NCBI GenBank assembly: GCA_008923315.1 | Contig: WBSF01000009.1 | Location: 372,001-436,000 of the forward strand | DNA: 64,000 nucleotides | Direction of reading: 5' to 3' | Source of the DNA: Betaproteobacteria bacterium SCN1 | GTDB lineage: Bacteria; Pseudomonadota; Gammaproteobacteria; Burkholderiales; Thiobacillaceae | Part shown: piece after piece, positions 1-64,000 of the stretch | How the letters are laid out: the number at the start of each line of letters is the position of its first letter | Numbering within the stretch: position 1 is the first letter of the stretch | Program-made: the position numbers and the translations under genes | Notes under the pieces: generated by a model | The model's database searches: none | What the model saw: only the letters and a program-made list of their open reading frames with translations | Told to the model about the DNA's origin: nothing

Positions 1-1386
1 TCGCGCCAGGCGTGGAACGGTGCGGTGCGCAAGGTGTTCTTCGAATCGCCGATCGTACGGCTGATGAAGCTGGGTTACACGGACATCTACCAGGACGGCC
101 TGCAGCTCGAGACCGGCAGGATTCCGCCGGAGAGCATCGTCATCCACCGCTATTACGACGTGGCCGATCCCGATTTCGGCACGGGCAAGGCGCCCACCAT
201 CGAGCAGGCGGCGCAGGGCCTGTCCGATCTGATCCTGCGCGTGCGCGACCAGGTCTGCCGCGACGGCCAGATGAAGGCGGAGGATTTCCGGGTCTATCTG
301 GTGGCGCATTCGATGGGCGGGCTGGTGTGCCGCTGTTTTCTGCAGAACGAAGCGGTCGGCACCCGCGAGGCGCGCCGGATGGTGGACAAGGTGTTCACCT
401 ACGCCACGCCGCACAACGGCATCGAGATGGCCGGCCTCAACGTGCCGGGTTTCTTCGAACTGTGGGACATGAACAATTTCGACCGCGACCGCATGCGCGA
501 CTATCTGGCGATCAAGGGAAAGAAGGCGCCGGCGAATTCGCTCGACGGCAAGTTCGACCCGGCGCGCTTCTTCTGTCTGGTGGGCACCAACAGCAAGGAC
601 TACGACGTGGCGAAAGGCGCCTCCCGCATGCTGGCCGGCGAGCTGAGCGATGGCCTGGTGCGTATTTCCAACGCCTATGTCGACGGCGCACCGCGCGCAC
701 ATGTGCACCGCAGCCACAGCGGGGCGCACGGCATCGTCAATTCTGAGGAAGGCTTTCAGAACCTTACGCGCTTTCTGTTCGGCGATCTGCGGGTGGAAGG
801 CGTGCTGCAGGTGGAAGACCTGCCGCTGCCGCCCATCGGCGCGGTGCGCAAGCTGCTCGGCACACGCGTGGGCTATTACTTCGAAGTGGCTGTGGCGACG
901 CGCGGCGCGCTCGATTTCGACCTCACGCGCCGCACCATCGCCAACAACAGCGCCATCCTGCGCCAGCGCAGCGATCTGTTCGACGAGAACGGCGCGCTCC
1001 TGCAGACAGCCAAGCATCCCTTCCTGTTCTCGGTGTTCATGGACACCTCGAAGCGGCCCGAGAAGCGCAAGGAAATGATGTTCTCGGTACAGCTCGCGGT
1101 CTCCATGCTCACCTACATGGGCGAGGAGTCCTCGGTCGACCAGCATTACGTACCCGGCGAATATCTCTTCCGCGACACCCTCGTGATCAGCGCCATTCCG
1201 CCCCTCACACCCGACGAGTCCTGGCGCGTGGGCTACGTGCTGTCCGACACCGGCTGGTCGGGGGCGGAAGACACGATCGCCGAGAGCAAAAAAGACCCGC
1301 AGGGCAGGCCCTACGTTGCGATTCCCCTGCAAAACGAAAAAGGCTTCAGGGCCACGCTGCGGTTGTACGGGACGCCGTGGGGGTGA
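1..1386 (+). CDS. Alpha/beta hydrolase, lipase-like, 5' end outside window
   Basis: The reading frame is open from the first base, so the true start lies upstream and at least 461 residues are visible. A nucleophile elbow, AHSMGG, puts the catalytic serine codon at 310-312, which is the G/A-x-S-x-G pattern of lipases and PGAP1-like acyl hydrolases. It is followed by YATPHNG, also typical of lipase-type hydrolases that act on esters or membrane lipids. The C-terminal 200 residues have no fold I recognise. No signal peptide can be judged because the N-terminus is missing. The gene stands apart from the next one by more than 550 bp. The hydrolase fold is well supported; the substrate is unknown. 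Confidence 0.75.
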   Translation, partial: SRQAWNGAVRKVFFESPIVRLMKLGYTDIYQDGLQLETGRIPPESIVIHRYYDVADPDFGTGKAPTIEQAAQGLSDLILRVRDQVCRDGQMKAEDFRVYLVAHSMGGLVCRCFLQNEAVGTREARRMVDKVFTYATPHNGIEMAGLNVPGFFELWDMNNFDRDRMRDYLAIKGKKAPANSLDGKFDPARFFCLVGTNSKDYDVAKGASRMLAGELSDGLVRISNAYVDGAPRAHVHRSHSGAHGIVNSEEGFQNLTRFLFGDLRVEGVLQVEDLPLPPIGAVRKLLGTRVGYYFEVAVATRGALDFDLTRRTIANNSAILRQRSDLFDENGALLQTAKHPFLFSVFMDTSKRPEKRKEMMFSVQLAVSMLTYMGEESSVDQHYVPGEYLFRDTLVISAIPPLTPDESWRVGYVLSDTGWSGAEDTIAESKKDPQGRPYVAIPLQNEKGFRATLRLYGTPWG

Positions 1387-1944
1387 CGCGGGATGGACCA
1401 TGCTGCCTCTCCCCGGCACTGAAGCAGACAGTCTGGACATAGCCGTGAGCGCTGTGCCGCAGCTTGCTTGGGCGAGCCGTGCGTGCGTGGAGCTTCGTGT
1501 CTGCCTGCCATGACATAACCCGCATGCGGAAAATCACAAACGACCGGTCCCCACATTGGACATGAGGTTGATGTGCCAACGCTTTGCTGCGTATGGACGC
1601 ATGGCATGCATGTGGCCCGCGATCCGGCCGGCAACGATTCTTTTCGATGCGCTGTTTCCGGTGGAGCGTCACGAAATCTTCGTGCGCATGCAGGGTGCGG
1701 CGCCTGCCCGGGCTGGAATGGACGTATGGAAGGGTGAGCGGACTTGTCTGTAGACAATTGCGAGTTCGGGCATATATGCGAAGGTGATCGTGCCGGTCGC
1801 GCTCATGGCGAGCGGCTATCATTTCCACTCGGATGCGGTGCCATGCCCGTCTCGGTCCGAGTCGGATAAATACAAAGACGTCTCTGTCTCGTATTAGGGT
1901 TGAGAGGCGGGTCGAATGCCATACGATTCTTTGAAAGGAATGCC
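1387..1944. other. Intergenic gap without a convincing gene
   Basis: This 558-bp stretch is less GC-rich than its surroundings. The short ORFs on both strands have no recognisable domain, poor codon character and no ribosome binding site. The last part, from about 1880, must hold the promoter and leader of the lipoprotein gene at 1945, but no clear sigma70 hexamer pair was seen. It could be remnant sequence from a lost gene. Confidence 0.4.
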
Positions 1945-2778
1945 ATGAAAATGCTGATCGCGTCTGTATGTGCCGGTCTGGCGCTGGTGCTGGCCGGCTG
2001 CGCCGCCTGGTTTCCGCAACAGGGTGTCAAGCAGGCGGGCAGCATCGTCGACTACCTGTATCCGGATGCGAAGGAGCCGCCGCAGTTGAAGCCGGCGGTC
2101 ACGTATCTGCGGCCGCCGGTGCGCGTCGGCATCGCATTCGTACCGGGGGGCGGCTGGGGGACGGGCCTGCCTGAGGCCGAACAGACGAAGCTGCTGGAGC
2201 GGGTCAGGGCGGCCTTCAGACAATACGACTTCATCGGCGGGATCGAAGTCATTCCGACGCAGTACCTGCGCGAGAAAGGCGGGTTCCAGAATCTGGAGCA
2301 GGTGGCACGCATGTTCAATGTGGAGGTCATGGCATTGCTCTCGTACGATCAGGTTCAGTTCAACGACAGCAACGCTTTGTCCGTGTTGTACTGGACGATC
2401 ATTGGCGCCTATATCATTCATGGCGATCAGTACGACATCCAGACCATGGTCGATGCTTCCGTGTTCGACGTGCATTCCCGCAAGCTGCTGTTCCGGGCGC
2501 CGGGCACGAGCCAGGTCAAGGGCAGTGCGTCGCTTGCGGGGTTCAGCGAACGCGCCCGCACGGCGCGTCAGGCTGGATATGATCAGGCCGTCGAGAACCT
2601 GATCCCGCGCTTGCAGGGCGAACTCGGCAGTTTCAAGGAACGCATCCGGAACGATGCGAATTTCCGGGTCGAAAACAAACCCGGATATACCGGTGGCGGC
2701 GATGTGGGCTGGCTGGGACTGCTGTTTGCCGGTGTTTTGGCAGGCATTGCTGCCTACTGGGGACGCAGACGGGCATGA
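1945..2778 (+). CDS. GlyGly-CTERM (rhombotarget) lipoprotein
   Basis: The protein has 277 residues. Start chosen at ATG 1945 because GAAAGGA lies just upstream and a lipoprotein signal peptide begins there, ending in the lipobox LAGC at about residue 17. The C-terminus carries Gly-Gly-Gly-Asp, then a hydrophobic helix of about 18 residues, then Gly-Arg-Arg-Arg, which is the tripartite layout of a rhombosortase sorting signal. Its stop codon overlaps the start of the rhombosortase gene by 4 bp, so enzyme and substrate are translationally coupled. I recall that NCBI names such proteins 'rhombotarget lipoprotein'. Predicted fate: lipidated at the N-terminus, cleaved and released from its C-terminal anchor by the neighbouring protease. 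Function of the central domain is unknown. Confidence 0.8.
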   Translation: MKMLIASVCAGLALVLAGCAAWFPQQGVKQAGSIVDYLYPDAKEPPQLKPAVTYLRPPVRVGIAFVPGGGWGTGLPEAEQTKLLERVRAAFRQYDFIGGIEVIPTQYLREKGGFQNLEQVARMFNVEVMALLSYDQVQFNDSNALSVLYWTIIGAYIIHGDQYDIQTMVDASVFDVHSRKLLFRAPGTSQVKGSASLAGFSERARTARQAGYDQAVENLIPRLQGELGSFKERIRNDANFRVENKPGYTGGGDVGWLGLLFAGVLAGIAAYWGRRRA

Positions 2779-3386
2779 GCGCATTGCGCATTGCGCTGCT
2801 GGCGGCCTCGGTGTGCGGTCTGTTCGCCGTGATGCCGCACGCCGTGACGGCCTGGCTGGTATTCGACCGGGATGCCATTCTGGCCGGGCAGGTCTGGCGG
2901 CTATGGACGGCGCATGGCGTACATTTTTCCTGGTCACATGCAACGACAGACAGCCTGACGCTCTTTGCGGTTGTCTGGGTGCTGGCTCGCCATGGCAGCG
3001 TGCGGACAGTCGTGTGGGCGCTGCTGGCAGGTGCGCCGCTGATTGCACTGGGGCTGCTGCTTGCCGTTCCGGATATGCGTGTGTATGCCGGGGCTTCGGG
3101 GCTTGTCATGCTGGTGGCCGCCACCGCTGGCGGCAGGTTGTGGCGGGACGTCCCGCGGCTGCGTGGATTGCTCGGACTGCTTGCGGCTGCAGCCGTGATC
3201 AGGCTCGCCCTCGATGCAAGCGGCGTGCTGTCGCCGTTCGGCACATTGCCCGATGGCATTCGGGTGGCATGGCAGGCGCATGCGCTGGGCCTGATTCTGG
3301 GAGGACTGTTCGCAGTCGGCATGAAAAGACCGGACGAGAGAACTGCGCTGCCCATGGCGCATCCCGCTGCCGAATCGCGGCCATGA
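2775..3386 (+). CDS. rrtA: Rhombosortase (rhomboid-family intramembrane serine protease)
   Basis: The protein has 203 residues and about six membrane helices. Rhombosortase landmarks are present: QVWRLWTAHGVHFSWSH in the first loop, YAGASG with the likely nucleophile Ser108, and WQAHALG with the likely catalytic His169. This serine-histidine dyad protease cleaves the C-terminal GlyGly-CTERM anchor of exported proteins at the inner membrane. The probable target is encoded directly upstream with a 4-bp overlap. It also overlaps the following ybaK gene (ATGA), so all three are cotranscribed. The last 20 residues after the final helix are unconserved. Rhomboid membership is clear; the rhombosortase subtype follows from the motifs and the neighbouring target. 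Confidence 0.82.
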   Translation: MSALRIALLAASVCGLFAVMPHAVTAWLVFDRDAILAGQVWRLWTAHGVHFSWSHATTDSLTLFAVVWVLARHGSVRTVVWALLAGAPLIALGLLLAVPDMRVYAGASGLVMLVAATAGGRLWRDVPRLRGLLGLLAAAAVIRLALDASGVLSPFGTLPDGIRVAWQAHALGLILGGLFAVGMKRPDERTALPMAHPAAESRP

Positions 3387-3856
3387 CCCCGGGCATCAAC
3401 GTCGCCAAGGCCGCACACGTCGTTTATACCGTGCACGAATATGTGCATGACCCGGCGCATCCCGCCTACGGCGAGGAGGCAGCGGAAAAGCTTGGCGTAC
3501 CGATGGCGCGCGTGTTCAAGACGCTGGTGGCGAGCCTCGATGGCAAGTCGCTCGCGGTCGGGATCGTGCCGGTGTCCGCGAAGCTCGACCTGAAACGGCT
3601 GGCGAAGGCGGCCGGCGCGAAACGGGCGGAGATGGCCGCGCCGGCCGACGTGGAACGCGCGACGGGCTATGTGCTTGGCGGTGTGAGTCCGCTGGGGCAG
3701 AAAAAGCGCCTGAGGACCTGGATCGATGCGACGGCTGCACACTATCCGACGATTTTTGTCAGCGCAGGCCGGCGGGGCCTGGAGATCGAGCTGGCACCCG
3801 AGGATCTTCGCCAGCTGACCGGCGGCGCGTTCTCGGACATCGCACTGCCCGCCTGA
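3383..3856 (+). CDS. ybaK: Cys-tRNA(Pro)/Cys-tRNA(Cys) deacylase YbaK
   Basis: This 157-residue protein fits the usual length of the YbaK/EbsC family. These free-standing editing enzymes hydrolyse mischarged Cys-tRNA(Pro) in the cytoplasm. The family features are visible: the N-terminal YTVHEYVHDP, KTLVASLDGK in the core, KRLAKAAGAKRAEMA, and the GYVLGGVSPLGQKK loop near residue 95 containing the conserved Gly-Gly-x-Ser-Pro. ATG 3383 overlaps the stop of rrtA, and a much longer upstream reading in this frame is only the shadow of the two preceding genes. Cotranscription with the rhombosortase pair looks incidental to function. Confidence 0.9.
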   Translation: MTPGINVAKAAHVVYTVHEYVHDPAHPAYGEEAAEKLGVPMARVFKTLVASLDGKSLAVGIVPVSAKLDLKRLAKAAGAKRAEMAAPADVERATGYVLGGVSPLGQKKRLRTWIDATAAHYPTIFVSAGRRGLEIELAPEDLRQLTGGAFSDIALPA

Positions 3857-3963
3857 TCCGGGACTGGTTCAGGGGAGTTCTCAGCCTCGCCGGGGCTGTG
3901 TCATAATCCACGCCGCGGAGCAGTCATAACAACAATCTGCCATGTCGCCATTGGGAGGAGACG

Positions 3964-4827
3964 ATGGATAGCCATCGCTGCGCCGCAGTTCGTCCGGCCG
4001 TTTCAGGCCCCGCCTTTTCTGGGTGGCTTACATATCTGAAAAATTGGGCAGCGCAGTCTGTCATCGGTTTTTTTCGTTTTCGTCTTGCATTGCGCCCGGC
4101 GCGTGAGGAACGGGAAAGATTTCGCTCAAACCCGCCTGTCTCGACAGCAATGCCGACAAGCGGTCGCGCCGATATTCTGGTGCAAGCGGGAAGTCTGATA
4201 GGCGTGTCCCGGCTGCTGGTGACGGGTGGGTGTGTCTTCAGTCTGGTCCTGGGCGGTTGCGCGACGACGCAGCCGCTCGACGATGCCGACCGGGCTCGTC
4301 TGGCAACTGTCTGGATCAATCCGGATATCGAGGTGTCGCCCCAGATGTATTACATGGGAGCGGGCAGCAGTGTGGGGTTTCTGTTTGGCGCAGTTGGAGG
4401 CCTGGCAACTGCGCTCGCAAACATGTCACCGGGAGAGCAGTTCAGGTCGTTTGCCGAGTCGAAAGGCATCAGCGTCGACCGAGTCGTTCGAGAGGAGGCG
4501 ATCAGGGCCTTCCAGGCGTCAGGAAAACTGAAACTGGCTGAAGCGCCAGGGCCTGGGGCCGCTACGCTGGTCATCAAGGTGCCGATTTACGGGTTTTCGA
4601 TCCCGCACGGATTCAGCAGCCGGCTTGTTCCGGCAATGGGCATCGAATGCACATTGACCGACGCGCAGGGTAAAACAGTGTGGCGCGCACGTGACTCGGT
4701 TGCCCCGCTGGGCAACCCGGCAGAAGGCCATACGATGGAGGAATACCGGGCCAACCCTGCCTTGATTGAAGAAGCCTGGCGCATCGCCGCCAGAAAAATA
4801 ATTGCCGATCTGATGGCCACGTTGTGA
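3964..4827 (+). CDS. Putative lipoprotein of unknown function
   Basis: I do not recognise the family. The start is uncertain. ATG 3964 has a strong GGGAGGAG site and gives 287 residues, but a lipoprotein signal peptide with lipobox LGGC only begins near residue 80. GTG 4204 or ATG 4150 would place that signal at the N-terminus and give about 207 or 225 residues. The mature part contains a glycine-rich stretch near GAGSSVGFLFGAVGG, which may associate with the membrane, and ends in a helical segment. It is the first of three consecutive envelope-protein genes and could be co-expressed with them. The CDS is likely real; start and function are open. Confidence 0.6.
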   Translation: MDSHRCAAVRPAVSGPAFSGWLTYLKNWAAQSVIGFFRFRLALRPAREERERFRSNPPVSTAMPTSGRADILVQAGSLIGVSRLLVTGGCVFSLVLGGCATTQPLDDADRARLATVWINPDIEVSPQMYYMGAGSSVGFLFGAVGGLATALANMSPGEQFRSFAESKGISVDRVVREEAIRAFQASGKLKLAEAPGPGAATLVIKVPIYGFSIPHGFSSRLVPAMGIECTLTDAQGKTVWRARDSVAPLGNPAEGHTMEEYRANPALIEEAWRIAARKIIADLMATL

Positions 4828-4865
4828 GCGCGTGTGGCCGTGATCGGTCGCGGGAGGAAAGGGGT

Positions 4866-5462
4866 ATGACGAAGACTATTGCGACCGGGACGATTGTTTG
4901 GGCGCTGAGCATGTTGTTGTCAGGCTGCGCGACGTATTCCAGCAGCCGTATCGATGAGAAAACCGGGATGTACGAAGGAAACGCCGTCGCCGATCCTGTC
5001 TGGATAACAAAAAGCGTGAGCGGGGTTGATTTGAATCGCTATGCTTATGTTTACCTGCAGACCCGCAGCAATTTCTATCCGGCCCGTTTCGAGTACTACG
5101 TGCGTCACGCCCTGTTCCGGAATGGGTTTGTCCGAGTCCTCAATCAGCAGGAACTGACACAATTGGTTCTGGATACGCCTCGGCTCGCGTCGATCAATTC
5201 ATTGACGGATCCAGTGGCTGTGCGCAGGCTCTCTATGCTGGCCGGGCCAATTCTGCAGGTGTCATATGATTCGACTGGACAAGGAGCCCGGAATTACACG
5301 GATTTTTCCGTGCATGACCTGTCGACCGGAGAGCTGCTTTTCCAGATCAAGTTCGACAAGGTGATCTGGACGGATAGCGAAAAGGAAACCATGCAGCCGG
5401 TCCTGAATGCCTTCAAGGTCTGGGTGGATCAGAACAGGGCCGCGGGCGGGAGCGCGGTATGA
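4866..5462 (+). CDS. Putative lipoprotein of unknown function
   Basis: The protein has 198 residues. ATG 4866 follows a purine-rich AGGAAAGGGG site and opens a lipoprotein signal peptide with lipobox LSGC at residues 17-20. The mature domain is mixed alpha/beta by eye, with no motif I can name. It lies 38 bp after the preceding lipoprotein gene and overlaps the next gene by 4 bp, so the three probably form one transcription unit for outer-membrane or periplasmic proteins. An in-frame GTG at 4824 is less likely because it would bury the signal peptide. Confidence 0.65.
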   Translation: MTKTIATGTIVWALSMLLSGCATYSSSRIDEKTGMYEGNAVADPVWITKSVSGVDLNRYAYVYLQTRSNFYPARFEYYVRHALFRNGFVRVLNQQELTQLVLDTPRLASINSLTDPVAVRRLSMLAGPILQVSYDSTGQGARNYTDFSVHDLSTGELLFQIKFDKVIWTDSEKETMQPVLNAFKVWVDQNRAAGGSAV

Positions 5463-5965
5463 GCAGGCTGTCTGCGCTTATGTTCGGGCTGTGTGTTGCG
5501 GTGGGTATCCCTTTCCAAGCCGCGGCGCTGGAGTACGGTGCCTATAACGGTTACAGCGGTTACCAGGGTTTTCGTTTGAGCCCGAATGCATTCTATGTGG
5601 CCTACCATGGGGCTAGAGGGGACAGCATGGCCGACGTTGAACCCGCATGGAAACAGCGTGCCGCGCAATTGTGTACGGATGAGGGCGCGGCTTATTTCGT
5701 CGAATTGAAGTATCCGGCTGAGCCGGTGCTACACGATGATCCTCAGTTTTTCTCCGAAGCGGCTGAATTCCGTTCGGGATTCAGGATGGTCAAGGGAGGC
5801 GGGATGGTTTTCATCCCGATTTTCACCGGCCCGCCGGCACCCTTTTTCATCGATGCGCCCTCCAGAATGGCCAATGTACGCTGTATTCGGGACCCGGCAC
5901 AGTTGCGCGACAGTTCGCGCCTGTTGCGTGTCCTGGATTATCCGATTCCCGCGCCTGTCCGGTAA
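5459..5965 (+). CDS. Exported protein of unknown function
   Basis: The protein has 168 residues with a signal peptide ending near AAALEYG at residue 24. The mature part begins with a tyrosine/glycine-rich segment, then SPNAFYVAYHGARG, which resembles the start of small exported proteins that often sit with envelope lipoproteins. Three cysteines remain in the mature chain, which could form disulfides in the periplasm. ATG 5459 overlaps the stop of the preceding lipoprotein gene, so translation is coupled. No catalytic motif is visible. Confidence 0.6.
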   Translation: MSRLSALMFGLCVAVGIPFQAAALEYGAYNGYSGYQGFRLSPNAFYVAYHGARGDSMADVEPAWKQRAAQLCTDEGAAYFVELKYPAEPVLHDDPQFFSEAAEFRSGFRMVKGGGMVFIPIFTGPPAPFFIDAPSRMANVRCIRDPAQLRDSSRLLRVLDYPIPAPVR

Positions 5966-5977
5966 TCCCGGCGTCAC

Positions 5978-8320
5978 TCAGGCCTTCAGTTTCGCAAATG
6001 CCGCCGCCATCGCGCCGCCCATCGCGGGTTGCGTCGCAGGCCGCGGTGTTTTTCCCCGGGCCTGTCGATGCTGCGGGCGCGCGTCGCGCCGCGGCGCCTG
6101 TTCCTGCGACGCGCTGTCGGTCAGGCGCATCGTCAGCGCGATACGTTTGCGCTTTTCGTCCACCTCCAGCACTTTCACTTTGACGACCTGACCGGTCTTG
6201 ACCACGCTGTGCGGGTCTTTCACGTAGCGTTCGGCCAGCGCGGAGATATGGACGAGGCCGTCCTGATGCACGCCGATGTCGACGAAGGCGCCGAAGGCGG
6301 CGACGTTGGTGACGACGCCTTCGAGCAGCATGCCGGGCTTCAGGTCGGCGAGTGTTTCCACCCCCTCCTTGAAGGCGGCGGTGGTGAATTCGGGTCGCGG
6401 GTCGCGGCCGGGTTTTTCCAGTTCGCGCAGGATGTCGCGCACGGTCGGAAGGCCGAATCGGTCGTCGGCGTACTTCGCGGGTTCGACGGCTTTCAGCTTG
6501 CCCGGCTGGCCGGCCAGCGTCTTCAGGTCGAGTTTCAGGTCGGCGAGGATGCGTTCGGCCAGCGGATAGGATTCGGGGTGGACGGCGGAGGCGTCGAGCG
6601 CGTTGTCGCCGTCCGCGATGCGAAGAAAGCCGGCAGCCTGCTCGAAGGTTTTTTCGCCCAGGCGCGGCACCTCGCGCAGCTGCGCGCGGCTGGCGAAACG
6701 GCCGTGGCTGTCGCGCCGTGCGACGATGGCCTGCGCCACGCTGCCGGACAGGCCCGACACGCGCGCCAGCAGGGGCACCGATGCGGTATTGACGTCGACC
6801 CCGACGGCGTTGACGCAGTCTTCCACCACGGCGTCGAGCGAACGCGCGAGCTGGAATTCGCTGACATCGTGCTGGTACTGGCCGACGCCGATGGATTTGG
6901 GATCGATCTTCACCAGCTCGGCGAGCGGGTCCTGCAGGCGGCGTGCGATGGAGACCGCGCCGCGCAGCGACACGTCGAGTTCGGGCAGTTCGCGGGAAGC
7001 GAATTCTGACGCCGAGTAGACCGACGCGCCGGCTTCGGAAACGACGATGCTGGTGAGGCCGAACTCGGGATGGCGCTTGATGAGGTCGCGTGCGAGGCGG
7101 TCGGTTTCGCGCGAGGCGGTGCCGTTGCCGATGGCGATGAGCGCGACCCGGTGTTTCGCGGCGAGCCGGCCGAGCGTGCGCAGCGCGCCGTCCCAGTCGT
7201 TTTTCGGCGGATGCGGATAGACCGTCGCGGTGTCGACGACCTTGCCGGTGGCGTCGACGACGGCGACCTTCACGCCGGTGCGCAGGCCGGGGTCGAGCCC
7301 CAGGGTCGCGCGCGGCCCGGCGGGTGCGGCAAGCAGCAGGTCGCGCAGGTTGCGCGCGAAGACCTGGATGGCCTCGGTTTCGGCGCGGACGCGCAGCGCG
7401 CCCATGAGCTCGGTTTCCAGATGCATGCCCACCTTCACGCGCCAGGCGAAGCGCACGGTGTCCATCAGCCAGCGGTCGGCGGGGCGGCTGCGGTCGGCGA
7501 TGCCGAAGCGGGCGGCGATGCGCGCCTCGCACGGGTTGTGCGGATCGTTCCACGCAGGCTGTGCGGTTTCGCTGTCGAGGCGCAGGCGCACGTCGAGCAG
7601 GTCTTCGCGCCGGCCGCGGAAGACGGCGAGCGCGCGGTGTGAGGGCATGGTGGCCAGCGGCTCGGCGTGGTCGAAATAGTCGGCGTATTTTTCCGCCGCG
7701 GCTTCCTTGCCCGCGATCACGCCGGCCTGCACCACGCCGTGATCCTGCAGGTATTCGCGCAGACCCTGCAAGAGGGCGGCATCCTCGGCGAAGCGCTCCA
7801 TCAGGATCTGGCGCGCGCCGTCGAGCGCGGCCTTGGCATCGGGCACGCCGGGGTTGTCGCCGTCGGCGGTGCTGAAGGGATCGCGCAGGTAGCACACGGC
7901 TTCGGTTTCGGGCGCCAGCATCGGGTCGGCGAGCAGGGCTTCTGCCAGCGGCTCCAGTCCGGCTTCGCGCGCAATCTGCGCGCGGGTGCGGCGTTTGGGC
8001 TTGTAAGGCAGGTAGAGATCTTCGAGCTGCGCCTTGTCGGGCGCCAGCAGGATCGCTTCGCGCAGTTCGGGCGTGAGCTTGCTCTGTTCGTTAATGGACT
8101 CGAGGATCGCGGCGCGGCGGGCTTCGAGTTCGCGCAGGTAACGCAGCCGTTCTTCCAGCAGGCGCAGCTGCGCGTCGTCCAGGCCGCCGGTGGCCTCCTT
8201 GCGGTAGCGCGCAATGAAAGGCACGGTCGCGCCTTCGTCGAGCAGTGCGACGGCAGCGGCGATCTGGACGGGTTTGGCCGCGATTTCGGCGGCGAGACGA
8301 TGTTCGATGGTGGGCAGCAT
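5978..8320 (-). CDS. tex: Tex-family RNA-binding transcription accessory protein
   Basis: The protein has 780 residues, the normal length for Tex. Start chosen at 8320, giving [13 protein letters not shown], the usual family N-terminus. Domains in order: N-terminal helical HTH-like region with [12 protein letters not shown] near residue 36, YqgF/RuvC-like domain with [10 protein letters not shown] near residue 325, helix-hairpin-helix motifs near 490-570, and a C-terminal S1 domain ([16 protein letters not shown]) at about 645-715. Tex binds nucleic acid and influences transcription and virulence gene expression in other species. A basic, alanine-rich tail follows the S1 domain. Convergent with the preceding exported-protein gene. 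Confidence 0.95.
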
Positions 8321-8381
8321 GAGGCGATGAGGTGGTTGACGCGCCCGGCCGGGCACGGATTGAACAGGGGACCGTGAGGAT

Positions 8382-9038
8382 TCAGGCCCAGCGCACGACG
8401 TCGTCGAACGGCTGGCGGCGCTTGTCCGGTTGCGGGCTCGCGCGGTAGCCGAAGGCGGCCATCACGGCGAGGCCGAAATGGCCGCCTTCGAGCAAGCCGG
8501 CTTCACGCAGCACGGTCTCGGCGTTTTCGCGATGGAATCCTTCGATGGGACAGGAATCGATGCCGAGCAGGGCCGCGCCGGTCATCAGATTGGCGAGCGC
8601 GATATAGGCCTGGTGACAGCTCCAGTCGAACACGGCACGCGGGCTGTCTAGCCTGAAGTCCTCGCTGTGGAATCCGGGATAGAAGATATGGCGGCGCGCG
8701 ATAGCCTCCTCCGGCATACCGAGCACATCGCGCATCATGTGCTCGGTGTAGTCCGAACCGGGCAGCATGTCGTCCCGACGGGCGAGGATCAGCACGACGT
8801 GGCTGGCGGTGGGAAATTGCCCCTGCGCGCCCCAGACGACGGCACGCAGCTTCTCGCGCAGCGCCGGGTCCTGCACGACGACGAAACGCCAGGGTTCGAA
8901 GCCGAATGAACTGGGCGAAAGGCGCGCGCATTCGAGGAGCGCACGGAACTGTGCATCGGGAATCCGGCGCGCGGGATCGAAGCGTTTGCAGGCATGGCGG
9001 AAGTTGAAGGCTTCGAGCAGCGTGGCGGTGTCGATCAT
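8382..9038 (-). CDS. NAD(P)H-dependent nitroreductase-family oxidoreductase
   Basis: This 218-residue FMN-dependent reductase belongs to the nitroreductase superfamily. Visible family features are the N-terminal [12 protein letters not shown]-phosphate contact, [16 protein letters not shown] near residue 40, and a C-terminal [13 protein letters not shown] that closes the FMN site. Such enzymes reduce nitro or quinone compounds with NAD(P)H in the cytoplasm; the natural substrate is unknown. It lies 61 bp upstream of tex on the same strand and may be cotranscribed with it. Confidence 0.88.
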
Positions 9039-9059
9039 GGTCCGTAGGAAAAATAAGAA

Positions 9060-9440
9060 TCAGAACTGGCCGGTGCGCAGCAGTACCAGCGTACAGGCCC
9101 GTTCGTGCGGGATGCCGGCGGCGTCGAGACGGGCTTCGAGTGTGGGGTTCTCGGTACCGGGATTGAAGATCACGCGTCCGGGGCGCAACCGTACGATGGC
9201 GTCTACGAGCGTGGCCGAACGCTCGGGCCCGACATAGAGCGTCAGCGTGTCGACCGGTTCGGAAATGGCTTCCAGGCTGGGTACGACCGGCAGGCCTTCG
9301 GCCATGTCGAGCCGGGGGTGTACCGGGACGACGCGGTGGCCGTGTTCCAGCAGCAGGCGAATCGCCTGGTTGGAGTAGCGTTCGGGCTTGTGGCTGGCGC
9401 CGAGGACGGCAACGCATTGCGGGGACGGGGACGGGGACAT
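9060..9440 (-). CDS. CoA-binding domain protein (YccU-like)
   Basis: This 126-residue protein consists of a single Rossmann-type CoA-binding domain. It shows the N-terminal AVLGASHKPERYSNQA nucleotide loop and the C-terminal NPGTENPTLEARLDAAGI region typical of YccU-like proteins. These are thought to bind CoA or acyl-CoA; no enzymatic role is established. It sits 21 bp upstream of the nitroreductase gene on the same strand. Confidence 0.85.
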   Translation of the reverse strand: MSPSPSPQCVAVLGASHKPERYSNQAIRLLLEHGHRVVPVHPRLDMAEGLPVVPSLEAISEPVDTLTLYVGPERSATLVDAIVRLRPGRVIFNPGTENPTLEARLDAAGIPHERACTLVLLRTGQF

Positions 9441-9537
9441 GCAGGGGGTGCGAATGATGTCGAGGCCGTATTAAAGCAGATTGCGCGGCCGGCTGCGCCC
9501 CCGCGACGCGGCGGTCGATTTGGCATAAGCTTTCGCC

Positions 9538-10029
9538 ATGGATCCTACGATGCAGATCATTCTCTGGGTGCTGGCCGCGCTGTTCATCGCGATCGGTTTT
9601 TCCGGGCTGGTGCTGCCGGTTCTGCCGGGCATCCCGCTCGTATTCGTCGGCCTCGTGTTCTTGGCCTGGGCGGAAAATTTCGTCTATGTCGGCTGGGCGA
9701 CACTGACGCTGCTGGGCGTGCTGGCGCTGGCGAGCTACGGTGTCGATTTCCTGGCCACGGCCCTGGGCGCCAAGAAATTCGGCGCGTCCACGCGTGCGAT
9801 CTGGGGGGCGGCCGTCGGCGCCCTGGTCGGGATTTTCTTCGGTTTGCCGGGGCTCATTCTCGGGCCTTTTCTCGGCGCGGTGATCGGCGAGTTCAGCGGC
9901 CGGTCCTCGCTCAAGGCGGCGACGCATGCCGGCGTCGGCGCAACGCTCGGCCTGCTGTTCGGCGCCTTGCTCAAGATCGCGCTGGCGTTTGCAATGGTCG
10001 GGGTATTCGTGTTGGCGCGTCTGCTTTGA
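9538..10029 (+). CDS. DUF456 membrane protein
   Basis: This 163-residue, strongly hydrophobic protein has about four membrane helices. The FSGLVLPVLPGIPLVFVGL opening (start near residue 20) and the glycine-rich GLPGLILGPFLGAVIGE segment near residue 100 are the two repeated hallmarks of DUF456. The function of this inner-membrane family is unknown. It starts 97 bp from the divergent CoA-binding gene and is followed by another membrane protein in the same direction. Confidence 0.85.
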   Translation: MDPTMQIILWVLAALFIAIGFSGLVLPVLPGIPLVFVGLVFLAWAENFVYVGWATLTLLGVLALASYGVDFLATALGAKKFGASTRAIWGAAVGALVGIFFGLPGLILGPFLGAVIGEFSGRSSLKAATHAGVGATLGLLFGALLKIALAFAMVGVFVLARLL

Positions 10030-10106
10030 GGTACTGGCCGGGCGTGTTCTATAACGGAACCACGCCCGGCCGTCCGGCGGGTGCCTGCATGTCGACAGGA
10101 GAGACC

Positions 10107-10901
10107 ATGTCCGCATTGCCCGCGTCCGATCCCGCACCCGATACGCAGCCTTTTGTGGTGCCCTGCCGCACGCTCGACCGGGCAGCGCCGCTGCGCTGGC
10201 TGCGCCTGGGATGGGCCGATCTGTGCCGTGCGCCGCGCCTGAGTCTGGGCTACGGTTTCGTGCTGGCACTTTTGAGCGCGCTGATTGCGCTGTCCGCATG
10301 GCATTTCGGCCTGCTGGCCCTGTATATCGGATTGGCCACCGGCTTCGTTTTTATCGGCCCTGTGCTCGCCGTGGGACTCTACTCGATCAGCCGTCAGCTG
10401 GGCCTGGGCCTGCAGCCCGTGTTGGGCCACTGTCTGCGCGAGGGCGTCCGTCATCTGAAAGAGCTGCTGGTGCTGGGCATCGCCTTGCTGATCGTGCTGC
10501 TGGTCTGGGCGCGTGCGGCGGCGATGGTGCATGTGTTCTTTCCCGCCACGGACCAGCCCGGCTGGCGGGATCTGGCGCTGTTTCTGGGAGCAGGCAGCGC
10601 AGTCGGCGCCGTGTTCGCCTTCGTCGTGTTTGCGGCCAGCGCGTTTTCGCTGCCGTTCATTCTCGACCGCAAGGTCGATGCGGTCACCGCGTCGGTGAGC
10701 AGCTTCAATGCGGTGCTGCGCAACAAGGGCGCGATGTGCGTCTGGACGATCCTGATCGGCGGTGCAGTGCTGCTGGGGTTCGCCACGGCTTTTCTCGGTT
10801 TTGTCGTACTGCTGCCGCTGATCGGTCACGCCACCTGGCATGCCTACGTCGAAACGCTGGATACCGGGGTGTGGCCGCGTGAAACGGGGCCTGGGGCATA
10901 A
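10107..10901 (+). CDS. DUF2189 integral membrane protein
   Basis: The protein has 264 residues and six probable membrane helices after a 40-residue cytoplasmic N-terminus. The pattern RWLRLGWADLCRAPRLSLGYG, followed by paired helices and a C-terminal GHATWHAYVETL, matches the DUF2189 family found widely in proteobacteria. Start placed at ATG 10107, preceded by AGGAGAG; an upstream in-frame ATG at 10089 has no such site. Function unknown. A much longer reading of this frame from 9105 is a shadow of the preceding genes. Confidence 0.82.
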   Translation: MSALPASDPAPDTQPFVVPCRTLDRAAPLRWLRLGWADLCRAPRLSLGYGFVLALLSALIALSAWHFGLLALYIGLATGFVFIGPVLAVGLYSISRQLGLGLQPVLGHCLREGVRHLKELLVLGIALLIVLLVWARAAAMVHVFFPATDQPGWRDLALFLGAGSAVGAVFAFVVFAASAFSLPFILDRKVDAVTASVSSFNAVLRNKGAMCVWTILIGGAVLLGFATAFLGFVVLLPLIGHATWHAYVETLDTGVWPRETGPGA

Positions 10902-10960
10902 GCGGGGGCGCTTGGGCCATACCCCGAATCCATGTCACCATTCGACAGCCCGATTCCATC

Positions 10961-11320
10961 ATGTCCGCAATGACATTTTCACTGCCGCACACCCTGGCAA
11001 GCTGGAACACGCCAGGCTTTCACGAGACCTTCAAACGCGAGGCCGAAGCGCTCGACGCCGGCCTGCTGCCGCTGCAGCAGGGACTGACGTGGACGAGCAC
11101 CGTGGCCGACGAGCCGTTCAGTATCGTGCCGATCGCCGCCGAGGCGACGGCGGGCGGTTTGCGGATCAAGGCGGGCGTGTTCTACGCCGGTTGCATCGGC
11201 GGCTGCAGCTGCGCGGACGATCCCACGCCGCTCGAATCGCAGCTGGAATACTGCGTGCTGCGCTTCGAGATCGATGGGAAGGATGGCGCCACGCGCGTCG
11301 ATCTGCTGCCCGAGGATTGA
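10961..11320 (+). CDS. Conserved hypothetical protein
   Basis: The protein has 119 residues with no signal peptide and no named domain. A cysteine cluster in the second half (AGCIGGCSCADDPTP, near residue 78) with three cysteines in six residues could bind a metal or form a disulfide. It lies 60 bp after the DUF2189 gene and 30 bp before a DsrE-family gene. ATG 10961 or ATG 10970 could be the start. Function unknown. Confidence 0.6.
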   Translation: MSAMTFSLPHTLASWNTPGFHETFKREAEALDAGLLPLQQGLTWTSTVADEPFSIVPIAAEATAGGLRIKAGVFYAGCIGGCSCADDPTPLESQLEYCVLRFEIDGKDGATRVDLLPED

Positions 11321-11350
11321 AGCGCCGCCCTTTGTTATCAGGAGAATCCC

Positions 11351-11866
11351 ATGCCGTCCTTTCTGAGCCGTGCGCTGTTGTGTGTCTTCTGCCTGGCGGT
11401 CCTGCCGCCTGCGGCACTGGCTGCGAACGATGCGCGGCCGATGGTCAAGGTCGATCCGGCCGGCCGCTACAAGGCTGTCTACGACATTCATTCGAACGAA
11501 ATCGCCGCCGGCATCAGCAAGGGACTGTATTACGCGCGCGGTCTTGTCGAGGCTTTCGGCAAACAGGGGGTGAAACCGGCGCAGCTGGACATTCATCTCG
11601 TGCTGCACGGCGATGCGGCGCAATTCCTGCTCGACGACGACGCTTACCAGCGGGCGCTGGGCGATCCCTTCGCGGTCAATCTCAATGCCAAAATCGTGCA
11701 GGACCTGCTCGGTCTGGGCGTGCACGTCGAAATCTGCCACAGCGTGATGAAAAGCAAGGGCTGGACCCCGGACGACGTGCAGCCCGGCGTGACCATCGTG
11801 CACGATGGCTATACGCGGCTGATCAAACTGCAGAACGACGGCTACGCCTACATCGGCGGTTTCTGA
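11351..11866 (+). CDS. Exported DsrE-family protein
   Basis: The protein has 171 residues with a cleavable signal peptide ending at AALA (about residue 24). The mature domain shows the DsrE/TusD fold pattern: a YDIHSNE opening, LDIHLVLHGDAAQFL in the middle, then LGVHVEICHSVMKSKG containing the single conserved cysteine. DsrE relatives handle persulfide sulfur, and periplasmic versions occur in sulfur-metabolising betaproteobacteria. AGGAG stands just before the ATG. The active-site assignment is inference from the family. Confidence 0.78.
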   Translation: MPSFLSRALLCVFCLAVLPPAALAANDARPMVKVDPAGRYKAVYDIHSNEIAAGISKGLYYARGLVEAFGKQGVKPAQLDIHLVLHGDAAQFLLDDDAYQRALGDPFAVNLNAKIVQDLLGLGVHVEICHSVMKSKGWTPDDVQPGVTIVHDGYTRLIKLQNDGYAYIGGF

Positions 11867-11995
11867 GCCCGGCTGGAAACATTCCGTAACACTTTCGTCC
11901 GTGCCGGACATGCTGCGGATACATGGCGTGCCCACACTGCTCACATGTCGTTCCATTCCGGTTCGGCAATCGATACCGATCGAAAGGAGTATGTG

Positions 11996-12499
11996 ATGAA
12001 AATGAAATTCGCACAGACCGTTCTGCTGGCCGCGCTTGTCGGGGGCGGTGCGCTGGGCGCTTCGGCGTGGGCGATGAACGGCGGCGGCAAGTCCGGTTGC
12101 GAGGCGCGTCATGCGATGCATCACGGTCAGGGCATGCAGGGAAAATGGGAGGCACGGCGCGATGCGCGGCTGGCCGACCTGAAGACCAAGCTCAAGCTCG
12201 CCCCTTCGCAGGAGGCCGCATGGCAGACTTTTGTCGAGGCGGGCAAGCCCGGCCCGATGCCGACCCGTGCGGAACGGGAGACGATGCGTGAACGCATGGC
12301 AGCCCTGAGCACGCCCGAGCGCATGGACGCCATGATGCAGAAAGCCGATGCGCGGCGCGCGCACATGGCCGGGCGTCACGAAGCGGTCAAGACGTTTTAC
12401 ATGCAATTGACCTCCGAGCAGCGTGCAGTATTCGACGCGCTGACGGCACCGTCCGGGCACGGTCGCGGCGGCATGGGGCCGGCGCGCATGCGGTCCTGA
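11996..12499 (+). CDS. Spy/CpxP-family periplasmic protein
   Basis: This 167-residue exported protein starts at ATG 11996 behind AAAGGAG. The signal peptide ends near ASAWA. The mature chain is helical, rich in Met, Arg and His, and contains LTSEQR near residue 143, the LTxxQ motif of Spy/CpxP periplasmic chaperones and envelope stress sensors. A first, less exact copy is LAPSQE near residue 66. The abundance of Met and His also fits metal binding in related proteins. A strong Rho-independent terminator follows 17 bp after the stop. Confidence 0.8.
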   Translation: MKMKFAQTVLLAALVGGGALGASAWAMNGGGKSGCEARHAMHHGQGMQGKWEARRDARLADLKTKLKLAPSQEAAWQTFVEAGKPGPMPTRAERETMRERMAALSTPERMDAMMQKADARRAHMAGRHEAVKTFYMQLTSEQRAVFDALTAPSGHGRGGMGPARMRS

Positions 12500-12516
12500 C
12501 CGGCTGCGCAGGGGAA

Positions 12517-12541
12517 GGGGCGGGCAACCGCCCCTTTTTTT
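12517..12541 (+). terminator. Rho-independent terminator after the Spy-like gene
   Basis: A perfect 7-bp GC stem (GGGGCGG with CCGCCCC) closes on a GCAA tetraloop and is followed directly by seven T residues. It terminates the transcript of the Spy/CpxP-like gene. Confidence 0.92.
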
Positions 12542-12581
12542 ATGGCAGCATGCGCGTCTGTCCATCCAGGGGAGAACACGC

Positions 12582-13145
12582 ATGACACGATTGTTCCGTA
12601 TCGCCGGCCCGCTGGCCGCACTCGCGGCAGCCGCACCCTTGTACGCAGCCGATGTGCCGGCGCGCAAGTCCGGTCTGTGGGAAATGACGACCCAGACCCG
12701 GGCGGGCGGGCAGGCCATGCCGGGGCCGATGACGATGCAGATGTGCATCGACCAGAAACGCGATGACGTCACGGCCGACCCCAAGGACATGCGCGACCTG
12801 AAGCAGCGCTGCTCGAAAATGGATGTCCGCCGGAACGGCAGGCAGACGGTGATCGATTCGGTGTGCACGCACGATGGCCACACCGTGACCAGCCGCATGA
12901 CCCTGACCGGCAACCTGTCGACCGACTACCGCATGGAAACCGTCTCGCGCTTTGCGCCGGCCATGCACGGCATGACGACGATGGAGTCGACCATGACGGG
13001 CAAATGGCTGGGCCCCTGCAAACCGGGCCAGACACACGGTTCGGTGACGATGCCGGGCATGCCGGGCATGGGCCCCGGCGGTTTCAAGATGGATGCCCAG
13101 ACCATGGAACGCATGCGCCAGATGCAGCAGCAATACGGCCGTTGA
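12582..13145 (+). CDS. DUF3617 exported protein
   Basis: The protein has 187 residues with a signal peptide ending at LYAAD. The mature part matches DUF3617 by eye: SGLWEMTTQT at the start, MCIDQ near residue 50, a CSKMDV cysteine, VCTHDGHTVTSR, and YRMETVSRF. Conserved cysteines suggest periplasmic disulfides. The function of this proteobacterial family is unknown. The C-terminal 35 residues are Met/Gly-rich low complexity. The gene starts 40 bp after the terminator of the Spy-like gene, so it has its own promoter. Confidence 0.8.
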   Translation: MTRLFRIAGPLAALAAAAPLYAADVPARKSGLWEMTTQTRAGGQAMPGPMTMQMCIDQKRDDVTADPKDMRDLKQRCSKMDVRRNGRQTVIDSVCTHDGHTVTSRMTLTGNLSTDYRMETVSRFAPAMHGMTTMESTMTGKWLGPCKPGQTHGSVTMPGMPGMGPGGFKMDAQTMERMRQMQQQYGR

Positions 13146-13225
13146 CGGGGACCGGCCGGCCCGCGTCATTCCGTTCCGCGCACTGAACGGGACAGGGGGC
13201 GCGGGCGCGCGGTACTATTGCGCCC

Positions 13226-14563
13226 ATGAAGCTGCTTCGCCCGCGTCTGCCGCGCGTTCGCAAACGCCATCGCGCCAGCCTGTTTTCGATCCGTCTGTGG
13301 ATGCGCCGCCTGGTGTTCTGGGGCGGGGCGGTCGGTGTGGGACTGGCTGCCACCGCCTTTGCGCTGGCGAACGATCTTGCCCACGAAGCTTTCAATCATC
13401 TGCTCGCGATATCGCCCTGGCTGCCGCTGCTGGTGACGCCGCTGACGCTGGCCGGCGTGGCAGCGATCACGCAGCGTTTTTTCCGCGGCGCGGCCGGCAG
13501 CGGCATTCCCCAGACCATTGCGGCCCTGCGCATGCCGGACGGGCAGGCGCGCGATGCCGTGCTGTCGCTGCGCGTGGCGGCGGCAAAGATGGTGCTGACC
13601 TGTGTGAGCGTGGCCGGCGGCGCGAGCGTGGGGCGCGAAGGGCCGACGGTACAGGTCGGGGCGGCGCTGCTTTACAACCTGCGCCGGCTGGTGCGCTTCC
13701 CGTCCTATCTGATGGAGCGCGGCCTGATCGTGGCCGGTGGCGGCGCGGGTGTGGCTGCGGCCTTCAATACGCCGCTCGCCGGGGTCGTATTCGCCATCGA
13801 GGAAATGGCGCGCTCGTTCGAAACGCGCACCAGCGGCACGCTGTTGACGGCGGTGATCATCGCCGGCCTGGCGGCCATCTACGTGCAGGGCGATTATGTC
13901 TATTTCGGGTCCACGCCGGCCGCGCCGCACGGCATTTCCGACTGGACCGGCGTGCTGCTCTGCGGCCTGGCGGGCGGTGTTCTCGGCGGCGGCTTCAGCC
14001 GTGCGGTGATCGCGTTCACCACCCACGGATTGCCCGGCCGTCTGGGCGTTTTCCTGCGTACCCGACCGGTACGGTTCGCCGCGCTGTGCGGGTTCGTACT
14101 GGCGCTGCTGGGCATTGCTTCGGGCGGCGCCGTCTACGGCAGCGGCTACCAGGAAGCGCGCAGCCTGCTCGAAGGCACGGCCGAGATGTCGCCCGGCTAC
14201 GGCATATGGAAGATTCTGGCGACTTTCATTTCCTTCATCAGCGGCATCCCCGGCGGCCTGTTCGCCCCCAGCCTGTCGGCCGGCGCGGGGATCGGACACG
14301 CGGTGGCGCAACTGCTTTCGACTGTCGACGCCGGCGCGTTGATCGTGATCGGCATGGCGACGTATTTTGCCGGGGTGGTCCAGGCGCCCATCACCGCCTT
14401 CGTCATCGTGATGGAAATGACGGACAACCACGACATGGTGGTGCCGCTCATGCTGGCGACCCTGCTGGCAACTGCGGTGTCCCGACTGATGTGTCCCCGA
14501 CCGCTCTACAAGGCGCTGGCCGATATCTATCTGGCGCGCGTCCGTGCCGCCACCTCCGCATGA
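13226..14563 (+). CDS. ClC-family chloride channel or H+/Cl- antiporter
   Basis: The protein has 445 residues and about ten to twelve membrane helices. ClC selectivity motifs are visible: GSGIPQ near residue 91, GREGPTVQVG near residue 135, and PGGLFAPSLSAG near residue 342. In the second motif the glutamate of GREGP is the gating glutamate, which fits an active channel or exchanger. No C-terminal CBS domains are present. It moves chloride or other anions across the inner membrane, and may help in acid or ion stress. Confidence 0.92.
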   Translation: MKLLRPRLPRVRKRHRASLFSIRLWMRRLVFWGGAVGVGLAATAFALANDLAHEAFNHLLAISPWLPLLVTPLTLAGVAAITQRFFRGAAGSGIPQTIAALRMPDGQARDAVLSLRVAAAKMVLTCVSVAGGASVGREGPTVQVGAALLYNLRRLVRFPSYLMERGLIVAGGGAGVAAAFNTPLAGVVFAIEEMARSFETRTSGTLLTAVIIAGLAAIYVQGDYVYFGSTPAAPHGISDWTGVLLCGLAGGVLGGGFSRAVIAFTTHGLPGRLGVFLRTRPVRFAALCGFVLALLGIASGGAVYGSGYQEARSLLEGTAEMSPGYGIWKILATFISFISGIPGGLFAPSLSAGAGIGHAVAQLLSTVDAGALIVIGMATYFAGVVQAPITAFVIVMEMTDNHDMVVPLMLATLLATAVSRLMCPRPLYKALADIYLARVRAATSA

Positions 14564-14596
14564 CCGTGCATCCCTGAGCGAAGACCGGAACGGCGC

Positions 14597-14621
14597 AAAA
14601 AAAGCGGGCCATAGGGCCCGC
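14597..14621 (-). terminator. Rho-independent terminator between convergent genes
   Basis: A stem GCGGGCC/GGCCCGC with an ATAG loop is flanked on the left by seven A residues. Read on the minus strand this ends in seven T residues and terminates the persulfide dioxygenase transcript. It may also stop read-through from the convergent ClC gene. Confidence 0.9.
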
Positions 14622-14647
14622 TTTCTGGAACGGAGGGTGTGCCGCTG

Positions 14648-15355
14648 TCAGGCGGCCCGCTTCAGTTGCCCGCAGGCCAGATTCGCGGGGATCGCAACGT
14701 CCATGAGACGCGGGTTGGACAGCACCAGCCCGTTCATCAGCGCGATGTAGGCTTCGCGCGAGGTATTGGCCAGGCGCGGGTTGTGCCGCTTTTCCTCGCC
14801 GATGCTGGAGACGGTCCAGCCCTTGTAGTCGTGGGCCGGGTAGACCAGCGTGTCGTCGGGCAGGCGGAACAGCTTGTCGACGATGGAATCGTACGACTTT
14901 GCGGCGTCGCCGTTCTGGAAGTCGGTGCGCCCGGTGCCGCGGATCAGCAGCACGTCGCCGGTGAATACCGCTTTCGGCAGCAGCGGATCGAGCACGAAGC
15001 TGAAGGATTCGTCGGTATGGCCGGGCGTGTAGATCGCGCCAAGCTTCACGCCGTCGACGTCGATCGTGTCGCCTTCGCGCACGTGTTCGCTCACGCATTC
15101 CGCACGGGTGAATTCGCCCATCGCGGTCACGCAGTCGGTGGCGTCGCGCAGGTCGCCCAGGCCGGTGACGTGGTCGGCATGGGTGTGGGTGTCGATCGCG
15201 CGCACCAGTTTCAGGTCGAGTTCGCGGATCGCCTGCAGGTATTGCGGTACCTGTTCCTTCACCGGGTCGATGATGACCGCTTCGCGGCCGACGCCGGAGC
15301 CGATGAGATAAGTGTAGGTGCTCGATTCGGAATCGAAGAATTGCCGGAACAACAT
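14648..15355 (-). CDS. Persulfide dioxygenase-like MBL-fold hydrolase
   Basis: This 235-residue protein has a metallo-beta-lactamase fold. The metal motif THTHADHVTG is near residue 57, with later ligands in YTPGHTDES and HDYKG. The pattern and length fit the ETHE1/Blh/SdoA group of iron-dependent persulfide dioxygenases, which oxidise glutathione persulfide to sulfite during sulfide detoxification. Glyoxalase II is the main alternative. It lies 71 bp downstream of a peroxiredoxin gene on the same strand, which fits a joint role in reactive sulfur and peroxide defence. Confidence 0.82.
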   Translation of the reverse strand: MLFRQFFDSESSTYTYLIGSGVGREAVIIDPVKEQVPQYLQAIRELDLKLVRAIDTHTHADHVTGLGDLRDATDCVTAMGEFTRAECVSEHVREGDTIDVDGVKLGAIYTPGHTDESFSFVLDPLLPKAVFTGDVLLIRGTGRTDFQNGDAAKSYDSIVDKLFRLPDDTLVYPAHDYKGWTVSSIGEEKRHNPRLANTSREAYIALMNGLVLSNPRLMDVAIPANLACGQLKRAA

Positions 15356-15426
15356 GATCGTTCTCCTCTGAAAAGGACGGCGGGAAATCCCGCCGCCCGT
15401 ACTGTCTGCTGCTTACTGTCCCCCGC

Positions 15427-16065
15427 TTACAGCGATTTCGTGCAGAAGTACCAGTCGGTGCACTCGTAGCCTTCGTTCATGCGTGCTTCGGCGGCGTTCA
15501 CGTCCTGCGGCGGCGGGACGATGACCTTGTCGCCGGGCTGCCAGCCTTCCGGCGTGGCGACCTTGTTGGCGTCCGAGGTCTGTAGCGCCGCGACCAGACG
15601 GAGGAACTCGGGAATCGAGCGGCCGTTGGTCATCGGGTAGTAGACCATCGCGCGCAGCACGCCCTTCGGGTCGATGATGAAGGTGGCGCGCACCGCGGAC
15701 GTGTCGCCGGCGCCCGGGTGGATCATGCCGAAGGATTTGGCGACGTCCATCTTCAGGTCTTCGATGATCGGGAAGGGAATCTCGATCCCGAATTTCTCCT
15801 TGATGTTGCGTACCCAGGCGACGTGCGAGTAGTAGCTGTCGATGGAGAGACCCAGCAGATCGCAATTGAGCTTCTGGAACTCGGGGTAGTACTTGGCGAA
15901 CGCGGTGAACTCGGTGGTGCAGACCGGGGTGAAGTCGGCGGGGTGCGAGAACAGCACCAGCCATTTGCCTTCGTAGTCGGACAGCTTTTTCACGCCGTGC
16001 GTGGTGCGGGCCTCGAATTCGGGGGCGCGTTCGTTGATGCGGGGGAGGGCGACGGTTTCGGTCAT
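15427..16065 (-). CDS. 1-Cys (Prx6-type) peroxiredoxin
   Basis: The protein has 212 residues. Start at 16065 is preceded on its strand by AAAGGA. The peroxidatic cysteine is in the FSHPADFTPVCTTE motif near residue 46, and the C-terminal extension IVPPPQD is typical of Prx6-like enzymes, which reduce peroxides with an external thiol. Extra cysteines near the C-terminus (YECTDWYFC) could act as resolving residues. A 24-bp perfect palindrome lies 27 bp upstream of the start. The persulfide dioxygenase gene follows and may be cotranscribed. Confidence 0.9.
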   Translation of the reverse strand: MTETVALPRINERAPEFEARTTHGVKKLSDYEGKWLVLFSHPADFTPVCTTEFTAFAKYYPEFQKLNCDLLGLSIDSYYSHVAWVRNIKEKFGIEIPFPIIEDLKMDVAKSFGMIHPGAGDTSAVRATFIIDPKGVLRAMVYYPMTNGRSIPEFLRLVAALQTSDANKVATPEGWQPGDKVIVPPPQDVNAAEARMNEGYECTDWYFCTKSL

Positions 16066-16092
16066 GGCAGGGGTCCTTTTGCGAAGTGGATT

Positions 16093-16116
16093 GTTCATTA
16101 GCAATTGCTAATGAAC
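16093..16116. promoter_or_regulatory. 24-bp perfect palindrome, probable operator
   Basis: The arms GTTCATTAGCAA and TTGCTAATGAAC form a perfect 24-bp inverted repeat with no spacer. It lies 27 bp upstream of the peroxiredoxin start, with a TTGATA-like hexamer further upstream on the minus strand. It lacks a T-run, so it is not a Rho-independent terminator. The symmetry suits a dimeric repressor or activator of MarR, IscR/Rrf2 or LysR type; it does not match the Fur or OxyR consensus. The regulator is unknown. Confidence 0.65.
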
Positions 16117-16180
16117 GTGACTCTACCGACCCGATCCCGCTGTGTGAAACAGATTATTTCTATGAAAGAGATTGACGATA

Positions 16181-16738
16181 TCAATCCTTCCCGGGCCGCT
16201 GATCTTCGAAAGGCGCCGAATGTACCGTGCGTGTCTTGTAGCCGGTGAGCATGGCGCGGGGCAGGTTGATACGCCATTTCAGGCTGGCCGCGATCACGCC
16301 CGCGACGTGCAGTGCGACGCAGGCGAGAAGCCCGTCTGCCAGGGTTTCGTGAAGATCCTCCAGCCATTCCTCGCCCCAGTAGGCGTCCGTGCCCATGAGC
16401 CAGCCGGTGAAACCGAGCATCGCGACGAGCGTCAGGATGACGAGCACCATGGCGCCGCCGAGCGGGTTGTGCCCGCGCGTGGCGACGCCGGGATGGGCAA
16501 AGTAGGCGCGCAGTCGCCGGGGCGTCGGAAAGAAGGCGGCGAAACGCGCGCAAGGCGAGCCGACGACGCCCCAGGCCAGCCGCAAACCGGTCAGGCCCAG
16601 GGCCGTGTAGCCGGCCCAGCGATGCGGCCGGCCTTCGAGCACGAAATAGTTGGCCAGCACCAGCACAGCGAGGCTCCAGTGATGCAGGCGGACGAAACGG
16701 TCCCAGACGTAATGGCGTTCGACGACGGGCAGCCGCAT
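16181..16738 (-). CDS. Cytochrome b561-family (Ni/Fe-hydrogenase type) membrane protein
   Basis: The protein has 185 residues and four probable membrane helices. Histidines suited to bind two b hemes stand in RLHHWSLAVL near residue 17, RPHRWAGY near 37, LHETLADG near 129 and LHVAGVIAASL near 144. Members pass electrons between quinol or periplasmic carriers and a partner. It follows the PepSY protein gene by 4 bp at the end of the iron-uptake operon, so a role as a ferric or siderophore-iron reductase is a reasonable inference. Start chosen at 16738 because upstream sequence in this frame is a shadow of the PepSY gene. Confidence 0.85.
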   Translation of the reverse strand: MRLPVVERHYVWDRFVRLHHWSLAVLVLANYFVLEGRPHRWAGYTALGLTGLRLAWGVVGSPCARFAAFFPTPRRLRAYFAHPGVATRGHNPLGGAMVLVILTLVAMLGFTGWLMGTDAYWGEEWLEDLHETLADGLLACVALHVAGVIAASLKWRINLPRAMLTGYKTRTVHSAPFEDQRPGKD

Positions 16739-16742
16739 GGCG

Positions 16743-17009
16743 TCACTCGATGAAAGCCTTGACCGGCCGGCCGGTGACGGTGTCCATGTAGATTTCGACG
16801 CGCTGGCCTTTTTCGTTGTGGCCATACATTTCGTAGCAGTTGCCGTCGATCTTGAACTTCTTGATCGTGTAGCCGGCATCCACGAGCGCGGCCTTGAGAT
16901 CGGCTTCCTTCATCCATTGTTCCCTGGGATGGGCTTCGCAGTCGGCCGCGGCATGGGCCATGACGGGAACAGCCGCCAGAGCGGCGAAGGCGATGCGCAG
17001 AATGGTCAT
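16743..17009 (-). CDS. Small periplasmic PepSY-domain protein
   Basis: The protein has 88 residues with a signal peptide ending at AHAA (about residue 21). The rest is one PepSY domain: LKAALVDAGYTIKKFKIDGNCYEMYG then RVEIYMDTVTGRPV. Two cysteines, near residues 24 and 58, could form a disulfide. PepSY proteins of this kind are often encoded next to cytochrome b561-like membrane proteins, as here with a 4-bp gap, and in siderophore loci. Probable role: accessory to periplasmic electron transfer to iron. Confidence 0.85.
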   Translation of the reverse strand: MTILRIAFAALAAVPVMAHAAADCEAHPREQWMKEADLKAALVDAGYTIKKFKIDGNCYEMYGHNEKGQRVEIYMDTVTGRPVKAFIE

Positions 17010-17043
17010 GTTGCGTGCTCCTTGAGGGTGAATAAACGGGGAA

Positions 17044-17727
17044 TCAGACGGTTGCCCACATCCGCATCAGGTTGTGGTAACAGCTGGTCAGCCGCACGGC
17101 GGCGTCCGTTTCGCCGTGTTCGCTGCGCAGGGCGGCAATGCTCATGTCGAGTTCGTGCAGCAGCTCGCGCTGCTGCGGCTCGCGCACCATGCTTTCCAGC
17201 CAGGAAAAACAGGCCAGACGCGCGCCACGCGTGACCGGCTCGACCCGGTGAACGCTGTACGCGGGATAGAGAATCAGGTGGCCCGCCGGCAGCTTGATCG
17301 CGCGGCCGCCCATGCCGTCCTCGATGACGAGTTCGCCGCCGTCATATTCGGCGGGATCGTTGAGGAACAGCGTGAACGACATGTCGGTGCGCACATGCTG
17401 CGCGGTGGCCGGATGCGTACGCACGGCATTGTCGACGTGGTTGCCGAAGGCGTTGGCCGTGCCGCCGTAGCGGTTGAACAGCGGCGGGTAGATGCGTTTG
17501 GGCAGCGCCGCGCTGAAGAAGGCGGGGTTTCTCGACAGGGCCTCCAGCACCAGCGTCCGCAGCTGCTGGGCCACCGGGCTGGTTTCCGGCAGTTGCAGGT
17601 TGTTCTTGACGGTCGCGGCCTGGCTGCCGGCGGTGATCCGGCCGTCGGTCCAGTCGGCCTGTTTGAGCAGCGCGTCGCTGCGCGCGAGCGCGGTGGCGTC
17701 GAGAACGTCGGGGATGTGCAGCAGCAT
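17044..17727 (-). CDS. piuC: Fe(II)/2-oxoglutarate dioxygenase, PiuC/YbiX type
   Basis: This 227-residue protein is the family's usual length. The iron facial triad is visible as HVD in [11 protein letters not shown] near residue 97 and the distal His in [11 protein letters not shown] near residue 158, where the Arg binds 2-oxoglutarate. PKHD-type hydroxylases of this group are usually encoded beside catecholate siderophore receptors such as Fiu and PiuA. That holds here, where it follows the TonB receptor gene by 76 bp. Its substrate is not established. The intervening gap contains a 12-bp perfect hairpin. Confidence 0.92.
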
Positions 17728-17767
17728 GTTCGGTTCTCCTCTCTGGGCGGGCGTTGCGCGGCAACGT

Positions 17768-17798
17768 CCGGCGCCAGCCGTGTGAAGGCTGGCGCCGG
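17768..17798 (-). repeat. 12-bp perfect hairpin between the TonB receptor and piuC
   Basis: Arms CCGGCGCCAGCC and GGCTGGCGCCGG are separated by seven bases, starting six bases beyond the receptor stop codon. No T-run follows, so it is probably an mRNA-stabilising or processing hairpin that sets the receptor-to-piuC expression ratio. Confidence 0.6.
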
Positions 17799-17803
17799 CA
17801 GGG

Positions 17804-20041
17804 TCAGAACTTCAGTTCGCCGGTCAGGATGAAACGACGTTTCTGCCCCGGCACGGTGAACGGACCGTTGTCGTAGATTGCGTCGTAATAGGTCTTGTCG
17901 AACAGGTTCTGGATGTTCAGGCGCACGCTCCAGGTCTTCTGCTCGTAGGCGGCCATCGCATCCCAGCGTACGTAGGCCGGCGCGGTATTCGGATTGAAGC
18001 CGCTCGGCTGGCCGTTGGTGGTGTATTGCGCATTGGCCGAGGCGGCGGACTGGTTGTAGCCGTAGCGTTCGCCCTTGGCCTCTGCGCCACCGCCGATCTT
18101 CCAGCCGCCCCCGAGCTTGTAGGTGGTCCACAGATTGAAGGTATACGGTGGCGTGTTGCGCGGGCGTTTGCCCTTGAAGCGCGGATCGGCCACCACGCCG
18201 GTGGACTGCTCGGCGACCTCGAGGATTTCGGCGTCCATCAGCGCGAGACCGGCAAAGACTTCCCAGTCCTGCGTGATGCGGCCGGCCGCTTCGAATTCGA
18301 TGCCGTCGGTGCGGCGCTTCTTGGTCAGGATGGCGGCGGTGGATTCGAGATCGGTATTGCGCTCCCAGTTCTTGATCGCGCGATAGAGTGCGGTGCGGAA
18401 GGTCAGGTCGCCATCGTAGAACATCCATTTGGCGCCGACTTCGTAGACCTGGCTGGTCTCGGGGGGCTGCGGCGTGGCGGTCAGCTGGTAGAGGTCGGCC
18501 GTGGGGCTGAACGAATCGCTGTAGCCGACGTAGTAGTGCGCTTCGTCGGTAGGCTGGTACGACAGTGCGGCGCGATAGCTCCATTCGCCGTAACTGAGCT
18601 CGGGCGATGCGGCGCTGGAATACGTGGCGTCCAGTTCGTCGCGGCGGACGCCGAGCGTGGCTTTCCAGTACGGCATGAATTCCACCGTGTCCTGCACATA
18701 GAGCGCGTAGGAGTCGCCGGTGAAGTTGTTCAGCTGCGCGCCGGTGAACGATTCGACGCCGGGCAGGAAGACCGGCGGATTGCCGGCCGTGGTGCCGCCC
18801 AGGTTCTGCAGGCCCGCGCGGTGGCTGTCTTCGTGCAGGTATTCGACGCCGGCGAGGAGCTCGTGCTTCATGCCCAGCGCGCGGAACTTGCGGCTGTAGT
18901 CGGACTGGAGCGTGAAAGTCTCGTAATCCGTCGAGCGCGTCGGCCCGGTGTTGGGGCTGGCGCCGTTGAGGCCGGTCGCACCCGGCGCATCGGCGGCGCT
19001 CGGCGTGCGCGCCCAGTAGCTGCGCTCGTAGTCGCCGTAGCGCAGGCTGGTGCGCAGTTCGCTCTGGTCGGCGAAACGGTGGGTCCAGGTGCCGGTCGTG
19101 ACGTTGACGTCGCTGTGATCGAAGTTGCGGTCGATGCCCCAGAAATAATCGACGGGGAAATTCGTGTTGGGGCGGTGGGTGCTGTTGTCGAACGAGAAGC
19201 CGTAGTCGGGAATGTCGCGGTTGCGCATGGAAACGTGCGAGAACGTGAATTCGTCGTCGGTCTGCATGCCGAGCGCCAGACTGATCTGCGCGCCGGCGCG
19301 ATCGACGTCGGGCTGGGCGCCGGTGGCTGGATTTTCGCGCCAGCTGCCTTCGTTCCGTTTCATCAGGTTCACGCGCACGGCGCTGTTCTCGCCCAGGCGC
19401 TTGTTGAGATCGGCGGTGGTCTCGTAATAGTCGTCGGTGCCCACGCTGCCGGTGATCGAATAGGCATCGGCCCGTTTCGGCGTTTTGGAAACGAGATTGA
19501 TGACCCCGCCGGCCTGGCCGCGGCCGAACAGCATCGAGGCCGAGCCGCGCAGCACGTCGACCTGTTCGAGAAAGAAGGTTTCGCGGTTGTACTGCGCGGT
19601 GTCGCGAATGCCGTCGAGATACATGTCGCCGAAAGTGTAGAAGCCGCGCAGCATCATGTTGTCGCCGGCCCGGCCGCCCTCGGCGGCGTTGAAGGTGAGG
19701 CCCGAGACGTTGCGCAGCGCGTCGCGCAGGGAACTGACCTGCTGGTCTTCCATCAGTTGCCGGGTGACGACGGTGACGGCCTGCGGGATGTCCTGCGGGT
19801 CCTGTTTCGTTTTGCCGACGCGCGTCTCGGTGCCCTGGTAGCCATTGTTCACGGCCATCGGATCGGCGGTGTCCTCGACCTTGACGGTCGGCAGCGTGGT
19901 TTCCGGCACGGCCTGCGCCACGGCCTGTGGCGACAGCATCATGAAAGCCAGCGAGGCCGCGGCGGGCGCGGCGGCCGGATGCAGGCGCGCTACGAGCCTG
20001 CGCAAGGCGCCCGAAGGCGCAGGTTTACGGGGATGGGACAT
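17804..20041 (-). CDS. TonB-dependent siderophore receptor (Fiu/PiuA-like)
   Basis: This 745-residue outer-membrane receptor starts at 20041 behind CCAGGAG. A signal peptide ending at AQAV is followed by [10 protein letters not shown] (TonB-box region). The plug domain carries [20 protein letters not shown] and [17 protein letters not shown], the pattern of catecholate-type receptors, then a beta barrel ending in GELKF with terminal Phe. The neighbouring piuC, PepSY and cytochrome b genes, and upstream tonB-exbBD and feoAB, place it in one iron operon. It imports a ferric siderophore, probably a catecholate; the ligand is inferred from context. Confidence 0.93.
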
Positions 20042-20066
20042 GGTTCGCTCCTGGTCAGGGTTATCC

Positions 20067-20130
20067 ACTGGCTGGCGGAGCGATCACGCAATTCTGGGTG
20101 CTGGCGAAGCGTACGCATAGCTGGCTGGCG
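20067..20130 (-). repeat. Two copies of the CTGGCTGGC leader element before the siderophore receptor
   Basis: CTGGCTGGC occurs at 20068-20076 and 20121-20129 in the 122-bp gap between feoB and the receptor gene, 27 and 80 bp upstream of its start. The same element occurs in other iron and heme leaders of this window (24355, 32504-32529, 35565-35592, 36450-36482, 39423, 42858). Confidence 0.6.
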
Positions 20131-20163
20131 GTTGGTGATGAGTTGAAAATCCGGCGGAGAGGA

Positions 20164-22079
<1,916 letters not shown>

Positions 22080-22083
<4 letters not shown>

Positions 22084-22334
22084 GCGGTCGGAGTGTCTTC
22101 CAGCGGTGCGACCTGGATGCAGGCCGCTTCGGCCATGCGCAGCGCGAAAGTGGACGAACCGACCCGGATCACCAGCGGATCGCCACCGGGCGCGCGCGCC
22201 ATCAGCCGTACCGTCTCGCCGGGAATGAAACCCAGCTCGTGCAGCCAGTCGCGCCACTCGGGCGCGCGGTCGGGCGCGGCGACGCGCGCGATGCGGTAGG
22301 GCTTGAAATCGGCCGCGCGGTCGAGAGTGGTCAT
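22080..22334 (-). CDS. feoA: FeoA, SH3-like partner of FeoB
   Basis: This 84-residue protein is formed almost entirely of one FeoA domain, with LHELGFIPGETVRLMARAP near residue 30 and a C-terminal ALRMAEAACIQV strand. FeoA interacts with FeoB and is needed for Fe2+ uptake. Start at 22334 follows the end of exbD by 22 bp; the stop overlaps the feoB start (ATGA), so the two are translationally coupled. Confidence 0.92.
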
Positions 22335-22356
22335 GGTGTCGGGGCTGGTCGATGCG

Positions 22357-22785
22357 TTACGGCTGGGCGGCGCGCTCGGGTTCGGTGACGAAGCCGAGTT
22401 TGGTGAGGCCGGCACGCGCGGCGTCGGCCATGATCTGCGCCACATTGCGGTAGGCGAGATCGCCATCCGCGCGGATGTGGATTTCGGGCTGCGGGGTCTG
22501 GTGGGCGGCGAGATCCATCTTCGCGCGCCAGGCGGTCGCGTCGACCGCTTCGGCGTTCCAGAACACCGAGCCGTCGGCCTTGATCGACAGGTTGATCGTC
22601 TCCGGCTTCACTTCGTTGGGGGCGCTCGACGCCACCGGCAGGTCGACCTTGACCGCATGCGTCATCAGGGGCGCCGTGATGATGAAGATGACAAGCAGCA
22701 CCAGCATCACGTCGATGAGCGGGATCATGTTGATTTCCGCGTTGTCGCCGTCGCTGGCTTCGTTGCCGAGTCCGCCGAAAGCCAT
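22357..22785 (-). CDS. exbD: ExbD/TolR biopolymer transport protein
   Basis: The protein has 142 residues with a single N-terminal membrane helix, IPLIDVMLVLLVIFIITAP. It includes the conserved Asp of IDVMLVLLVIF that carries protons, then a periplasmic domain. With ExbB it forms the proton-driven motor for TonB. The gene starts immediately after exbB with an AGGAAC site. The adjoining tonB gene identifies it as ExbD rather than TolR. Confidence 0.93.
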   Translation of the reverse strand: MAFGGLGNEASDGDNAEINMIPLIDVMLVLLVIFIITAPLMTHAVKVDLPVASSAPNEVKPETINLSIKADGSVFWNAEAVDATAWRAKMDLAAHQTPQPEIHIRADGDLAYRNVAQIMADAARAGLTKLGFVTEPERAAQP

Positions 22786-23547
22786 TTAAGCGTTCCTCGC
22801 GGCAGCGGCCGGCGCGGCGTAGACCTGCGCGGCGTCCTTTTCGACGCGGGTGTTGTTGCGCACGCCGGTGGACATGAAGGCAAACAGATCGTGCGCGAAG
22901 CCGTCCACCTCGGTCAGCATCTGGCGTTTGGCGCGATTGAAGAAGTTGTACGCGAGCACGGCAGGAATCGCCACCGCCAGGCCCAATGCCGTCATGATCA
23001 GCGCTTCACCCACCGGGCCGGCGACCTGGTCGAGGCTGCCCGAACCGCTCATGCCGATGTTGACCAGCGCGTGATAGATCCCCCATACCGTGCCGAACAG
23101 ACCGACGAAGGGTGCGGACGATGCGATGGAGGCGAGCATGGTGTGGCCGTATTCGAGGCGCGCGGTGTCCTGGTTGATCGCGCGGCGCAGCGCACGGGTG
23201 AGGAATTCGTCTTCCGAGCCCGACTCGATCAGCCGCGAGCCGCTCTTGTTGCGGAACTGCTCGGCGGCCTTGAGGCCGTGGTGCGTGAGGTGCGAGAAGG
23301 GATCGTTGACGCCGTTCTGTTGCAGGTAGGCGGCCACGGCCTGCAGACCGGACGCCTGCCAGAAATGCGCGAGGAAGGCCTGCGCATGTTTCTTCATGCG
23401 CAGGTTGGCGATGGTCTTGGAGACGATGAGATACCAGGTGATCACCGACATCGCCAGCAGAATGACGAGCAGTACGTGTGCGAGCGTATCGGCCTGCGCG
23501 ATGAAGTGGGCGAAACCCAGCTGGGCGGTTTGGTTGGCGGTTTCCAT
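22786..23547 (-). CDS. exbB: ExbB/TolQ-type proton channel protein
   Basis: The protein has 253 residues and three membrane helices at about 25-50, 145-165 and 190-210. The MotA/TolQ/ExbB core is plain: APFVGLFGTVWGIYHAL near residue 145 and EALIMTALGLAVAIPAVLAYN near 186. It forms the pentameric proton channel around ExbD that energises TonB. AGGAG precedes the start, which lies 3 bp beyond the tonB stop. Confidence 0.95.
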   Translation of the reverse strand: METANQTAQLGFAHFIAQADTLAHVLLVILLAMSVITWYLIVSKTIANLRMKKHAQAFLAHFWQASGLQAVAAYLQQNGVNDPFSHLTHHGLKAAEQFRNKSGSRLIESGSEDEFLTRALRRAINQDTARLEYGHTMLASIASSAPFVGLFGTVWGIYHALVNIGMSGSGSLDQVAGPVGEALIMTALGLAVAIPAVLAYNFFNRAKRQMLTEVDGFAHDLFAFMSTGVRNNTRVEKDAAQVYAAPAAAARNA

Positions 23548-23550
23548 GGA

Positions 23551-24330
23551 TTAACTCCTGAGGGTGAACTCAATCGGCACGATGACCCAGGCGGCCACCG
23601 GTTTGCCGGCCTGGCGGGCCGGCTCGAATTTCCAGCTTGACTGAACGGTTTTGGCCGCGGCTTCGTCCAGGCGCGGATAACCGCTGCTTTTTGCGACTTC
23701 GAGCCGTGCGACGCTGCCGTCCGGATTGACGAGAATGTTGAGCCGCACGATGCCTTCTTCGCGCAGGCGCCGGGACAGGGCCGGGTAGAGCGGCTTCGGA
23801 TTGTTCAGATAGTCGGCCGGCCGCGGCGGTGTGGGCGGCGGTGGCGGGGGCGGCGGCGCCGGCTTGGGCGCTTCTGCCACGACCGGAGGCGCGGGCGGCG
23901 GCAGCACCTCGGGCACGGGCTCCGGTTTGGGCTCGGGTTTGGGGGCTTCGATTACGGGTGCTGGCGTCGGCACCGGACGCTCCGCCACCAGCACGGGGGG
24001 CGGAGGCAGGGGCTTGACCGGTTTGGGCGGCGGCGGCTTGGGTTTCGGTTCCGGCTTGGGTTCGGGCTGTGGCTCCGGCACTTCGGGCTGGATCAGGCTG
24101 ACCGTGAGCGGGTGTGGCAGCGTGACGGGCGCCGGCGCTTCGGGCTTGAGCAGCATCAGGGCCAGCACGAGCAGATGCAGGCCGGCCGCGACCGCCAGCG
24201 CGACCGGCGACAGGCGGGGCGCGTACGACAGCGCGGTCGCCCGCGGCGAAGCGGCCTGCGGACGAGCGGTCGAAGTTGGCGGTACGGTTTGCGAGGGCGT
24301 CATCCCGGGCGAAAATCCAGTTGCGTTCAT
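23551..24330 (-). CDS. tonB: TonB energy-transducing protein
   Basis: The protein has 259 residues. An N-terminal anchor helix lies at about residues 42-62 (LSPVALAVAAGLHLLVLALM), followed by a long Pro/Lys/Glu-rich periplasmic spacer to about residue 165, then a TonB C-terminal domain with YPALSRRLREEGIVRLNI, SSGYPRLDEAA and WKFEPARQAGKPVAAW. It carries proton-motive energy to the TonB receptors of this window. It is the first gene of the Fur-controlled operon tonB-exbB-exbD-feoA-feoB. The 40 residues before the anchor helix leave the exact start open; an internal ATG at 24303 is an alternative. Confidence 0.93.
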   Translation of the reverse strand: MNATGFSPGMTPSQTVPPTSTARPQAASPRATALSYAPRLSPVALAVAAGLHLLVLALMLLKPEAPAPVTLPHPLTVSLIQPEVPEPQPEPKPEPKPKPPPPKPVKPLPPPPVLVAERPVPTPAPVIEAPKPEPKPEPVPEVLPPPAPPVVAEAPKPAPPPPPPPPTPPRPADYLNNPKPLYPALSRRLREEGIVRLNILVNPDGSVARLEVAKSSGYPRLDEAAAKTVQSSWKFEPARQAGKPVAAWVIVPIEFTLRS

Positions 24331-24354
24331 GAATGCGGGCTGAGGACAGTGTCC

Positions 24355-24364
24355 TTGGCTGGCT
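24355..24364 (-). repeat. Leader element CTGGCTGGC-like copy before tonB
   Basis: TTGGCTGGCT lies 25 bp upstream of the tonB start, within its untranslated leader. It is the tonB copy of the recurrent element described at 20067. Confidence 0.45.
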
Positions 24365-24437
24365 GTGCCCCGTTTGCACGGGGAGACTCCGGGCCGCCGT
24401 TCATTTTGATCAGGCTATCACGGAAACAAGGCAAAGA

Positions 24438-24466
24438 ATGATAATAATTCGCATTATTTAAGTCAA
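24438..24466 (-). promoter_or_regulatory. tonB operon promoter with overlapping Fur box
   Basis: On the minus strand TTGACT and TATCAT are separated by 17 bp, a near-ideal sigma70 promoter. A 19-bp site at 24440-24458 matches the Fur consensus GATAATGATAATCATTATC at 14 of 19 positions and covers the -10 and spacer. Iron-bound Fur should therefore repress tonB-exbB-exbD-feoA-feoB and perhaps the receptor-piuC part. Confidence 0.85.
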
Positions 24467-24517
24467 ATCAAATAATGAGCGCGCGGCGTCCACACCATCA
24501 CGCGTGCCGGCGGCGGC

Positions 24518-26632
24518 TCAGAAATCGACGCGCAACGCGGCTTCGATGGCTCGCCCGGGCTCGCTGGCATAGTTGCGCAGAAATGACGTGCTGTTGCGGA
24601 TCTCGGCATCCGTCAGATTGCGCGCATTGACATAGAGCTCGCCCGTCAGGCCGGCGAGCAGGGGAACGACGCGTCGCAGTTCGAGATCGATCCGCGTGTA
24701 GCGTCGCGTGGGCGTTTCGTTTTCGCCCGGCCGGTTCTGCGCTGCCGCACGGGTCAGCCGCAACTGGCCGTGCCAGGCCTGCCAGCCCGTCTGGAAGGCG
24801 AGCCCCCAGCGGCGAGGCGGGAGGCGGGGTACGTCCGTGCCGTCGTCGAAACGGCCGCGTACCGCATCGCCGAACAGGGCGACGCGCGGTTTTTGCAGCA
24901 GACTACTGTCGAAAGTCCAGCCGACTTCGAACTCGTGACCGCTGAAGCGGCCTGCCTGCTGCGCGTAGCGCATCACGGGCAGGCAGAGATCGAGGGTTGC
25001 GCAGCGGGCCTTGAACAATTCCTCCTCGGTGTCCCAGAAGAGTCCGGCGTTACGCTGGTAGATGTAGTTCTCGGCGCGGTAACGGTACACGTTGGCGCGG
25101 ACGTCGAACGGTCCGGCCCGGTGTTCGAGACCGATGTCCCAGCCGCGCAGGGTTTCGAGGCCGAGCGCGCTGGCGCCGGTGTCGAAGGTGCGCGTCGCAA
25201 GGTGCGGACCCAGTGCGTAGAGCTCCTGCACGTCGGGCGCGCGCCGGGCGAGCCAGTGCGTCAGCGTGATCGCGCCGCCGGCATGCGCGTGCCGCAGGGC
25301 GGCCGAGAAACTGGCCGGCGCATAGTCGCGCGACGGCATGGGCACGGTCGGCCCGAACACGGTTTTCTGCGGCTGGGGATCGAATTCGACACGCTCCCGC
25401 CGGGCACCGAGCTGCACCTGCCAGGGAGCGATATCCAGCGTTTCGATCAAATACAGCGCCCGGCTCTCGACGGCGGTTTCGGGCACGAAGGCTTCCAGGC
25501 CGAGCGCAGAAAAATCCCGCGTCATGCCGGTGAAACCCAGTGTGCCCGACAGGTGTGCATGCAGGGCGTGTTCCATTTCGAGCCGCGCTTCGCGCACGTC
25601 GTTCAGAAAGCGGGTCTGCGGGCTTCCGTTGACGACTTCATCGTGCCGGTAGCGCGAGTCGCCATAGCGCAGCGTGATGCCTTTCATCCAGGCCCAGGGC
25701 GTATCGAGCCGGCCGCCGACGTCGAAACGCTGCTGTCCGAGGTCGATGCGCACGGCGTCCCCGGTGGCGGGCACGCCGCCGCCGTGACTGTGCGCGGGCC
25801 CGGGCGGAATGCCGTAGTCATCCTCGAAACGCGACAGGGCGACCCCCAGATGTCCGTGCGTGCCGACCAGGCTTGCGCCGACGCTGCCGCCGCGGCTGTG
25901 CGCGTCCGTGTTGTCCACGCGGCCATCGGTGTTGCGCCCGTTGACCAGCCCGAACTGCCGGATGATCGCCGCCTCGTCGATGGCACGACCCGGAATGGCG
26001 ATGTCGTCGGACCGCCGGGCGTGTGCGTCGACGTGCCAGGCGAGGACGCCGGATCCACCCAGAAGCTCGGCCGCGGCCGCGCGTTGACGCGAATTCGCGT
26101 TGTAGCGCGCCTGCACGGCGCCACCTGGCCGGCCGGGCAGGGTGTCGGGGATGCGCCGATCCTCGATTTCCACCGCGCCGCCGATGGCGCCGCCGCCATG
26201 CCGCACGACCGCAGGCCCTTTGACGACGCGGATGCTTTCCGCCAGCAGCGGTTCGACTGTCACGCCGTGATCCGGGCTCATGGCGGCGGCATCGTGCGTG
26301 CCGACGCCGCCGATCAATACGCGCGTGCGCGCGCCGTGCTGGCCGCGTATGAGCGGCAGGCCCACGTTCGGCCCGAAGGTCGAATTCGCCACGCCCAGCG
26401 TGTCCGCCAGCGTCTCGCCCAGTGTGGCGGCCGCTTTCGCGGTAAGCGCCGCGCCGTCGAGTTCGACGGCCGGCTCGATCCGGCGGGCTCCCGGTGTCGC
26501 CGTGTCGCTGACTTCGATCGTTTTCAGCACGGTCGCATCGGCGGGTGCGGCGTCCGCCTCCTGGCCCTGCGCAAATGCGGAATAGAGCAGTGCAGGCAAG
26601 AGGGGCAGGGCGGTGGGCAGGCGTCGGGTCAT
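24518..26632 (-). CDS. znuD: ZnuD-like TonB-dependent zinc receptor
   Basis: The protein has 704 residues. Start chosen at 26632, which opens a signal peptide ending near AQGQEAD. The plug is at about 45-165, the barrel ends in ALRVDF with terminal Phe. ZnuD-like traits are clear: LIRGQHGARTRVLIGG, EDRRIPD, a His-rich loop PPGPAHSHGGG, ELYALGPHLATRTFD, and a C-terminal NARNLTDAEIRNSTSFLR. Such receptors import zinc (sometimes heme) across the outer membrane and are repressed by Zur. It diverges from a PEP-CTERM gene across a 129-bp region with three operator copies. Zinc specificity is inferred. Confidence 0.88.
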   Translation of the reverse strand: MTRRLPTALPLLPALLYSAFAQGQEADAAPADATVLKTIEVSDTATPGARRIEPAVELDGAALTAKAAATLGETLADTLGVANSTFGPNVGLPLIRGQHGARTRVLIGGVGTHDAAAMSPDHGVTVEPLLAESIRVVKGPAVVRHGGGAIGGAVEIEDRRIPDTLPGRPGGAVQARYNANSRQRAAAAELLGGSGVLAWHVDAHARRSDDIAIPGRAIDEAAIIRQFGLVNGRNTDGRVDNTDAHSRGGSVGASLVGTHGHLGVALSRFEDDYGIPPGPAHSHGGGVPATGDAVRIDLGQQRFDVGGRLDTPWAWMKGITLRYGDSRYRHDEVVNGSPQTRFLNDVREARLEMEHALHAHLSGTLGFTGMTRDFSALGLEAFVPETAVESRALYLIETLDIAPWQVQLGARRERVEFDPQPQKTVFGPTVPMPSRDYAPASFSAALRHAHAGGAITLTHWLARRAPDVQELYALGPHLATRTFDTGASALGLETLRGWDIGLEHRAGPFDVRANVYRYRAENYIYQRNAGLFWDTEEELFKARCATLDLCLPVMRYAQQAGRFSGHEFEVGWTFDSSLLQKPRVALFGDAVRGRFDDGTDVPRLPPRRWGLAFQTGWQAWHGQLRLTRAAAQNRPGENETPTRRYTRIDLELRRVVPLLAGLTGELYVNARNLTDAEIRNSTSFLRNYASEPGRAIEAALRVDF

Positions 26633-26643
26633 GGCGGACAAAT

Positions 26644-26711
26644 TGCAACTTTGTTGCATTGTCACATCCGTTGCCGTAATATGCAACCAAGTTGTATGCA
26701 ACAAAGTTGCT
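26644..26711. promoter_or_regulatory. Triple inverted-repeat operator and promoter, probable Zur sites
   Basis: Three 15-bp sites of form TGCAAC-N3-GTTGCA lie at 26644-26658 (exact arms), 26682-26696 (one mismatch) and 26697-26711 (one mismatch); the last two are in direct contact. On the plus strand TTGCAT (26654-26659) and TAATAT (26677-26682), 17 bp apart, form a promoter for the PEP-CTERM gene whose -35 overlaps site 1 and whose -10 touches site 2. The divergent znuD promoter must lie here too. The zinc context suggests Zur, but the sequence differs from the classic GTTATA-type Zur box. Confidence 0.72.
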
Positions 26712-26761
26712 CATCACTGGGCGTCGCAGCCCGATCCATTCATCAAACCAGGGAGAGATTC

Positions 26762-27472
26762 ATGCTGAAAACGCATCTTGCATTTGCGGCGCTCATGGCT
26801 GTGTCCATGCCCGTGCTGGCCGACGAAGACCATCTGCACGCAGGCGATATCGAAGTGGAGGTCGATGCGGGCCAGCTCGTAGCGCATGGCGCCGCGCAGA
26901 CGCAATCGGGGACCGGCTACGCGATTTTCGAATCCGATTTCGGCGATTTCGCGGGCGGGCCCTACAGGACCGACGACCCCGGCTACGACAGTGCGGCGGG
27001 TACGTTTGCCGCCGGCACCATCATCAATTACCAGGCGCTCGGCAGCCTGTGGTACTGGAACGGCCTGAACTGGGGCAACAGCGTGGTGAACGGAGAAACG
27101 GTTCAGCTGGACGGCAATTTCGGCGAAACGACGGTCTGGACCGTCGGTGGCGTGACGGGCGACGGGGCGGGGCTGGTCGGCCAGGCCGGCAGCGACGGCA
27201 AGATTCACGAGCACCTCGACATGAGCATCGAGGCGCCGGCCGGCTTCCTGCCGACGGCGGGAGCCTATTACGTCGCGCTGCAACTTGTTTCGGAGGGCTA
27301 CGCGAATTCCGATCCCTTTCTGGTCGTGTTCAACAACGGCCTTGGAACCGAAGCCTACGAACTGGCCGTCGGCGCCCTGGCCGCACCCGTTCCCGAACCC
27401 GAGACGTATGCCATGCTGCTGGCCGGGCTGGGGCTGATCGCATTCAAGCTGCGCCGGCGCCATGGCGCATGA
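26762..27472 (+). CDS. PEP-CTERM protein, probably Zur-controlled (all3515-like)
   Basis: The protein has 236 residues with a signal peptide ending at VLADED. The mature chain opens with a metal-binding-like DEDHLHAGD and later has KIHEHLDM. The C-terminus is a full exosortase signal: VPEPETYAMLLAGLGL then a helix and KLRRRHG. I recall an NCBI family called all3515, Zur-repressed PEP-CTERM proteins; the layout and the shared zinc operator fit it, though I cannot run the search. Probable role: surface or matrix zinc binding that serves the ZnuD receptor. Confidence 0.78.
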   Translation: MLKTHLAFAALMAVSMPVLADEDHLHAGDIEVEVDAGQLVAHGAAQTQSGTGYAIFESDFGDFAGGPYRTDDPGYDSAAGTFAAGTIINYQALGSLWYWNGLNWGNSVVNGETVQLDGNFGETTVWTVGGVTGDGAGLVGQAGSDGKIHEHLDMSIEAPAGFLPTAGAYYVALQLVSEGYANSDPFLVVFNNGLGTEAYELAVGALAAPVPEPETYAMLLAGLGLIAFKLRRRHGA

Positions 27473-27515
27473 ACGCAGGCTTGGGGCAGGCCGGTTGGGC
27501 CAGGCGGCTTCTGTC

Positions 27516-28358
27516 ATGAACGCGCCCGGGGTTCTCAAACTGGGCCGGGCCGCCGTGCTGCTTGCGGGACTGGGATTGCCGCTCCAGGCATCCGCGGTCC
27601 ATTACGACGTCGAAATCCGCACCAGCGCGGGACCGGTCGCGGGGAGTCGGCTGCTTGTCGATTTTTATGGCGACCTCGATCTCGCGGAGGGGCTGCCTGT
27701 CGATACCGCCACCGGCTACAAGATCTTTCCGGGCTATTTCGACGATCTGGAGGGCGGCCCGCGACTGACAAACGATCCCGGATTCCAGGCTTTCCCCGGC
27801 ACGCTGCTGCCCGGCGAAGCCATTCATTTTCGTGCACTCGGGACGCTGGAATACTGGGACATCGCCGCAACGGGCTGGAGCGCCGCCCCGGCAGCGGCGG
27901 GCATCCGGCTCTATGGCGGAATTCCCGGCGATGTGGTGCTGAATTACCTGCTCAACCCGTTCAGTCCGACTGCAATTGCAGACTATGCATACTGGGCGGA
28001 TGGCACCCGATACAGTGCCGCGGACATTCAGGGGCCCGTGAGCGCGATCATCGACGATGCCAAATCGAACGGCGCCTTTCACGCGCATCTCGACTGGGAA
28101 CTGGATGCGGCTTCCTTGCCGGGCGTTTACCTGCTCACGCTGCAGCTGTGGTCGCCGGTGGAGCTGAACGGCATGGCCAAGTATGCGGATTCCGATCCCT
28201 TCATGATCATCTTCAAATCCGCGGGCGTGCAGGACAGCCTGCTGGTCGATGCGCTCCGGGCCCGTGTCGCGCCCGTGCCCGAACCGCAAAGCTATCTCAT
28301 GCTGCTGGCGGGGCTGGCGCTGGTCGGCGGGGCGGTCCGGCGCCGCATGCGCCGGTAG
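27516..28358 (+). CDS. PEP-CTERM protein related to its upstream neighbour
   Basis: The protein has 280 residues. Start chosen at 27516; an in-frame ATG at 27462 would overlap the previous gene and misplace the signal peptide, which ends at ASAVHYD. It shares segments with the preceding protein: a GxxIxxxALGxLxYW stretch near residue 104, FHAHLDWELDAASLPGVYLLTLQLWS near 190, and SDPFMIIFKSAG. The C-terminus has VPEPQSYLMLLAGLAL, helix, then RRRMRR. The pair look like diverged duplicates, 43 bp apart and cotranscribed under the probable Zur operator. Confidence 0.78.
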   Translation: MNAPGVLKLGRAAVLLAGLGLPLQASAVHYDVEIRTSAGPVAGSRLLVDFYGDLDLAEGLPVDTATGYKIFPGYFDDLEGGPRLTNDPGFQAFPGTLLPGEAIHFRALGTLEYWDIAATGWSAAPAAAGIRLYGGIPGDVVLNYLLNPFSPTAIADYAYWADGTRYSAADIQGPVSAIIDDAKSNGAFHAHLDWELDAASLPGVYLLTLQLWSPVELNGMAKYADSDPFMIIFKSAGVQDSLLVDALRARVAPVPEPQSYLMLLAGLALVGGAVRRRMRR

Positions 28359-28401
28359 CGGCCTGATAGACTCGCCAGCGGACCCCGACAAACGGATCGG
28401 T

Positions 28402-29103
28402 ATGAATCAGGACGAGATCAAGGCGGTTTTCGATCGGCAGGCAGAAAATTACGATGGCCAGTGGGGGAAAACGGCGGCCATTCGGGAAGCCCTGTTCTTT
28501 CTTCTGGAGGCGGTGTTTTCCGGGCTGCCGGCGCAGGCGCACGTACTGTGCGTCGGCGCCGGCACGGGCGAGGAAATCGCTTATCTGGCCAGACGTTTTC
28601 CCGGTTGGCGCTTCACTGCGGCCGAACCTTCCGGCGCCATGCTGGACGTGTGCCGGCGCAAGGCGGACGAGGAGGGCTTTCTGGCCCGTTGCAGTTTTCA
28701 TGAGGGGTATGTCGAGGCCCTGCCGCGCGAAGCCGGGTTCGACGCAGCCACCTGCTTTCTGGTCTCGCATTTCCTGCTCGATCAGGAAACGCGCGCCACG
28801 CTTTTCCGCGATATCGCAGTCCGGCTCCGGCCCGGCGGCATGCTCGCAAGCTCCGATCTGGCGTCGGACGCGGTGTCGGGCGAATACGAAGCGCTGCTCG
28901 GCGTGTGGATGAACATGCTGGCGACGGCCGGCATTCCGGCGGAGGGTCTGGCCCGCATGCGGGACGCCTATGCCCGGGATGTGGCGATTCTGCCGCCCGC
29001 CCGGGTGGCCGCACTTATCCAGTCCGCAGGCTTCGACGCGCCGGTGGCGTTCTACCAGGCAGGCCTGATTCACGCATGGTTTGCGAAACGCGCCGGCACC
29101 TGA
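28402..29103 (+). CDS. Class I SAM-dependent methyltransferase
   Basis: The protein has 233 residues. Motif I is VLCVGAGTGEEIAYLA near residue 49, followed by the acidic-loop position (AAEPSG), and motif III-like LRPGGMLASSDL near 140. The N-terminal FDRQAENYDGQW resembles UbiE/BioC-type enzymes. Substrate unknown. It lies 43 bp downstream of the two PEP-CTERM genes and could be cotranscribed with them. Upstream sequence in this frame is a shadow of the PEP-CTERM gene, so ATG 28402 is preferred. Confidence 0.88.
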   Translation: MNQDEIKAVFDRQAENYDGQWGKTAAIREALFFLLEAVFSGLPAQAHVLCVGAGTGEEIAYLARRFPGWRFTAAEPSGAMLDVCRRKADEEGFLARCSFHEGYVEALPREAGFDAATCFLVSHFLLDQETRATLFRDIAVRLRPGGMLASSDLASDAVSGEYEALLGVWMNMLATAGIPAEGLARMRDAYARDVAILPPARVAALIQSAGFDAPVAFYQAGLIHAWFAKRAGT

Positions 29104-29121
29104 GGGACTTCGCGATATTCG

Positions 29122-29505
29122 TCAGGTGTTCCGGCAATGCTCGGCAATGCGCCATAGCACCCCACCGGGGTCGGTGAGCACGAAGTCGCGCATTTTCCAC
29201 GGACGCCGCGCGGGGGCTTCGAGCCGGCTGCCGTAGCGGTGTTCCAGATCGAGCGTGTTGACATGCGCCCACCAGTCGTCGAGCTTCGCCACCCGCAGAT
29301 GCATCATGCAGTTGTGCGCGTGCGCTTCCACGTAAAAATCCTGCAGCATGAAGGCGCAGCCGTCCATCTGGAAGCGTGCCAGCCTGCCATCGGCCCACAC
29401 CCGCTCGAAACCGAGTTCGAGATAGAACTGCTGCGTCCGCGCGAAATCGCGTGCCGGAAGAAAGGCCAGCATGTCCAGCGCGCCGCATGGAGGAGAGGCG
29501 GTCAT
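29122..29505 (-). CDS. VOC-family (glyoxalase/bleomycin-resistance-like) protein
   Basis: This 127-residue single-domain protein shows two beta-alpha-beta-beta-beta units: DMLAFLPARDFARTQQFYLELGF at the start and WKMRDFVLTDPGGVLWRIAEH at the end. Such proteins bind a divalent metal and act as dioxygenases, isomerases or drug-binding proteins. The start overlaps the stop of the heme-type TonB receptor, so it is translated in the same operon. A link to heme or its breakdown products is possible but only suggested by the position. Confidence 0.85.
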   Translation of the reverse strand: MTASPPCGALDMLAFLPARDFARTQQFYLELGFERVWADGRLARFQMDGCAFMLQDFYVEAHAHNCMMHLRVAKLDDWWAHVNTLDLEHRYGSRLEAPARRPWKMRDFVLTDPGGVLWRIAEHCRNT

Positions 29506-31742
29506 TTGAAGTCGTAGCTCAGGCTGAGTGAAACATTGCGACCGGGCTGGCTATAGCGGTCAGGACCGAAACTCGAATCAGGCACGTGGATGTCGGCCAC
29601 CGGCACATCTGCCCAGAGTGCGTACTTGACGTCGAATAAATTCATGACACCGATGGACAACCGGCCGGTTTGGGCGAAATGCCAGTGCGCACGCAGATCG
29701 AGCACGGCATAGCCTTCTGGAAGGAACTGGCGCCGCAGGCTGCCATCGGTCTCGCGACGGGCATCGTTCCTGGATTTTTCTCTGGCCATGGAAAGCGTCG
29801 ACTCGATCTTCCAGGGTCCGGTGGTGTAGATCAGGCCGAGCGTCGCGGTCAGAGGGTTGACGCTGTCGATGGGATTGTTGTCCGTGTCGCGTCCGCGTGC
29901 ATAGGCCAGGCTGCCGCGTGCCGACCATGCATGGGTGAATGCATGCCGGAAGCCTGCTTCCAGACCGTAGATGCGAACGCCGTCGAGATTGCGTGCCTGG
30001 TAGGTATCTTTCTCTGTGGTGCTGCACAAAGGGTCTGCTCCGGGCAGGAGAGGCCCCAGCGGATCGGTGCGCGTCGCCGGACCACGCGGGCAATAAACCG
30101 TTTCCTGCTCAATGAAGTTTGTGTAATGCGTGTCAAAAGCCGTGAAGTGCCATTGGCCTCGCGCATGTATGTGGCGCAGCGTGAGCTCCGGGCCATGTGA
30201 CGTTTCAGCTTCAAGATCGGGATTGGCGATCGCAACATAGGCGCCACTATTGGTGAACCCGATGTTCACATCGTCAAAAGGTGGCGCGCGGAACCCCCAG
30301 GCGTACTGGCCGATGAGCTCGAACCCCGGGCTGAAGCGCCAGATTGCCCCCAGCTTGGGCGAGAGGGCATCAGTCTGCAGCGGTTTCGCGTGAGCCGTTG
30401 GATTGGCGCTGAGATAAAGCGCATCCGGCTCCACCTTGAGGTCGTAGCGGTCATAGCGCAGGCCAAACTGCAGTGACCAGGCATCCGACAGCATCCAGGT
30501 GTCCTGTGCGAACAGCCCGATTTCGTTGATGGTCGAAGGCGGATAGTCGCGGGCGGGATACTTGATTCCGCCGACAGTTTTTTCGGTCTGGTTCCGTGTG
30601 GGGTAGTATTCCTGGCCGTCCCGCATCTGGACGGTTTCGCGCCGGCTGGCTTCCAGACCCCACTGTATGCGGTGCGCGCCTTCAGCTTCGAAGGCGGTGT
30701 CGAATGCGAGTCTCAGACCCGTGATGTCCTGTTCCTGTTCGAAGTTGCGGTCAACGAGAGAGGGCAGTGTAGGGGTGTTCTGCCGATACTCGTACGTATC
30801 CTGAGTCGTCCGATTGGTTTGCCGATACAGTTTGAAATCAAGTGTGCCCAAGGGCAGTTCGGCGATGCGCTGATCGAACGAAAGGCGTTGGCGACGGTAT
30901 CCGTCCTCCGTGTGAACATCTTTGATGGGGGTACGTACGTTGGACAAGTAATTGGTGTCGATGTCGCGCGAGAAATTCTCGAACGTGAGCGTGGTGCGCA
31001 GCCTGGCGTCAGGAGTGAACGCCAGCTTGACCAGACCGGACAGACCCGTGTCTTCCTGTGGATTGGCGACGGTTCGGTCCAGGCCGAGGGTATTGCGCGT
31101 TCCCTTGGTCTCCGTTTCCGTGCCATGGCGCCGCACGCCGCGCAGCAGCAACTTGAGTGTCTCGTTGCCGGCTGCCAGAGTCGGGACAAGGACGTTCGAA
31201 TCGTTGGCGCTGTGATATTGCACTTCGATACCGCCCCCGACGGGTCGTCCATTTTCCAGCCAGTCTTCGGGTTCGGGCGTGACGTAGCTGACCGCTCCGC
31301 CCAGTGCGCCCGATCCATACAGGGCCGAGGCACTGCCGCGCTGGATGTCCATGCGCTTCAGCAACGCGATGTCGACCAGATTCCGGCCCGAATTTGCATA
31401 GCCGCCGATACTGAAGGACTCAGGCAAGCGAACGCCGTCGATTTGCATCAGAACACGGTTGTCTTCGACACCGCGAATGTTGAAGCCGCCGAGGCCGAAA
31501 CGTGATGGGTTATTGGTGACTGAGATACCCGGCTCGTACCGGACGGCATCCTTGATACTGGTTGCCATGGATTCGCTGAGTTGCTTGGCGTCCAGCGTGG
31601 TGATCGTGGCGGTTTCGTCAGCCCCCTCGTCGGGAGCCTCGGCTTCCACCGAAACCGTGTCGAGCACGGTTTCGGCGGTAGCTGTCCGGCCGTGACAGCA
31701 GAGTGCCATGGCCAGCACAAACAGCAAGAGAGGGTGCGTCAT
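29502..31742 (-). CDS. TonB-dependent heme/hemoglobin-type receptor
   Basis: The protein has 746 residues with a signal peptide ending at ATAET. The plug contains ATSIKDAVRYEPGISV, FGLGGFNIRGVEDNRVLMQIDGVRLP and RGSASALYGSGALGGAVSY, the pattern of the hemoglobin/transferrin/lactoferrin receptor family. The barrel has a FRAPPFDDVNIGFTN segment near residue 484, close to the heme-receptor FRAP motif, and ends in LSYDFK. It overlaps a PEP-CTERM gene upstream and a VOC gene downstream. Specificity for heme is supported by the motif and the nearby heme operon; direct ligand data are lacking. Confidence 0.87.
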   Translation of the reverse strand: MTHPLLLFVLAMALCCHGRTATAETVLDTVSVEAEAPDEGADETATITTLDAKQLSESMATSIKDAVRYEPGISVTNNPSRFGLGGFNIRGVEDNRVLMQIDGVRLPESFSIGGYANSGRNLVDIALLKRMDIQRGSASALYGSGALGGAVSYVTPEPEDWLENGRPVGGGIEVQYHSANDSNVLVPTLAAGNETLKLLLRGVRRHGTETETKGTRNTLGLDRTVANPQEDTGLSGLVKLAFTPDARLRTTLTFENFSRDIDTNYLSNVRTPIKDVHTEDGYRRQRLSFDQRIAELPLGTLDFKLYRQTNRTTQDTYEYRQNTPTLPSLVDRNFEQEQDITGLRLAFDTAFEAEGAHRIQWGLEASRRETVQMRDGQEYYPTRNQTEKTVGGIKYPARDYPPSTINEIGLFAQDTWMLSDAWSLQFGLRYDRYDLKVEPDALYLSANPTAHAKPLQTDALSPKLGAIWRFSPGFELIGQYAWGFRAPPFDDVNIGFTNSGAYVAIANPDLEAETSHGPELTLRHIHARGQWHFTAFDTHYTNFIEQETVYCPRGPATRTDPLGPLLPGADPLCSTTEKDTYQARNLDGVRIYGLEAGFRHAFTHAWSARGSLAYARGRDTDNNPIDSVNPLTATLGLIYTTGPWKIESTLSMAREKSRNDARRETDGSLRRQFLPEGYAVLDLRAHWHFAQTGRLSIGVMNLFDVKYALWADVPVADIHVPDSSFGPDRYSQPGRNVSLSLSYDFK

Positions 31743-32443
31743 GCCGCCAGCTTGGCGGCCTTGTTACGACGACGCACCTGCCAGCCGACCAGACCGAGGC
31801 CGGCGGCGAGCATGGCGTAGGTTTCGGGCTCGGGCACCGGTGCGGCGGCAATATCGACCGCGACCTGGGCGAAGGAAGTGTGGACCGGCGCATCAATTGC
31901 GAAGTAATAATTGCTCGGGGCGCTCGCGAGATCCCAGTAGTAGACGTTCTGGAAAAGATCCACCTCGCCGATTGCGCCCGTCATGACCGTGCCGGTGAAA
32001 GTTGTCGAGGAAAAGGTTGGCGCCAGGTCATTCAGCAAAACTGAAGTCGGGTCCATGCCCCAAGCCTCGGTCTGCAAAACGACACGGACCGGACCGGTGG
32101 GCACTGTGCCAGTCATGTTGATGTCGAAATACTCGTCCACACTGAAGCTGTAGAGGTTGCCTGTGCTGGCCGGGAAGACACCGCTGTTCCAGGCAATGTT
32201 GGCATCGCTGGTGCCCGAGGCGCCGACGTCGGGAGCCGCGGTACGGTCGCCAGGCCACGTGATATCGACAAACGTGTCCCATTCGGCGTAGATCGTATTT
32301 GCGTCACCGCGATTCCAGCCTCCCCAGCTTGCCTCGGTGGGGGTTTCGAATCCGTAGGCATACGAGTCGGGACCATTCGTGGTGTCGGCGAAGACGGGCG
32401 AGGCGGCCAGCATGGCGGCCAGTGCTGCAAGTTTGATTTTCAT
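31739..32443 (-). CDS. PEP-CTERM protein coupled to the heme receptor gene
   Basis: The protein has 234 residues, with a signal peptide ending at VFADT and a Trp/Asn/Asp-rich beta-type mature domain with no named family. The C-terminal sorting signal is VPEPETYAMLAAGLGLVGWQV with RRRNK. The stop overlaps the start of the TonB receptor gene (ATGA), so surface protein and receptor are made together. A role as a hemophore-like or surface-presented ligand-binding partner is inference from that coupling. Start at 32443, preceded by AAGGGAAC. Confidence 0.78.
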   Translation of the reverse strand: MKIKLAALAAMLAASPVFADTTNGPDSYAYGFETPTEASWGGWNRGDANTIYAEWDTFVDITWPGDRTAAPDVGASGTSDANIAWNSGVFPASTGNLYSFSVDEYFDINMTGTVPTGPVRVVLQTEAWGMDPTSVLLNDLAPTFSSTTFTGTVMTGAIGEVDLFQNVYYWDLASAPSNYYFAIDAPVHTSFAQVAVDIAAAPVPEPETYAMLAAGLGLVGWQVRRRNKAAKLAA

Positions 32444-32503
32444 GAGTCAGTTCCCTTTGTAGTGAGTTGAACAGCCAACAGAGCGCCCTCGCGGGCGGAT
32501 CAC

Positions 32504-32529
32504 GCTGGCTGGTCGGGGGACTGGCTAGC
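32504..32529 (-). repeat. Two leader elements before the receptor-linked PEP-CTERM gene
   Basis: GCTGGCTGG (32504-32512) and ACTGGCTAGC (32520-32529) lie in the 115-bp gap upstream of the gene starting at 32443. No Fur box was seen in this gap, so it is probably an internal leader within a longer transcript. Confidence 0.55.
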
Positions 32530-32558
32530 AAAAACGGTAGAAGTATCGGGGGCCGTCT

Positions 32559-33497
32559 TCAGGCGGGTTTACGCCGCCGGCGTGCGGCGGCGATTACGGT
32601 CAATGCGCCCAGGCCGAACAGTGCGGCATGCTGCGGTTCGGGTACGGCGCTGACCTGCCAGCCAATGTCGGCGAATCCGGCGTAGTCGAGCACGGTGGGC
32701 AGTTCGCGCGTGCCGCTCCGGGTACTGGGGTCCATCAGCGTCTGCTGTGGAAGGCCGGCGTAGGTACTCATCGTGCCGCTGGCCCAGTGGGCGCCGTATT
32801 GATCGACGGGGACGGGGTCGCCGTAGGCGGCAACCGAATGGGCGCCGGTGAAATAGCCATCGTCATTTATCCGGGCGTACCACGCGTCGGCTTCGCCGAA
32901 ACCCAGGATGTGGCCGATCTCGTGGATGGCGGTGGTGAGGAAATCGGGATGCCCCGGCGTCAGGCCGGCGGGGTCGCTGCCGAAGTACCAGGCGTTGGCG
33001 GCATTGAACCAGATCGAACCGCCCCAGGTCCCGTAATCGGTGGCATTGACGCCCGTGGTGTTGGTCTGGCCGCGGGTGGTGACGGCGTCGACGAATTCGT
33101 CCGAACCGCTGGCGGTCAGGTTGCTGCCGAGACGGGCAAATCCGAGCACGCCGGGCGCCGACTCGGAGCCGCCGACATAGATGCGGAGGGTATCGGCGGC
33201 CAGCGTGAGATCGGTCAGCGTGACCGTCGGCCCCAGACTGGGGTGCGTGATCCGCACCGACCAGCTGTCGCCGGCCTGCGGGGCGATGGCCGACAGCGAA
33301 TCGGTGAAGCCGCTGTAGAACGAGGCGGCCTCTTCGAGCAGGCTGCGGCGTTCGACGATGGGCGCGCCGGTTTCCAGATCGGTGAAGAATCCCTTGGTGT
33401 CGTAGGTGTAATCGAACTCGATGACGAGCGCGTGTGCCGACGGCATGGCCAGCAGGCCGGCGGCGGACAGGGCGGCGATACTCGAACGCAGGGTCAT
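32559..33497 (-). CDS. PEP-CTERM zinc metalloprotease, matrixin-like
   Basis: The protein has 312 residues with a signal peptide ending at AHALV. The zinc site is AIHEIGHILGFGEAD near residue 191 (HExxHxxGxxxxD), and LMDPST further on could be the Met-turn. The fold suggests a matrixin-type or related metzincin. The C-terminus has VPEPQHAALFGLGAL then RRRRK. Exported and sorted by exosortase, it would act on the cell surface or matrix. It overlaps the preceding and lies in a four-gene run of PEP-CTERM genes. The substrate is unknown; release of bound heme iron from proteins is a hypothesis. Confidence 0.85.
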   Translation of the reverse strand: MTLRSSIAALSAAGLLAMPSAHALVIEFDYTYDTKGFFTDLETGAPIVERRSLLEEAASFYSGFTDSLSAIAPQAGDSWSVRITHPSLGPTVTLTDLTLAADTLRIYVGGSESAPGVLGFARLGSNLTASGSDEFVDAVTTRGQTNTTGVNATDYGTWGGSIWFNAANAWYFGSDPAGLTPGHPDFLTTAIHEIGHILGFGEADAWYARINDDGYFTGAHSVAAYGDPVPVDQYGAHWASGTMSTYAGLPQQTLMDPSTRSGTRELPTVLDYAGFADIGWQVSAVPEPQHAALFGLGALTVIAAARRRRKPA

Positions 33498-34027
33498 GCC
33501 GCACCCGCCTTGCGCCCGTGCCGCGCGAACCAGCCGGTGAGGCCGAGGCCGGCGAGCAGCATGGCCCAGGTTTCGGGTTCCGGCACGGGCGCGGCGGCGA
33601 GCACGCCGCCGTAGCTGCCGCCCAGCGTGCCGGTGACGTTGCCGCTGACCACGAAACGGTAGCCCGTCGCGGCGGGCAGCATGGCCGACAGGCTGAGCGT
33701 GTAGTCGTCGGGCGCGGTTGCGACGTCCTGCGCGATCAGCGTGTTCGACGCGTCGTAGAAGGCGATGGCGAAATCCGCGATCCGGAATTCCGTGCCGGGC
33801 GAGACCGGCAGGTCGAGTTCCAGGGTGACGGCCGTGCCGGCGACGGACGAAAACGACGCGAGATCGAACACGTAGACGTCGTTGAATGCGACGCCGGGCG
33901 CGAAGCTGCTGCCGATGGACACGGTCTGGCCCGAGAGATTGCCGAACGGCCCGGGACCGGTGGCGTGGGCGACGCAGCTTGCGCCGGCCAGGACGGCAGC
34001 GGCCAGCGGGCGGGACAAAGCGATCAT
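33494..34027 (-). CDS. FxDxF-type PEP-CTERM protein
   Basis: The protein has 177 residues. Start at 34027 is preceded by AAGGAG. The signal peptide ends at AHATG. FNDVYVFDLASF near residue 51 matches the FxDxF/Y motif of a common PEP-CTERM family, and a beta-rich domain follows. The C-terminal signal is VPEPETWAMLLAGLGL with a basic tail. It overlaps both neighbours by 4 bp. It probably forms part of the extracellular matrix or surface layer; the precise role is unknown. Confidence 0.8.
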   Translation of the reverse strand: MIALSRPLAAAVLAGASCVAHATGPGPFGNLSGQTVSIGSSFAPGVAFNDVYVFDLASFSSVAGTAVTLELDLPVSPGTEFRIADFAIAFYDASNTLIAQDVATAPDDYTLSLSAMLPAATGYRFVVSGNVTGTLGGSYGGVLAAAPVPEPETWAMLLAGLGLTGWFARHGRKAGAA

Positions 34028-34764
34028 GGGTTTCTCCTTGCGCGTTTCCATGCGACGAGCATCAGGCCGGCCAGCAATGAGGCCCAGGTGGCGGGTTCGG
34101 GTACGGCGGTCAACGGCGTGACGGAACCGATGCCGGCGCCGTATACGCCTTGCATGGCGGCGATGGTTTCGTCATCCAGCAGGTAGACGGGGCCGGTGTA
34201 GGCGGACAGCGCCAGATTGGCGGCCGCCGCCGGATCGGAGCTGACGTAATGCCCCATGCCGAGGCTGTGGCCGAGTTCGTGCTGCGCCACGCTGTAGAAG
34301 AACGCGGCCGTCCAGCCGAGTCCGAAGCGCTGGGCATTGAACACGATGTCGCCCGCCAGTCCGCTGGTTTCCGGGTTCTTGGGGAAATAGGCGTACGCGT
34401 TCGCATCGTCGATGTTCGCGACCTGGCCGATGCGGATGTCCGCCAGGCCGTAAGGATCGTACTGGCCGGTTTCCGGCAGGGGGCCGGCATCGATCACTTC
34501 GACGAAATGGATGGGCAGAAAGGCCGCGTAGTCGGCGAAAGCCTGTTCGAACGCGCCTTTCAGCGTATCGATCGAAAGCGGCACCCCCGCCCGGGTGGCG
34601 ATGCTGCCGTCCAGAAGATTGCTGTAACTGTAGGTGAGCGTGATCGGCGAACCTGCTCCGTCCGCCTGCGGCCAGCTCGCGTACATGGGGTAGTAGCCTC
34701 CCCATGCGCTGGCCGACAGCAGACAGGCGAGCACGAACCCCGCGCTGCGGATCGTGCGGCGCAT
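34024..34764 (-). CDS. PEP-CTERM zinc metalloprotease, matrixin family (M10-like)
   Basis: The protein has 246 residues with a signal peptide ending near ASAWG. The classic matrixin zinc motif AQHELGHSLGMGH (HExxHxxGxxH) is near residue 163, preceded by an ADIRIGQV segment and by a GDIVFN strand as in matrixins. The C-terminus is VPEPATWASLLAGLML with KRARR. With the second metalloprotease two genes away it gives this operon two exported zinc proteases. It follows the first PEP-CTERM gene by 6 bp. Confidence 0.87.
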   Translation of the reverse strand: MRRTIRSAGFVLACLLSASAWGGYYPMYASWPQADGAGSPITLTYSYSNLLDGSIATRAGVPLSIDTLKGAFEQAFADYAAFLPIHFVEVIDAGPLPETGQYDPYGLADIRIGQVANIDDANAYAYFPKNPETSGLAGDIVFNAQRFGLGWTAAFFYSVAQHELGHSLGMGHYVSSDPAAAANLALSAYTGPVYLLDDETIAAMQGVYGAGIGSVTPLTAVPEPATWASLLAGLMLVAWKRARRNP

Positions 34765-34770
34765 GGTGGA

Positions 34771-35514
34771 TCAGCCCAGATGCTTGCGGCGGCGAACCAT
34801 CCAGCCGGTCATGCCGAGACCGGCCAGCAGCATGGCGTAGGTTTCCGGTTCCGGCACGGCGGTCACGGTGAGGAAGGTGTAGCCCATCGCCGTGCCGCCG
34901 TTGTCGTTGTTGAGGAAACCGTGGAGAAACTGGTTGCCGGAGGTGTCGTTCTTGCCGGTGAGCGCGATGGCATGGATGGCGTTGCTGCCGTCGACCCAGC
35001 TGTTGACCAGCGCGGAAACGTCGAAGGTGACTGTGCCGTAGCCGTCGATCGACGTGTATGCGGCGGTGTCGGCGGCGAGGATGTTGTTGTTGTAGAAATT
35101 GAGCCAGCTGACCGTGCCGCCGGGATTGGTGTCGTCGGTGATGCTGGCGAGCGGGTCCAGGTCGACGCCGTGCGCGGATACGGTGAAAGGATTACCGGGG
35201 CCGGCATCGCCGCCGAAGCCGCCCTCGGCGCTTTGCATCGTCAGCGTGGCGACGACCGGGCCGGTGAAGGTCGAGAAATCGTAATCGAACGTGAGATAAA
35301 TCGTTTCTGCGCCGGTCATGCCGTTCGTGTTGTGGTTCGAAACGCGCATGACGGGCCGGTTGGCGTCTTCCGCATAGCCGCGAACCAGGTCGGTGCCGGT
35401 GAAGAACACGGAGGTCATCACGTCCTGGTCGACGGCAATATCGACGGCATGGGCGGACTGGGCGAGGCCGAGACTGGCGGCGAGCGCAACGAGTGTGTGC
35501 GAAACGGTTTTCAT
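34771..35514 (-). CDS. PEP-CTERM protein, first gene of the Fur-headed operon
   Basis: The protein has 247 residues. Start chosen at 35514, where a signal peptide ending at AHAVD begins. The mature part is beta-rich with TIYLTFDYDFSTFTGPVV and TVTFDVSALVNSWVDG, a pattern like DNRLRE/carbohydrate-module surface proteins; no family is certain. The C-terminus has VPEPETYAMLLAGLGMTGW with VRRRK. It is the first gene behind a promoter with a Fur box about 190 bp upstream and a leader with two perfect hairpins. Confidence 0.8.
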   Translation of the reverse strand: MKTVSHTLVALAASLGLAQSAHAVDIAVDQDVMTSVFFTGTDLVRGYAEDANRPVMRVSNHNTNGMTGAETIYLTFDYDFSTFTGPVVATLTMQSAEGGFGGDAGPGNPFTVSAHGVDLDPLASITDDTNPGGTVSWLNFYNNNILAADTAAYTSIDGYGTVTFDVSALVNSWVDGSNAIHAIALTGKNDTSGNQFLHGFLNNDNGGTAMGYTFLTVTAVPEPETYAMLLAGLGMTGWMVRRRKHLG

Positions 35515-35832
35515 CTTTATCCCCTTGTGGATTGAGCCGGACAATGCGCGGTGCGCGGGTTTGGACTGGCTCATCCCGGGGGACTGGCTGGCAGCGTGAA
35601 GCGGGCTTCAGGCTGTGCTGGCGCTTCGCTGGGCGAAGCCTGCTGGCCGACCGAGGTCGGCCCTGAGGTGGCGTGTGCGTGCCGTTTCAGGGCATGCGCA
35701 TGTTCTTATGAATGAGAACGATTGTCAATACTATTTTGGCGGTTGTTTTGCGTACATGTCCGGGTAGCTTCCCGGCGGGCGATCCCGGTGCGGCCGGCGG
35801 CGCAAGCCTGGCCGCCGCCGCAGCGGGCCGGT
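35515..35832 (-). other. Structured leader of the PEP-CTERM/heme receptor operon
   Basis: This 318-bp gap holds no gene. Going from the start at 35514 upstream on the minus strand it contains two leader elements (ACTGGCT at 35565, ACTGGCTGGC at 35583-35592), a perfect 7-bp hairpin (35623-35639), a perfect 8-bp hairpin GGCCGACC/GGTCGGCC (35645-35662), CCGTTTCAGGG (35682-35692), and the promoter with Fur box (35700-35729). GC-rich inverted repeats near 35790-35825 may terminate hugZ. The untranslated leader would be about 180 nt. Confidence 0.65.
35700..35729 (-). promoter_or_regulatory. Fur box and promoter before the PEP-CTERM operon
   Basis: On the minus strand TTGACA (35723-35728) and GAACAT (35700-35705) are 17 bp apart. 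The overlapping site at 35711-35729 matches AATGATAATCATTATCATT at 14 of 19 positions. Iron-bound Fur should repress the PEP-CTERM genes that start at 35514. Confidence 0.75.
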
Positions 35833-36393
35833 TCAGTGGTCTTCGTTCTGCAGGACGTCGGCTTTTTTCTGCGTTTCTGCGTTGCCGGCGCGGTGACCGA
35901 CATCGTTGAGGTGGCGCACGTTGTTCAATGCCTCGCCTTCGACAACGAAAGCGCGCGCGAAGCCGGAAACGTAAGTGGCCTTCTGCGGATGCAGCCGATA
36001 GAGGTGAAAGTCCTTCATGCCCTTCAGTACATCCATGGTGCCGCCGAATTTCTGTGAAAAGGCGTCGAGGATGCGGGCGAACTGCGCTTCGCCGCGCGGT
36101 ACGTGATGCGCCGTGCACTGGTAGGTGGTGCGGCGGCGTGCGAAGAGATTCTTGCTGTCGGCTTCGTTCTCGATGAAGAGCACGCTGACCTTGCCCTGCG
36201 CCCTGAGGTTCTGGGTATGGGCGGCAAGTTCGCTCACGTAGACGTAGAAATCGGCGCCTTCACGCACGTAGGCGGCGTAGCTGGCGTTGGGGTCGCCCTC
36301 GCCGTTGACGGTCGCCATCAGCAGGGACTGAAAGCGTTCGGGAAAGACTTCGTATTCGGCGCGGACGGTATCGAGATCGATGGTTGCGGACAT
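35833..36393 (-). CDS. hugZ: HugZ/HutZ-family heme utilisation protein
   Basis: The protein has 186 residues; the start at 36393 is preceded by a TGGAGAAAC ribosome site. It has the split-barrel flavin-reductase-like fold of HugZ/HutZ: YEVFPERFQSLLMATVNGEGDPNASYAAYV at the N-terminus, FYVYVSELAAHTQNL, then ATYVSGFARAFVV near residue 145. These enzymes bind heme and degrade it to release iron in the cytoplasm. It is the last gene of the heme operon. A tract of 11 C residues on its strand lies 22 bp upstream of the start. Confidence 0.88.
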   Translation of the reverse strand: MSATIDLDTVRAEYEVFPERFQSLLMATVNGEGDPNASYAAYVREGADFYVYVSELAAHTQNLRAQGKVSVLFIENEADSKNLFARRRTTYQCTAHHVPRGEAQFARILDAFSQKFGGTMDVLKGMKDFHLYRLHPQKATYVSGFARAFVVEGEALNNVRHLNDVGHRAGNAETQKKADVLQNEDH

Positions 36394-36414
36394 GAATGTT
36401 TCTCCAGGGTTTGA

Positions 36415-36425
36415 GGGGGGGGGGG
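36415..36425 (-). repeat. Homopolymer tract (11 G/C) before hugZ
   Basis: Eleven G residues on the plus strand (eleven C in the transcript) lie 22 bp upstream of the hugZ start, close to its ribosome binding site. Tracts of this length are prone to slippage. Confidence 0.75.
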
Positions 36426-36449
36426 CCAGTCGGGCGGCGGGATCGGCGG

Positions 36450-36482
36450 ACTGGCTAGCTGGGAACATCCAGGCTGGCTGGC
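36450..36482 (-). repeat. Two leader elements before hugZ
   Basis: ACTGGCTAGC (36450-36459) and GCTGGCTGGC (36473-36482) lie in the 163-bp gap between the small paralog gene and hugZ. CCGTTTCAGGG follows at 36505-36515, identical to the copy at 35682-35692. Confidence 0.55.
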
Positions 36483-36556
36483 AAAACGGCGCGCGGTGCG
36501 CGAACCGTTTCAGGGTAGCGGGCGGAGGCGTGCGTGACAAGGGCGCAGGCGGGCCA

Positions 36557-36808
36557 TCAGTGCACGTTGCCATCGTGGTCCGCCGCATCGAGCAGGCCTT
36601 GCCATTCCATGCCGAGCCGCTGTGCCGCGTTGCGCAGGATGTCGGCATAGCGGGGATCGTTTGCGACGAAGCGGAAGTGCGCGGCGATGGATTCGGCCAT
36701 GGCGCGGCAGCCGGTGGCGTGCTGACGGCTGAGCATGAACAGCAGAGAGACGATGGCCAGTTCGGGGTGCCGGTCGTATTCGGGCGGCGGCGTGGGCGGC
36801 TGGGACAT
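36557..36808 (-). CDS. Small protein, paralog of the protein at 42594
   Basis: The protein has 83 residues, cytoplasmic, helical by composition, and starts behind GGAGG. It shares a pattern with the 80-residue protein at 42594-42836: a hydrophobic helix, then Arg...ThrGly-x-Arg, Ala-x-x-Ile-x-x-His, AspxxArg, Ala-x-Arg-Leu-x-x-Glu-Trp. Both lie in the heme operon. I do not recognise the family, but finding two copies in one operon argues for a real role in heme or iron handling. Confidence 0.65.
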   Translation of the reverse strand: MSQPPTPPPEYDRHPELAIVSLLFMLSRQHATGCRAMAESIAAHFRFVANDPRYADILRNAAQRLGMEWQGLLDAADHDGNVH

Positions 36809-36826
36809 GTGGCCTCCGGTCAGGCG

Positions 36827-37438
36827 TTAGAGACGTTGCGCGTAATATTCGACGACCTGCTGCACGTCGATGGGGAAGGGCACTTCGTCGGCCATGGGCA
36901 CGCGATTGATCTGCGCGGTGCGCTGCGTTTCATCGAAATGCAGCCACTCGGGCCGAGTGAGCGCCGGCGCCTGCAGGCTCTCGGCCACCATCGGGATGTT
37001 CGCGGCGCGGCCGTGCAGGGCCAGCGTGTCGCCGGGCTTGATGCGGATCGACGGAATGTTCACGCGCACGCCGTTGAGCAGGATGTGGCGATGGCGCACG
37101 AGCTGGCGCGCCGCGACCGCGGTGGGAGCGAAACCGGCACGGAACACGGCGTTGTCGAGCCGGCATTCCAGCAGTTCGAGCAGTTTGTCGCCGGTGGGCA
37201 TCCTCGCGCGTTTGGCTTCGACGAACAGGCGGCGGATCTGCGTTTCGTTGAGGCCGTAGTTGTAGCGCAGCTTCTGTTTTTCCATCAGCTTCACGCCGAA
37301 GTCCGACTTGCGCTTGGTCTTCTGCCCGTGCTGGCCGGGCGGATAGGGTCGATCTTCGATGGATTTCGTGGACAGGCCGGGCAACTGGGTGCCCAGGGCA
37401 CGCATGATCTTGAGGCGGGGGCCGGTATAGCGGGACAT
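36827..37438 (-). CDS. rpsD: Second (alternative) 30S ribosomal protein S4
   Basis: The protein has 203 residues. S4 features are intact: MSRYTGPRLKIMRALG, YPPGQHGQ near residue 32, EKQKLRYNYGLNETQIRRLF near 53, and an S4 RNA-binding domain with LLECRLDNAVFRAGFAPTAVAARQLVRH near 89. By memory the N-terminus resembles cyanobacterial and plastid S4 more than the usual betaproteobacterial S4 (with DSKCK). It lies inside the heme-uptake operon, not in the ribosomal alpha operon. It is presumably a conditionally expressed replacement of S4 or has an extraribosomal role; a canonical copy should exist elsewhere. Confidence 0.9.
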   Translation of the reverse strand: MSRYTGPRLKIMRALGTQLPGLSTKSIEDRPYPPGQHGQKTKRKSDFGVKLMEKQKLRYNYGLNETQIRRLFVEAKRARMPTGDKLLELLECRLDNAVFRAGFAPTAVAARQLVRHRHILLNGVRVNIPSIRIKPGDTLALHGRAANIPMVAESLQAPALTRPEWLHFDETQRTAQINRVPMADEVPFPIDVQQVVEYYAQRL

Positions 37439-37447
37439 GATGATTCC

Positions 37448-37499
37448 AGGGGTCAGGGGTCAGGGGTCAGGGGTCAGGGGTCAGGGGTCAGGGGTCAGG
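37448..37499. repeat. Heptanucleotide tandem repeat between hmuV and rpsD
   Basis: Seven perfect copies of AGGGGTC plus a partial eighth fill the space between the hmuV stop and the S4 start. The hmuV stop codon (37495-37497) lies within the last repeat unit. Unit length 7 is not a multiple of three. No ribosome binding site is formed by the repeat itself; the S4 site is a weak GGAA just after it. Confidence 0.93.
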
Positions 37500-38280
37500 C
37501 GGCGGCGCGGGTGTGGATCCAGAGTTCGCCGTCGGGACCGGTGTGGCAGTCGGCGGCGACACGGTAGGTCGCCATCAACTGTTCGGGGGTGAGCACGTCG
37601 ACGGGGGGGCCGGCCGCGGCGATGCGGCCCCGGTCGAGCAGCACGATGCGGTCCGCGTAGCGCGCGGCGAGATTCAGGTCGTGCAGGACGGCGATCACGG
37701 CAAAGCGGTGGGCGCGGCTGAGTCCGCGCGCCAGCCCCAGAAGGCCGTGCTGATGGGTGATGTCGAGCGCGGCAGTGGGTTCGTCGAGAAAAAGCAGGCG
37801 CGGATCGGTATCGCCCGGCCACACCTGGGCGAGCGCGCGCGCGAACTGCACGCGCGCCTTCTCGCCACCCGAGAGCCGCGGGTAGCTGCGTGCCGCCAGA
37901 TGCGCGGTGTCCGCCGCCGCCATCGCCTCGTCGACGATGTCCCAGTCGCGCGCGGTGGTATGGCGCTCGCAATGCGGATAGCGGCCCATCATCACCACTT
38001 CGCGCGCGCTGAAGGCGAATTCCAGATGTGTGTCCTGGCGCATCACGGCGCGGGTGCGGGCGAGCTCCAGCGGCTGCCAGTGGGCCAGTGGGCGGCCGCA
38101 TAACGCCACTTCGCCGGCTTCCGGCACGAATTCGCCGGCCATCACCTTGAGCAGCGTGGATTTGCCGGCACCGTTGGGGCCCAGGATGGCGAGCGTTTCG
38201 CCCGCGCGCGCAGACAGGCTGACGCCGTCGAGCAGATTGCGTCCGCCGCGCGTGACGCGGAGCTGGCTGGCGTAGATCAT
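37495..38280 (-). CDS. hmuV: Heme ABC transporter ATP-binding protein HmuV
   Basis: The protein has 261 residues. The Walker A is LGPNGAGKST near residue 34, the signature LSGGEKARVQFARAL near 140, Walker B LLFLDEPTAALD, and the H-loop VLHDLN. The order with HmuU and HmuT, and the upstream HmuS gene, identify a heme rather than siderophore or B12 importer. It energises heme transport through HmuU. The start overlaps the end of hmuU (ATGA). The stop lies inside a heptamer tandem repeat. Confidence 0.93.
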   Translation of the reverse strand: MIYASQLRVTRGGRNLLDGVSLSARAGETLAILGPNGAGKSTLLKVMAGEFVPEAGEVALCGRPLAHWQPLELARTRAVMRQDTHLEFAFSAREVVMMGRYPHCERHTTARDWDIVDEAMAAADTAHLAARSYPRLSGGEKARVQFARALAQVWPGDTDPRLLFLDEPTAALDITHQHGLLGLARGLSRAHRFAVIAVLHDLNLAARYADRIVLLDRGRIAAAGPPVDVLTPEQLMATYRVAADCHTGPDGELWIHTRAAA

Positions 38281-39353
38281 GCGCCCCGTCCCCGTTGTGC
38301 GAGCAGCCAGATGAAGAAGGGCGCGCCGAGCGCGGCGGTGAGTACGCCGAGCGGCAATTCGGCGGGCGCGATCAGGACGCGTGCGCCGAGATCGGCCAGC
38401 ACCACGATCAGCGCACCCATCAGCATCGATACCGGCAGCGTGCGGTGATGGTCGGGCCCCAGCAGCATGCGGACCAGATGCGGCACCACCAGGCCGATGA
38501 AGCCGATCATGCCGGTGAAGGCGACGAGCACGCCGACGGCGGCGGCCACGCCGACGAAGCTGCGCCGCTTCACCGCCTGCACGTCCACGCCCAGGTGCGC
38601 GGCTTCGGCTTCGCCGAGCAGCATGGCGTTGAGCGCGCGCGACTGGCGCAGAAACACGGCGGCGGCCAGGCCCACTACGACGAGGCAGACGGCGACGAGC
38701 GTCCAGTTGGCGGCGCCGAGCCCGCCGAGCGTGAAGAAGGTGAGATTGCGCAGTTGTTCGTCGTTGGCGAAATAGCTGAACGCGCCCAGGCCGGCGCCGG
38801 CCAGCGCGTTGATGGCAATGCCGGCGAGCAGCATCGAGGTGACGTCGGACACGCCGTCGCGGGTGCCGAGCCGGTAGACAAAGAGCGCGGCGGCCAGACC
38901 GCCGCCGAACGCGGCCAGCGGCAGCAGCCACAGGCGCAGGGCGGGGAAGATCAGCGGCAGGGCCCATCCGCCAGCGACGATGACGAGGCCCGCGCCGAGC
39001 GCGGCGCCGCCGGATACGCCGACCAGGCCGGGGTCGGCGAGCGGGTTGCGGAACAGGCCCTGCAGAACCGCGCCGCAGATGGCCAGTCCGGCGCCGACGA
39101 GGATGGCGAGGACCACGCGCGGCAGACGCAGGTGGAGGAACAGTGCGGCTTCGCCCGCTGTGTAGCGGTCGCCGACATCCAGTCCCAGTCCACCGGCGAG
39201 AATGGCGAGAATGCGGCCCGGCGGCAGTTCGACCGCGCCGATCCCGGCGGCGGCGAAGAACGACAGCACGAGCAGCGCGACCAGCGTGGACACGATCCAG
39301 ACTGCGCGCGGCGGACGCGGCATCCGCGGGGCCGGCTGCGCGAGCGTGCTCAT
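38277..39353 (-). CDS. hmuU: FecCD-family heme ABC permease HmuU
   Basis: The protein has 358 residues and about ten membrane helices. FecCD/BtuC hallmarks are visible: LPRVVLAILVGAGLAICGAVLQGLFRNPLADPGLVGVSGGAALGA near residue 80, and GFIGLVVPHLVRMLLGPDHH near 290. Start chosen at 39353 (MSTLAQPAP); a longer frame to 39440 would run through the structured gap upstream. It forms the inner-membrane channel for heme with HmuV and the binding protein HmuT. Confidence 0.92.
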   Translation of the reverse strand: MSTLAQPAPRMPRPPRAVWIVSTLVALLVLSFFAAAGIGAVELPPGRILAILAGGLGLDVGDRYTAGEAALFLHLRLPRVVLAILVGAGLAICGAVLQGLFRNPLADPGLVGVSGGAALGAGLVIVAGGWALPLIFPALRLWLLPLAAFGGGLAAALFVYRLGTRDGVSDVTSMLLAGIAINALAGAGLGAFSYFANDEQLRNLTFFTLGGLGAANWTLVAVCLVVVGLAAAVFLRQSRALNAMLLGEAEAAHLGVDVQAVKRRSFVGVAAAVGVLVAFTGMIGFIGLVVPHLVRMLLGPDHHRTLPVSMLMGALIVVLADLGARVLIAPAELPLGVLTAALGAPFFIWLLAQRGRGA

Positions 39354-39370
39354 GTCAGGCCGCGCGCGGG

Positions 39371-39508
39371 GCCGCACGCCAGGGGCACAGAGACGCGCGA
39401 GGACCGGACGACTCGCGATGAGGCTGGCTGGAGCGGCCACGACGAATCCCCGCGTCGTTCCTCAAAATCGTCCGGTAGTTCGGCATCCCTGTGCCGCTGG
39501 CGTGCGGC
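39371..39508. repeat. Nested inverted-repeat element between hmuT and hmuU
   Basis: Outer arms at 39371-39390 and 39489-39508 pair over 20 bp with one mismatch. An inner pair, ACCGGACGA (39403-39411) with TCGTCCGGT (39468-39476), is perfect, and a small hairpin (39439-39444 with 39453-39458) closes the centre. One leader element, GCTGGCTGG, is at 39423-39431. The whole looks like a structured RNA leader or a small non-autonomous palindromic element. Confidence 0.75.
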
Positions 39509-39515
39509 GTGTCGC

Positions 39516-40361
39516 TCATGCCTGACCTCGCGTGCGTTGCGCGAGCCGGGCCACGGCCTGCGGCAGACGCGGCCCGAAACCGAGCAGAAACAGACCGTCG
39601 AATGTGCATACCCTGCGTGCCTTCGCGGCCGGCGTATCCGCCAGTCCGGGACGCGACAGCAGGGCGTCCGGCCCGCCCAGGCCGTCGACCGATTGCTGCG
39701 TGGTGACGACCACCTCGGGCGCGGCGGCAGAGAGCGCTTCGGCGGAAATGGTCTTGTAGCCCTCGAAATCGAGTGCGTTGTCGCAGGCGGCCAGCGCGAG
39801 CATGGCGTCGGCCGCGGTGCCGCGGCCAGCCAGATTCAGCACGGGCCCGCCGTGCGCCATGACGAACACCGCACGCGGCCGTCCCGGCAGACCGGCGATC
39901 TGTGTCGCGGTGCGTTGCCATTCCGTCTCGTACTGACGGATACGGACGGTGGCGCGCTCCGCCTGTCCGAGCGCGGCGCCGATCGCGCGCAGCTTGTCGG
40001 CCGGTGCGGCTGGCGTGTGCGCGGCGGGCAGCGTGATCCAGCGGATGCCCGCCCCCTTGATCTGGGTGACAACGGCGGGCGGGCCGGCATCGTCGGAGGC
40101 CAGGATCAGATCGGGCGCCAGCGAGAGCAGGCCCTCCGCCGACAGCGCGCGCTGATAGCCCACGCGGGGCAGGCGCTGCGCCACCGGAGGATAGAGGCTG
40201 GTGGTGTCCGCGCCGACGATGACTCGCTCCATGCCGAGTGCGTACACGCATTCGGTGATGGCGCCGCCGACGCATACGACGCGCGATTGCGCGGCCCGGA
40301 CCGGGCGTGCCGTTGCGGCGAACGCAGTGGCGCCCAGGGCGAGAAAGTCGCGCCGCTTCAT
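39516..40361 (-). CDS. hmuT: Periplasmic heme-binding protein HmuT
   Basis: The protein has 281 residues. The N-terminus MKRRDFLALGATAFAATA is a twin-arginine-like signal. The mature fold is a class III binding protein: VVCVGGAITECVYALGMERVIVGAD, the YPPVAQRLPRVGYQRALSAEGLLSLAPDLILAS segment with the conserved Tyr expected to coordinate heme, then QTxSVDGLGGPDALLSRPGL near residue 238. It delivers heme to HmuUV. Start and upstream ABM gene overlap (ATGA). Confidence 0.9.
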   Translation of the reverse strand: MKRRDFLALGATAFAATARPVRAAQSRVVCVGGAITECVYALGMERVIVGADTTSLYPPVAQRLPRVGYQRALSAEGLLSLAPDLILASDDAGPPAVVTQIKGAGIRWITLPAAHTPAAPADKLRAIGAALGQAERATVRIRQYETEWQRTATQIAGLPGRPRAVFVMAHGGPVLNLAGRGTAADAMLALAACDNALDFEGYKTISAEALSAAAPEVVVTTQQSVDGLGGPDALLSRPGLADTPAAKARRVCTFDGLFLLGFGPRLPQAVARLAQRTRGQA

Positions 40362-40681
40362 GCGGCGCGTTTCCCGACACGCGGGGCGAACGCCTCTTCG
40401 CCGATGTCGGTCTGGATCGGCGCCGCGAAGGCTTCGCGCTGCAGTCCCATGCCGTTCAGCATCCATACCCCGACCCAGGTGCGGGTGAAACGCTCGAAAC
40501 TGGCTTGACTGTCCCAGGCCAGCAGAAGGGTAAAGGCGTCGCGCCGTTCGCGCGGCAGGCTGAGCTCGCAGGACACGAGGCCGAGCGCCTGATGCAGGGA
40601 ATCGCGCGCGGCGTTCCATGCGTGCTGGAACTGGTCGCGGTAACGCGGCAGAACGTGAAAGTGGTAGGCGATGGCGAGCAT
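40358..40681 (-). CDS. ABM-domain monooxygenase-like protein, possible heme-degrading enzyme
   Basis: The protein has 107 residues with the ferredoxin-like ABM (antibiotic biosynthesis monooxygenase) pattern: AIAYHFHVLPRYRDQFQHAW at the start, LLLAWDSQASFERFTRTWVGVW in the middle. IsdG-type heme-degrading enzymes have this fold, and the gene lies between hmuS and hmuT with 4-bp overlaps, so a heme-linked role is likely. The specific IsdG catalytic triad could not be confirmed by eye, so the activity remains open. Confidence 0.72.
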   Translation of the reverse strand: MLAIAYHFHVLPRYRDQFQHAWNAARDSLHQALGLVSCELSLPRERRDAFTLLLAWDSQASFERFTRTWVGVWMLNGMGLQREAFAAPIQTDIGEEAFAPRVGKRAA

Positions 40682-41742
40682 CAGCGCGTCCCCATGCTTT
40701 CGGCCAGCATGCGCCAGCCGGTGGTTTCTGGAATGCCGGGTTTGCGTTTGCCGAAGAAATAGGCGATGAATTCGCCCTGCGCGTCGAACAGCTCGATGGA
40801 GGTGACGACGCCGTCGGTCGTGGGTTTTTTCACCAGCCAGACCTGGGCGACGAGATCCTCGCGCAGATGCAGATTGAAGCCGGGGTCGAGCACATTGATC
40901 CAGGGACCCATCCGTTCAATGCGCTTCACCGGCCCGGTGTGGATCTGGATGCAGCCGGAATTGCCGACGAAAACCATGATGTCGAGCGCCCCGGCGGCGG
41001 CGGCCTGCAGCACGCGTGCCGGCGTATTGGTGAACAGGGGCTTGGCGAAGGCCTCGCCGGCGAGCCGGAAGGCCTGGGTGCGGCTGACCTGATGTTTCCT
41101 CAGCAGGCCGAAGAACTGGTGGGTGTCGCGCATCGCATGCCAGTCGGCGCGCAGGGCTTCGACGTCGACCGCATCGTCGGACCGCTCGGGCTTGAGGCTT
41201 GCCGGGCGCGGCAGGACGGTTTCGCCGGGAATCTGTACCGGTGCGGCCCAGGCATCGCGCAAGGCCTCGAAAGCGAAGGGGTCGGCGTCGTCGCGCAGGT
41301 AGATCTTGTGGATGGCGTCGCCGCAGGCATCGAAGAACTGGAACGACCGGCGCGTCTCGCTGCCCACTTTTTCCTCGACAGCGTAGGCGAACGTCCATTT
41401 GTCGTAGAAGAGGCGAAGGTCGATGTCTTCGCCCAGCACCAGGCCGACCTGATCGCCGTGGCTGATGTTGGTGTAGTTGCCGTCCTTTTCGTGCACGGCG
41501 GCTTCGTTGCGGGTCAGCGCCATGACGTGACCCAGTTCGCCCATGCGCATCATCAGGTCGCGCAGGTCGCCGCCGAGCCGGACGACGTGGCCGCCCACGC
41601 CGGTGGCGAGCAGCTGCGCCTCGGACACGCCGAGTTTTTGGGCGGCTTCGCGAATCCGCAGGCGTCCCTGCGCGGTCAGCGCGTGCCAGGCCTCGCGCAG
41701 CGCCTGCGGCGAATTCGCGTCGACGCGGACCGGGGTGCTCAT
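40681..41742 (-). CDS. hmuS: HmuS/HemS-family cytoplasmic heme-handling protein
   Basis: The protein has 353 residues with the two-repeat HemS/ChuS architecture. Repeat 1 includes LGVSEAQLLATGVG and GELGHVMALTRNEAAVHEKDGNY; the His in VHEKDG is a known heme-contact region. Repeat 2 includes VFVGNSGCIQIHTGPVKRIERMGPWINVLDPGFNLHLRED with its own His. These proteins accept heme from HmuUV and store, transfer or degrade it. It touches the ABM gene and overlaps an upstream small gene. Confidence 0.93.
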   Translation of the reverse strand: MSTPVRVDANSPQALREAWHALTAQGRLRIREAAQKLGVSEAQLLATGVGGHVVRLGGDLRDLMMRMGELGHVMALTRNEAAVHEKDGNYTNISHGDQVGLVLGEDIDLRLFYDKWTFAYAVEEKVGSETRRSFQFFDACGDAIHKIYLRDDADPFAFEALRDAWAAPVQIPGETVLPRPASLKPERSDDAVDVEALRADWHAMRDTHQFFGLLRKHQVSRTQAFRLAGEAFAKPLFTNTPARVLQAAAAGALDIMVFVGNSGCIQIHTGPVKRIERMGPWINVLDPGFNLHLREDLVAQVWLVKKPTTDGVVTSIELFDAQGEFIAYFFGKRKPGIPETTGWRMLAESMGTR

Positions 41743-42050
41743 GCGGAGACCTCTTCCAGATCGGCGGTGCGGCGTGTCGTCTCGGCCCGGATGTGCCGGC
41801 GGGCGCTACCCCAGTCGGTGATCAGCCTGGGCGCCGGCGGACGGGCGGTGCGCACGGGCGAAGGCTCCGCGCGATCGAGGTCGAGATCGTCGGCAAGATT
41901 GCGACAGGCCTCGCGCTCGGCGGTACTGAGGCTGTCGTGTTCGGCAGCGCGCTGAAGCAGCAGGCGTGCGGTGGCCTTGTTGCGGTTGCAGGGCTGGCGC
42001 AGTACGACCAGTGCGGCGACGAGCAGGGAAGCGACGGGCGAGGTACGCAT
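41739..42050 (-). CDS. Small protein with N-terminal hydrophobic helix
   Basis: The protein has 103 residues. Start at 42050 opens a hydrophobic stretch, SPVASLLVAALVVLR, that could be a membrane anchor, followed by a charged Arg/Ala/Glu-rich segment. No family recognised. It overlaps the hmuS start (ATGA) and follows a peroxiredoxin gene by 10 bp, so it is an integral part of the heme operon. Confidence 0.5.
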   Translation of the reverse strand: MRTSPVASLLVAALVVLRQPCNRNKATARLLLQRAAEHDSLSTAEREACRNLADDLDLDRAEPSPVRTARPPAPRLITDWGSARRHIRAETTRRTADLEEVSA

Positions 42051-42060
42051 GCGGTTCACC

Positions 42061-42582
42061 TCAGGCGGCGGCGACGAAGGCTTCGCCGGGCTGCCATTCG
42101 CAGGCGGTGAGCTCGCCGCTTTGCAGGGCATGCAGCAGGCGCAGGGTTTCGCGCGCCGAGCGGCCCACGCTGAGATCGTTGGCGGCGATGCTCGCCACCC
42201 GGCCTTCGGGATTGACGATGAATGTCGCGCGTACGGCCACGCCGCTGTCGGCGAGCACGCCGAAGCCTTCCGCGAGTGCGCGCGAAACGTCGCCCAGCAT
42301 GGGGAATTTCACCGGACCGAGGCCGTGACGGACCCAGGCGCGGTGCGCGTGCGCAGAATCGACGCTGGCTCCGAGCAGGGTGGCGCCCGAGACATCGAAA
42401 TCGTGGCTGAGGTCGGAGTAGGCGCGGATTTCCGTCGGGCAGACGAAGGTGAAATCGAGCGGCCAGAAAAACAGCACCAGCCACTTGCCGCGGTGATGCG
42501 AAAGCGTCACCGGTTCGATGCGGCCGTCGGGCAGATAGGCTTCGCAGGTGATATCGGGAATGGTGTTGCCAATCGAGATCAT
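42061..42582 (-). CDS. AhpC/TSA-type peroxiredoxin in the heme operon
   Basis: The protein has 173 residues. The peroxidatic Cys is in FFWPLDFTFVCPTEI near residue 47. The C-terminal GELTACEWQPGE holds a second Cys in the place of the resolving residue of 2-Cys peroxiredoxins. It reduces peroxides in the cytoplasm. Its place between hemP and hmuS suggests protection against heme-driven peroxide damage. It is distinct from the Prx6-type gene at 15427. Confidence 0.9.
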   Translation of the reverse strand: MISIGNTIPDITCEAYLPDGRIEPVTLSHHRGKWLVLFFWPLDFTFVCPTEIRAYSDLSHDFDVSGATLLGASVDSAHAHRAWVRHGLGPVKFPMLGDVSRALAEGFGVLADSGVAVRATFIVNPEGRVASIAANDLSVGRSARETLRLLHALQSGELTACEWQPGEAFVAAA

Positions 42583-42593
42583 GACGGGCTCCT

Positions 42594-42836
42594 TCAGTGC
42601 AGGACGGGATGTGTGGAAACGGCGCAACTGTCGGCCGCGACGGCGCGCCACTCGAACGACAGGCGTCGGCAGGCGTCGGCCAGGCGGGGACTGGACGCGC
42701 GGTCGTGCATCCAGGCCAGATGCTGTTCGATCATGCGGGCGAGCTTGCGGCTGCCGGTCTGCTGATAGCGGTGCATCAGCCAGAGCGTGGCGGCGATCAC
42801 GATGTCGCTGGTGTCATGCGGCTGCGGGGCGGACAT
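42594..42836 (-). CDS. Small protein, paralog of the protein at 36557
   Basis: The protein has 80 residues and is preceded by GGAGACTGGC. It shares with the protein at 36557-36808 the order: hydrophobic helix, Tyr/Arg...ThrGlySerArg, Ile-x-x-His, Asp...Arg, Ala-x-Arg-Arg-Leu-x-x-Glu-Trp-Arg. It is the first gene after hemP. The family is not one I recognise, but the duplication within one heme operon is clear. Confidence 0.65.
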   Translation of the reverse strand: MSAPQPHDTSDIVIAATLWLMHRYQQTGSRKLARMIEQHLAWMHDRASSPRLADACRRLSFEWRAVAADSCAVSTHPVLH

Positions 42837-42857
42837 GCCAGTCTCCTTCGGTTGAGG

Positions 42858-42867
42858 GCTGGCTGGC
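42858..42867 (-). repeat. Leader element between hemP and the small paralog gene
   Basis: GCTGGCTGGC lies 22 bp upstream of the start at 42836 in the 97-bp gap after hemP. It is one of the recurrent CTGGCTRGC copies. Confidence 0.5.
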
Positions 42868-42933
42868 GCAGACGCGCGGGCGGGCGGAATGTTCGGATGG
42901 CCTTGCGGCCAGGCGGCGACGCTGCCGAACGGT

Positions 42934-43152
42934 TTACTTGGTGAGGATCAGCTTGCCGTTCTTGGTGATGCGCAGGCGATAGTGTTCGCCGTTGTGGCTG
43001 ATCAGGATTTCCTGAGCGCCCTGGAATAAAAAGTCCGTCGGGATCGGGCCCGACGGAAAATTCCGCGTTCCGGGCTCGACCGGAGAACGGATGGAGGAAG
43101 CGTTGGCGGCATGCATGGCATCGGGGTCCTGTGCGTCGGAATCGGGTGTCAT
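42934..43152 (-). CDS. hemP: Hemin uptake protein HemP
   Basis: The protein has up to 72 residues; ATG 43152 is used, but an internal ATG at 43116 is possible because neither start has a strong ribosome site. The C-terminal half carries the HemP signature: ILISHNGEHYRLRITKNGKLILTK. HemP is a small, usually Fur-controlled protein that stands at the head of heme-uptake operons and in some species activates the heme receptor. It is the first gene behind the promoter and Fur box at 43192-43222. Confidence 0.87.
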   Translation of the reverse strand: MTPDSDAQDPDAMHAANASSIRSPVEPGTRNFPSGPIPTDFLFQGAQEILISHNGEHYRLRITKNGKLILTK

Positions 43153-43191
43153 GGCGGGTTTGTTGTCGGGTTTCGATGAGTTGGTGTGTTA

Positions 43192-43222
43192 AGAATAATA
43201 ACGATTCTCATTTATATGTCAA
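43192..43222 (-). promoter_or_regulatory. hemP promoter with Fur box
   Basis: On the minus strand TTGACA (43217-43222) is 17 bp from ATTATT or 19 bp from TATTCT. The Fur box at 43194-43212 matches AATGATAATCATTATCATT at 15 of 19 positions and covers the spacer and -10. It should place the whole hemP-to-hugZ operon under iron repression. Confidence 0.87.
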
Positions 43223-43274
43223 GCGAAAATGTGCGGATACGGAAAAAATTGCCGGCGGCGGGGTGACCGGAAAA

Positions 43275-44264
43275 TCAGGCGCGCGGGGAAGCGCTGCCGC
43301 GCTCCCAGTCGGCGCGCACGAGCGGCGCGACGCTGAGTACTTCCGGTTGCAGGGTGACGTGGGTGATGCCGTGCCGATGCGAGAGCGCTTCGCGCGCGGC
43401 GGCGAGCAGGTGCGGCCAGTCGGGCAGATCGCGGATTTCGAGATGGGCCGACAGGGCGATGGTGCCCGAGGACAGGGTCCACACATGGAGGTCGTGCACG
43501 CGGAGCACGCCTGGCAGCGTGGCGAGATCGTGGCCAACCGCGTCGAGGTGGATCTGCATGGGCACGCCTTCCATCAGAACATGCAGGGTTTCGCGCAGCA
43601 GGCGCAAGGCCGAGGTCAGGATCAGCAATGCGACGAACAGCGACAACAGCGGATCGATCGGCGTCCAGCCGGTCGTGAGGATGACGATGCCCGAGACGAT
43701 GGCGGCAACCGAACCGAGCGCGTCGCCGATCACGTGCAGCAGGGCGGCCCGGCTGTTCAGCGTGGATTCGCCGCGGCTGAGTACCCAGGCCACGAGCAGG
43801 TTGACGCCCAGACCGACGAGGGCGACCCCAGTGACCGCGCCGCCCGATATCTCGCGCGGCGTGCCGAAGCGCTGGAAGGCCTCGTGGGCGATGAAAGCGA
43901 TCAGCGCGAGCATGAGCACGCTGTTGACGAGCGCAGCGAGGATTTCCGCGCGCACGAAACCATAGGAATGGCGCAGGCTGGGAGGGCGCCGGGCCAGCCA
44001 CGCGGCAGCCGCGGCCAGCCCCAGCGAGGAGCTGTCGGTGATCATGTGGCCGGCATCGGCCATGAGCGCGAGCGAGTGGGCCCACCAGCCCACGCCGGCC
44101 TCGACCGCTGCGAAGCCCAGGGTCAGCAGCAGCGCCGCGACCAGCTTGCCCGTATGGCCCTGGTGGCCCAGATGGTGGTGCGTGTGGCTTTCGCCGCGAT
44201 CGAGCGACAGGCGCGGATCGTCGCCGTGATGCGTATGCGCGTGGCCGTGGCTATGAATGTGCAC
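43275..44264 (-). CDS. CDF-family cation efflux protein (CzcD-like)
   Basis: The protein has 329 residues. GTG 44264 is chosen; it overlaps the end of nagZ by 14 bp and gives the His-rich N-terminus HIHSHGHAHTHHGDD. Six helices follow, with metal residues in MADAGHMITDSS near residue 70 and LLHVIGDALGSVAAI near 175, then a cytoplasmic C-terminal domain. The pattern fits zinc (or cobalt/cadmium) exporters. A second CDF gene of different type is at 47457. Confidence 0.9.
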   Translation of the reverse strand: MHIHSHGHAHTHHGDDPRLSLDRGESHTHHHLGHQGHTGKLVAALLLTLGFAAVEAGVGWWAHSLALMADAGHMITDSSSLGLAAAAAWLARRPPSLRHSYGFVRAEILAALVNSVLMLALIAFIAHEAFQRFGTPREISGGAVTGVALVGLGVNLLVAWVLSRGESTLNSRAALLHVIGDALGSVAAIVSGIVILTTGWTPIDPLLSLFVALLILTSALRLLRETLHVLMEGVPMQIHLDAVGHDLATLPGVLRVHDLHVWTLSSGTIALSAHLEIRDLPDWPHLLAAAREALSHRHGITHVTLQPEVLSVAPLVRADWERGSASPRA

Positions 44265-45330
44265 GGTAGTCCGTCGGGTCTGCGGCCAGGTCGAGCGTAC
44301 CGGAATCGAGGCCGAGTCCGGCAATGTGGTGTAGCGCGTCGGCATAGCGTGCCGATTCGCGCAGCGCGGTCATGTCCGGCGGGTGCGGCCGGCCGTGCAT
44401 GCGCGCCAGCCGTGCGCGCGCCGGCGCGGGCCAGTCCACGTCGAGTTGCGCAAGCACTTCGTCGGCGAGATCGGGACGGTTGCAGACCAGCGCCATGTCG
44501 CAGCCGGCCGCCAGTGCCGCCGCCACGCGTGCAACGATACCGCCCGCGGTGCCGGCACCGGCCATGCAGAGATCGTCGCTGAAGATGGCGCCGTCGAAAC
44601 CGAGTTCGCCGCGCAGGATGTCGCCGAGCCAGATGCGGGAGAAGCCGGCAGGACGATTGTCGATGTGGGGATAGACGACGTGCGCGGGCATGACCGCGGT
44701 GAGCCCGGCTTCGATCATCAGGCGGAAGGGAACGAGGTCCGCGCGCGCGATCTCGGACAGCGGGCGTTCGTCGACCGGGATCGCGACGTGGGAGTCCGCC
44801 GCGACATGGCCGTGCCCCGGAAAATGCTTGCCGCAGGCGGCCATGCCGGCATCCTTCATGCCCAGCATCAGCGCCTGGGCGAGCTCGAACACGGTGCGCG
44901 GTGCGGTGTGGAAGGCGCGGTCACCGATGACGCACGAAGCGCCGTAATCGAGATCGAGCACGGGCGCGAAACTGAAATCGACGCCGTGCGCACGCAGCTC
45001 GGCGCCCAGCACGTAGCCGGTTTCGCGCGCAAGGTGCCGGGCCCGCTGTGGGTGTTCGTCCCAGATGCGGCCGAAGACGCGCATCGGCGGCAGGCGGGTG
45101 AATCCCTCGCGGAAGCGCTGGACGCGGCCGCCCTCGTGGTCGACGCCAATCAGCAGCGGCGCGGATTTCAGCGCGCGGATGTCGGCGGCGAGCGCAGCAA
45201 GCTGCGCCGGGTCGCGGTAGTTGCGTGCGAACAGGATCACGCCGCCGACCAGCGGATGGGACAGCCGCCTGCGGTCTTCGTCGGAGAGCGCGGTGCCCGC
45301 CACGTCGAGCATCAGGGGGCCCAGGGTCAT
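44251..45330 (-). CDS. nagZ: Beta-N-acetylhexosaminidase NagZ
   Basis: The protein has 359 residues, a family 3 glycoside hydrolase. It shows GVILFARNYRDPAQL, GVDHEGGRVQRF near residue 61, the CGKHFPGHGHVAADSH loop near residue 168 with the catalytic His-Asp region, and a late FDGAIFSDDLCMAGA with the nucleophile Asp. It cleaves GlcNAc from anhydromuropeptides in cytoplasmic cell-wall recycling. Start at 45330; it follows acpS by 25 bp. Confidence 0.95.
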   Translation of the reverse strand: MTLGPLMLDVAGTALSDEDRRRLSHPLVGGVILFARNYRDPAQLAALAADIRALKSAPLLIGVDHEGGRVQRFREGFTRLPPMRVFGRIWDEHPQRARHLARETGYVLGAELRAHGVDFSFAPVLDLDYGASCVIGDRAFHTAPRTVFELAQALMLGMKDAGMAACGKHFPGHGHVAADSHVAIPVDERPLSEIARADLVPFRLMIEAGLTAVMPAHVVYPHIDNRPAGFSRIWLGDILRGELGFDGAIFSDDLCMAGAGTAGGIVARVAAALAAGCDMALVCNRPDLADEVLAQLDVDWPAPARARLARMHGRPHPPDMTALRESARYADALHHIAGLGLDSGTLDLAADPTDYRAHS

Positions 45331-45355
45331 GGCGCGCTCCGTTCCGGTCGGAAAT

Positions 45356-45736
45356 TCATGTCGTCTCCAGAATGACGAATGCCAGGATGAAATCGCCTTC
45401 GTCCGACAACGATACATGATGCGCGGCGATTCCCCGTGTGCGCAGCCAGTCCGTCAGTTCGGGCGCGCAGGCAAAATGCGGCTTGCCCTGACCGTCGCGC
45501 AGCACGGCGATGTTGGCGAGCGTGACCGGCGCGCGCAGGCCGGTGCCGGCTGCCTTGGCGAACGCCTCCTTGGCGGCGAAGCTCTTGGCGAGAAAGCGCG
45601 CCGGATCGGCGCTTGCGCGGTAGCCTGCCTGTTCCGCCGGCGCCAGCAGGCGATCGGCGTAACGGTCGCCGAAGCGTGCCAGGCCGTCGCGCACGCGGCC
45701 GGCGTCGAGCAGGTCGGTGCCTATGCCGTGGATCAT
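45356..45736 (-). CDS. acpS: Holo-[acyl-carrier-protein] synthase AcpS
   Basis: The protein has 126 residues, normal for AcpS. IHGIGTDLLDAGRV holds the Mg-binding Asp near residue 8, and FLAKSFAAKEAFAKAAGTGL the Lys-Glu catalytic segment near residue 50. It transfers 4'-phosphopantetheine from CoA to ACP. The start overlaps the upstream radical SAM gene by 4 bp; nagZ follows. In many proteobacteria acpS follows pdxJ instead; no pdxJ gene is present here. Confidence 0.95.
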   Translation of the reverse strand: MIHGIGTDLLDAGRVRDGLARFGDRYADRLLAPAEQAGYRASADPARFLAKSFAAKEAFAKAAGTGLRAPVTLANIAVLRDGQGKPHFACAPELTDWLRTRGIAAHHVSLSDEGDFILAFVILETT

Positions 45737-46602
45737 GGCGACACTTTCACCGGCAGGCCGGCCGCACGTATCCGGTCGGCGTAGGCTTCCAGCCAGGCGG
45801 CGGGCAGGGCGGACAGGCGTGCCGCCTGCGGTTGCATCGAAGGGCGTGCCAGGCCATAAAGCAGCACGCCGGCAACGGGGAGCGCTTCGCGGCGGATGCG
45901 TGCGACCGCTTCCAGATAGGCGGCCTGTTCGGCCTCGGCGGGCGGTCTGCCGTCGATGGCGAATACGCAGGTCTGCAGCCAGGTCGGGCATTGCCGGGCC
46001 GTCGCGGCCAGGCGTCCGAACTGTTTTTCGGGCGCGACGCGCGTCTGGTTGATGGCGCGCATGCCGGCGGCCGTCGCGCTGTCGAACTTGAACCAGACTT
46101 CGCCGTTCAGCGACGCCATCTTGCGCAGGCCGGCCTGCACGCGCGGCCGGTCGGCGAGGCTGCCGTTGGTGATCAGGACCAGTTTGACGGAGGGGCCGTC
46201 GCGGCCGTTCAGTTCGAAATCCGCCATTACCCGGCCGATCAGATCGATCACCTCCGGAAATTCGCGCGCGCTGGTCGGTTCGCCATTGCCCGACAGCGCG
46301 ATGTCGTTCAGCCGGCGCGCACCTTCCGGGACGCGGGTCTGCATGAAATCGCCATGCACGATGTCCGCGAGCAGGGTGCGCAGTTCGGTCTCGATCTGCA
46401 CCAGATCGAGCGGCGGCGCGGCGCCGCGGACCAGTCCGGGCACCTGGCAATACACGCAGGCCCAGTTGCAGGCGTTGTTGGGGTTGAGATTGACGCCTGC
46501 CGACACGCCGCCGGCGCGGCGCGATACGACCGGGTAGACGTAGGTCAGACCGGCGTTGTCGCGGTCGTGGTTCTGTGCGGTCAGCGGTACGGTTCGGGGC
46601 AT
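45733..46602 (-). CDS. Radical SAM protein of unknown substrate
   Basis: The protein has 289 residues. The iron-sulfur motif is NNACNWACVYCQVPG near residue 43 (CxxxCxxC), then SGNGEPTSA near residue 110, a GEPT-type SAM motif, and VLITNGSL. No SPASM or B12 domain is seen. It resembles uncharacterised radical SAM proteins related to wybutosine/MoaA-type folds. It overlaps acpS by 4 bp. Confidence 0.85.
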   Translation of the reverse strand: MPRTVPLTAQNHDRDNAGLTYVYPVVSRRAGGVSAGVNLNPNNACNWACVYCQVPGLVRGAAPPLDLVQIETELRTLLADIVHGDFMQTRVPEGARRLNDIALSGNGEPTSAREFPEVIDLIGRVMADFELNGRDGPSVKLVLITNGSLADRPRVQAGLRKMASLNGEVWFKFDSATAAGMRAINQTRVAPEKQFGRLAATARQCPTWLQTCVFAIDGRPPAEAEQAAYLEAVARIRREALPVAGVLLYGLARPSMQPQAARLSALPAAWLEAYADRIRAAGLPVKVSP

Positions 46603-46673
46603 GGCGGGATTTTCTCACCTTCCACCGCCAATAAAAACGCCGTTGCGCTCGGGGGATCCGCATGGCGGCCGCG

Positions 46674-46702
46674 TTGGCATGCGTCTGCAAGGCTGTTATA
46701 GT
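46674..46702 (+). promoter_or_regulatory. Sigma70 promoter before the manganese riboswitch
   Basis: TTGGCA (46674-46679) and TATAGT (46697-46702) are separated by exactly 17 bp. Transcription should start about 10 bp before the riboswitch. Confidence 0.82.
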
Positions 46703-46711
46703 CCGCACCGT

Positions 46712-46868
46712 CATGGGGGAGTAGCCGCTCTTCGTCAGAAGAGGCTTGCGTCAACATGCTTGGCCTTCGGGCCATGGCGCAGGCAGTCCCGAACCTGGCA
46801 AGACCTTTGACCACGATGCTTCCGACAGGCCGGCGGCGTCGCGGTCAATCGTCCGTCGCCGGCCCGGG
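46712..46868 (+). ncRNA. yybP-ykoY manganese riboswitch with expression platform
   Basis: The aptamer runs from GGGGGAGTAGCC (46715) through GTCAACATGC to GAACCTGGCAAGACC (46791-46805), the two conserved ends of the yybP-ykoY class, which senses Mn2+. A GC-rich 11-bp hairpin follows (46828-46838 with 46854-46864) and ends 11 bp before the start at 46876, so it could mask the ribosome site when manganese is low. It controls the GDT1-type exporter and probably the CDF gene behind it. Confidence 0.92.
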
Positions 46869-46875
46869 ATCATTC

Positions 46876-47454
46876 ATGGAATCGCTCCTCGTCTCCACGG
46901 GCGCCGTCGCCCTCGCCGAAATCGGCGACAAGACCCAGCTGCTCGCCTTTCTGCTCGCCACGCGCTTCAAGAAACCGCTGCCCATCGTGCTGGGCATCCT
47001 GGTCGCCACTCTGCTCAATCACGGTCTGGCCGGCGCACTGGGCACCTGGATCACGACGGCCGTGAATCCGGAATTGCTCCGCTGGCTCGTCGGCCTGTCT
47101 TTCGCCGGGATGGCGCTCTGGATGCTTGTACCTGATGCGATCGACGAAGGGGAAACGCGGATCGCCGGCCGCCTCGGCGTGTTCGGTGCCACGGTCGTCG
47201 TCTTCTTTCTGGCCGAGATGGGCGACAAGACGCAGATCGCCACGGTGGCGCTGGCCGCGCATTACGCCGCGCCCCTCATGGTCGTGATCGGCACGACGCT
47301 GGGCATGCTGATCGCGGATGTGCCGGCTGTCTTCGTCGGCGACCGTTTGGCGGCTAGAATCTCCATGCGCATGGTTCGCATGGCCAGTGCGGCGCTGTTC
47401 GCCGTGCTGGGGGGCGCGGTCCTGTTCGGGCCGAGTTTCACAACCGGATTCTGA
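46876..47454 (+). CDS. GDT1/UPF0016 (MneA-like) manganese exporter
   Basis: The protein has 192 residues and six helices. Start at ATG 46876. The two signature motifs are EIGDKTQ near residue 15 and EMGDKTQ near residue 115, one in each inverted repeat half. Bacterial members export Mn2+, and the yybP-ykoY riboswitch just upstream is the expected control. Longer reading frames upstream run through the riboswitch and are not translated. It is followed after 2 bp by a CDF exporter gene. Confidence 0.93.
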   Translation: MESLLVSTGAVALAEIGDKTQLLAFLLATRFKKPLPIVLGILVATLLNHGLAGALGTWITTAVNPELLRWLVGLSFAGMALWMLVPDAIDEGETRIAGRLGVFGATVVVFFLAEMGDKTQIATVALAAHYAAPLMVVIGTTLGMLIADVPAVFVGDRLAARISMRMVRMASAALFAVLGGAVLFGPSFTTGF

Positions 47455-47456
47455 CG

Positions 47457-48461
47457 ATGCATACCGAGAACCTCTCCCGCTGGACTCACGAGCATGTCTT
47501 CGATACCGGCAGCGAACGGGCCGAGCGCAGCACCCGTGCCGTGATGTGGATCACCGTCGCGATGATGGCGATCGAGATCGCCGCCGGCTGGGGCTTCAAT
47601 TCGATGGCCCTGCTGGCCGACGGCTGGCACATGGGGTCGCATGCCGTGGCCATCGGCCTGTCTGCCATGGCGTATGCGGCGGCGCGGCGCTACGCTCGGG
47701 ATCCGCGGTTCGCCTTCGGCACCTGGAAGATCGAAGTGCTGGCAGGTTTCGCCAGTGCCGTTTTCCTGCTCGGCGTTGCGATCATGATGGTGATCGGTTC
47801 GGTGGAGCGGATCGTTTCGCCGCAGCCCGTCCGGTATCAGGAGGCCATCGTCGTTGCCCTGCTGGGCCTGGCCGTCAACGTCGTCTGCGCCTGGATTCTG
47901 GGCAGGGCCCACGACCATGGTTCTGTCCATGGCCACGATCATGGACATGGCCACACCCATACCTCCACCGATCGTTCGCCGGACCTCAACCTGAAATCCG
48001 CCTACCTGCATGTCGTGGCGGATGCGGCCACATCGGTGCTCGCCATCGTCGCCCTGGTCGGCGGCTGGCTTTATGGCTGGAACTGGCTCGATCCGGTCAT
48101 GGGAATTGTCGGCGCGCTGCTGATCGGGATGTGGGCAAGGAGGCTCATTGTCGAAACCGGGAAGGCCCTGCTGGATCGTGAAATGGATCATCCGGTGGTC
48201 GATGCGATCCGGACCACGGTGGAAACCGGCTGCGGGGCCGGAGACACCCGGCTGTCCGATCTGCACGTCTGGCGTGTGGGTAGGCAGACCTATGCCTGCG
48301 CGCTCACGGTCGTTACGCACGATACGGCACTGACGCCGGCCGCGATTCGCAGGCAGTTGTCGGCGCATGACGAGATCGCACATTCGACCATCGAACTGCA
48401 CTACTGCCCGGATGCCATGCACGCTGGCGGAGACGATACAGCCGCTGCCATCGCCCGGTGA
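47457..48461 (+). CDS. CDF-family exporter, DmeF-like
   Basis: The protein has 334 residues. It opens with LSRWTHEHVFDTGSERAERSTR, which matches the start of DmeF-type cobalt/nickel exporters. Metal residues are in LLADGWHMGSHAVA near residue 59 and LHVVADAATSVLAIV near residue 183, with a His-rich loop HDHGSVHGHDHGHGHTHT between helices 4 and 5. It is cotranscribed with the manganese exporter behind the riboswitch, so control by Mn2+ is likely even if the transported ion is cobalt. Confidence 0.88.
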   Translation: MHTENLSRWTHEHVFDTGSERAERSTRAVMWITVAMMAIEIAAGWGFNSMALLADGWHMGSHAVAIGLSAMAYAAARRYARDPRFAFGTWKIEVLAGFASAVFLLGVAIMMVIGSVERIVSPQPVRYQEAIVVALLGLAVNVVCAWILGRAHDHGSVHGHDHGHGHTHTSTDRSPDLNLKSAYLHVVADAATSVLAIVALVGGWLYGWNWLDPVMGIVGALLIGMWARRLIVETGKALLDREMDHPVVDAIRTTVETGCGAGDTRLSDLHVWRVGRQTYACALTVVTHDTALTPAAIRRQLSAHDEIAHSTIELHYCPDAMHAGGDDTAAAIAR

Positions 48462-48475
48462 TCCGTAAACCAGGA

Positions 48476-48565
48476 TGGCGGTGGGTCAGGGATTCGAACC
48501 CTGGAAGAGGTTGCCCCCTTGCTAGTTTTCAAGACTAGTGCCTTCAACCGCTCGGCCAACCCACC
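48476..48565 (-). tRNA. tRNA-Ser(UGA)
   Basis: On the minus strand a 90-nt tRNA folds with acceptor GGTGGGT/ACCCACC, an encoded CCA end, a D arm with GGCCGAGCGGTTGAAGGC, an anticodon stem CTAGT/ACTAG around CTTGAAA (anticodon TGA), a long variable arm typical of serine tRNAs, and GGTTCGAATCC in the T arm. Confidence 0.96.
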
Positions 48566-48910
48566 GTTACCGCTGCACACAGAAAAAGCCCGATAGCGCC
48601 AGCGGCAGTTTGCTGCGCTGCCCCTGTTCTGCCGGCATCGGCAGCCCGAGTGCGGGTTTTTACGTTCGATGCCGGATGCCGCCGGGCCGGAGCAACGCGA
48701 CGAGAGCGCGATTGTAGCGGTTCGCGCGGACATTTGCCCGGAACCCCGCATATTGCCGGGGGGCCGACAGCCGGTGTCGGCATTTCGTCTGCATGGGATT
48801 CACAGCACCGAAAGAGACTTCGCGAGGCCCGTCAAATCGGGCATTGCGGGAGGGCGGGGCTGCTCCGGCGGCTGGCACAGATGGTGCAAGGCTTCCGGCA
48901 TGTGCACCGG
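48566..48910. other. Intergenic gap between tRNA-Ser and the next CDS
   Basis: This 345-bp stretch has no convincing gene. It must hold the minus-strand tRNA promoter and the plus-strand promoter of the gene at 48911. No clear hexamer pair or repeat was seen. Confidence 0.4.
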
Positions 48911-50428
48911 ATGAATACGCACGACATGACGGAACTCTTCGAAATGCTGTCCACCATCACGCGTCGCCGCAAGGCGGGCGGGCGGGTCTCGTTCGCCTCT
49001 CCACGCGCGGTTGCGAAATGGTTGAAAAGCCTGCCTGCCGACTCGGATTACGACGCCCATCACATGCTGGTCGAAGGCCTGGAACGCTTCAATGCCGACA
49101 ATGCGCAGGCCACGCTGGAGCGCATGAAAGCGCTGATGGCGCTGGAGGAGGCAGGCCTGCCGCTGCAAGGGCGGATCGTCGAGCAGTATGTACGCAACCA
49201 GTTGGCGTTCCGGCTGGCGCGGCAGGCGCTGTGGCGCGAAACCTGGGCATTCTGGTCGCTGCTTGCCGAGGCTTGGCTATGCCTGTTGAAGCAGGCCTAC
49301 CGGGGCGCGTTCAGCGAGGAACTGAAACCGCACACGGCCGATATCGCGGTGCGTGCGTTGCGCTACGCCGGGTTGGCAATGCGCTGGGATTTCCATCAGG
49401 GACGGGTGCCGGCCGGGAACGCCTGGCGGCGTGTCCACAAGATTTACAGGCTGCTCGAACGGGACGGGCTTGCCACGCAAGTAGTGATGATGAACGCCCG
49501 CCCGACGCATTGCGCCCGCGAATACACGCTCATCGTGCTGATGGGGCTGGTGCACCCGCTGGGCTACCGGGCGCAGGAGATCGAGTCCATCGCGCAGATT
49601 CTCGACAGCTACGAACCGCTTCCGTTGCCGGAAAAACAGCTGCGGATGACGCTGCACACGCATTGGGTCGACCTCTCCCAGACGGAGGGAGCAAGCGTGC
49701 TCGACACGGATTGTGTGGAGGGCCGGCGCCTGCGTTATTTCGCGCTGCAACCGCTGATCGCCTATCTGAAGACGCTCGATCTGACCGATCACGATGGCAA
49801 TGGGCTGACGCGTCAGACGGCGAGCCTGATCCAGCGTGGCGGCATTCGCCGCCTGCGGCAGCGCACGTGCCGTTTCGGCCATGTCTGGGTCGCCACGGGC
49901 ATGACGCACATTCTGGCCGTACTGGCCAAGCCGGGCATGGCGGCGGCACGGCTGGGGCTGCAATCCTGGTCGCTGCGCGACGAGAGTCCCGAGGGCATGG
50001 GGTTCGCGCTGCCCGAGGCGCAGACGCTGCCGCATGGCCGGCTCATCGCGGTGAGCTGGGATCCTGCGGAAAACGTCTGGCAACTGCTGGTGACACGCTG
50101 GCAGCACGAGGAAGGGGATCAGCATCTGATCGGCGCGCAGCGCCTGTCGCGTCATCCCAAGCGCGTCGAAATTCAGGGCGACGCGGCAACCCCCGATCTA
50201 CCGCAGGAAAAAGCCTGGGCCTTGCTGCTGCCGATGAGCCTGCCCGATCAGGGGCTCAGCAATCTGCTGCTGCCGCAGACGCATTACCGCATGGGCGCAC
50301 AGCTTTCGCTGCGCGATGGCGATACGCTCTATCACCTGCGCCTGGGCGAGGTGCACGAAAGTCACGAAGGCTGGCTGCGCGTCGGTCTGGATGTGCTGGG
50401 CCGCGAACAAATTGCCGCGGCGGCCTGA
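48911..50428 (+). CDS. Large hypothetical cytoplasmic protein
   Basis: The protein has about 505 residues. Start chosen at ATG 48911; ATG 48881 is an alternative. No signal peptide, no nucleotide-binding motif. It is largely helical up to about residue 380 and ends in a beta-rich segment (AVSWDPAENVWQLLVTRW, then AQLSLRDGDTLYHLRLGEV). The C-terminal part could be a PilZ-like barrel, but the RxxxR and DxSxxG motifs were not found. Function unknown. Confidence 0.7.
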   Translation: MNTHDMTELFEMLSTITRRRKAGGRVSFASPRAVAKWLKSLPADSDYDAHHMLVEGLERFNADNAQATLERMKALMALEEAGLPLQGRIVEQYVRNQLAFRLARQALWRETWAFWSLLAEAWLCLLKQAYRGAFSEELKPHTADIAVRALRYAGLAMRWDFHQGRVPAGNAWRRVHKIYRLLERDGLATQVVMMNARPTHCAREYTLIVLMGLVHPLGYRAQEIESIAQILDSYEPLPLPEKQLRMTLHTHWVDLSQTEGASVLDTDCVEGRRLRYFALQPLIAYLKTLDLTDHDGNGLTRQTASLIQRGGIRRLRQRTCRFGHVWVATGMTHILAVLAKPGMAAARLGLQSWSLRDESPEGMGFALPEAQTLPHGRLIAVSWDPAENVWQLLVTRWQHEEGDQHLIGAQRLSRHPKRVEIQGDAATPDLPQEKAWALLLPMSLPDQGLSNLLLPQTHYRMGAQLSLRDGDTLYHLRLGEVHESHEGWLRVGLDVLGREQIAAAA

Positions 50429-50436
50429 GGCCAGCG

Positions 50437-50970
50437 TCAACGGGTGCGGATGTCGCCGAAATGGAAGTCGAATCCGCCGGCACGCCGGTCCCGGAAATAG
50501 TGCTCCAGAGTTGCATGCACGGTACGGAAAGCGATTTTGTCCCAGGGGATTTCGGATTCGTCGAACAACCGCGTTTCCAGCGATTCGACGCCGGGCTGGA
50601 AATCCAGATCGAGCAGGCGCGCATGGAACATGAGGTAGACCTGATTGATGTGCGGCAGGTTGAACAGCGTGTACAGGCTGCCGATCTCGATGCGTGCGCC
50701 GGCTTCTTCCCAGGTTTCGCGCGCCGCGCCCTCGAGCGTGGTTTCGCCGTTTTCCATGAAGCCCGCGGGCAGGGTCCACAGGCCGTATTTGGGTTCGATG
50801 GCCCGTCGGCACAGCAGTATCTTGTCTTCCCACGCCGGGATACAGCCCACCACCATTTTGGGGTTCTGGTAATGGATGGTGCCGCAGGCCGGACAGATAT
50901 ACCGGGGCAGATGGTCGCCGTCGGGGATGCGCAGCACGACGCGGCTGCCACATTCGCTGCAGAAATTCAT
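50437..50970 (-). CDS. NUDIX hydrolase with N-terminal zinc ribbon
   Basis: The protein has 177 residues. A C4 zinc ribbon is formed by CSECG near residue 4 and CPACG near residue 27. The Nudix box GFMENGETTLEGAARETWEEAGA is intact near residue 67 and binds Mg2+ for hydrolysis of a nucleoside diphosphate-linked substrate. The combination resembles NADH pyrophosphatase-like and ADP-ribose-type enzymes. Convergent with the hypothetical gene at 48911. Confidence 0.9.
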   Translation of the reverse strand: MNFCSECGSRVVLRIPDGDHLPRYICPACGTIHYQNPKMVVGCIPAWEDKILLCRRAIEPKYGLWTLPAGFMENGETTLEGAARETWEEAGARIEIGSLYTLFNLPHINQVYLMFHARLLDLDFQPGVESLETRLFDESEIPWDKIAFRTVHATLEHYFRDRRAGGFDFHFGDIRTR

Positions 50971-51095
50971 GGATGTCGGCTCGTTCTGTTTGGACTCACG
51001 GTAGCAAAATCCCCCCATGCGGAGCAAGGACGAGTTTGGCCGCACAAGGGGGGAGCGTTTATGATTTGCGGCATTCAACCGTTGTTCCGACCGCC

Positions 51096-52139
51096 ATGCG
51101 TCCCTCCCATATCGAAACCATCCTCGACCGCGAATTCGAAAGCGCCGCCGACGGGCACCACACGCCCGTCATGCTGTGGGGGCCGCCCGGCGTAGGCAAG
51201 TCGCAGATCGTCGCCAAGATCGCGCAACAGCATGGGGTACCGCTGATCGATATCCGTCTCTCCCAGATGGAGCCGACCGATCTGCGCGGCATCCCGTTCC
51301 GCAGCGGCAGTCTGGTCGACTGGTCGATTCCATCGGTGCTGCCCGATGCCGAACGCCACGGGCCTGCCGGCATCCTGTTTCTCGACGAGATCACGTCGGC
51401 GCCGCCGACCGTTTCGGCCGCCGCCTATCAACTCATTCTGGACCGCCGGCTGGGCGAATACACCGTGCCGGAAGGCTGGGTCATTTTCGCCGCCGGCAAC
51501 CGGCAGGGCGACCGCGGTGTGACCTATGCGATGCCGGCGCCGCTGGCCAACCGGTTCACGCATTACGAAGTCGAGGTCTTTCTCGACGACTGGGTGAACT
51601 GGGCCTATAGCGAGGATATCGATCCGCGCGTGATCGCCTTTCTGCGTTTCCGCCCCGACCTGCTGTTCAGCTTCGATCCGGCGCACACGCCGATCGCCTT
51701 TCCGAGTCCGCGCTCGTGGGAATTCGCCCACCGCGCGCTGCAGAAATTCGACAAGACCGAACTGCTGGCCGATGCGCTCGTGGCGTGTGTTGGACAGTCA
51801 GCCGGGCTTGAACTGAAAACCTTTGTCGACAACATGGCGCAGATGCCTGACATCGACGCCATCATCGAAGGCAAGGATGCCGAGGTGCCGCAGGGCGTCG
51901 ACCTGCAGTACGGCGTGGCCGCCGCGCTGGTGCGCAAGGCGGTCAAGGCCGCCGACGGCGGCAACGCGGCGACGGTCTACGGCAACATCCTCAAGTACGC
52001 GCACCGTTTTCCGCAGCGCGAGCTGGGCGTGATGCTGGTGTCCGATCTGCATCGCGCCGTCGGCCGGCCCTTGTTCGCCGTGCCGGCGTTTGCCGAATGG
52101 GCCAACAGCATCGCGGATCTGGTGCTGTACGAGCATTGA
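51096..52139 (+). CDS. MoxR-type AAA+ ATPase
   Basis: The protein has 347 residues. Walker A is LWGPPGVGKSQIV near residue 28, Walker B ILFLDEITSAPP near 93, then sensor-1 FAAGNRQGDRG and an arginine-finger-like APLANRFTH. MoxR ATPases act with VWA-domain partners to load metals or remodel proteins. The next gene encodes such a partner and starts 4 bp later. The start follows a leader of about 120 bp divergent from the NUDIX gene. Confidence 0.92.
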   Translation: MRPSHIETILDREFESAADGHHTPVMLWGPPGVGKSQIVAKIAQQHGVPLIDIRLSQMEPTDLRGIPFRSGSLVDWSIPSVLPDAERHGPAGILFLDEITSAPPTVSAAAYQLILDRRLGEYTVPEGWVIFAAGNRQGDRGVTYAMPAPLANRFTHYEVEVFLDDWVNWAYSEDIDPRVIAFLRFRPDLLFSFDPAHTPIAFPSPRSWEFAHRALQKFDKTELLADALVACVGQSAGLELKTFVDNMAQMPDIDAIIEGKDAEVPQGVDLQYGVAAALVRKAVKAADGGNAATVYGNILKYAHRFPQRELGVMLVSDLHRAVGRPLFAVPAFAEWANSIADLVLYEH

Positions 52140-52143
52140 ATCC

Positions 52144-53400
52144 ATGAGCGAAGCCGACGACGCCGCGCTCGCGCCCATCCTCACCAAGCTCGCCGCCGCA
52201 CGCACGCGCCTGATCATGGAGCGGCCCTTTCTGGGTTCGCTGGTGATGCATCTGCCGCTGAAACCGGCGCCCGAGTGGTGCAAGACCACGGCCACCGATG
52301 CCAAGGCGTTCTATTTCAACCCGGGGTTCATCGACCATCTGAATCTGGCGCAAACCCAGTTCGTGCTCGCGCACGAGGCCATGCATTGCGCCATGGGCCA
52401 TGATCATCGCCGCAACGGCCGCATCAAGCGCCGCTGGGATGTGGCCTGCGAGCACGCCGTCAACCTGGTGCTGATCGAAGACGGCATGAAGCCGCCGCTG
52501 CACGGCATTCTGGCCGACCAGAATTACCTCACGCTGTCGGCGGAAGAAATCTATCCCATGATTCCCGACGACACGCCCGAGGAATCTTTCGACGAACACC
52601 TCTTCGACAGCGACAACGACACCGGGTCCAGCCCCGACCAGAACCAGCGTCAGGACAATCCCGACGCGGGCGACAGCGGCGGGCAGGGCAAGGAAGGCCA
52701 GAGCGATCCCGAACCCCGCGAGGGCAGCGGCGGGCAGGCCTCGCAAAAGCCGGACCCGCTTTCACAGGCCGAACGCGAAGAGCTTTCCGAGCAATGGAAA
52801 AACCGCTTGGCCGCGGCCGCCCAGGCGGCGCGCCAGGCCGGCAAGCTGTCGCAGTCGATGATGCGCTGGGTCGACGACCTGCTGGCGCCGAGCCTGCCGT
52901 GGCGGGCGCTGCTGGCCCGTTTCTTCGCCGTCAACCAGCGCGACGACTATTCCTGGCGCCGGCCGTCGCGCCGCGAAGGCGATGCCCTGCTGCCGCGCCT
53001 GTCGAGCGAGGGCCTCGATGTCGTCGCCGCGATCGACACCAGTGGCTCGATCGGCGACGAGGAGCTACGTGAATTCGTCACCGAGCTGGATGCGCTGAAA
53101 GGCCAGGTGCGGGCCCGGGTCACGCTGCTGGCCTGCGACAACCGCATCGCCGGCAGCGCGCCCTGGGAATTCGAGCCCTGGGACACGATGCAGTTGCCGC
53201 CCGGACTCGAGGGCGGCGGCGGCACCGATTTCCGCCCGGTGTTCGACTGGGTCGAGGCGGAAAACCGCAGCCCCAATCTGCTCGTCTACTTTACCGACGC
53301 CGCCGGCGATTTTCCCAAGCTGCCGCCCAGCTATCCGGTGATCTGGCTCGTAAAGGGCAAAGGGACGGTGCCCTGGGGCGAACGGGTGCAGCTCAATTGA
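52144..53400 (+). CDS. VWA-like / metallopeptidase-like partner of MoxR (DUF2201)
   Basis: The protein has 418 residues. The N-terminal domain contains VLAHEAMHCAMGHDHRR near residue 75, a zinc-protease-like HExxH motif. A disordered Asp/Gln/Ser/Gly-rich linker follows at about 160-220. The C-terminal half is a VWA-like domain with IDTSGSIGDEEL near residue 297, a MIDAS-type DxSxS. MoxR plus VWA pairs act as metal-dependent chaperones. The HExxH domain suggests it may also cleave a substrate. The last codons overlap hslO. Confidence 0.88.
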   Translation: MSEADDAALAPILTKLAAARTRLIMERPFLGSLVMHLPLKPAPEWCKTTATDAKAFYFNPGFIDHLNLAQTQFVLAHEAMHCAMGHDHRRNGRIKRRWDVACEHAVNLVLIEDGMKPPLHGILADQNYLTLSAEEIYPMIPDDTPEESFDEHLFDSDNDTGSSPDQNQRQDNPDAGDSGGQGKEGQSDPEPREGSGGQASQKPDPLSQAEREELSEQWKNRLAAAAQAARQAGKLSQSMMRWVDDLLAPSLPWRALLARFFAVNQRDDYSWRRPSRREGDALLPRLSSEGLDVVAAIDTSGSIGDEELREFVTELDALKGQVRARVTLLACDNRIAGSAPWEFEPWDTMQLPPGLEGGGGTDFRPVFDWVEAENRSPNLLVYFTDAAGDFPKLPPSYPVIWLVKGKGTVPWGERVQLN

Positions 53401-54251
53401 GCTGGCTGGACGACGCCCCGCCCGGCCGGGTGCGCAGTTTTCTGTTCGAGGCGCTCGATATCCGCGGTGCCTGGGTCCGGCTGGACGACGCCTGGGGTGA
53501 AATGATCGCCGGGCGCGATTACGCCGCTCCCGTGTCCGGGCTGCTCGGCCAGCTTGCGGCCGCGACGACGCTGATTGCAGCCAACCTCAAGCAGGCCGGC
53601 AGGTTGACGTTCCAGCTGCGCGGCGACGGCGACGTGTCGCTTCTGGTGATGGACTGCGACGAACAGCTGCGCCTGCGCGGCATGGCGCGGGCCGGGTCCG
53701 GCATCACCCCCGGCCCGCTCCGGACGCTGCTCGGCGAAGGCGCGCTGACGCTCACGCTGGATACCGCCGACATGCGCCAGCCCTATCAGAGCTACGTGCC
53801 CATCGAAGGCGACACGCTGGCGGTGGCGTTCGAACATTACCTCGCCCGGTCCGAGCAGCTGCCGACGCGGCTGTGGCTGGCAGCCGGCACGGAGGCTGCG
53901 GCCGGCCTCTTCCTGCAGGCACTGCCCGGCGCGCAGGCGCGCGACCCGGACGGCTGGAACCGGATTCAGATTCTGGCCGATACCGTGCGTCCGGATGAGC
54001 TGTGGACGCTGGGAGCGATCAAGCTGATCGAGCGTCTGTTTCCCGAAGAGGACGTGCGGGTATATGACCCGCGCCCCGTCAGGTATTTCTGTCCTTACGA
54101 CCCGGCCAAGATTCATTCGATGCTGCGTGGTATCGGCCAGATGGAATGCGAGTCGATTCTGGCGGAATATGGGGAAATCCGCGTACGCGATGACATCTGC
54201 AACCACGAGTACGTGCTGGACGCAGCAGCCGTGGCGGCGTTGTTCAGATAG
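53397..54251 (+). CDS. hslO: Hsp33-family chaperone with degenerate zinc cysteines
   Basis: The protein has 284 residues, normal length. TTG 53397 is the start and overlaps the previous stop. The substrate-binding part fits Hsp33 (RSFLFEALDIRGAWVRL, LLGQLAAATTLIAANLKQAGRL). The C-terminal redox switch normally has CxC and CxxC. Here only Cys232 (FCPYD) and Cys268 (DICNHEY) remain of the two pairs, plus an extra Cys251 (MEC). Four-cysteine zinc binding and classical oxidative activation are therefore probably lost or altered. Confidence 0.9.
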   Translation: MSWLDDAPPGRVRSFLFEALDIRGAWVRLDDAWGEMIAGRDYAAPVSGLLGQLAAATTLIAANLKQAGRLTFQLRGDGDVSLLVMDCDEQLRLRGMARAGSGITPGPLRTLLGEGALTLTLDTADMRQPYQSYVPIEGDTLAVAFEHYLARSEQLPTRLWLAAGTEAAAGLFLQALPGAQARDPDGWNRIQILADTVRPDELWTLGAIKLIERLFPEEDVRVYDPRPVRYFCPYDPAKIHSMLRGIGQMECESILAEYGEIRVRDDICNHEYVLDAAAVAALFR

Positions 54252-54260
54252 GAGAACGTG

Positions 54261-54542
54261 ATGCACAAAATCGTGTTTCTGCTCGGTATGCTGCTCGCGG
54301 CCGGCGCTGTGCAGGCCGAGGAGGGCCGCTATCAGGCCCTGCCGCTGGCGGGTGTGGATGGCGGCAAGGGCGGCGGGCGTGCTTTCATACTCGATACCCG
54401 CGACGGTCATGTATGGGTCTGGAGCGAGAATGAGCTGGTGGTCGCGCCGGATGGCAGCCGGCGCTACGGTGCCGGTTTCATCTATCAGGGCAAACTGCGC
54501 CCGGGCACCCGGCCCGGCGAATTCATCGATCCGAAACAGTGA
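54261..54542 (+). CDS. Small exported protein of unknown function
   Basis: The protein has 93 residues. ATG 54261 is preceded by AGGAG; the signal peptide ends at VQAEE. The mature domain of about 72 residues is beta-type with GRAFILDTRDGHVWVWSENELVV. It begins 9 bp after hslO and is probably cotranscribed with it. No family recognised. Confidence 0.7.
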   Translation: MHKIVFLLGMLLAAGAVQAEEGRYQALPLAGVDGGKGGGRAFILDTRDGHVWVWSENELVVAPDGSRRYGAGFIYQGKLRPGTRPGEFIDPKQ

Positions 54543-54815
54543 TGCAGCACAGATCGGACCGGCCCGGGCATGGGCCGCATGCCCGTTTTGGCGGTGCCGG
54601 CCGGCTGCGTTTAACCCTTGTCTATGCCTGAATTGACGCGGTGTTCACGCGGGGTGTGTTGCGGGAAGGCAACGGCCCAATGGGTTAAATGAAGAAATTT
54701 AATAGATTGTGGTTTTCTTTTACCGATTTGCTAGAATTCCGCGCGTCGGCTGGATCACAAGTCCCGGACCGATCTCTGGTGTGGGTTTCAACTACTGTAC
54801 TTAAAGGGAAATCAA

Positions 54816-55040
54816 ATGAAATATTCCGTTCTCCTGGCTGCCCTGCTGGCTGCTTCCTTGACCGCTTGCGGCCACAAGGAAGAAGCTGCTGCTCCCGCTG
54901 AAGCGCCCGCCGCTGAAGCGCCGGCGCCTGCTGCTGAAGCGCCTGCCGCCGAAGCGCCCGCTGCCGAGGCACCCGCTGCCGAAGCGCCCGCTGCCGACGC
55001 TGCTGCGCCTGCCGAGGCTCCCGCTGCGCCCGCCCAGTAA
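54816..55040 (+). CDS. Small lipoprotein with Ala-Glu-Ala-Pro repeats
   Basis: The protein has 74 residues. The signal peptide ends at the lipobox LTAC (residue 18). The mature part is almost wholly tandem AEAPA units at the amino-acid level, encoded by a 15-bp repeat close to GCTGAAGCGCCCGCC. Such peptides may act as flexible spacers on the outer membrane. A leader of about 100 bp rich in A and T, unlike its neighbours, precedes it, and a strong terminator follows 17 bp after the stop. Confidence 0.75.
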   Translation: MKYSVLLAALLAASLTACGHKEEAAAPAEAPAAEAPAPAAEAPAAEAPAAEAPAAEAPAADAAAPAEAPAAPAQ

Positions 55041-55057
55041 TCCGGGAATCCAGCATG

Positions 55058-55085
55058 AAAAAACCGGCCTTCGGGCCGGTTTTTT
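55058..55085. terminator. Bidirectional Rho-independent terminator
   Basis: CCGGCC and GGCCGG close on a TTCG tetraloop, flanked by six A residues on the left and six T on the right. It can stop both the lipoprotein transcript and the convergent aminotransferase transcript. Confidence 0.93.
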
Positions 55086-56248
55086 CATGCCTGCACGAAT
55101 CGTTTCAAACGTTCGGACGCCTCGCTCAGGCGCACGAGCGGCTGCGTGTAGGCGATACGCAGGTGCCGGGCGGCGCGATGCGTACCGAAATCGAGGCCGG
55201 GCGTGACGGCGACCCCGGCCTGATCGAGCAACCGTCTGGCCAGCGACTGGCTGTCGGCGTCAAAACGGCTGCAGTCCGCATACAGATAAAAGGCGCCCTG
55301 CGGCGCGACCGGGATATCGAAACCGAGCTCGCGCAAGGTCGGCAGCAGGTAACCGCGGCGTTGCCGCAGCTCGGCCTTGCAGGTTTCAAGCAGCGTTTGC
55401 GTGCCGGGCTCGAAGGCGGCCAGTGCGGCGTGCTGCGCGGGGGTGGAAGCGGCGAGGAAAAGATTCTGCGCCAGCCGTTCCAGGGCGGGCATTGCCCAGG
55501 CGGGCGCGACGAGCCAGCCCAGCCGCCAGCCGGTCATCAGGAAATATTTGGAGAAGCTGTTGACGACGAAAACGTCGTCCCAGCGGGATGCGCTGTGTTC
55601 GGCGCCATCGTAGGTCAGGGCCAGATAGATTTCGTCGACGATCAGTGCGATGCGTCGTTCCGTGCACCAGTCGCGGATGCGTGCAAGCTCTTCGAGCGGC
55701 ATGACGGTGCCGGTCGGATTGGAGGGGCTCGCGACGACCACGGCGCGTGTGGCCGGCGTGGCGTGCGCGGCGATCCGTTCACGCGTCAGCTGGAAGCCGG
55801 TCGAGGCATCCACCGGCACCGTGACCGCACGCGCTTCGCAGAAGCGCGTGAAATGACGGTTGCACGGATACCCGGGGTCGGCCATCAGCACTTCACTGTG
55901 CGGGCCTGCCAGCAGGCCCAGTGCGAGCAGCAGCGCGCCCGAGGCGCCGGGCGTGACGATCACGCGGCTGGCGGGTACGGCGGTCTGCCAGCGTTCCGCG
56001 TGAAAACCCGCGATGGCCTCGCGCAGTGCCGGCAGTCCCAGGGCGCCGGTGTAGCGGGTATGTCCGTCGCGCAGTGCGCGGATGCCGGCTTCGACGATGG
56101 GCGCGGGGGTGGCGAAATCCGGTTCGCCGATTTCCAGATGGATGATGTCGTGGCCGGCAGCTTCGAGCGCCTGCGCGCGCGCCAGGATCTCCATGACGTG
56201 AAAGGGGGCGATCTCGCGGGCGCGGGCGGCGATGAAGTCGGGGTTCAT
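55085..56248 (-). CDS. PLP-dependent class I/II aminotransferase
   Basis: The protein has 387 residues. Start at 56248 gives MNPDFIAARAREIAPF. The family landmarks are IHLEIGEPDFATP, VASPSNPTGTV near residue 170 and SFSKYFLMTGWRLGWLV near 230 containing the PLP Lys, and RIAYTQPL near the end. It is like AspB/alanine-type enzymes; the amino-acid substrate is not certain. It overlaps mtfA by 4 bp and ends at the terminator. Confidence 0.93.
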   Translation of the reverse strand: MNPDFIAARAREIAPFHVMEILARAQALEAAGHDIIHLEIGEPDFATPAPIVEAGIRALRDGHTRYTGALGLPALREAIAGFHAERWQTAVPASRVIVTPGASGALLLALGLLAGPHSEVLMADPGYPCNRHFTRFCEARAVTVPVDASTGFQLTRERIAAHATPATRAVVVASPSNPTGTVMPLEELARIRDWCTERRIALIVDEIYLALTYDGAEHSASRWDDVFVVNSFSKYFLMTGWRLGWLVAPAWAMPALERLAQNLFLAASTPAQHAALAAFEPGTQTLLETCKAELRQRRGYLLPTLRELGFDIPVAPQGAFYLYADCSRFDADSQSLARRLLDQAGVAVTPGLDFGTHRAARHLRIAYTQPLVRLSEASERLKRFVQA

Positions 56249-57018
56249 GCGGGGCGACCGAGCCGCGCCAGCGGGTCCTGGCGGTAGAACCGTTGCATCT
56301 GGGTGTAGACCGCCGGGTAGGTATCGGCGAGCAGATCGGGAACTTCGAAGAACATTTCGGTGGTGACGGCAAAGAATTCGGCCGGGTCGGTGCTGGCGTA
56401 GGGATCGACGACCGTGTCCTCGCCTGCATCGACGCGCGTGCACAGGTCTTCGTAGGCAGTGCTGAAATCGCGCGCCCAGTCGGCCGATTTCATGCCGCGG
56501 TGCAGTGGCGGAAAACCGTTGGCGTCGCCGTTCAGCATGTCGAGCTTGTGCGCGAATTCGTGCAGCACGACGTTGAAACCCTCCAGCTGGCCGCTGGCGT
56601 CCACATCGGCAACCGACAGGACCAGGGGCCCGCCGTGCCAGGATTCGCCGGCGAGGATGTCGCGGTAGACGTGCACCACGCCGGCTTCGTCCGTCTCTTC
56701 GCGCGGGCGCAGGAACTCGTCGGGATAGAGGATGATCTCGCTCCAGCCGCGATAGCTGTTCTCGTCGAGGTGCAGCGTCAGCAGGCAGGCCTGCAACGCG
56801 ATGGCCAGCTGGGTGGAACGCGAGACGTCCGCGCCGCCGGCCGCCGAAAAGCCCTTGCCCGCCAGCAGGAGGCTGGCTTGCTCGCGCAGCGCGTCGCGCT
56901 CGTCCTGCGTCAGGCCGCCGAGCAGGGGCAAGGCTGCGACGGCGGCGTCGAATTCGGCTTGCGGGATAAGGTGGCGATGCAGGGCGCGCTCGCGGCGCCA
57001 GCGGGCGAACCAGTTCAT
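56245..57018 (-). CDS. mtfA: MtfA zinc-dependent peptidase
   Basis: The protein has 257 residues. The zinc motif VLHEFAHKLDMLNGDANG near residue 144 (HExxH) and the ENSYRGWSEIILYP segment are typical of MtfA, the Mlc titration factor, which in E. coli binds the glucose repressor Mlc and has aminopeptidase activity. Cytoplasmic. It overlaps both rmuC upstream and the aminotransferase downstream by 4 bp. Confidence 0.93.
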   Translation of the reverse strand: MNWFARWRRERALHRHLIPQAEFDAAVAALPLLGGLTQDERDALREQASLLLAGKGFSAAGGADVSRSTQLAIALQACLLTLHLDENSYRGWSEIILYPDEFLRPREETDEAGVVHVYRDILAGESWHGGPLVLSVADVDASGQLEGFNVVLHEFAHKLDMLNGDANGFPPLHRGMKSADWARDFSTAYEDLCTRVDAGEDTVVDPYASTDPAEFFAVTTEMFFEVPDLLADTYPAVYTQMQRFYRQDPLARLGRPA

Positions 57019-58313
57019 TCGTCCGTATCGAGCAGGCGCATCGCGCCGGATTCGCCGTGCGGATGTTCGAGTTCGACCCGTTCGATCTGGGCGAAACGCT
57101 TGCTGATCTTGTCGCTGGATATGCGCACTTCGCCGACATCCTTGCTCGCCTGCTCGATGTGCGTGGCGAGCTTCTTCATGCGCTCGTCGAAGCGGGCGAA
57201 ATCCTTCGCGAGCTTGGCCAGCTCGTCCTTGATCACGTGCGCCATGCGCCGCGTTTCCGAATCGCGGATCACCGCGCGCGCGGTGTTCAGCACCGCCATC
57301 AGCGTGGTCGGCGAGGTGAGCCAGACGCGTTTTCTCTGCGCGTGTTCGACGAGATCGGGGTGATAGGCATGGATTTCGGCGAACACCGCCTCGGCGGGCA
57401 GGAACATGACCGCGCCGTCCGAAGTTTCGCCTTCGACGATGTATTTGGCGGCGATGTCGTCGACGTGCTTCTTCACGTCGGCCTTGAATTGCCGGCGTGC
57501 CGCTTCGCGCTCGGATGGCGGCAGGGCCTCGTCGAACATGCGGCTGTAGTTTTCCAGCGGGAATTTCGAGTCGACGCAGACCCGGCCGGTGGGTTCGGGC
57601 AGTACCAGCACGCAGTCGGCGCGTGCGCCGCTCTTCAGCGTGTGCTGGAAGGCGTAGGCATCGGGCGGCAGGCTGTTGCGCACCAGCGCCTCGAGCTGGA
57701 TTTCGCCGAAGGCGCCGCGTGCGCGCTTGTCGCCGAGAATTTCCTGCAGGCTGACGACATTGGTCGCCAGCCCCTCGATCTTCTTCTGCGCCTCGTCGAT
57801 CACCGCCAGCCGCGTCATCACCGAGGTGAAGGTCTCGTTGGTTTTCTTGAAGCCTTCGTCGAGGCGTTCGGCGACCTTGCCGGAGATCTCGTTCAGGCGG
57901 CCGTCGACGGTCTGCGACAGGTGCTGCACCCGCTCGCTGAACTGGCCGCTCATGCCTTTCAGGGTCTCCTGCAGCAGGCTCTGCTCGGCGCGGGCCTGCT
58001 CGGCCAGTTTTTCCAGCATCGCGGCCTGGAACTGGCCGAACTGGCCGGTGACGGTTTCGCGCGTCTCGGCCAGCCGTTCGGTCTGCGCCACCTGCAGGCC
58101 GGCAAGCTGGGCCTGCATGCGGTCGGACTGCTGCGTGAGGCTGGCGTGCAGGTCGGTGAGGACGGCCCGGTGGCGCGCTTCCATGTCCTGCGTCAGCCGG
58201 GCGGGTAGATCGGTTTGCCCGCGGCGCAGGGCCTGCAGCCGGAGCAGCAGGACGAGGGCCAGGACGACGAGCAGGCCGAGCCCGAGCAGGAGGCCGATTT
58301 CGATGGCAGACAT
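57015..58313 (-). CDS. rmuC: RmuC-family DNA recombination protein
   Basis: The protein has 432 residues. An N-terminal membrane helix (IEIGLLLGLGLLVVLALVLLL) is followed by a long coiled coil to about residue 175, then the nuclease-like RmuC domain with LGDKRARGAFGEIQLEALV, VCVDSKFPLENY and AVMFLPAEAVFAEIH. RmuC limits inversion and recombination at repeats in E. coli; the mechanism is not fully known. Start at 58313. Confidence 0.93.
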   Translation of the reverse strand: MSAIEIGLLLGLGLLVVLALVLLLRLQALRRGQTDLPARLTQDMEARHRAVLTDLHASLTQQSDRMQAQLAGLQVAQTERLAETRETVTGQFGQFQAAMLEKLAEQARAEQSLLQETLKGMSGQFSERVQHLSQTVDGRLNEISGKVAERLDEGFKKTNETFTSVMTRLAVIDEAQKKIEGLATNVVSLQEILGDKRARGAFGEIQLEALVRNSLPPDAYAFQHTLKSGARADCVLVLPEPTGRVCVDSKFPLENYSRMFDEALPPSEREAARRQFKADVKKHVDDIAAKYIVEGETSDGAVMFLPAEAVFAEIHAYHPDLVEHAQRKRVWLTSPTTLMAVLNTARAVIRDSETRRMAHVIKDELAKLAKDFARFDERMKKLATHIEQASKDVGEVRISSDKISKRFAQIERVELEHPHGESGAMRLLDTDE

Positions 58314-58342
58314 GGCCCGCATTCTACCCGCTGGCCGCAATG

Positions 58343-58365
58343 AAAAAACCCGGCGCGGGGCCGGG
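58343..58365 (-). terminator. Rho-independent terminator of typA
   Basis: On the minus strand CCCGGC/GCCGGG with a 5-base loop is followed by six T residues, 22 bp after the typA stop. Confidence 0.85.
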
Positions 58366-58386
58366 TTCGGGCTTGTGCATCGAAAC

Positions 58387-60219
<1,833 letters not shown>

Positions 60220-60291
60220 GATGGGCGCGGGCGTCGGGAAAACCCGGCATTGTAGCAGGCCTGTGCGTAAAAGCCGCTACCGATCAGATGC

Positions 60292-61548
60292 TTATCGTGT
60301 CAGCGGGTGCGCGTCCAGGCGCGCGTCGATGCGCCGGATGACCTGCTGGTAGCGCGGGCCGCCGACCGGGCCGAAGCGGCGTTCGAACTCGGCCTGCGGC
60401 ATGAATTCGGGCAGACCGCGGAAATCCGGCAGCAGGGCCGCGTCGCTGCGCGCGGCGGCGAGCGACTGGCGGACGCGCAGGGCGTCGGCGCCGGTCGCGC
60501 GTTCGGCCAGGCGGGCGCCGCCGCGGTCGACGGCCAGATCGGTGAAGCTGAAGCCCGAGCCCTTGCGCGCGTCCTCTTCCTCCTTGATGAGGCCGAGGGC
60601 GTTGGCCAGGCGGCTGCCGCCGTTCGCCGACAGTGCGGCGGCGATCGCGAAATGCTCGGCGAAATCGCGCCGGCCGTGCAGCGTCAGCAGCACGCGCGGG
60701 GCGCGGCGGATCGAACGGCTTTCGCCTTCCAGCAGGCGCGGCAGGCTGATCCCGGCAAGGTAGGCACCCAGCGCGGTCAGCGCGGCGCGATTTTCCTCGG
60801 CCGCGCTGGCGCCGGGCTGCAGCGGCCAGGCGAACAGCGCGGGCGCAACCTCGGCCAGTGGGCGCGCGCTGCCCCAGCGGCCGGGCTTCAGAAGCGCGTC
60901 CAGCCGTTCGGCGTACAGCAGCATCAGGGCCTGGTCTTGCGGCGCGATCAGGATGGCGGCGCTCTTGCGCTCGACGTGGGTCAGCAGTTCGGGCCGCCAG
61001 CGGTAGTCCAGCGTGGCCGCGTTCTCGTCGAAATGCACCTGCGCGAAGGCGTCGGACAGCGCCGCGTAGGTGGCGTCGCGCCGCAGCCAGCGGTGCGCCA
61101 GCCGCATGCCCCAGTCGGCCAGCACGGCCGGCACCGGCAGGCTGCCCAGCCGCATGCGCGCGATGCGCATGCCGTGCGGCGTTTCGGCCACGTCGGCGGT
61201 GACGTTGAGGTAGCCGCCGAAAGGGTTGCGCGGCACCGCGAAGGTGGCGGCGAGCGTCGCCTGCCCCGGCGTCAGTTCGGCCGCGACGCCGCGCAGCGGA
61301 TGCAGCTCGACCGCGTAGTTCAGCAGCCGGTTCAGCTCGGCTTCGTCGAGGCGGATGGTCTGGACCACGTCCGGCGTCTGGCGGCGCGGGTCGTGCTTCT
61401 GGAACTGCGAGCGCACCCAGGCCAGGTCGGCGCGGCGGAAGGCGGCGGGCGGCTCGATCGCCGGTGCGTCGTCGAGCGCGAGCCAGGGCACGACGAAGAG
61501 CCCGGCCAGCAGCGCGCCCGCGAGAATCCAGGCCAGCGCGCGGCGCAT
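60292..61548 (-). CDS. Membrane-anchored hypothetical protein
   Basis: The protein has 418 residues with one N-terminal helix ([22 protein letters not shown]) and a large periplasmic or cytoplasmic domain rich in Arg, Ala and Leu. Segments such as [17 protein letters not shown] and [20 protein letters not shown] occur in conserved hypothetical proteins of betaproteobacteria. No catalytic motif. It ends 72 bp from typA and follows the globin gene by 1 bp. Confidence 0.78.
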
Positions 61549-61549
61549 C

Positions 61550-61930
61550 TCAGCCCGCCTGGTTGCGCATGAAGTCGGCGGTCTTGAAAAAGGCGGCCGT
61601 CAGTTCGTCGCGCAGATCGGGCGCCACGCCGACGTCTTCCATCGCGCGCTGCATGCAGGCCATCCACTGGTCGCGTTCCGGCTCGCCGATGGAAAAGGGC
61701 AGGTGACGCCGCCGCAGGAAGGGATGGCCGAAGCGGTCGGTGTATTCGGGCGGCCCGCCGGTCCAGCCGGACAGGAACCAGGCCAGCTTGTTGCGCGATT
61801 CGGTCAGATCCTGCGGGTGCAGCTTGCGGATGCCGTAGTAATCCGGGTCTTCGTCCATCAGGTCGTAGAAGCGGTCGACCAGCCGGCGGACCGCTTCGTC
61901 GCCGCCCAGGCGCGCGTAATGCGTGTTCAC
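61550..61930 (-). CDS. Truncated hemoglobin (group II)
   Basis: The protein has 126 residues. GTG 61930 overlaps the purT stop as [25 protein letters not shown] opens the globin fold, followed by [37 protein letters not shown] near residue 46, where the proximal His of HLPF and the Trp-Gly-Gly and Tyr are typical of group II. Such globins bind oxygen or NO. The long ORF running into the next genes is only a shadow; just this part is real. Confidence 0.92.
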
Positions 61931-63126
61931 GACGCGGCGACCGGGCGGACGCGGGCGGCGGCGGCCCGGGCCTGGACGCGGGCCGCGTCGACCGTGGCGG
62001 CGACGGCGAGCGCCACGCCCATGCGCCGGCGCGCGAAGCTCTCCGGCTTGCCGAACAGGCGCAGGTCGACGCCGGGCGCATCCAGCGCCGCGGCCACGCC
62101 CTCGAAGGCGATGCCCGCCGCCTCGACGCCGCCGTAGACGACGGCGGAGGCGCCGGGCTCGCGCAGGCGGGTGTCGACCGGCAGGCCGAGGATGGCGCGC
62201 GCGTGCAGTTCGAATTCGTTCTGTCGCTGGGTCGCCAGCGTCACCATGCCGGTGTCGTGCGGACGCGGGCTCACCTCCGAGAACCACACGGCGTCGTCCT
62301 TGACGAACAGCTCCACGCCGAACAGCCCCTGGCCGCCGAGCGCGCCGGTGACAGCCGCGGCGATCTCGCGGGCGCGCGCCAGCGCCGTCGGCGACATCGG
62401 CTGCGGCTGCCAGGATTCGACGTAGTCGCCCTGGACCTGGAGATGCCCGATGGGCTCGCAGAAGTGCGTGTCGACGCCGCCCTGCACGTTGCGCGCCCGC
62501 ACGGTGAGCAGCGTGATCTCGTAGTCGAAATCGATCACGCCCTCGACGATGACGCGGCCCTTGTCCACCCGGCCGCCCGCCGCCGCGTAGTCCCAGGCGG
62601 CGCCGAGCTGGCTGGCGTCGTCCACCCGCGACTGGCCCTTGCCGGACGAGGACATGACGGGCTTCACGATCACCGGCAGGCCGATCCGCTGCGCCGCCGC
62701 CGCCATCGCGTCGAGGCTGTCGGCGAAGGCGTAGGGCGAGGTCGGCAAGCCCAGGGTCTCGGCGGCAAGCCGGCGGATGCCTTCGCGGTTCATCGTCAGG
62801 TTGGCCGCGCGCGCGGTCGGGATCACGGTCGCCAGACCGGCGGCCTCCACGGCCAGCAGTTCCTCGGTGGCGATGGCCTCGATTTCGGGCACGACGAAGT
62901 GGGGCCGTTCCTGCTCGATCAGCGTGCGCAGCGCCTGCGCGTCGTCCATGCGGATCACGTGCGAGCGGTGCGCGACCTGCTGGCCAGGCGCGTTTTCGTA
63001 GCGGTCGACCGCGACGACTTCCACCCCCAGCCGCTGCAGGGCGATGACGACCTCCTTGCCGAGCTCGCCCGCCCCGAGCAGCATGACCCGGGTGGCGGAA
63101 GGAGAGAGCGGCGTGCCGATGCGCAT
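61927..63126 (-). CDS. purT: Formate-dependent GAR transformylase PurT
   Basis: The protein has 399 residues, normal for PurT. ATP-grasp features are present: [48 protein letters not shown] near residue 152 and [14 protein letters not shown] near 285. It makes formyl-glycinamide ribonucleotide from formate and ATP in purine synthesis. It is translated with a truncated globin by 4-bp overlap. Confidence 0.97.
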
Positions 63127-63138
63127 GTCGGGATCCCG

Positions 63139-63173
63139 AAAAAATGAAGAAGCCCGAGTTTACCGTGGGCTTC
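63139..63173 (-). terminator. Rho-independent terminator of the phospholipase D gene
   Basis: On the minus strand GAAGCCC/GGGCTTC with an 11-base loop is followed by a T-rich tract of six residues. It lies just after the phospholipase D stop and before purT. Confidence 0.7.
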
Positions 63174-63198
63174 GGGCCGAATCGAGCCCGCCGGCCCG

Positions 63199-64000
63199 CT
63201 AGAGATAGGGCTCGATCGGCAGGGCCTGCAGCGTGCGGAGCAGCGCGCGCTGCAGCGGTGTGGTGTCCGGTTCGATGTCGGACTGGCGGGCCACGCCTTC
63301 GTAGATGTCCGACCAGCGCAGGCGCGGGTCGGTGGTGTTCTCGGTGCCGTTCGCCAGCGTCACGCGGAAACTGCGCTCGGGCTGCATGGCATCCTCCGCG
63401 ATGCGTTCGACCTCGCGCGCGAAGTCCGCCGAATGGATCACGATGCCCATTTCGGTATTGAGCACGGCGGAGCGCGGATCGAAGTTGAACGTGCCGACGA
63501 ACACGTGCCGGTCGTCGAAGATGAAGGTCTTGGCGTGCAGGCTGGCGCGCGAGGAGCCGTGCGCCAGATCGCGCAGTCGCCCGCCGGTCGGCTCGCCCAC
63601 GGGTTTCAGTTCGTACAGGCCGACGCCGGCCTGCAGCAGCGGGACGCGGTAGTTGGCGTAGCCGGCGTGGACGACCGGCACGTCGCTGGCGGCGTAGGCG
63701 TTGGTGAGCACGTCGATCTTCACGCCGGTGTGGCGCCAGTAGCGGAAATAGGCCATGCCCATCGGGCCCGGCACGAAATAGGGCGACACGATCAGTGCGC
63801 GCGCCTTGGGGTCGACCCACAGTCCGGCGAGCTGGCCGACAAGCAGGCTCGAAGGCGGCTGCTCGGGGTCGAGTGCCTTTTCCGGCGGATCGACGATGAG
63901 ATCCGCCGGGGCGACGTGCCAGGATTCCTGTCCCGACAGCAGGGCGGGCAGTGGATCGGCTGCGGCGACTTCGCGGCCGTAGGCGCTGCGCGCGCGTTCC
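63199..64000 (-). CDS. Phospholipase D / cardiolipin synthase-like protein, 5' end outside window
   Basis: About 266 C-terminal residues are visible and the frame is open to the window end. The second HKD motif is SRASLHAKTFIFDDRHVFVGTFNFDPRS, with the His-Lys-Asp triplet intact. SPYFVPGPMG is also typical of the family. The first HKD must lie outside the window. Likely role: phosphatidyl transfer in cardiolipin synthesis (ClsC-like) or a related phospholipase. A terminator lies between this gene and purT. Confidence 0.85.
   Translation of the reverse strand, partial: ERARSAYGREVAAADPLPALLSGQESWHVAPADLIVDPPEKALDPEQPPSSLLVGQLAGLWVDPKARALIVSPYFVPGPMGMAYFRYWRHTGVKIDVLTNAYAASDVPVVHAGYANYRVPLLQAGVGLYELKPVGEPTGGRLRDLAHGSSRASLHAKTFIFDDRHVFVGTFNFDPRSAVLNTEMGIVIHSADFAREVERIAEDAMQPERSFRVTLANGTENTTDPRLRWSDIYEGVARQSDIEPDTTPLQRALLRTLQALPIEPYL

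What the first reader, a model, noticed from the sequence alone, without database searches (positions are those of the whole stretch)
29122..35729. Iron-repressed operon joining five PEP-CTERM proteins, two of them zinc proteases, to a heme-type TonB receptor
Seen: a promoter with a 14/19 Fur box (35700-35729), then PEP-CTERM genes at 34771, 34024 (HELGHSLGMGH protease), 33494 and 32559 (HEIGHILGFGEAD protease) with overlaps or a 6-bp gap, then a fifth PEP-CTERM gene that overlaps a heme/hemoglobin-type receptor by 4 bp, then a VOC gene. Known: PEP-CTERM proteins are sorted by exosortase and usually tied to matrix/EPS; Fur controls iron uptake. Inference: the cell deploys surface-sorted metalloproteases and binding proteins to free and capture heme or protein-bound iron. 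I know of no described exosortase-dependent iron acquisition operon.
Basis: partly seen in the sequence, partly recalled or inferred. Interest (0 to 1): 0.88.

Follow-up and report, generated by a model that had tools for sequence, protein, structure and literature searches.

The report
Surface protease module beside heme receptor
A sediment- or groundwater-type bacterium carries, next to an ordinary heme-import operon, a set of surface-sorted proteins (two likely proteases, a probable sugar-binding protein and others) that looks switched on by iron shortage and stays together with a heme-type receptor in distant relatives, which suggests a new way to harvest heme iron outside the cell.

Summary
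At 29122-35574 (minus strand) five genes with PEP-CTERM sorting tails, two carrying HExxH zinc motifs, run head-to-tail into a PhuR-type heme receptor and a VOC gene, 140-200 bp behind a Fur-like box. Protease PROT1 is rare: 7 distinct genomes in 1,433 genome-searches (with repeats). In 7 of 7 it lies near PROT2, a PEP5 homologue and a TonB receptor whose best family is heme, in three layouts. Fur-like boxes lie upstream in 6 of 7. Six relatives with only a distant receptor show no PEP-CTERM gene nearby. PEP1 is predicted to fold like polysaccharide-binding modules. Best explanation: an iron-regulated, exosortase-sorted accessory module of a heme uptake system whose matrix-held proteases free heme for the receptor. 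Linkage and predicted regulation are well supported; protease targets, heme handling and iron response are untested. The nearest precedent is ZepA, a Zur-regulated PEP-CTERM zinc-uptake protein; my literature searches found no iron or heme counterpart.

The parts
35711..35732 (-). Fur-like box: ATTGACAATCGTTCTCATT (14/18 palindrome, 35711-35729) and the overlapping 13/19 classical match (35714-35732)
   Evidence: 25-nt identical run in G025
34771..35514 (-). PEP1: PEP-CTERM protein; AlphaFold model matches chondroitin-sulfate- and alginate-binding modules; two invariant His (an upstream ATG at 35574 is possible)
34024..34764 (-). PROT1: PEP-CTERM matrixin-like protease, HELGHSLGMGH
33494..34051 (-). 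PEP3: FxDxF family PEP-CTERM protein (NF038126, 93 bits, cut-off 50); only tail-like matches in the G025 stretch and none in the G040 stretch
32559..33497 (-). PROT2: PEP-CTERM protease related to NF038122, HEIGHILGFG; third zinc ligand unassigned
31739..32443 (-). PEP5: PEP-CTERM protein, predicted jelly roll with six conserved Trp; overlaps the receptor gene by 4 nt
29502..31742 (-). HemR: PhuR-type TonB-dependent heme receptor with FRAP and NPDL boxes
29122..29505 (-). VOC/glyoxalase-family protein, last gene, overlaps HemR by 4 nt
35833..36420 (-). HutZ/HugZ-like heme-utilisation protein (148.9 bits to TIGR04110, below its cut-off of 225)
36827..37438 (-). ribosomal protein S4 inside the heme gene run
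37495..38280 (-). HmuV heme ABC transporter ATPase (NF010068, 322.1 bits, cut-off 261)
38277..39440 (-). BtuC/FecCD-type permease, called HmuU from its context (best model 246.1 bits, below its cut-off of 334)
39516..40361 (-). periplasmic binding protein (PF01497), called HmuT from its context; start inferred by eye from the MKRRDFLALG signal sequence
40358..40681 (-). ABM-domain protein
40681..41742 (-). HemS/ChuX-domain heme protein (PF05171, 276.3 bits)
42934..43152 (-). HemP hemin uptake protein, with a Fur-like site upstream (43188-43215)
22357..24330 (-). tonB-exbB-exbD, with a Fur-like site at 24434-24458

Best explanation
The block is an iron-regulated accessory module of a PhuR-type heme uptake system. 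When iron is short, Fur lets go and the operon is transcribed. The five PEP-CTERM proteins are exported and passed by exosortase to the cell surface and its polysaccharide matrix. PEP1, folded like an acidic-polysaccharide-binding module, holds the set in the matrix. PROT1 and PROT2 digest hemoproteins that reach the surface (for example cytochromes from dead neighbours) and free their heme, perhaps with PEP5, whose gene overlaps the receptor's by 4 nt, holding substrate or heme near the receptor. HemR takes the heme up with TonB-ExbBD, HmuTUV moves it inwards, and HemS/HutZ handle it. Shown here: gene layout, families, conserved linkage, Fur-like boxes, predicted folds. Inferred: iron response, sorting, proteolysis, matrix binding, heme transfer.
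Against: G040, which has the clearest hemS-hmuTUV continuity, shows no Fur-like box (none at 12/19 or more in 19.9 kb; 245-397 of 400 shuffles do as well). The receptors of G798 and G550 stay below the curated cut-offs of both heme models (best 257.9 and 288.6 vs 316.85), those of G879 and G913 were only compared with them by BLAST, and no hmu homologue was seen in those four stretches. The Methylophilus-family stretches (20 kb) lack PEP1. PEP5 has no His, Met or Cys in 80% or more of 55 rows (best His column 56%), although Y28, Y52 and Y98 are conserved and Tyr can hold heme. The Met that matrixins have after the zinc motif (recalled) could not be placed in PROT1; PROT2 has Glu or Ser where the third His is expected. 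No His lies between FRAP and NPDL in the window, and the boxes read NTNL in G025 and FRPP/NPAL in G040. The tails could serve matrix building alone.
Confidence: 0.5

Rival explanations
1. Matrix remodelling under iron control. The PEP-CTERM proteins build or reshape the exopolysaccharide matrix (attachment, flocs, release) when iron is short; they share Fur control with the heme receptor but take no part in heme release or transfer.
For: PEP1's fold matches polysaccharide-binding modules; PEP5 has six conserved Trp and a jelly roll whose weak matches include carbohydrate-binding modules; PEP-CTERM proteins are described as matrix-associated in passages of PMC11072679, PMC8233155 and PMC7726332.
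Against: Would not explain why PROT1 was found beside a heme-type receptor in 7 of 7 genomes, nor the PEP5-receptor pairing kept in a separate unit in three Methylophilus-family genomes.
Confidence: 0.25
2. Capture system for a ligand other than hemoprotein heme: the receptor imports another iron or metal complex, and PEP5 or PEP1 is a secreted metal-binding protein in the manner of ZepA, with the proteases releasing the metal from it at the surface.
For: ZepA is a PEP-CTERM exoprotein that mediates zinc uptake, with TonB receptors and other PEP-CTERM genes in its context (PMC10957091); the G798 and G550 receptors are below heme-model cut-offs; PEP1 has two His (H115, H198) invariant in 48 rows that could bind metal.
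Against: The window's HemR is closest to PhuR by far; hemS, hmuTUV, a HutZ-like gene and hemP stand next to the module and hemS-hmuTUV directly precede it in G040.
Confidence: 0.15
3. Coincidental neighbours: PEP-CTERM genes are numerous here and the block merely sits upstream of the receptor.
For: 26 PF07589 matches in the genome, six of them inside this window.
Against: Linkage in 7 of 7 genomes, three arrangements and at least two orders; 33 shared contig lengths; overlapping genes.
Confidence: 0.04

Closest known systems
PhuR-PhuSTUV / HmuRSTUV heme uptake (operon names recalled)
   Same: Receptor family (PhuR 8the best), HemS-domain protein, hmuTUV-type transporter, HemP, Fur-like boxes; ordinary receptor-hemS-hmuTUV runs in G039, G048 and G056.
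   Different: Those three stretches have no PEP-CTERM gene; here two proteases and three other PEP-CTERM proteins precede the receptor.
ZepA zinc acquisition (Anabaena and others; PMC10957091, outline, passages and sections 11, 13, 18 seen)
   Same: Exported PEP-CTERM protein tied to metal uptake, controlled by a FUR-family regulator, with TonB receptors and other PEP-CTERM genes nearby.
   Different: Zinc and Zur, a single metal-binding protein; no protease or heme receptor in what I read ('heme' occurs 0 times in the text).
Porphyromonas gingipains with HmuY/HmuR (recalled, not tested)
   Same: Surface proteases free heme from hemoproteins for a TonB heme receptor.
   Different: Cysteine proteases sorted by type IX secretion and a heme-binding lipoprotein; here matrixin-like metalloproteases with exosortase tails.
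Floc protein PepA and other PEP-CTERM matrix proteins
   Same: Sorting tail and presumed surface or matrix destination.
   Different: Best score of the five proteins to the PepA model is 31.5 against a cut-off of 80; this set sits in an iron/heme context.
Alginate-binding and chondroitin-sulfate-binding modules (CBM96-like; family number recalled)
   Different: PEP1 is a single small sorted protein without an enzyme domain; binding untested.

Membership tests
TonB-dependent heme/hemoglobin receptor (TIGR01785/01786, PhuR type) | Whole-protein score above curated cut-off | tested here: met
   Window HemR 404.7/323.75 and 344.5/316.85. Receptors of G798 and G550, the two others scanned, are below both.
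TonB-dependent heme/hemoglobin receptor (TIGR01785/01786, PhuR type) | FRAP and NPNL/NPDL boxes (recalled) | tested here: met
   FRAP at 484-487 and NPDL at 507-510 in the window protein; no His between them; G025 and G040 vary.
TonB-dependent heme/hemoglobin receptor (TIGR01785/01786, PhuR type) | Binds and imports heme | not testable with these tools
   Needs an experiment.
PEP-CTERM/exosortase substrates | C-terminal PEP motif, hydrophobic stretch, basic end | tested here: met
   TIGR02595 over cut-off in 5 of 5; PF07589 over cut-off in 3 of 5.
PEP-CTERM/exosortase substrates | Exosortase in the genome | tested here: met
   PF09721: two places in G000 and at least one in each of the 7 genomes.
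Matrixin (M10) metalloprotease, for PROT1 | HExxHxxGxxH zinc motif and Pfam score over cut-off | tested here: met
   H162, H166, H172 in 18 of 18 rows; PF00413 30.5 vs 24.
Matrixin (M10) metalloprotease, for PROT1 | Conserved Met-turn Met after the motif (recalled) | tested here: inconclusive
   No Met in 80% or more of rows after M170; one column (200) has Met in 72% of rows but Thr in the window protein. Called matrixin-like.
NF038122 metalloprotease, for PROT2 | Score over curated cut-off 80 | tested here: not met
   51.7 bits, best stretch 139-202; a relative, not filed as a member.
HutZ (TIGR04110) for the gene at 35833-36420 | Score over curated cut-off 225 | tested here: not met
   148.9 bits; called HutZ-like.
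ZepA | >=35% identity over >=75% of ZepA with signal peptide and PEP-CTERM | not tested
   No ZepA sequence was fetched.
Fur-regulated operon | Fur-like box upstream | tested here: met
   Present in 6 of 7 genomes, absent in G040.
Fur-regulated operon | Fur binding and iron response | not testable with these tools
   Needs an experiment.
Hemophore (HasA, HmuY type), for PEP5 | Structural match to a known hemophore | tested here: inconclusive

The most novel reading that the evidence does not exclude
An exosortase-dependent, matrix-bound heme harvesting machine: polysaccharide-tethered metalloproteases that digest extracellular hemoproteins, such as cytochromes of lysed neighbours or extracellular multiheme cytochromes in sediments and groundwater, and feed heme to a dedicated PhuR-type receptor. 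Its patchy spread (Thiobacillus, another Burkholderiales family, Methylophilus relatives, a Gammaproteobacterium of another order) suggests a cassette that moves between lineages, though no tree was made; it would be the iron counterpart of the ZepA zinc system.
Probability: 0.35. Interest if true: 0.85.

Novelty: new variant of a known kind. Interest (0 to 1): 0.72.

Why it matters
What PEP-CTERM proteins do is still largely open. A conserved, Fur-marked set found each time beside a heme-type receptor gives a direct, testable function to several of them, joins the exosortase system to iron nutrition, and, beside ZepA, suggests that metal capture in the matrix may be a general job of this sorting system in biofilm and sediment bacteria. 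It also names a possible route by which heme is recycled in microbial mats.

Tried and rejected
Coincidence was rejected on the conserved linkage. PEP5 as a hemophore is neither supported nor excluded: no hemophore among the PDB rows shown, no His, Met or Cys conserved in 80% of rows, but conserved Tyr. An RNA regulator in 28300-43500: none at gathering threshold. A consensus sigma-70 promoter at 29000-36900: none found by the simple scan. A minus-strand terminator-like site in the 32444-32558 gap: none listed; the scan's 8 sites are near its shuffle mean of 6.0. Plasmid records: one match only, a 599-aa Kovacikia protein with a 39% matrixin-like region and no related neighbour in 18.6 kb. The genome-contig scan used two short patterns and gave 3 loci, so it is no census; likewise only the best few candidates of many genomes were scored (as few as 6), so absences are soft. 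Rows dropped before the count of seven: 20 of 60 genomes (own included) had a match at E<=0.001, but only G000, G025 and G040 matched along the length; the rest were PEP-tail or partial matches, for example G050 residues 107-180, G010 142-203 and G031 64-217 (29%). The contig-length comparison rests on equal longest-contig lengths, not on contig names. The tail profile was built from 237 tails of PROT1, PEP1 and PEP5 relatives, so its success on the 7 module loci is partly circular. The third ligand of PROT2 was left open (D204 and H237 are both invariant in 7 rows); the two structure jobs went to PEP5 and PEP1.
Full report
What is there. On the minus strand, 35574 down to 29122, seven genes follow one another with overlaps or short gaps: PEP1, PROT1, PEP3, PROT2, PEP5, a TonB receptor (HemR) and a VOC protein. 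The first five have PEP-CTERM tails by TIGR02595. The only wider gap is 115 bp (32444-32558); G025 and G040 keep gaps of 109 and 115 bp there (coordinates), and no minus-strand terminator-like site was listed in it.

The surroundings. HmuU and HmuT are names by context; their best models are of the BtuC/FecCD and Peripla_BP_2 kinds. A Fur-like site lies upstream of hemP and another upstream of tonB-exbB-exbD at 22357-24330, 4.8 kb below the VOC gene. The block is the end of a heme-utilisation region of about 14 kb, with its own Fur-like box.

The receptor. The profile of three HemR orthologues matches PhuR (8the_A) at 421.7 bits over positions 6-734 of 735; the next solved sequences, transferrin receptors, reach 117.8 over the first 210 positions. 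HemR passes both heme-receptor models.

Relatives. PROT1 was used as the marker: 60 genomes, then an 18-row profile in 399 genomes of the order, 369 of the class, 150 of the family of G798, 53 of the order of G550, 4 of the family of G040 and 398 of the phylum; 1,433 genome-searches, with repeats. Seven distinct genomes carry it: G000 (window), G025, G040, G550, G798, G879, G913. By equal contig lengths G025 and G040 are Thiobacillus sp. DeMMO2_16 and Burkholderiales bacterium bin.9; G798 is the genome of L055, Methylophilus sp. 42. The window's genome shares its genus with G025, so it is most likely a Thiobacillus (inference).

Linkage. All seven keep PROT1, PROT2, a PEP5 homologue and a TonB receptor together. 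The receptors of G000, G798 and G550 were scanned and have heme families as best match, only G000's above the cut-offs; those of G025 and G040 are 58% and 48% identical to G000's, those of G879 and G913 about 60% and 59% to G798's. Layouts: PEP1-PROT1-(PEP3)-PROT2-PEP5-HemR on one strand (G000, G025, G040; in G040 behind hemS-hmuTUV); PROT1-PROT2 facing a unit of small gene-PEP5-receptor (G798, G879, G913; no PEP1 in the 20-kb stretches); and PEP1-PROT2-PROT1-extra-PEP5 divergent from the receptor (G550, a different order). In G550 PEP5's tail is of the VPLPA kind (29.0 vs cut-off 25.35, TIGR03370). PEP1 is thus present in 4 of 7 stretches. In the 5.8-billion-protein set PROT1 had 324, PEP5 149 and PEP1 240 relatives at the thresholds used, names including Methylomonas, Methyloversatilis and Nitrosovibrio; between the 120 listed for each, longest-contig lengths coincide 33 times for PROT1 and PEP1, 8 for PROT1 and PEP5, 14 for PEP1 and PEP5, against 1.5, 0.9 and 1.0 after jittering the lengths by up to 3%.

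Contrast. In one search, 9 of 60 genomes had a receptor match at E<=1e-60: G000, G025, G040 and six without PROT1 (G057, G001, G014, G039, G048, G056; 32-38% identity). The 18-kb stretches of those six hold no PEP-CTERM tail by a profile of 237 tails (0 of 6), while that profile, partly circular there, finds them in 7 of 7 module loci. Three of the six (G039, G048, G056) show a plain receptor-hemS-hmuTUV run, G001 has hemS and a piece of hmuT some 4 kb away, and G057 and G014 show the receptor alone. The PEP-CTERM set thus looks like an addition to a heme system, not a general neighbour of such receptors; six is a small control.

Regulation. Best 18-position palindrome scores upstream: window 14, G025 14, Methylophilus-family PROT1 units 15 and PEP5 units 17, G550 receptor 16; 0 or 1 of 400 shuffles reached these. 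G550's PEP1 unit has 15 (1 of 400), but its other two scores are ordinary (21 and 45 of 400). G040 has nothing: 390-397 of 400 shuffles do as well before hemS, 245-320 before PEP1. Window and G025 share a 25-nt identical run over the box.

Function. The most economical account is a heme-harvesting accessory: matrix-bound proteases next to a heme receptor, expressed together when iron is short. What the proteases cut, whether PEP1 or PEP5 holds heme or touches the receptor, and whether PEP1 binds the strain's own matrix are open. The main rival keeps the same regulation but gives the PEP-CTERM proteins a purely structural job in the matrix.

Known and new. The searches PEP-CTERM + heme + Fur + exosortase, + iron limitation, + TonB-dependent receptor + iron, exosortase + hemoglobin, PEP-CTERM + iron starvation, + heme uptake, + matrixin (no paper), exosortase + iron acquisition and PEP-CTERM + metalloprotease + TonB (no paper) listed 18 distinct papers. 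I saw passages of 9 of them (PMC11072679, PMC11800396, PMC8233155, PMC2907700, PMC10599522, PMC7726332, PMC8788690, PMC12530212, PMC4960237) and only the listing of the other 9; none of what I saw describes such a system. The library holds open-licence papers only. The search for all3515 and Zur found the ZepA paper, of which I saw the outline, passages and sections 11, 13 and 18: a PEP-CTERM exoprotein for zinc with TonB receptors and other PEP-CTERM genes in its context. So the principle of an exosortase-tailed protein in metal uptake is known; the heme receptor, the proteases and the Fur setting are the new part.

Noticed in passing
window 24518-28358: A ZnuD-like receptor (265.6 bits, cut-off 950) is divergent from two PEP-CTERM genes (26762-27472 and 27462-28358). 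Between them lie three copies of a TGCAACnnnGTTGCAT-like palindrome, unlike a Fur box. It may be the zinc counterpart (ZepA-like) of the heme module.
   Followed up: partly
window 36827-37438: A ribosomal protein S4 gene lies inside the heme gene run, followed by a small ORF; both are kept in G025 (90% and 77% identity).
   Followed up: partly
L055:14996-15184 and L040 about 8674-8898: A small protein (RGQKEVI...YRF/YV) with no NCBIfam match sits between the Fur-like box and PEP5 in three Methylophilus-family loci and between hmuV and PEP1 in G040 (59% identical); no match in the window.
   Followed up: partly
window 42594-42836 and 36557-36808: Two small ORFs that look alike by eye lie in the heme gene run; no convincing family match found.
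   Followed up: partly
L058:8671-9252: An extra protein in the G550 module with a VPVPAS-type end that neither NCBIfam nor the tail profile recognises; possibly a variant sorting tail.
   Followed up: no
L040:14762-18464: A second TonB receptor and a PepSY-type membrane protein (by eye) follow HemR in G040, so that module sits in a longer iron-uptake run.
   Followed up: no
P0301 and P0322 (Nitrosovibrio sp. Nv17): Two PEP1 relatives are listed on a contig of the same length (185552), suggesting a duplicated PEP1 there.
   Followed up: no
paper PMC12530212 (passage): In a marine methanol-fed denitrifier, four c-di-GMP riboswitches lie next to genes with PEP-CTERM or VPLPA-CTERM domains and one next to a TonB-dependent receptor: another regulatory tie of such genes, unrelated to iron as described.
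   Followed up: no
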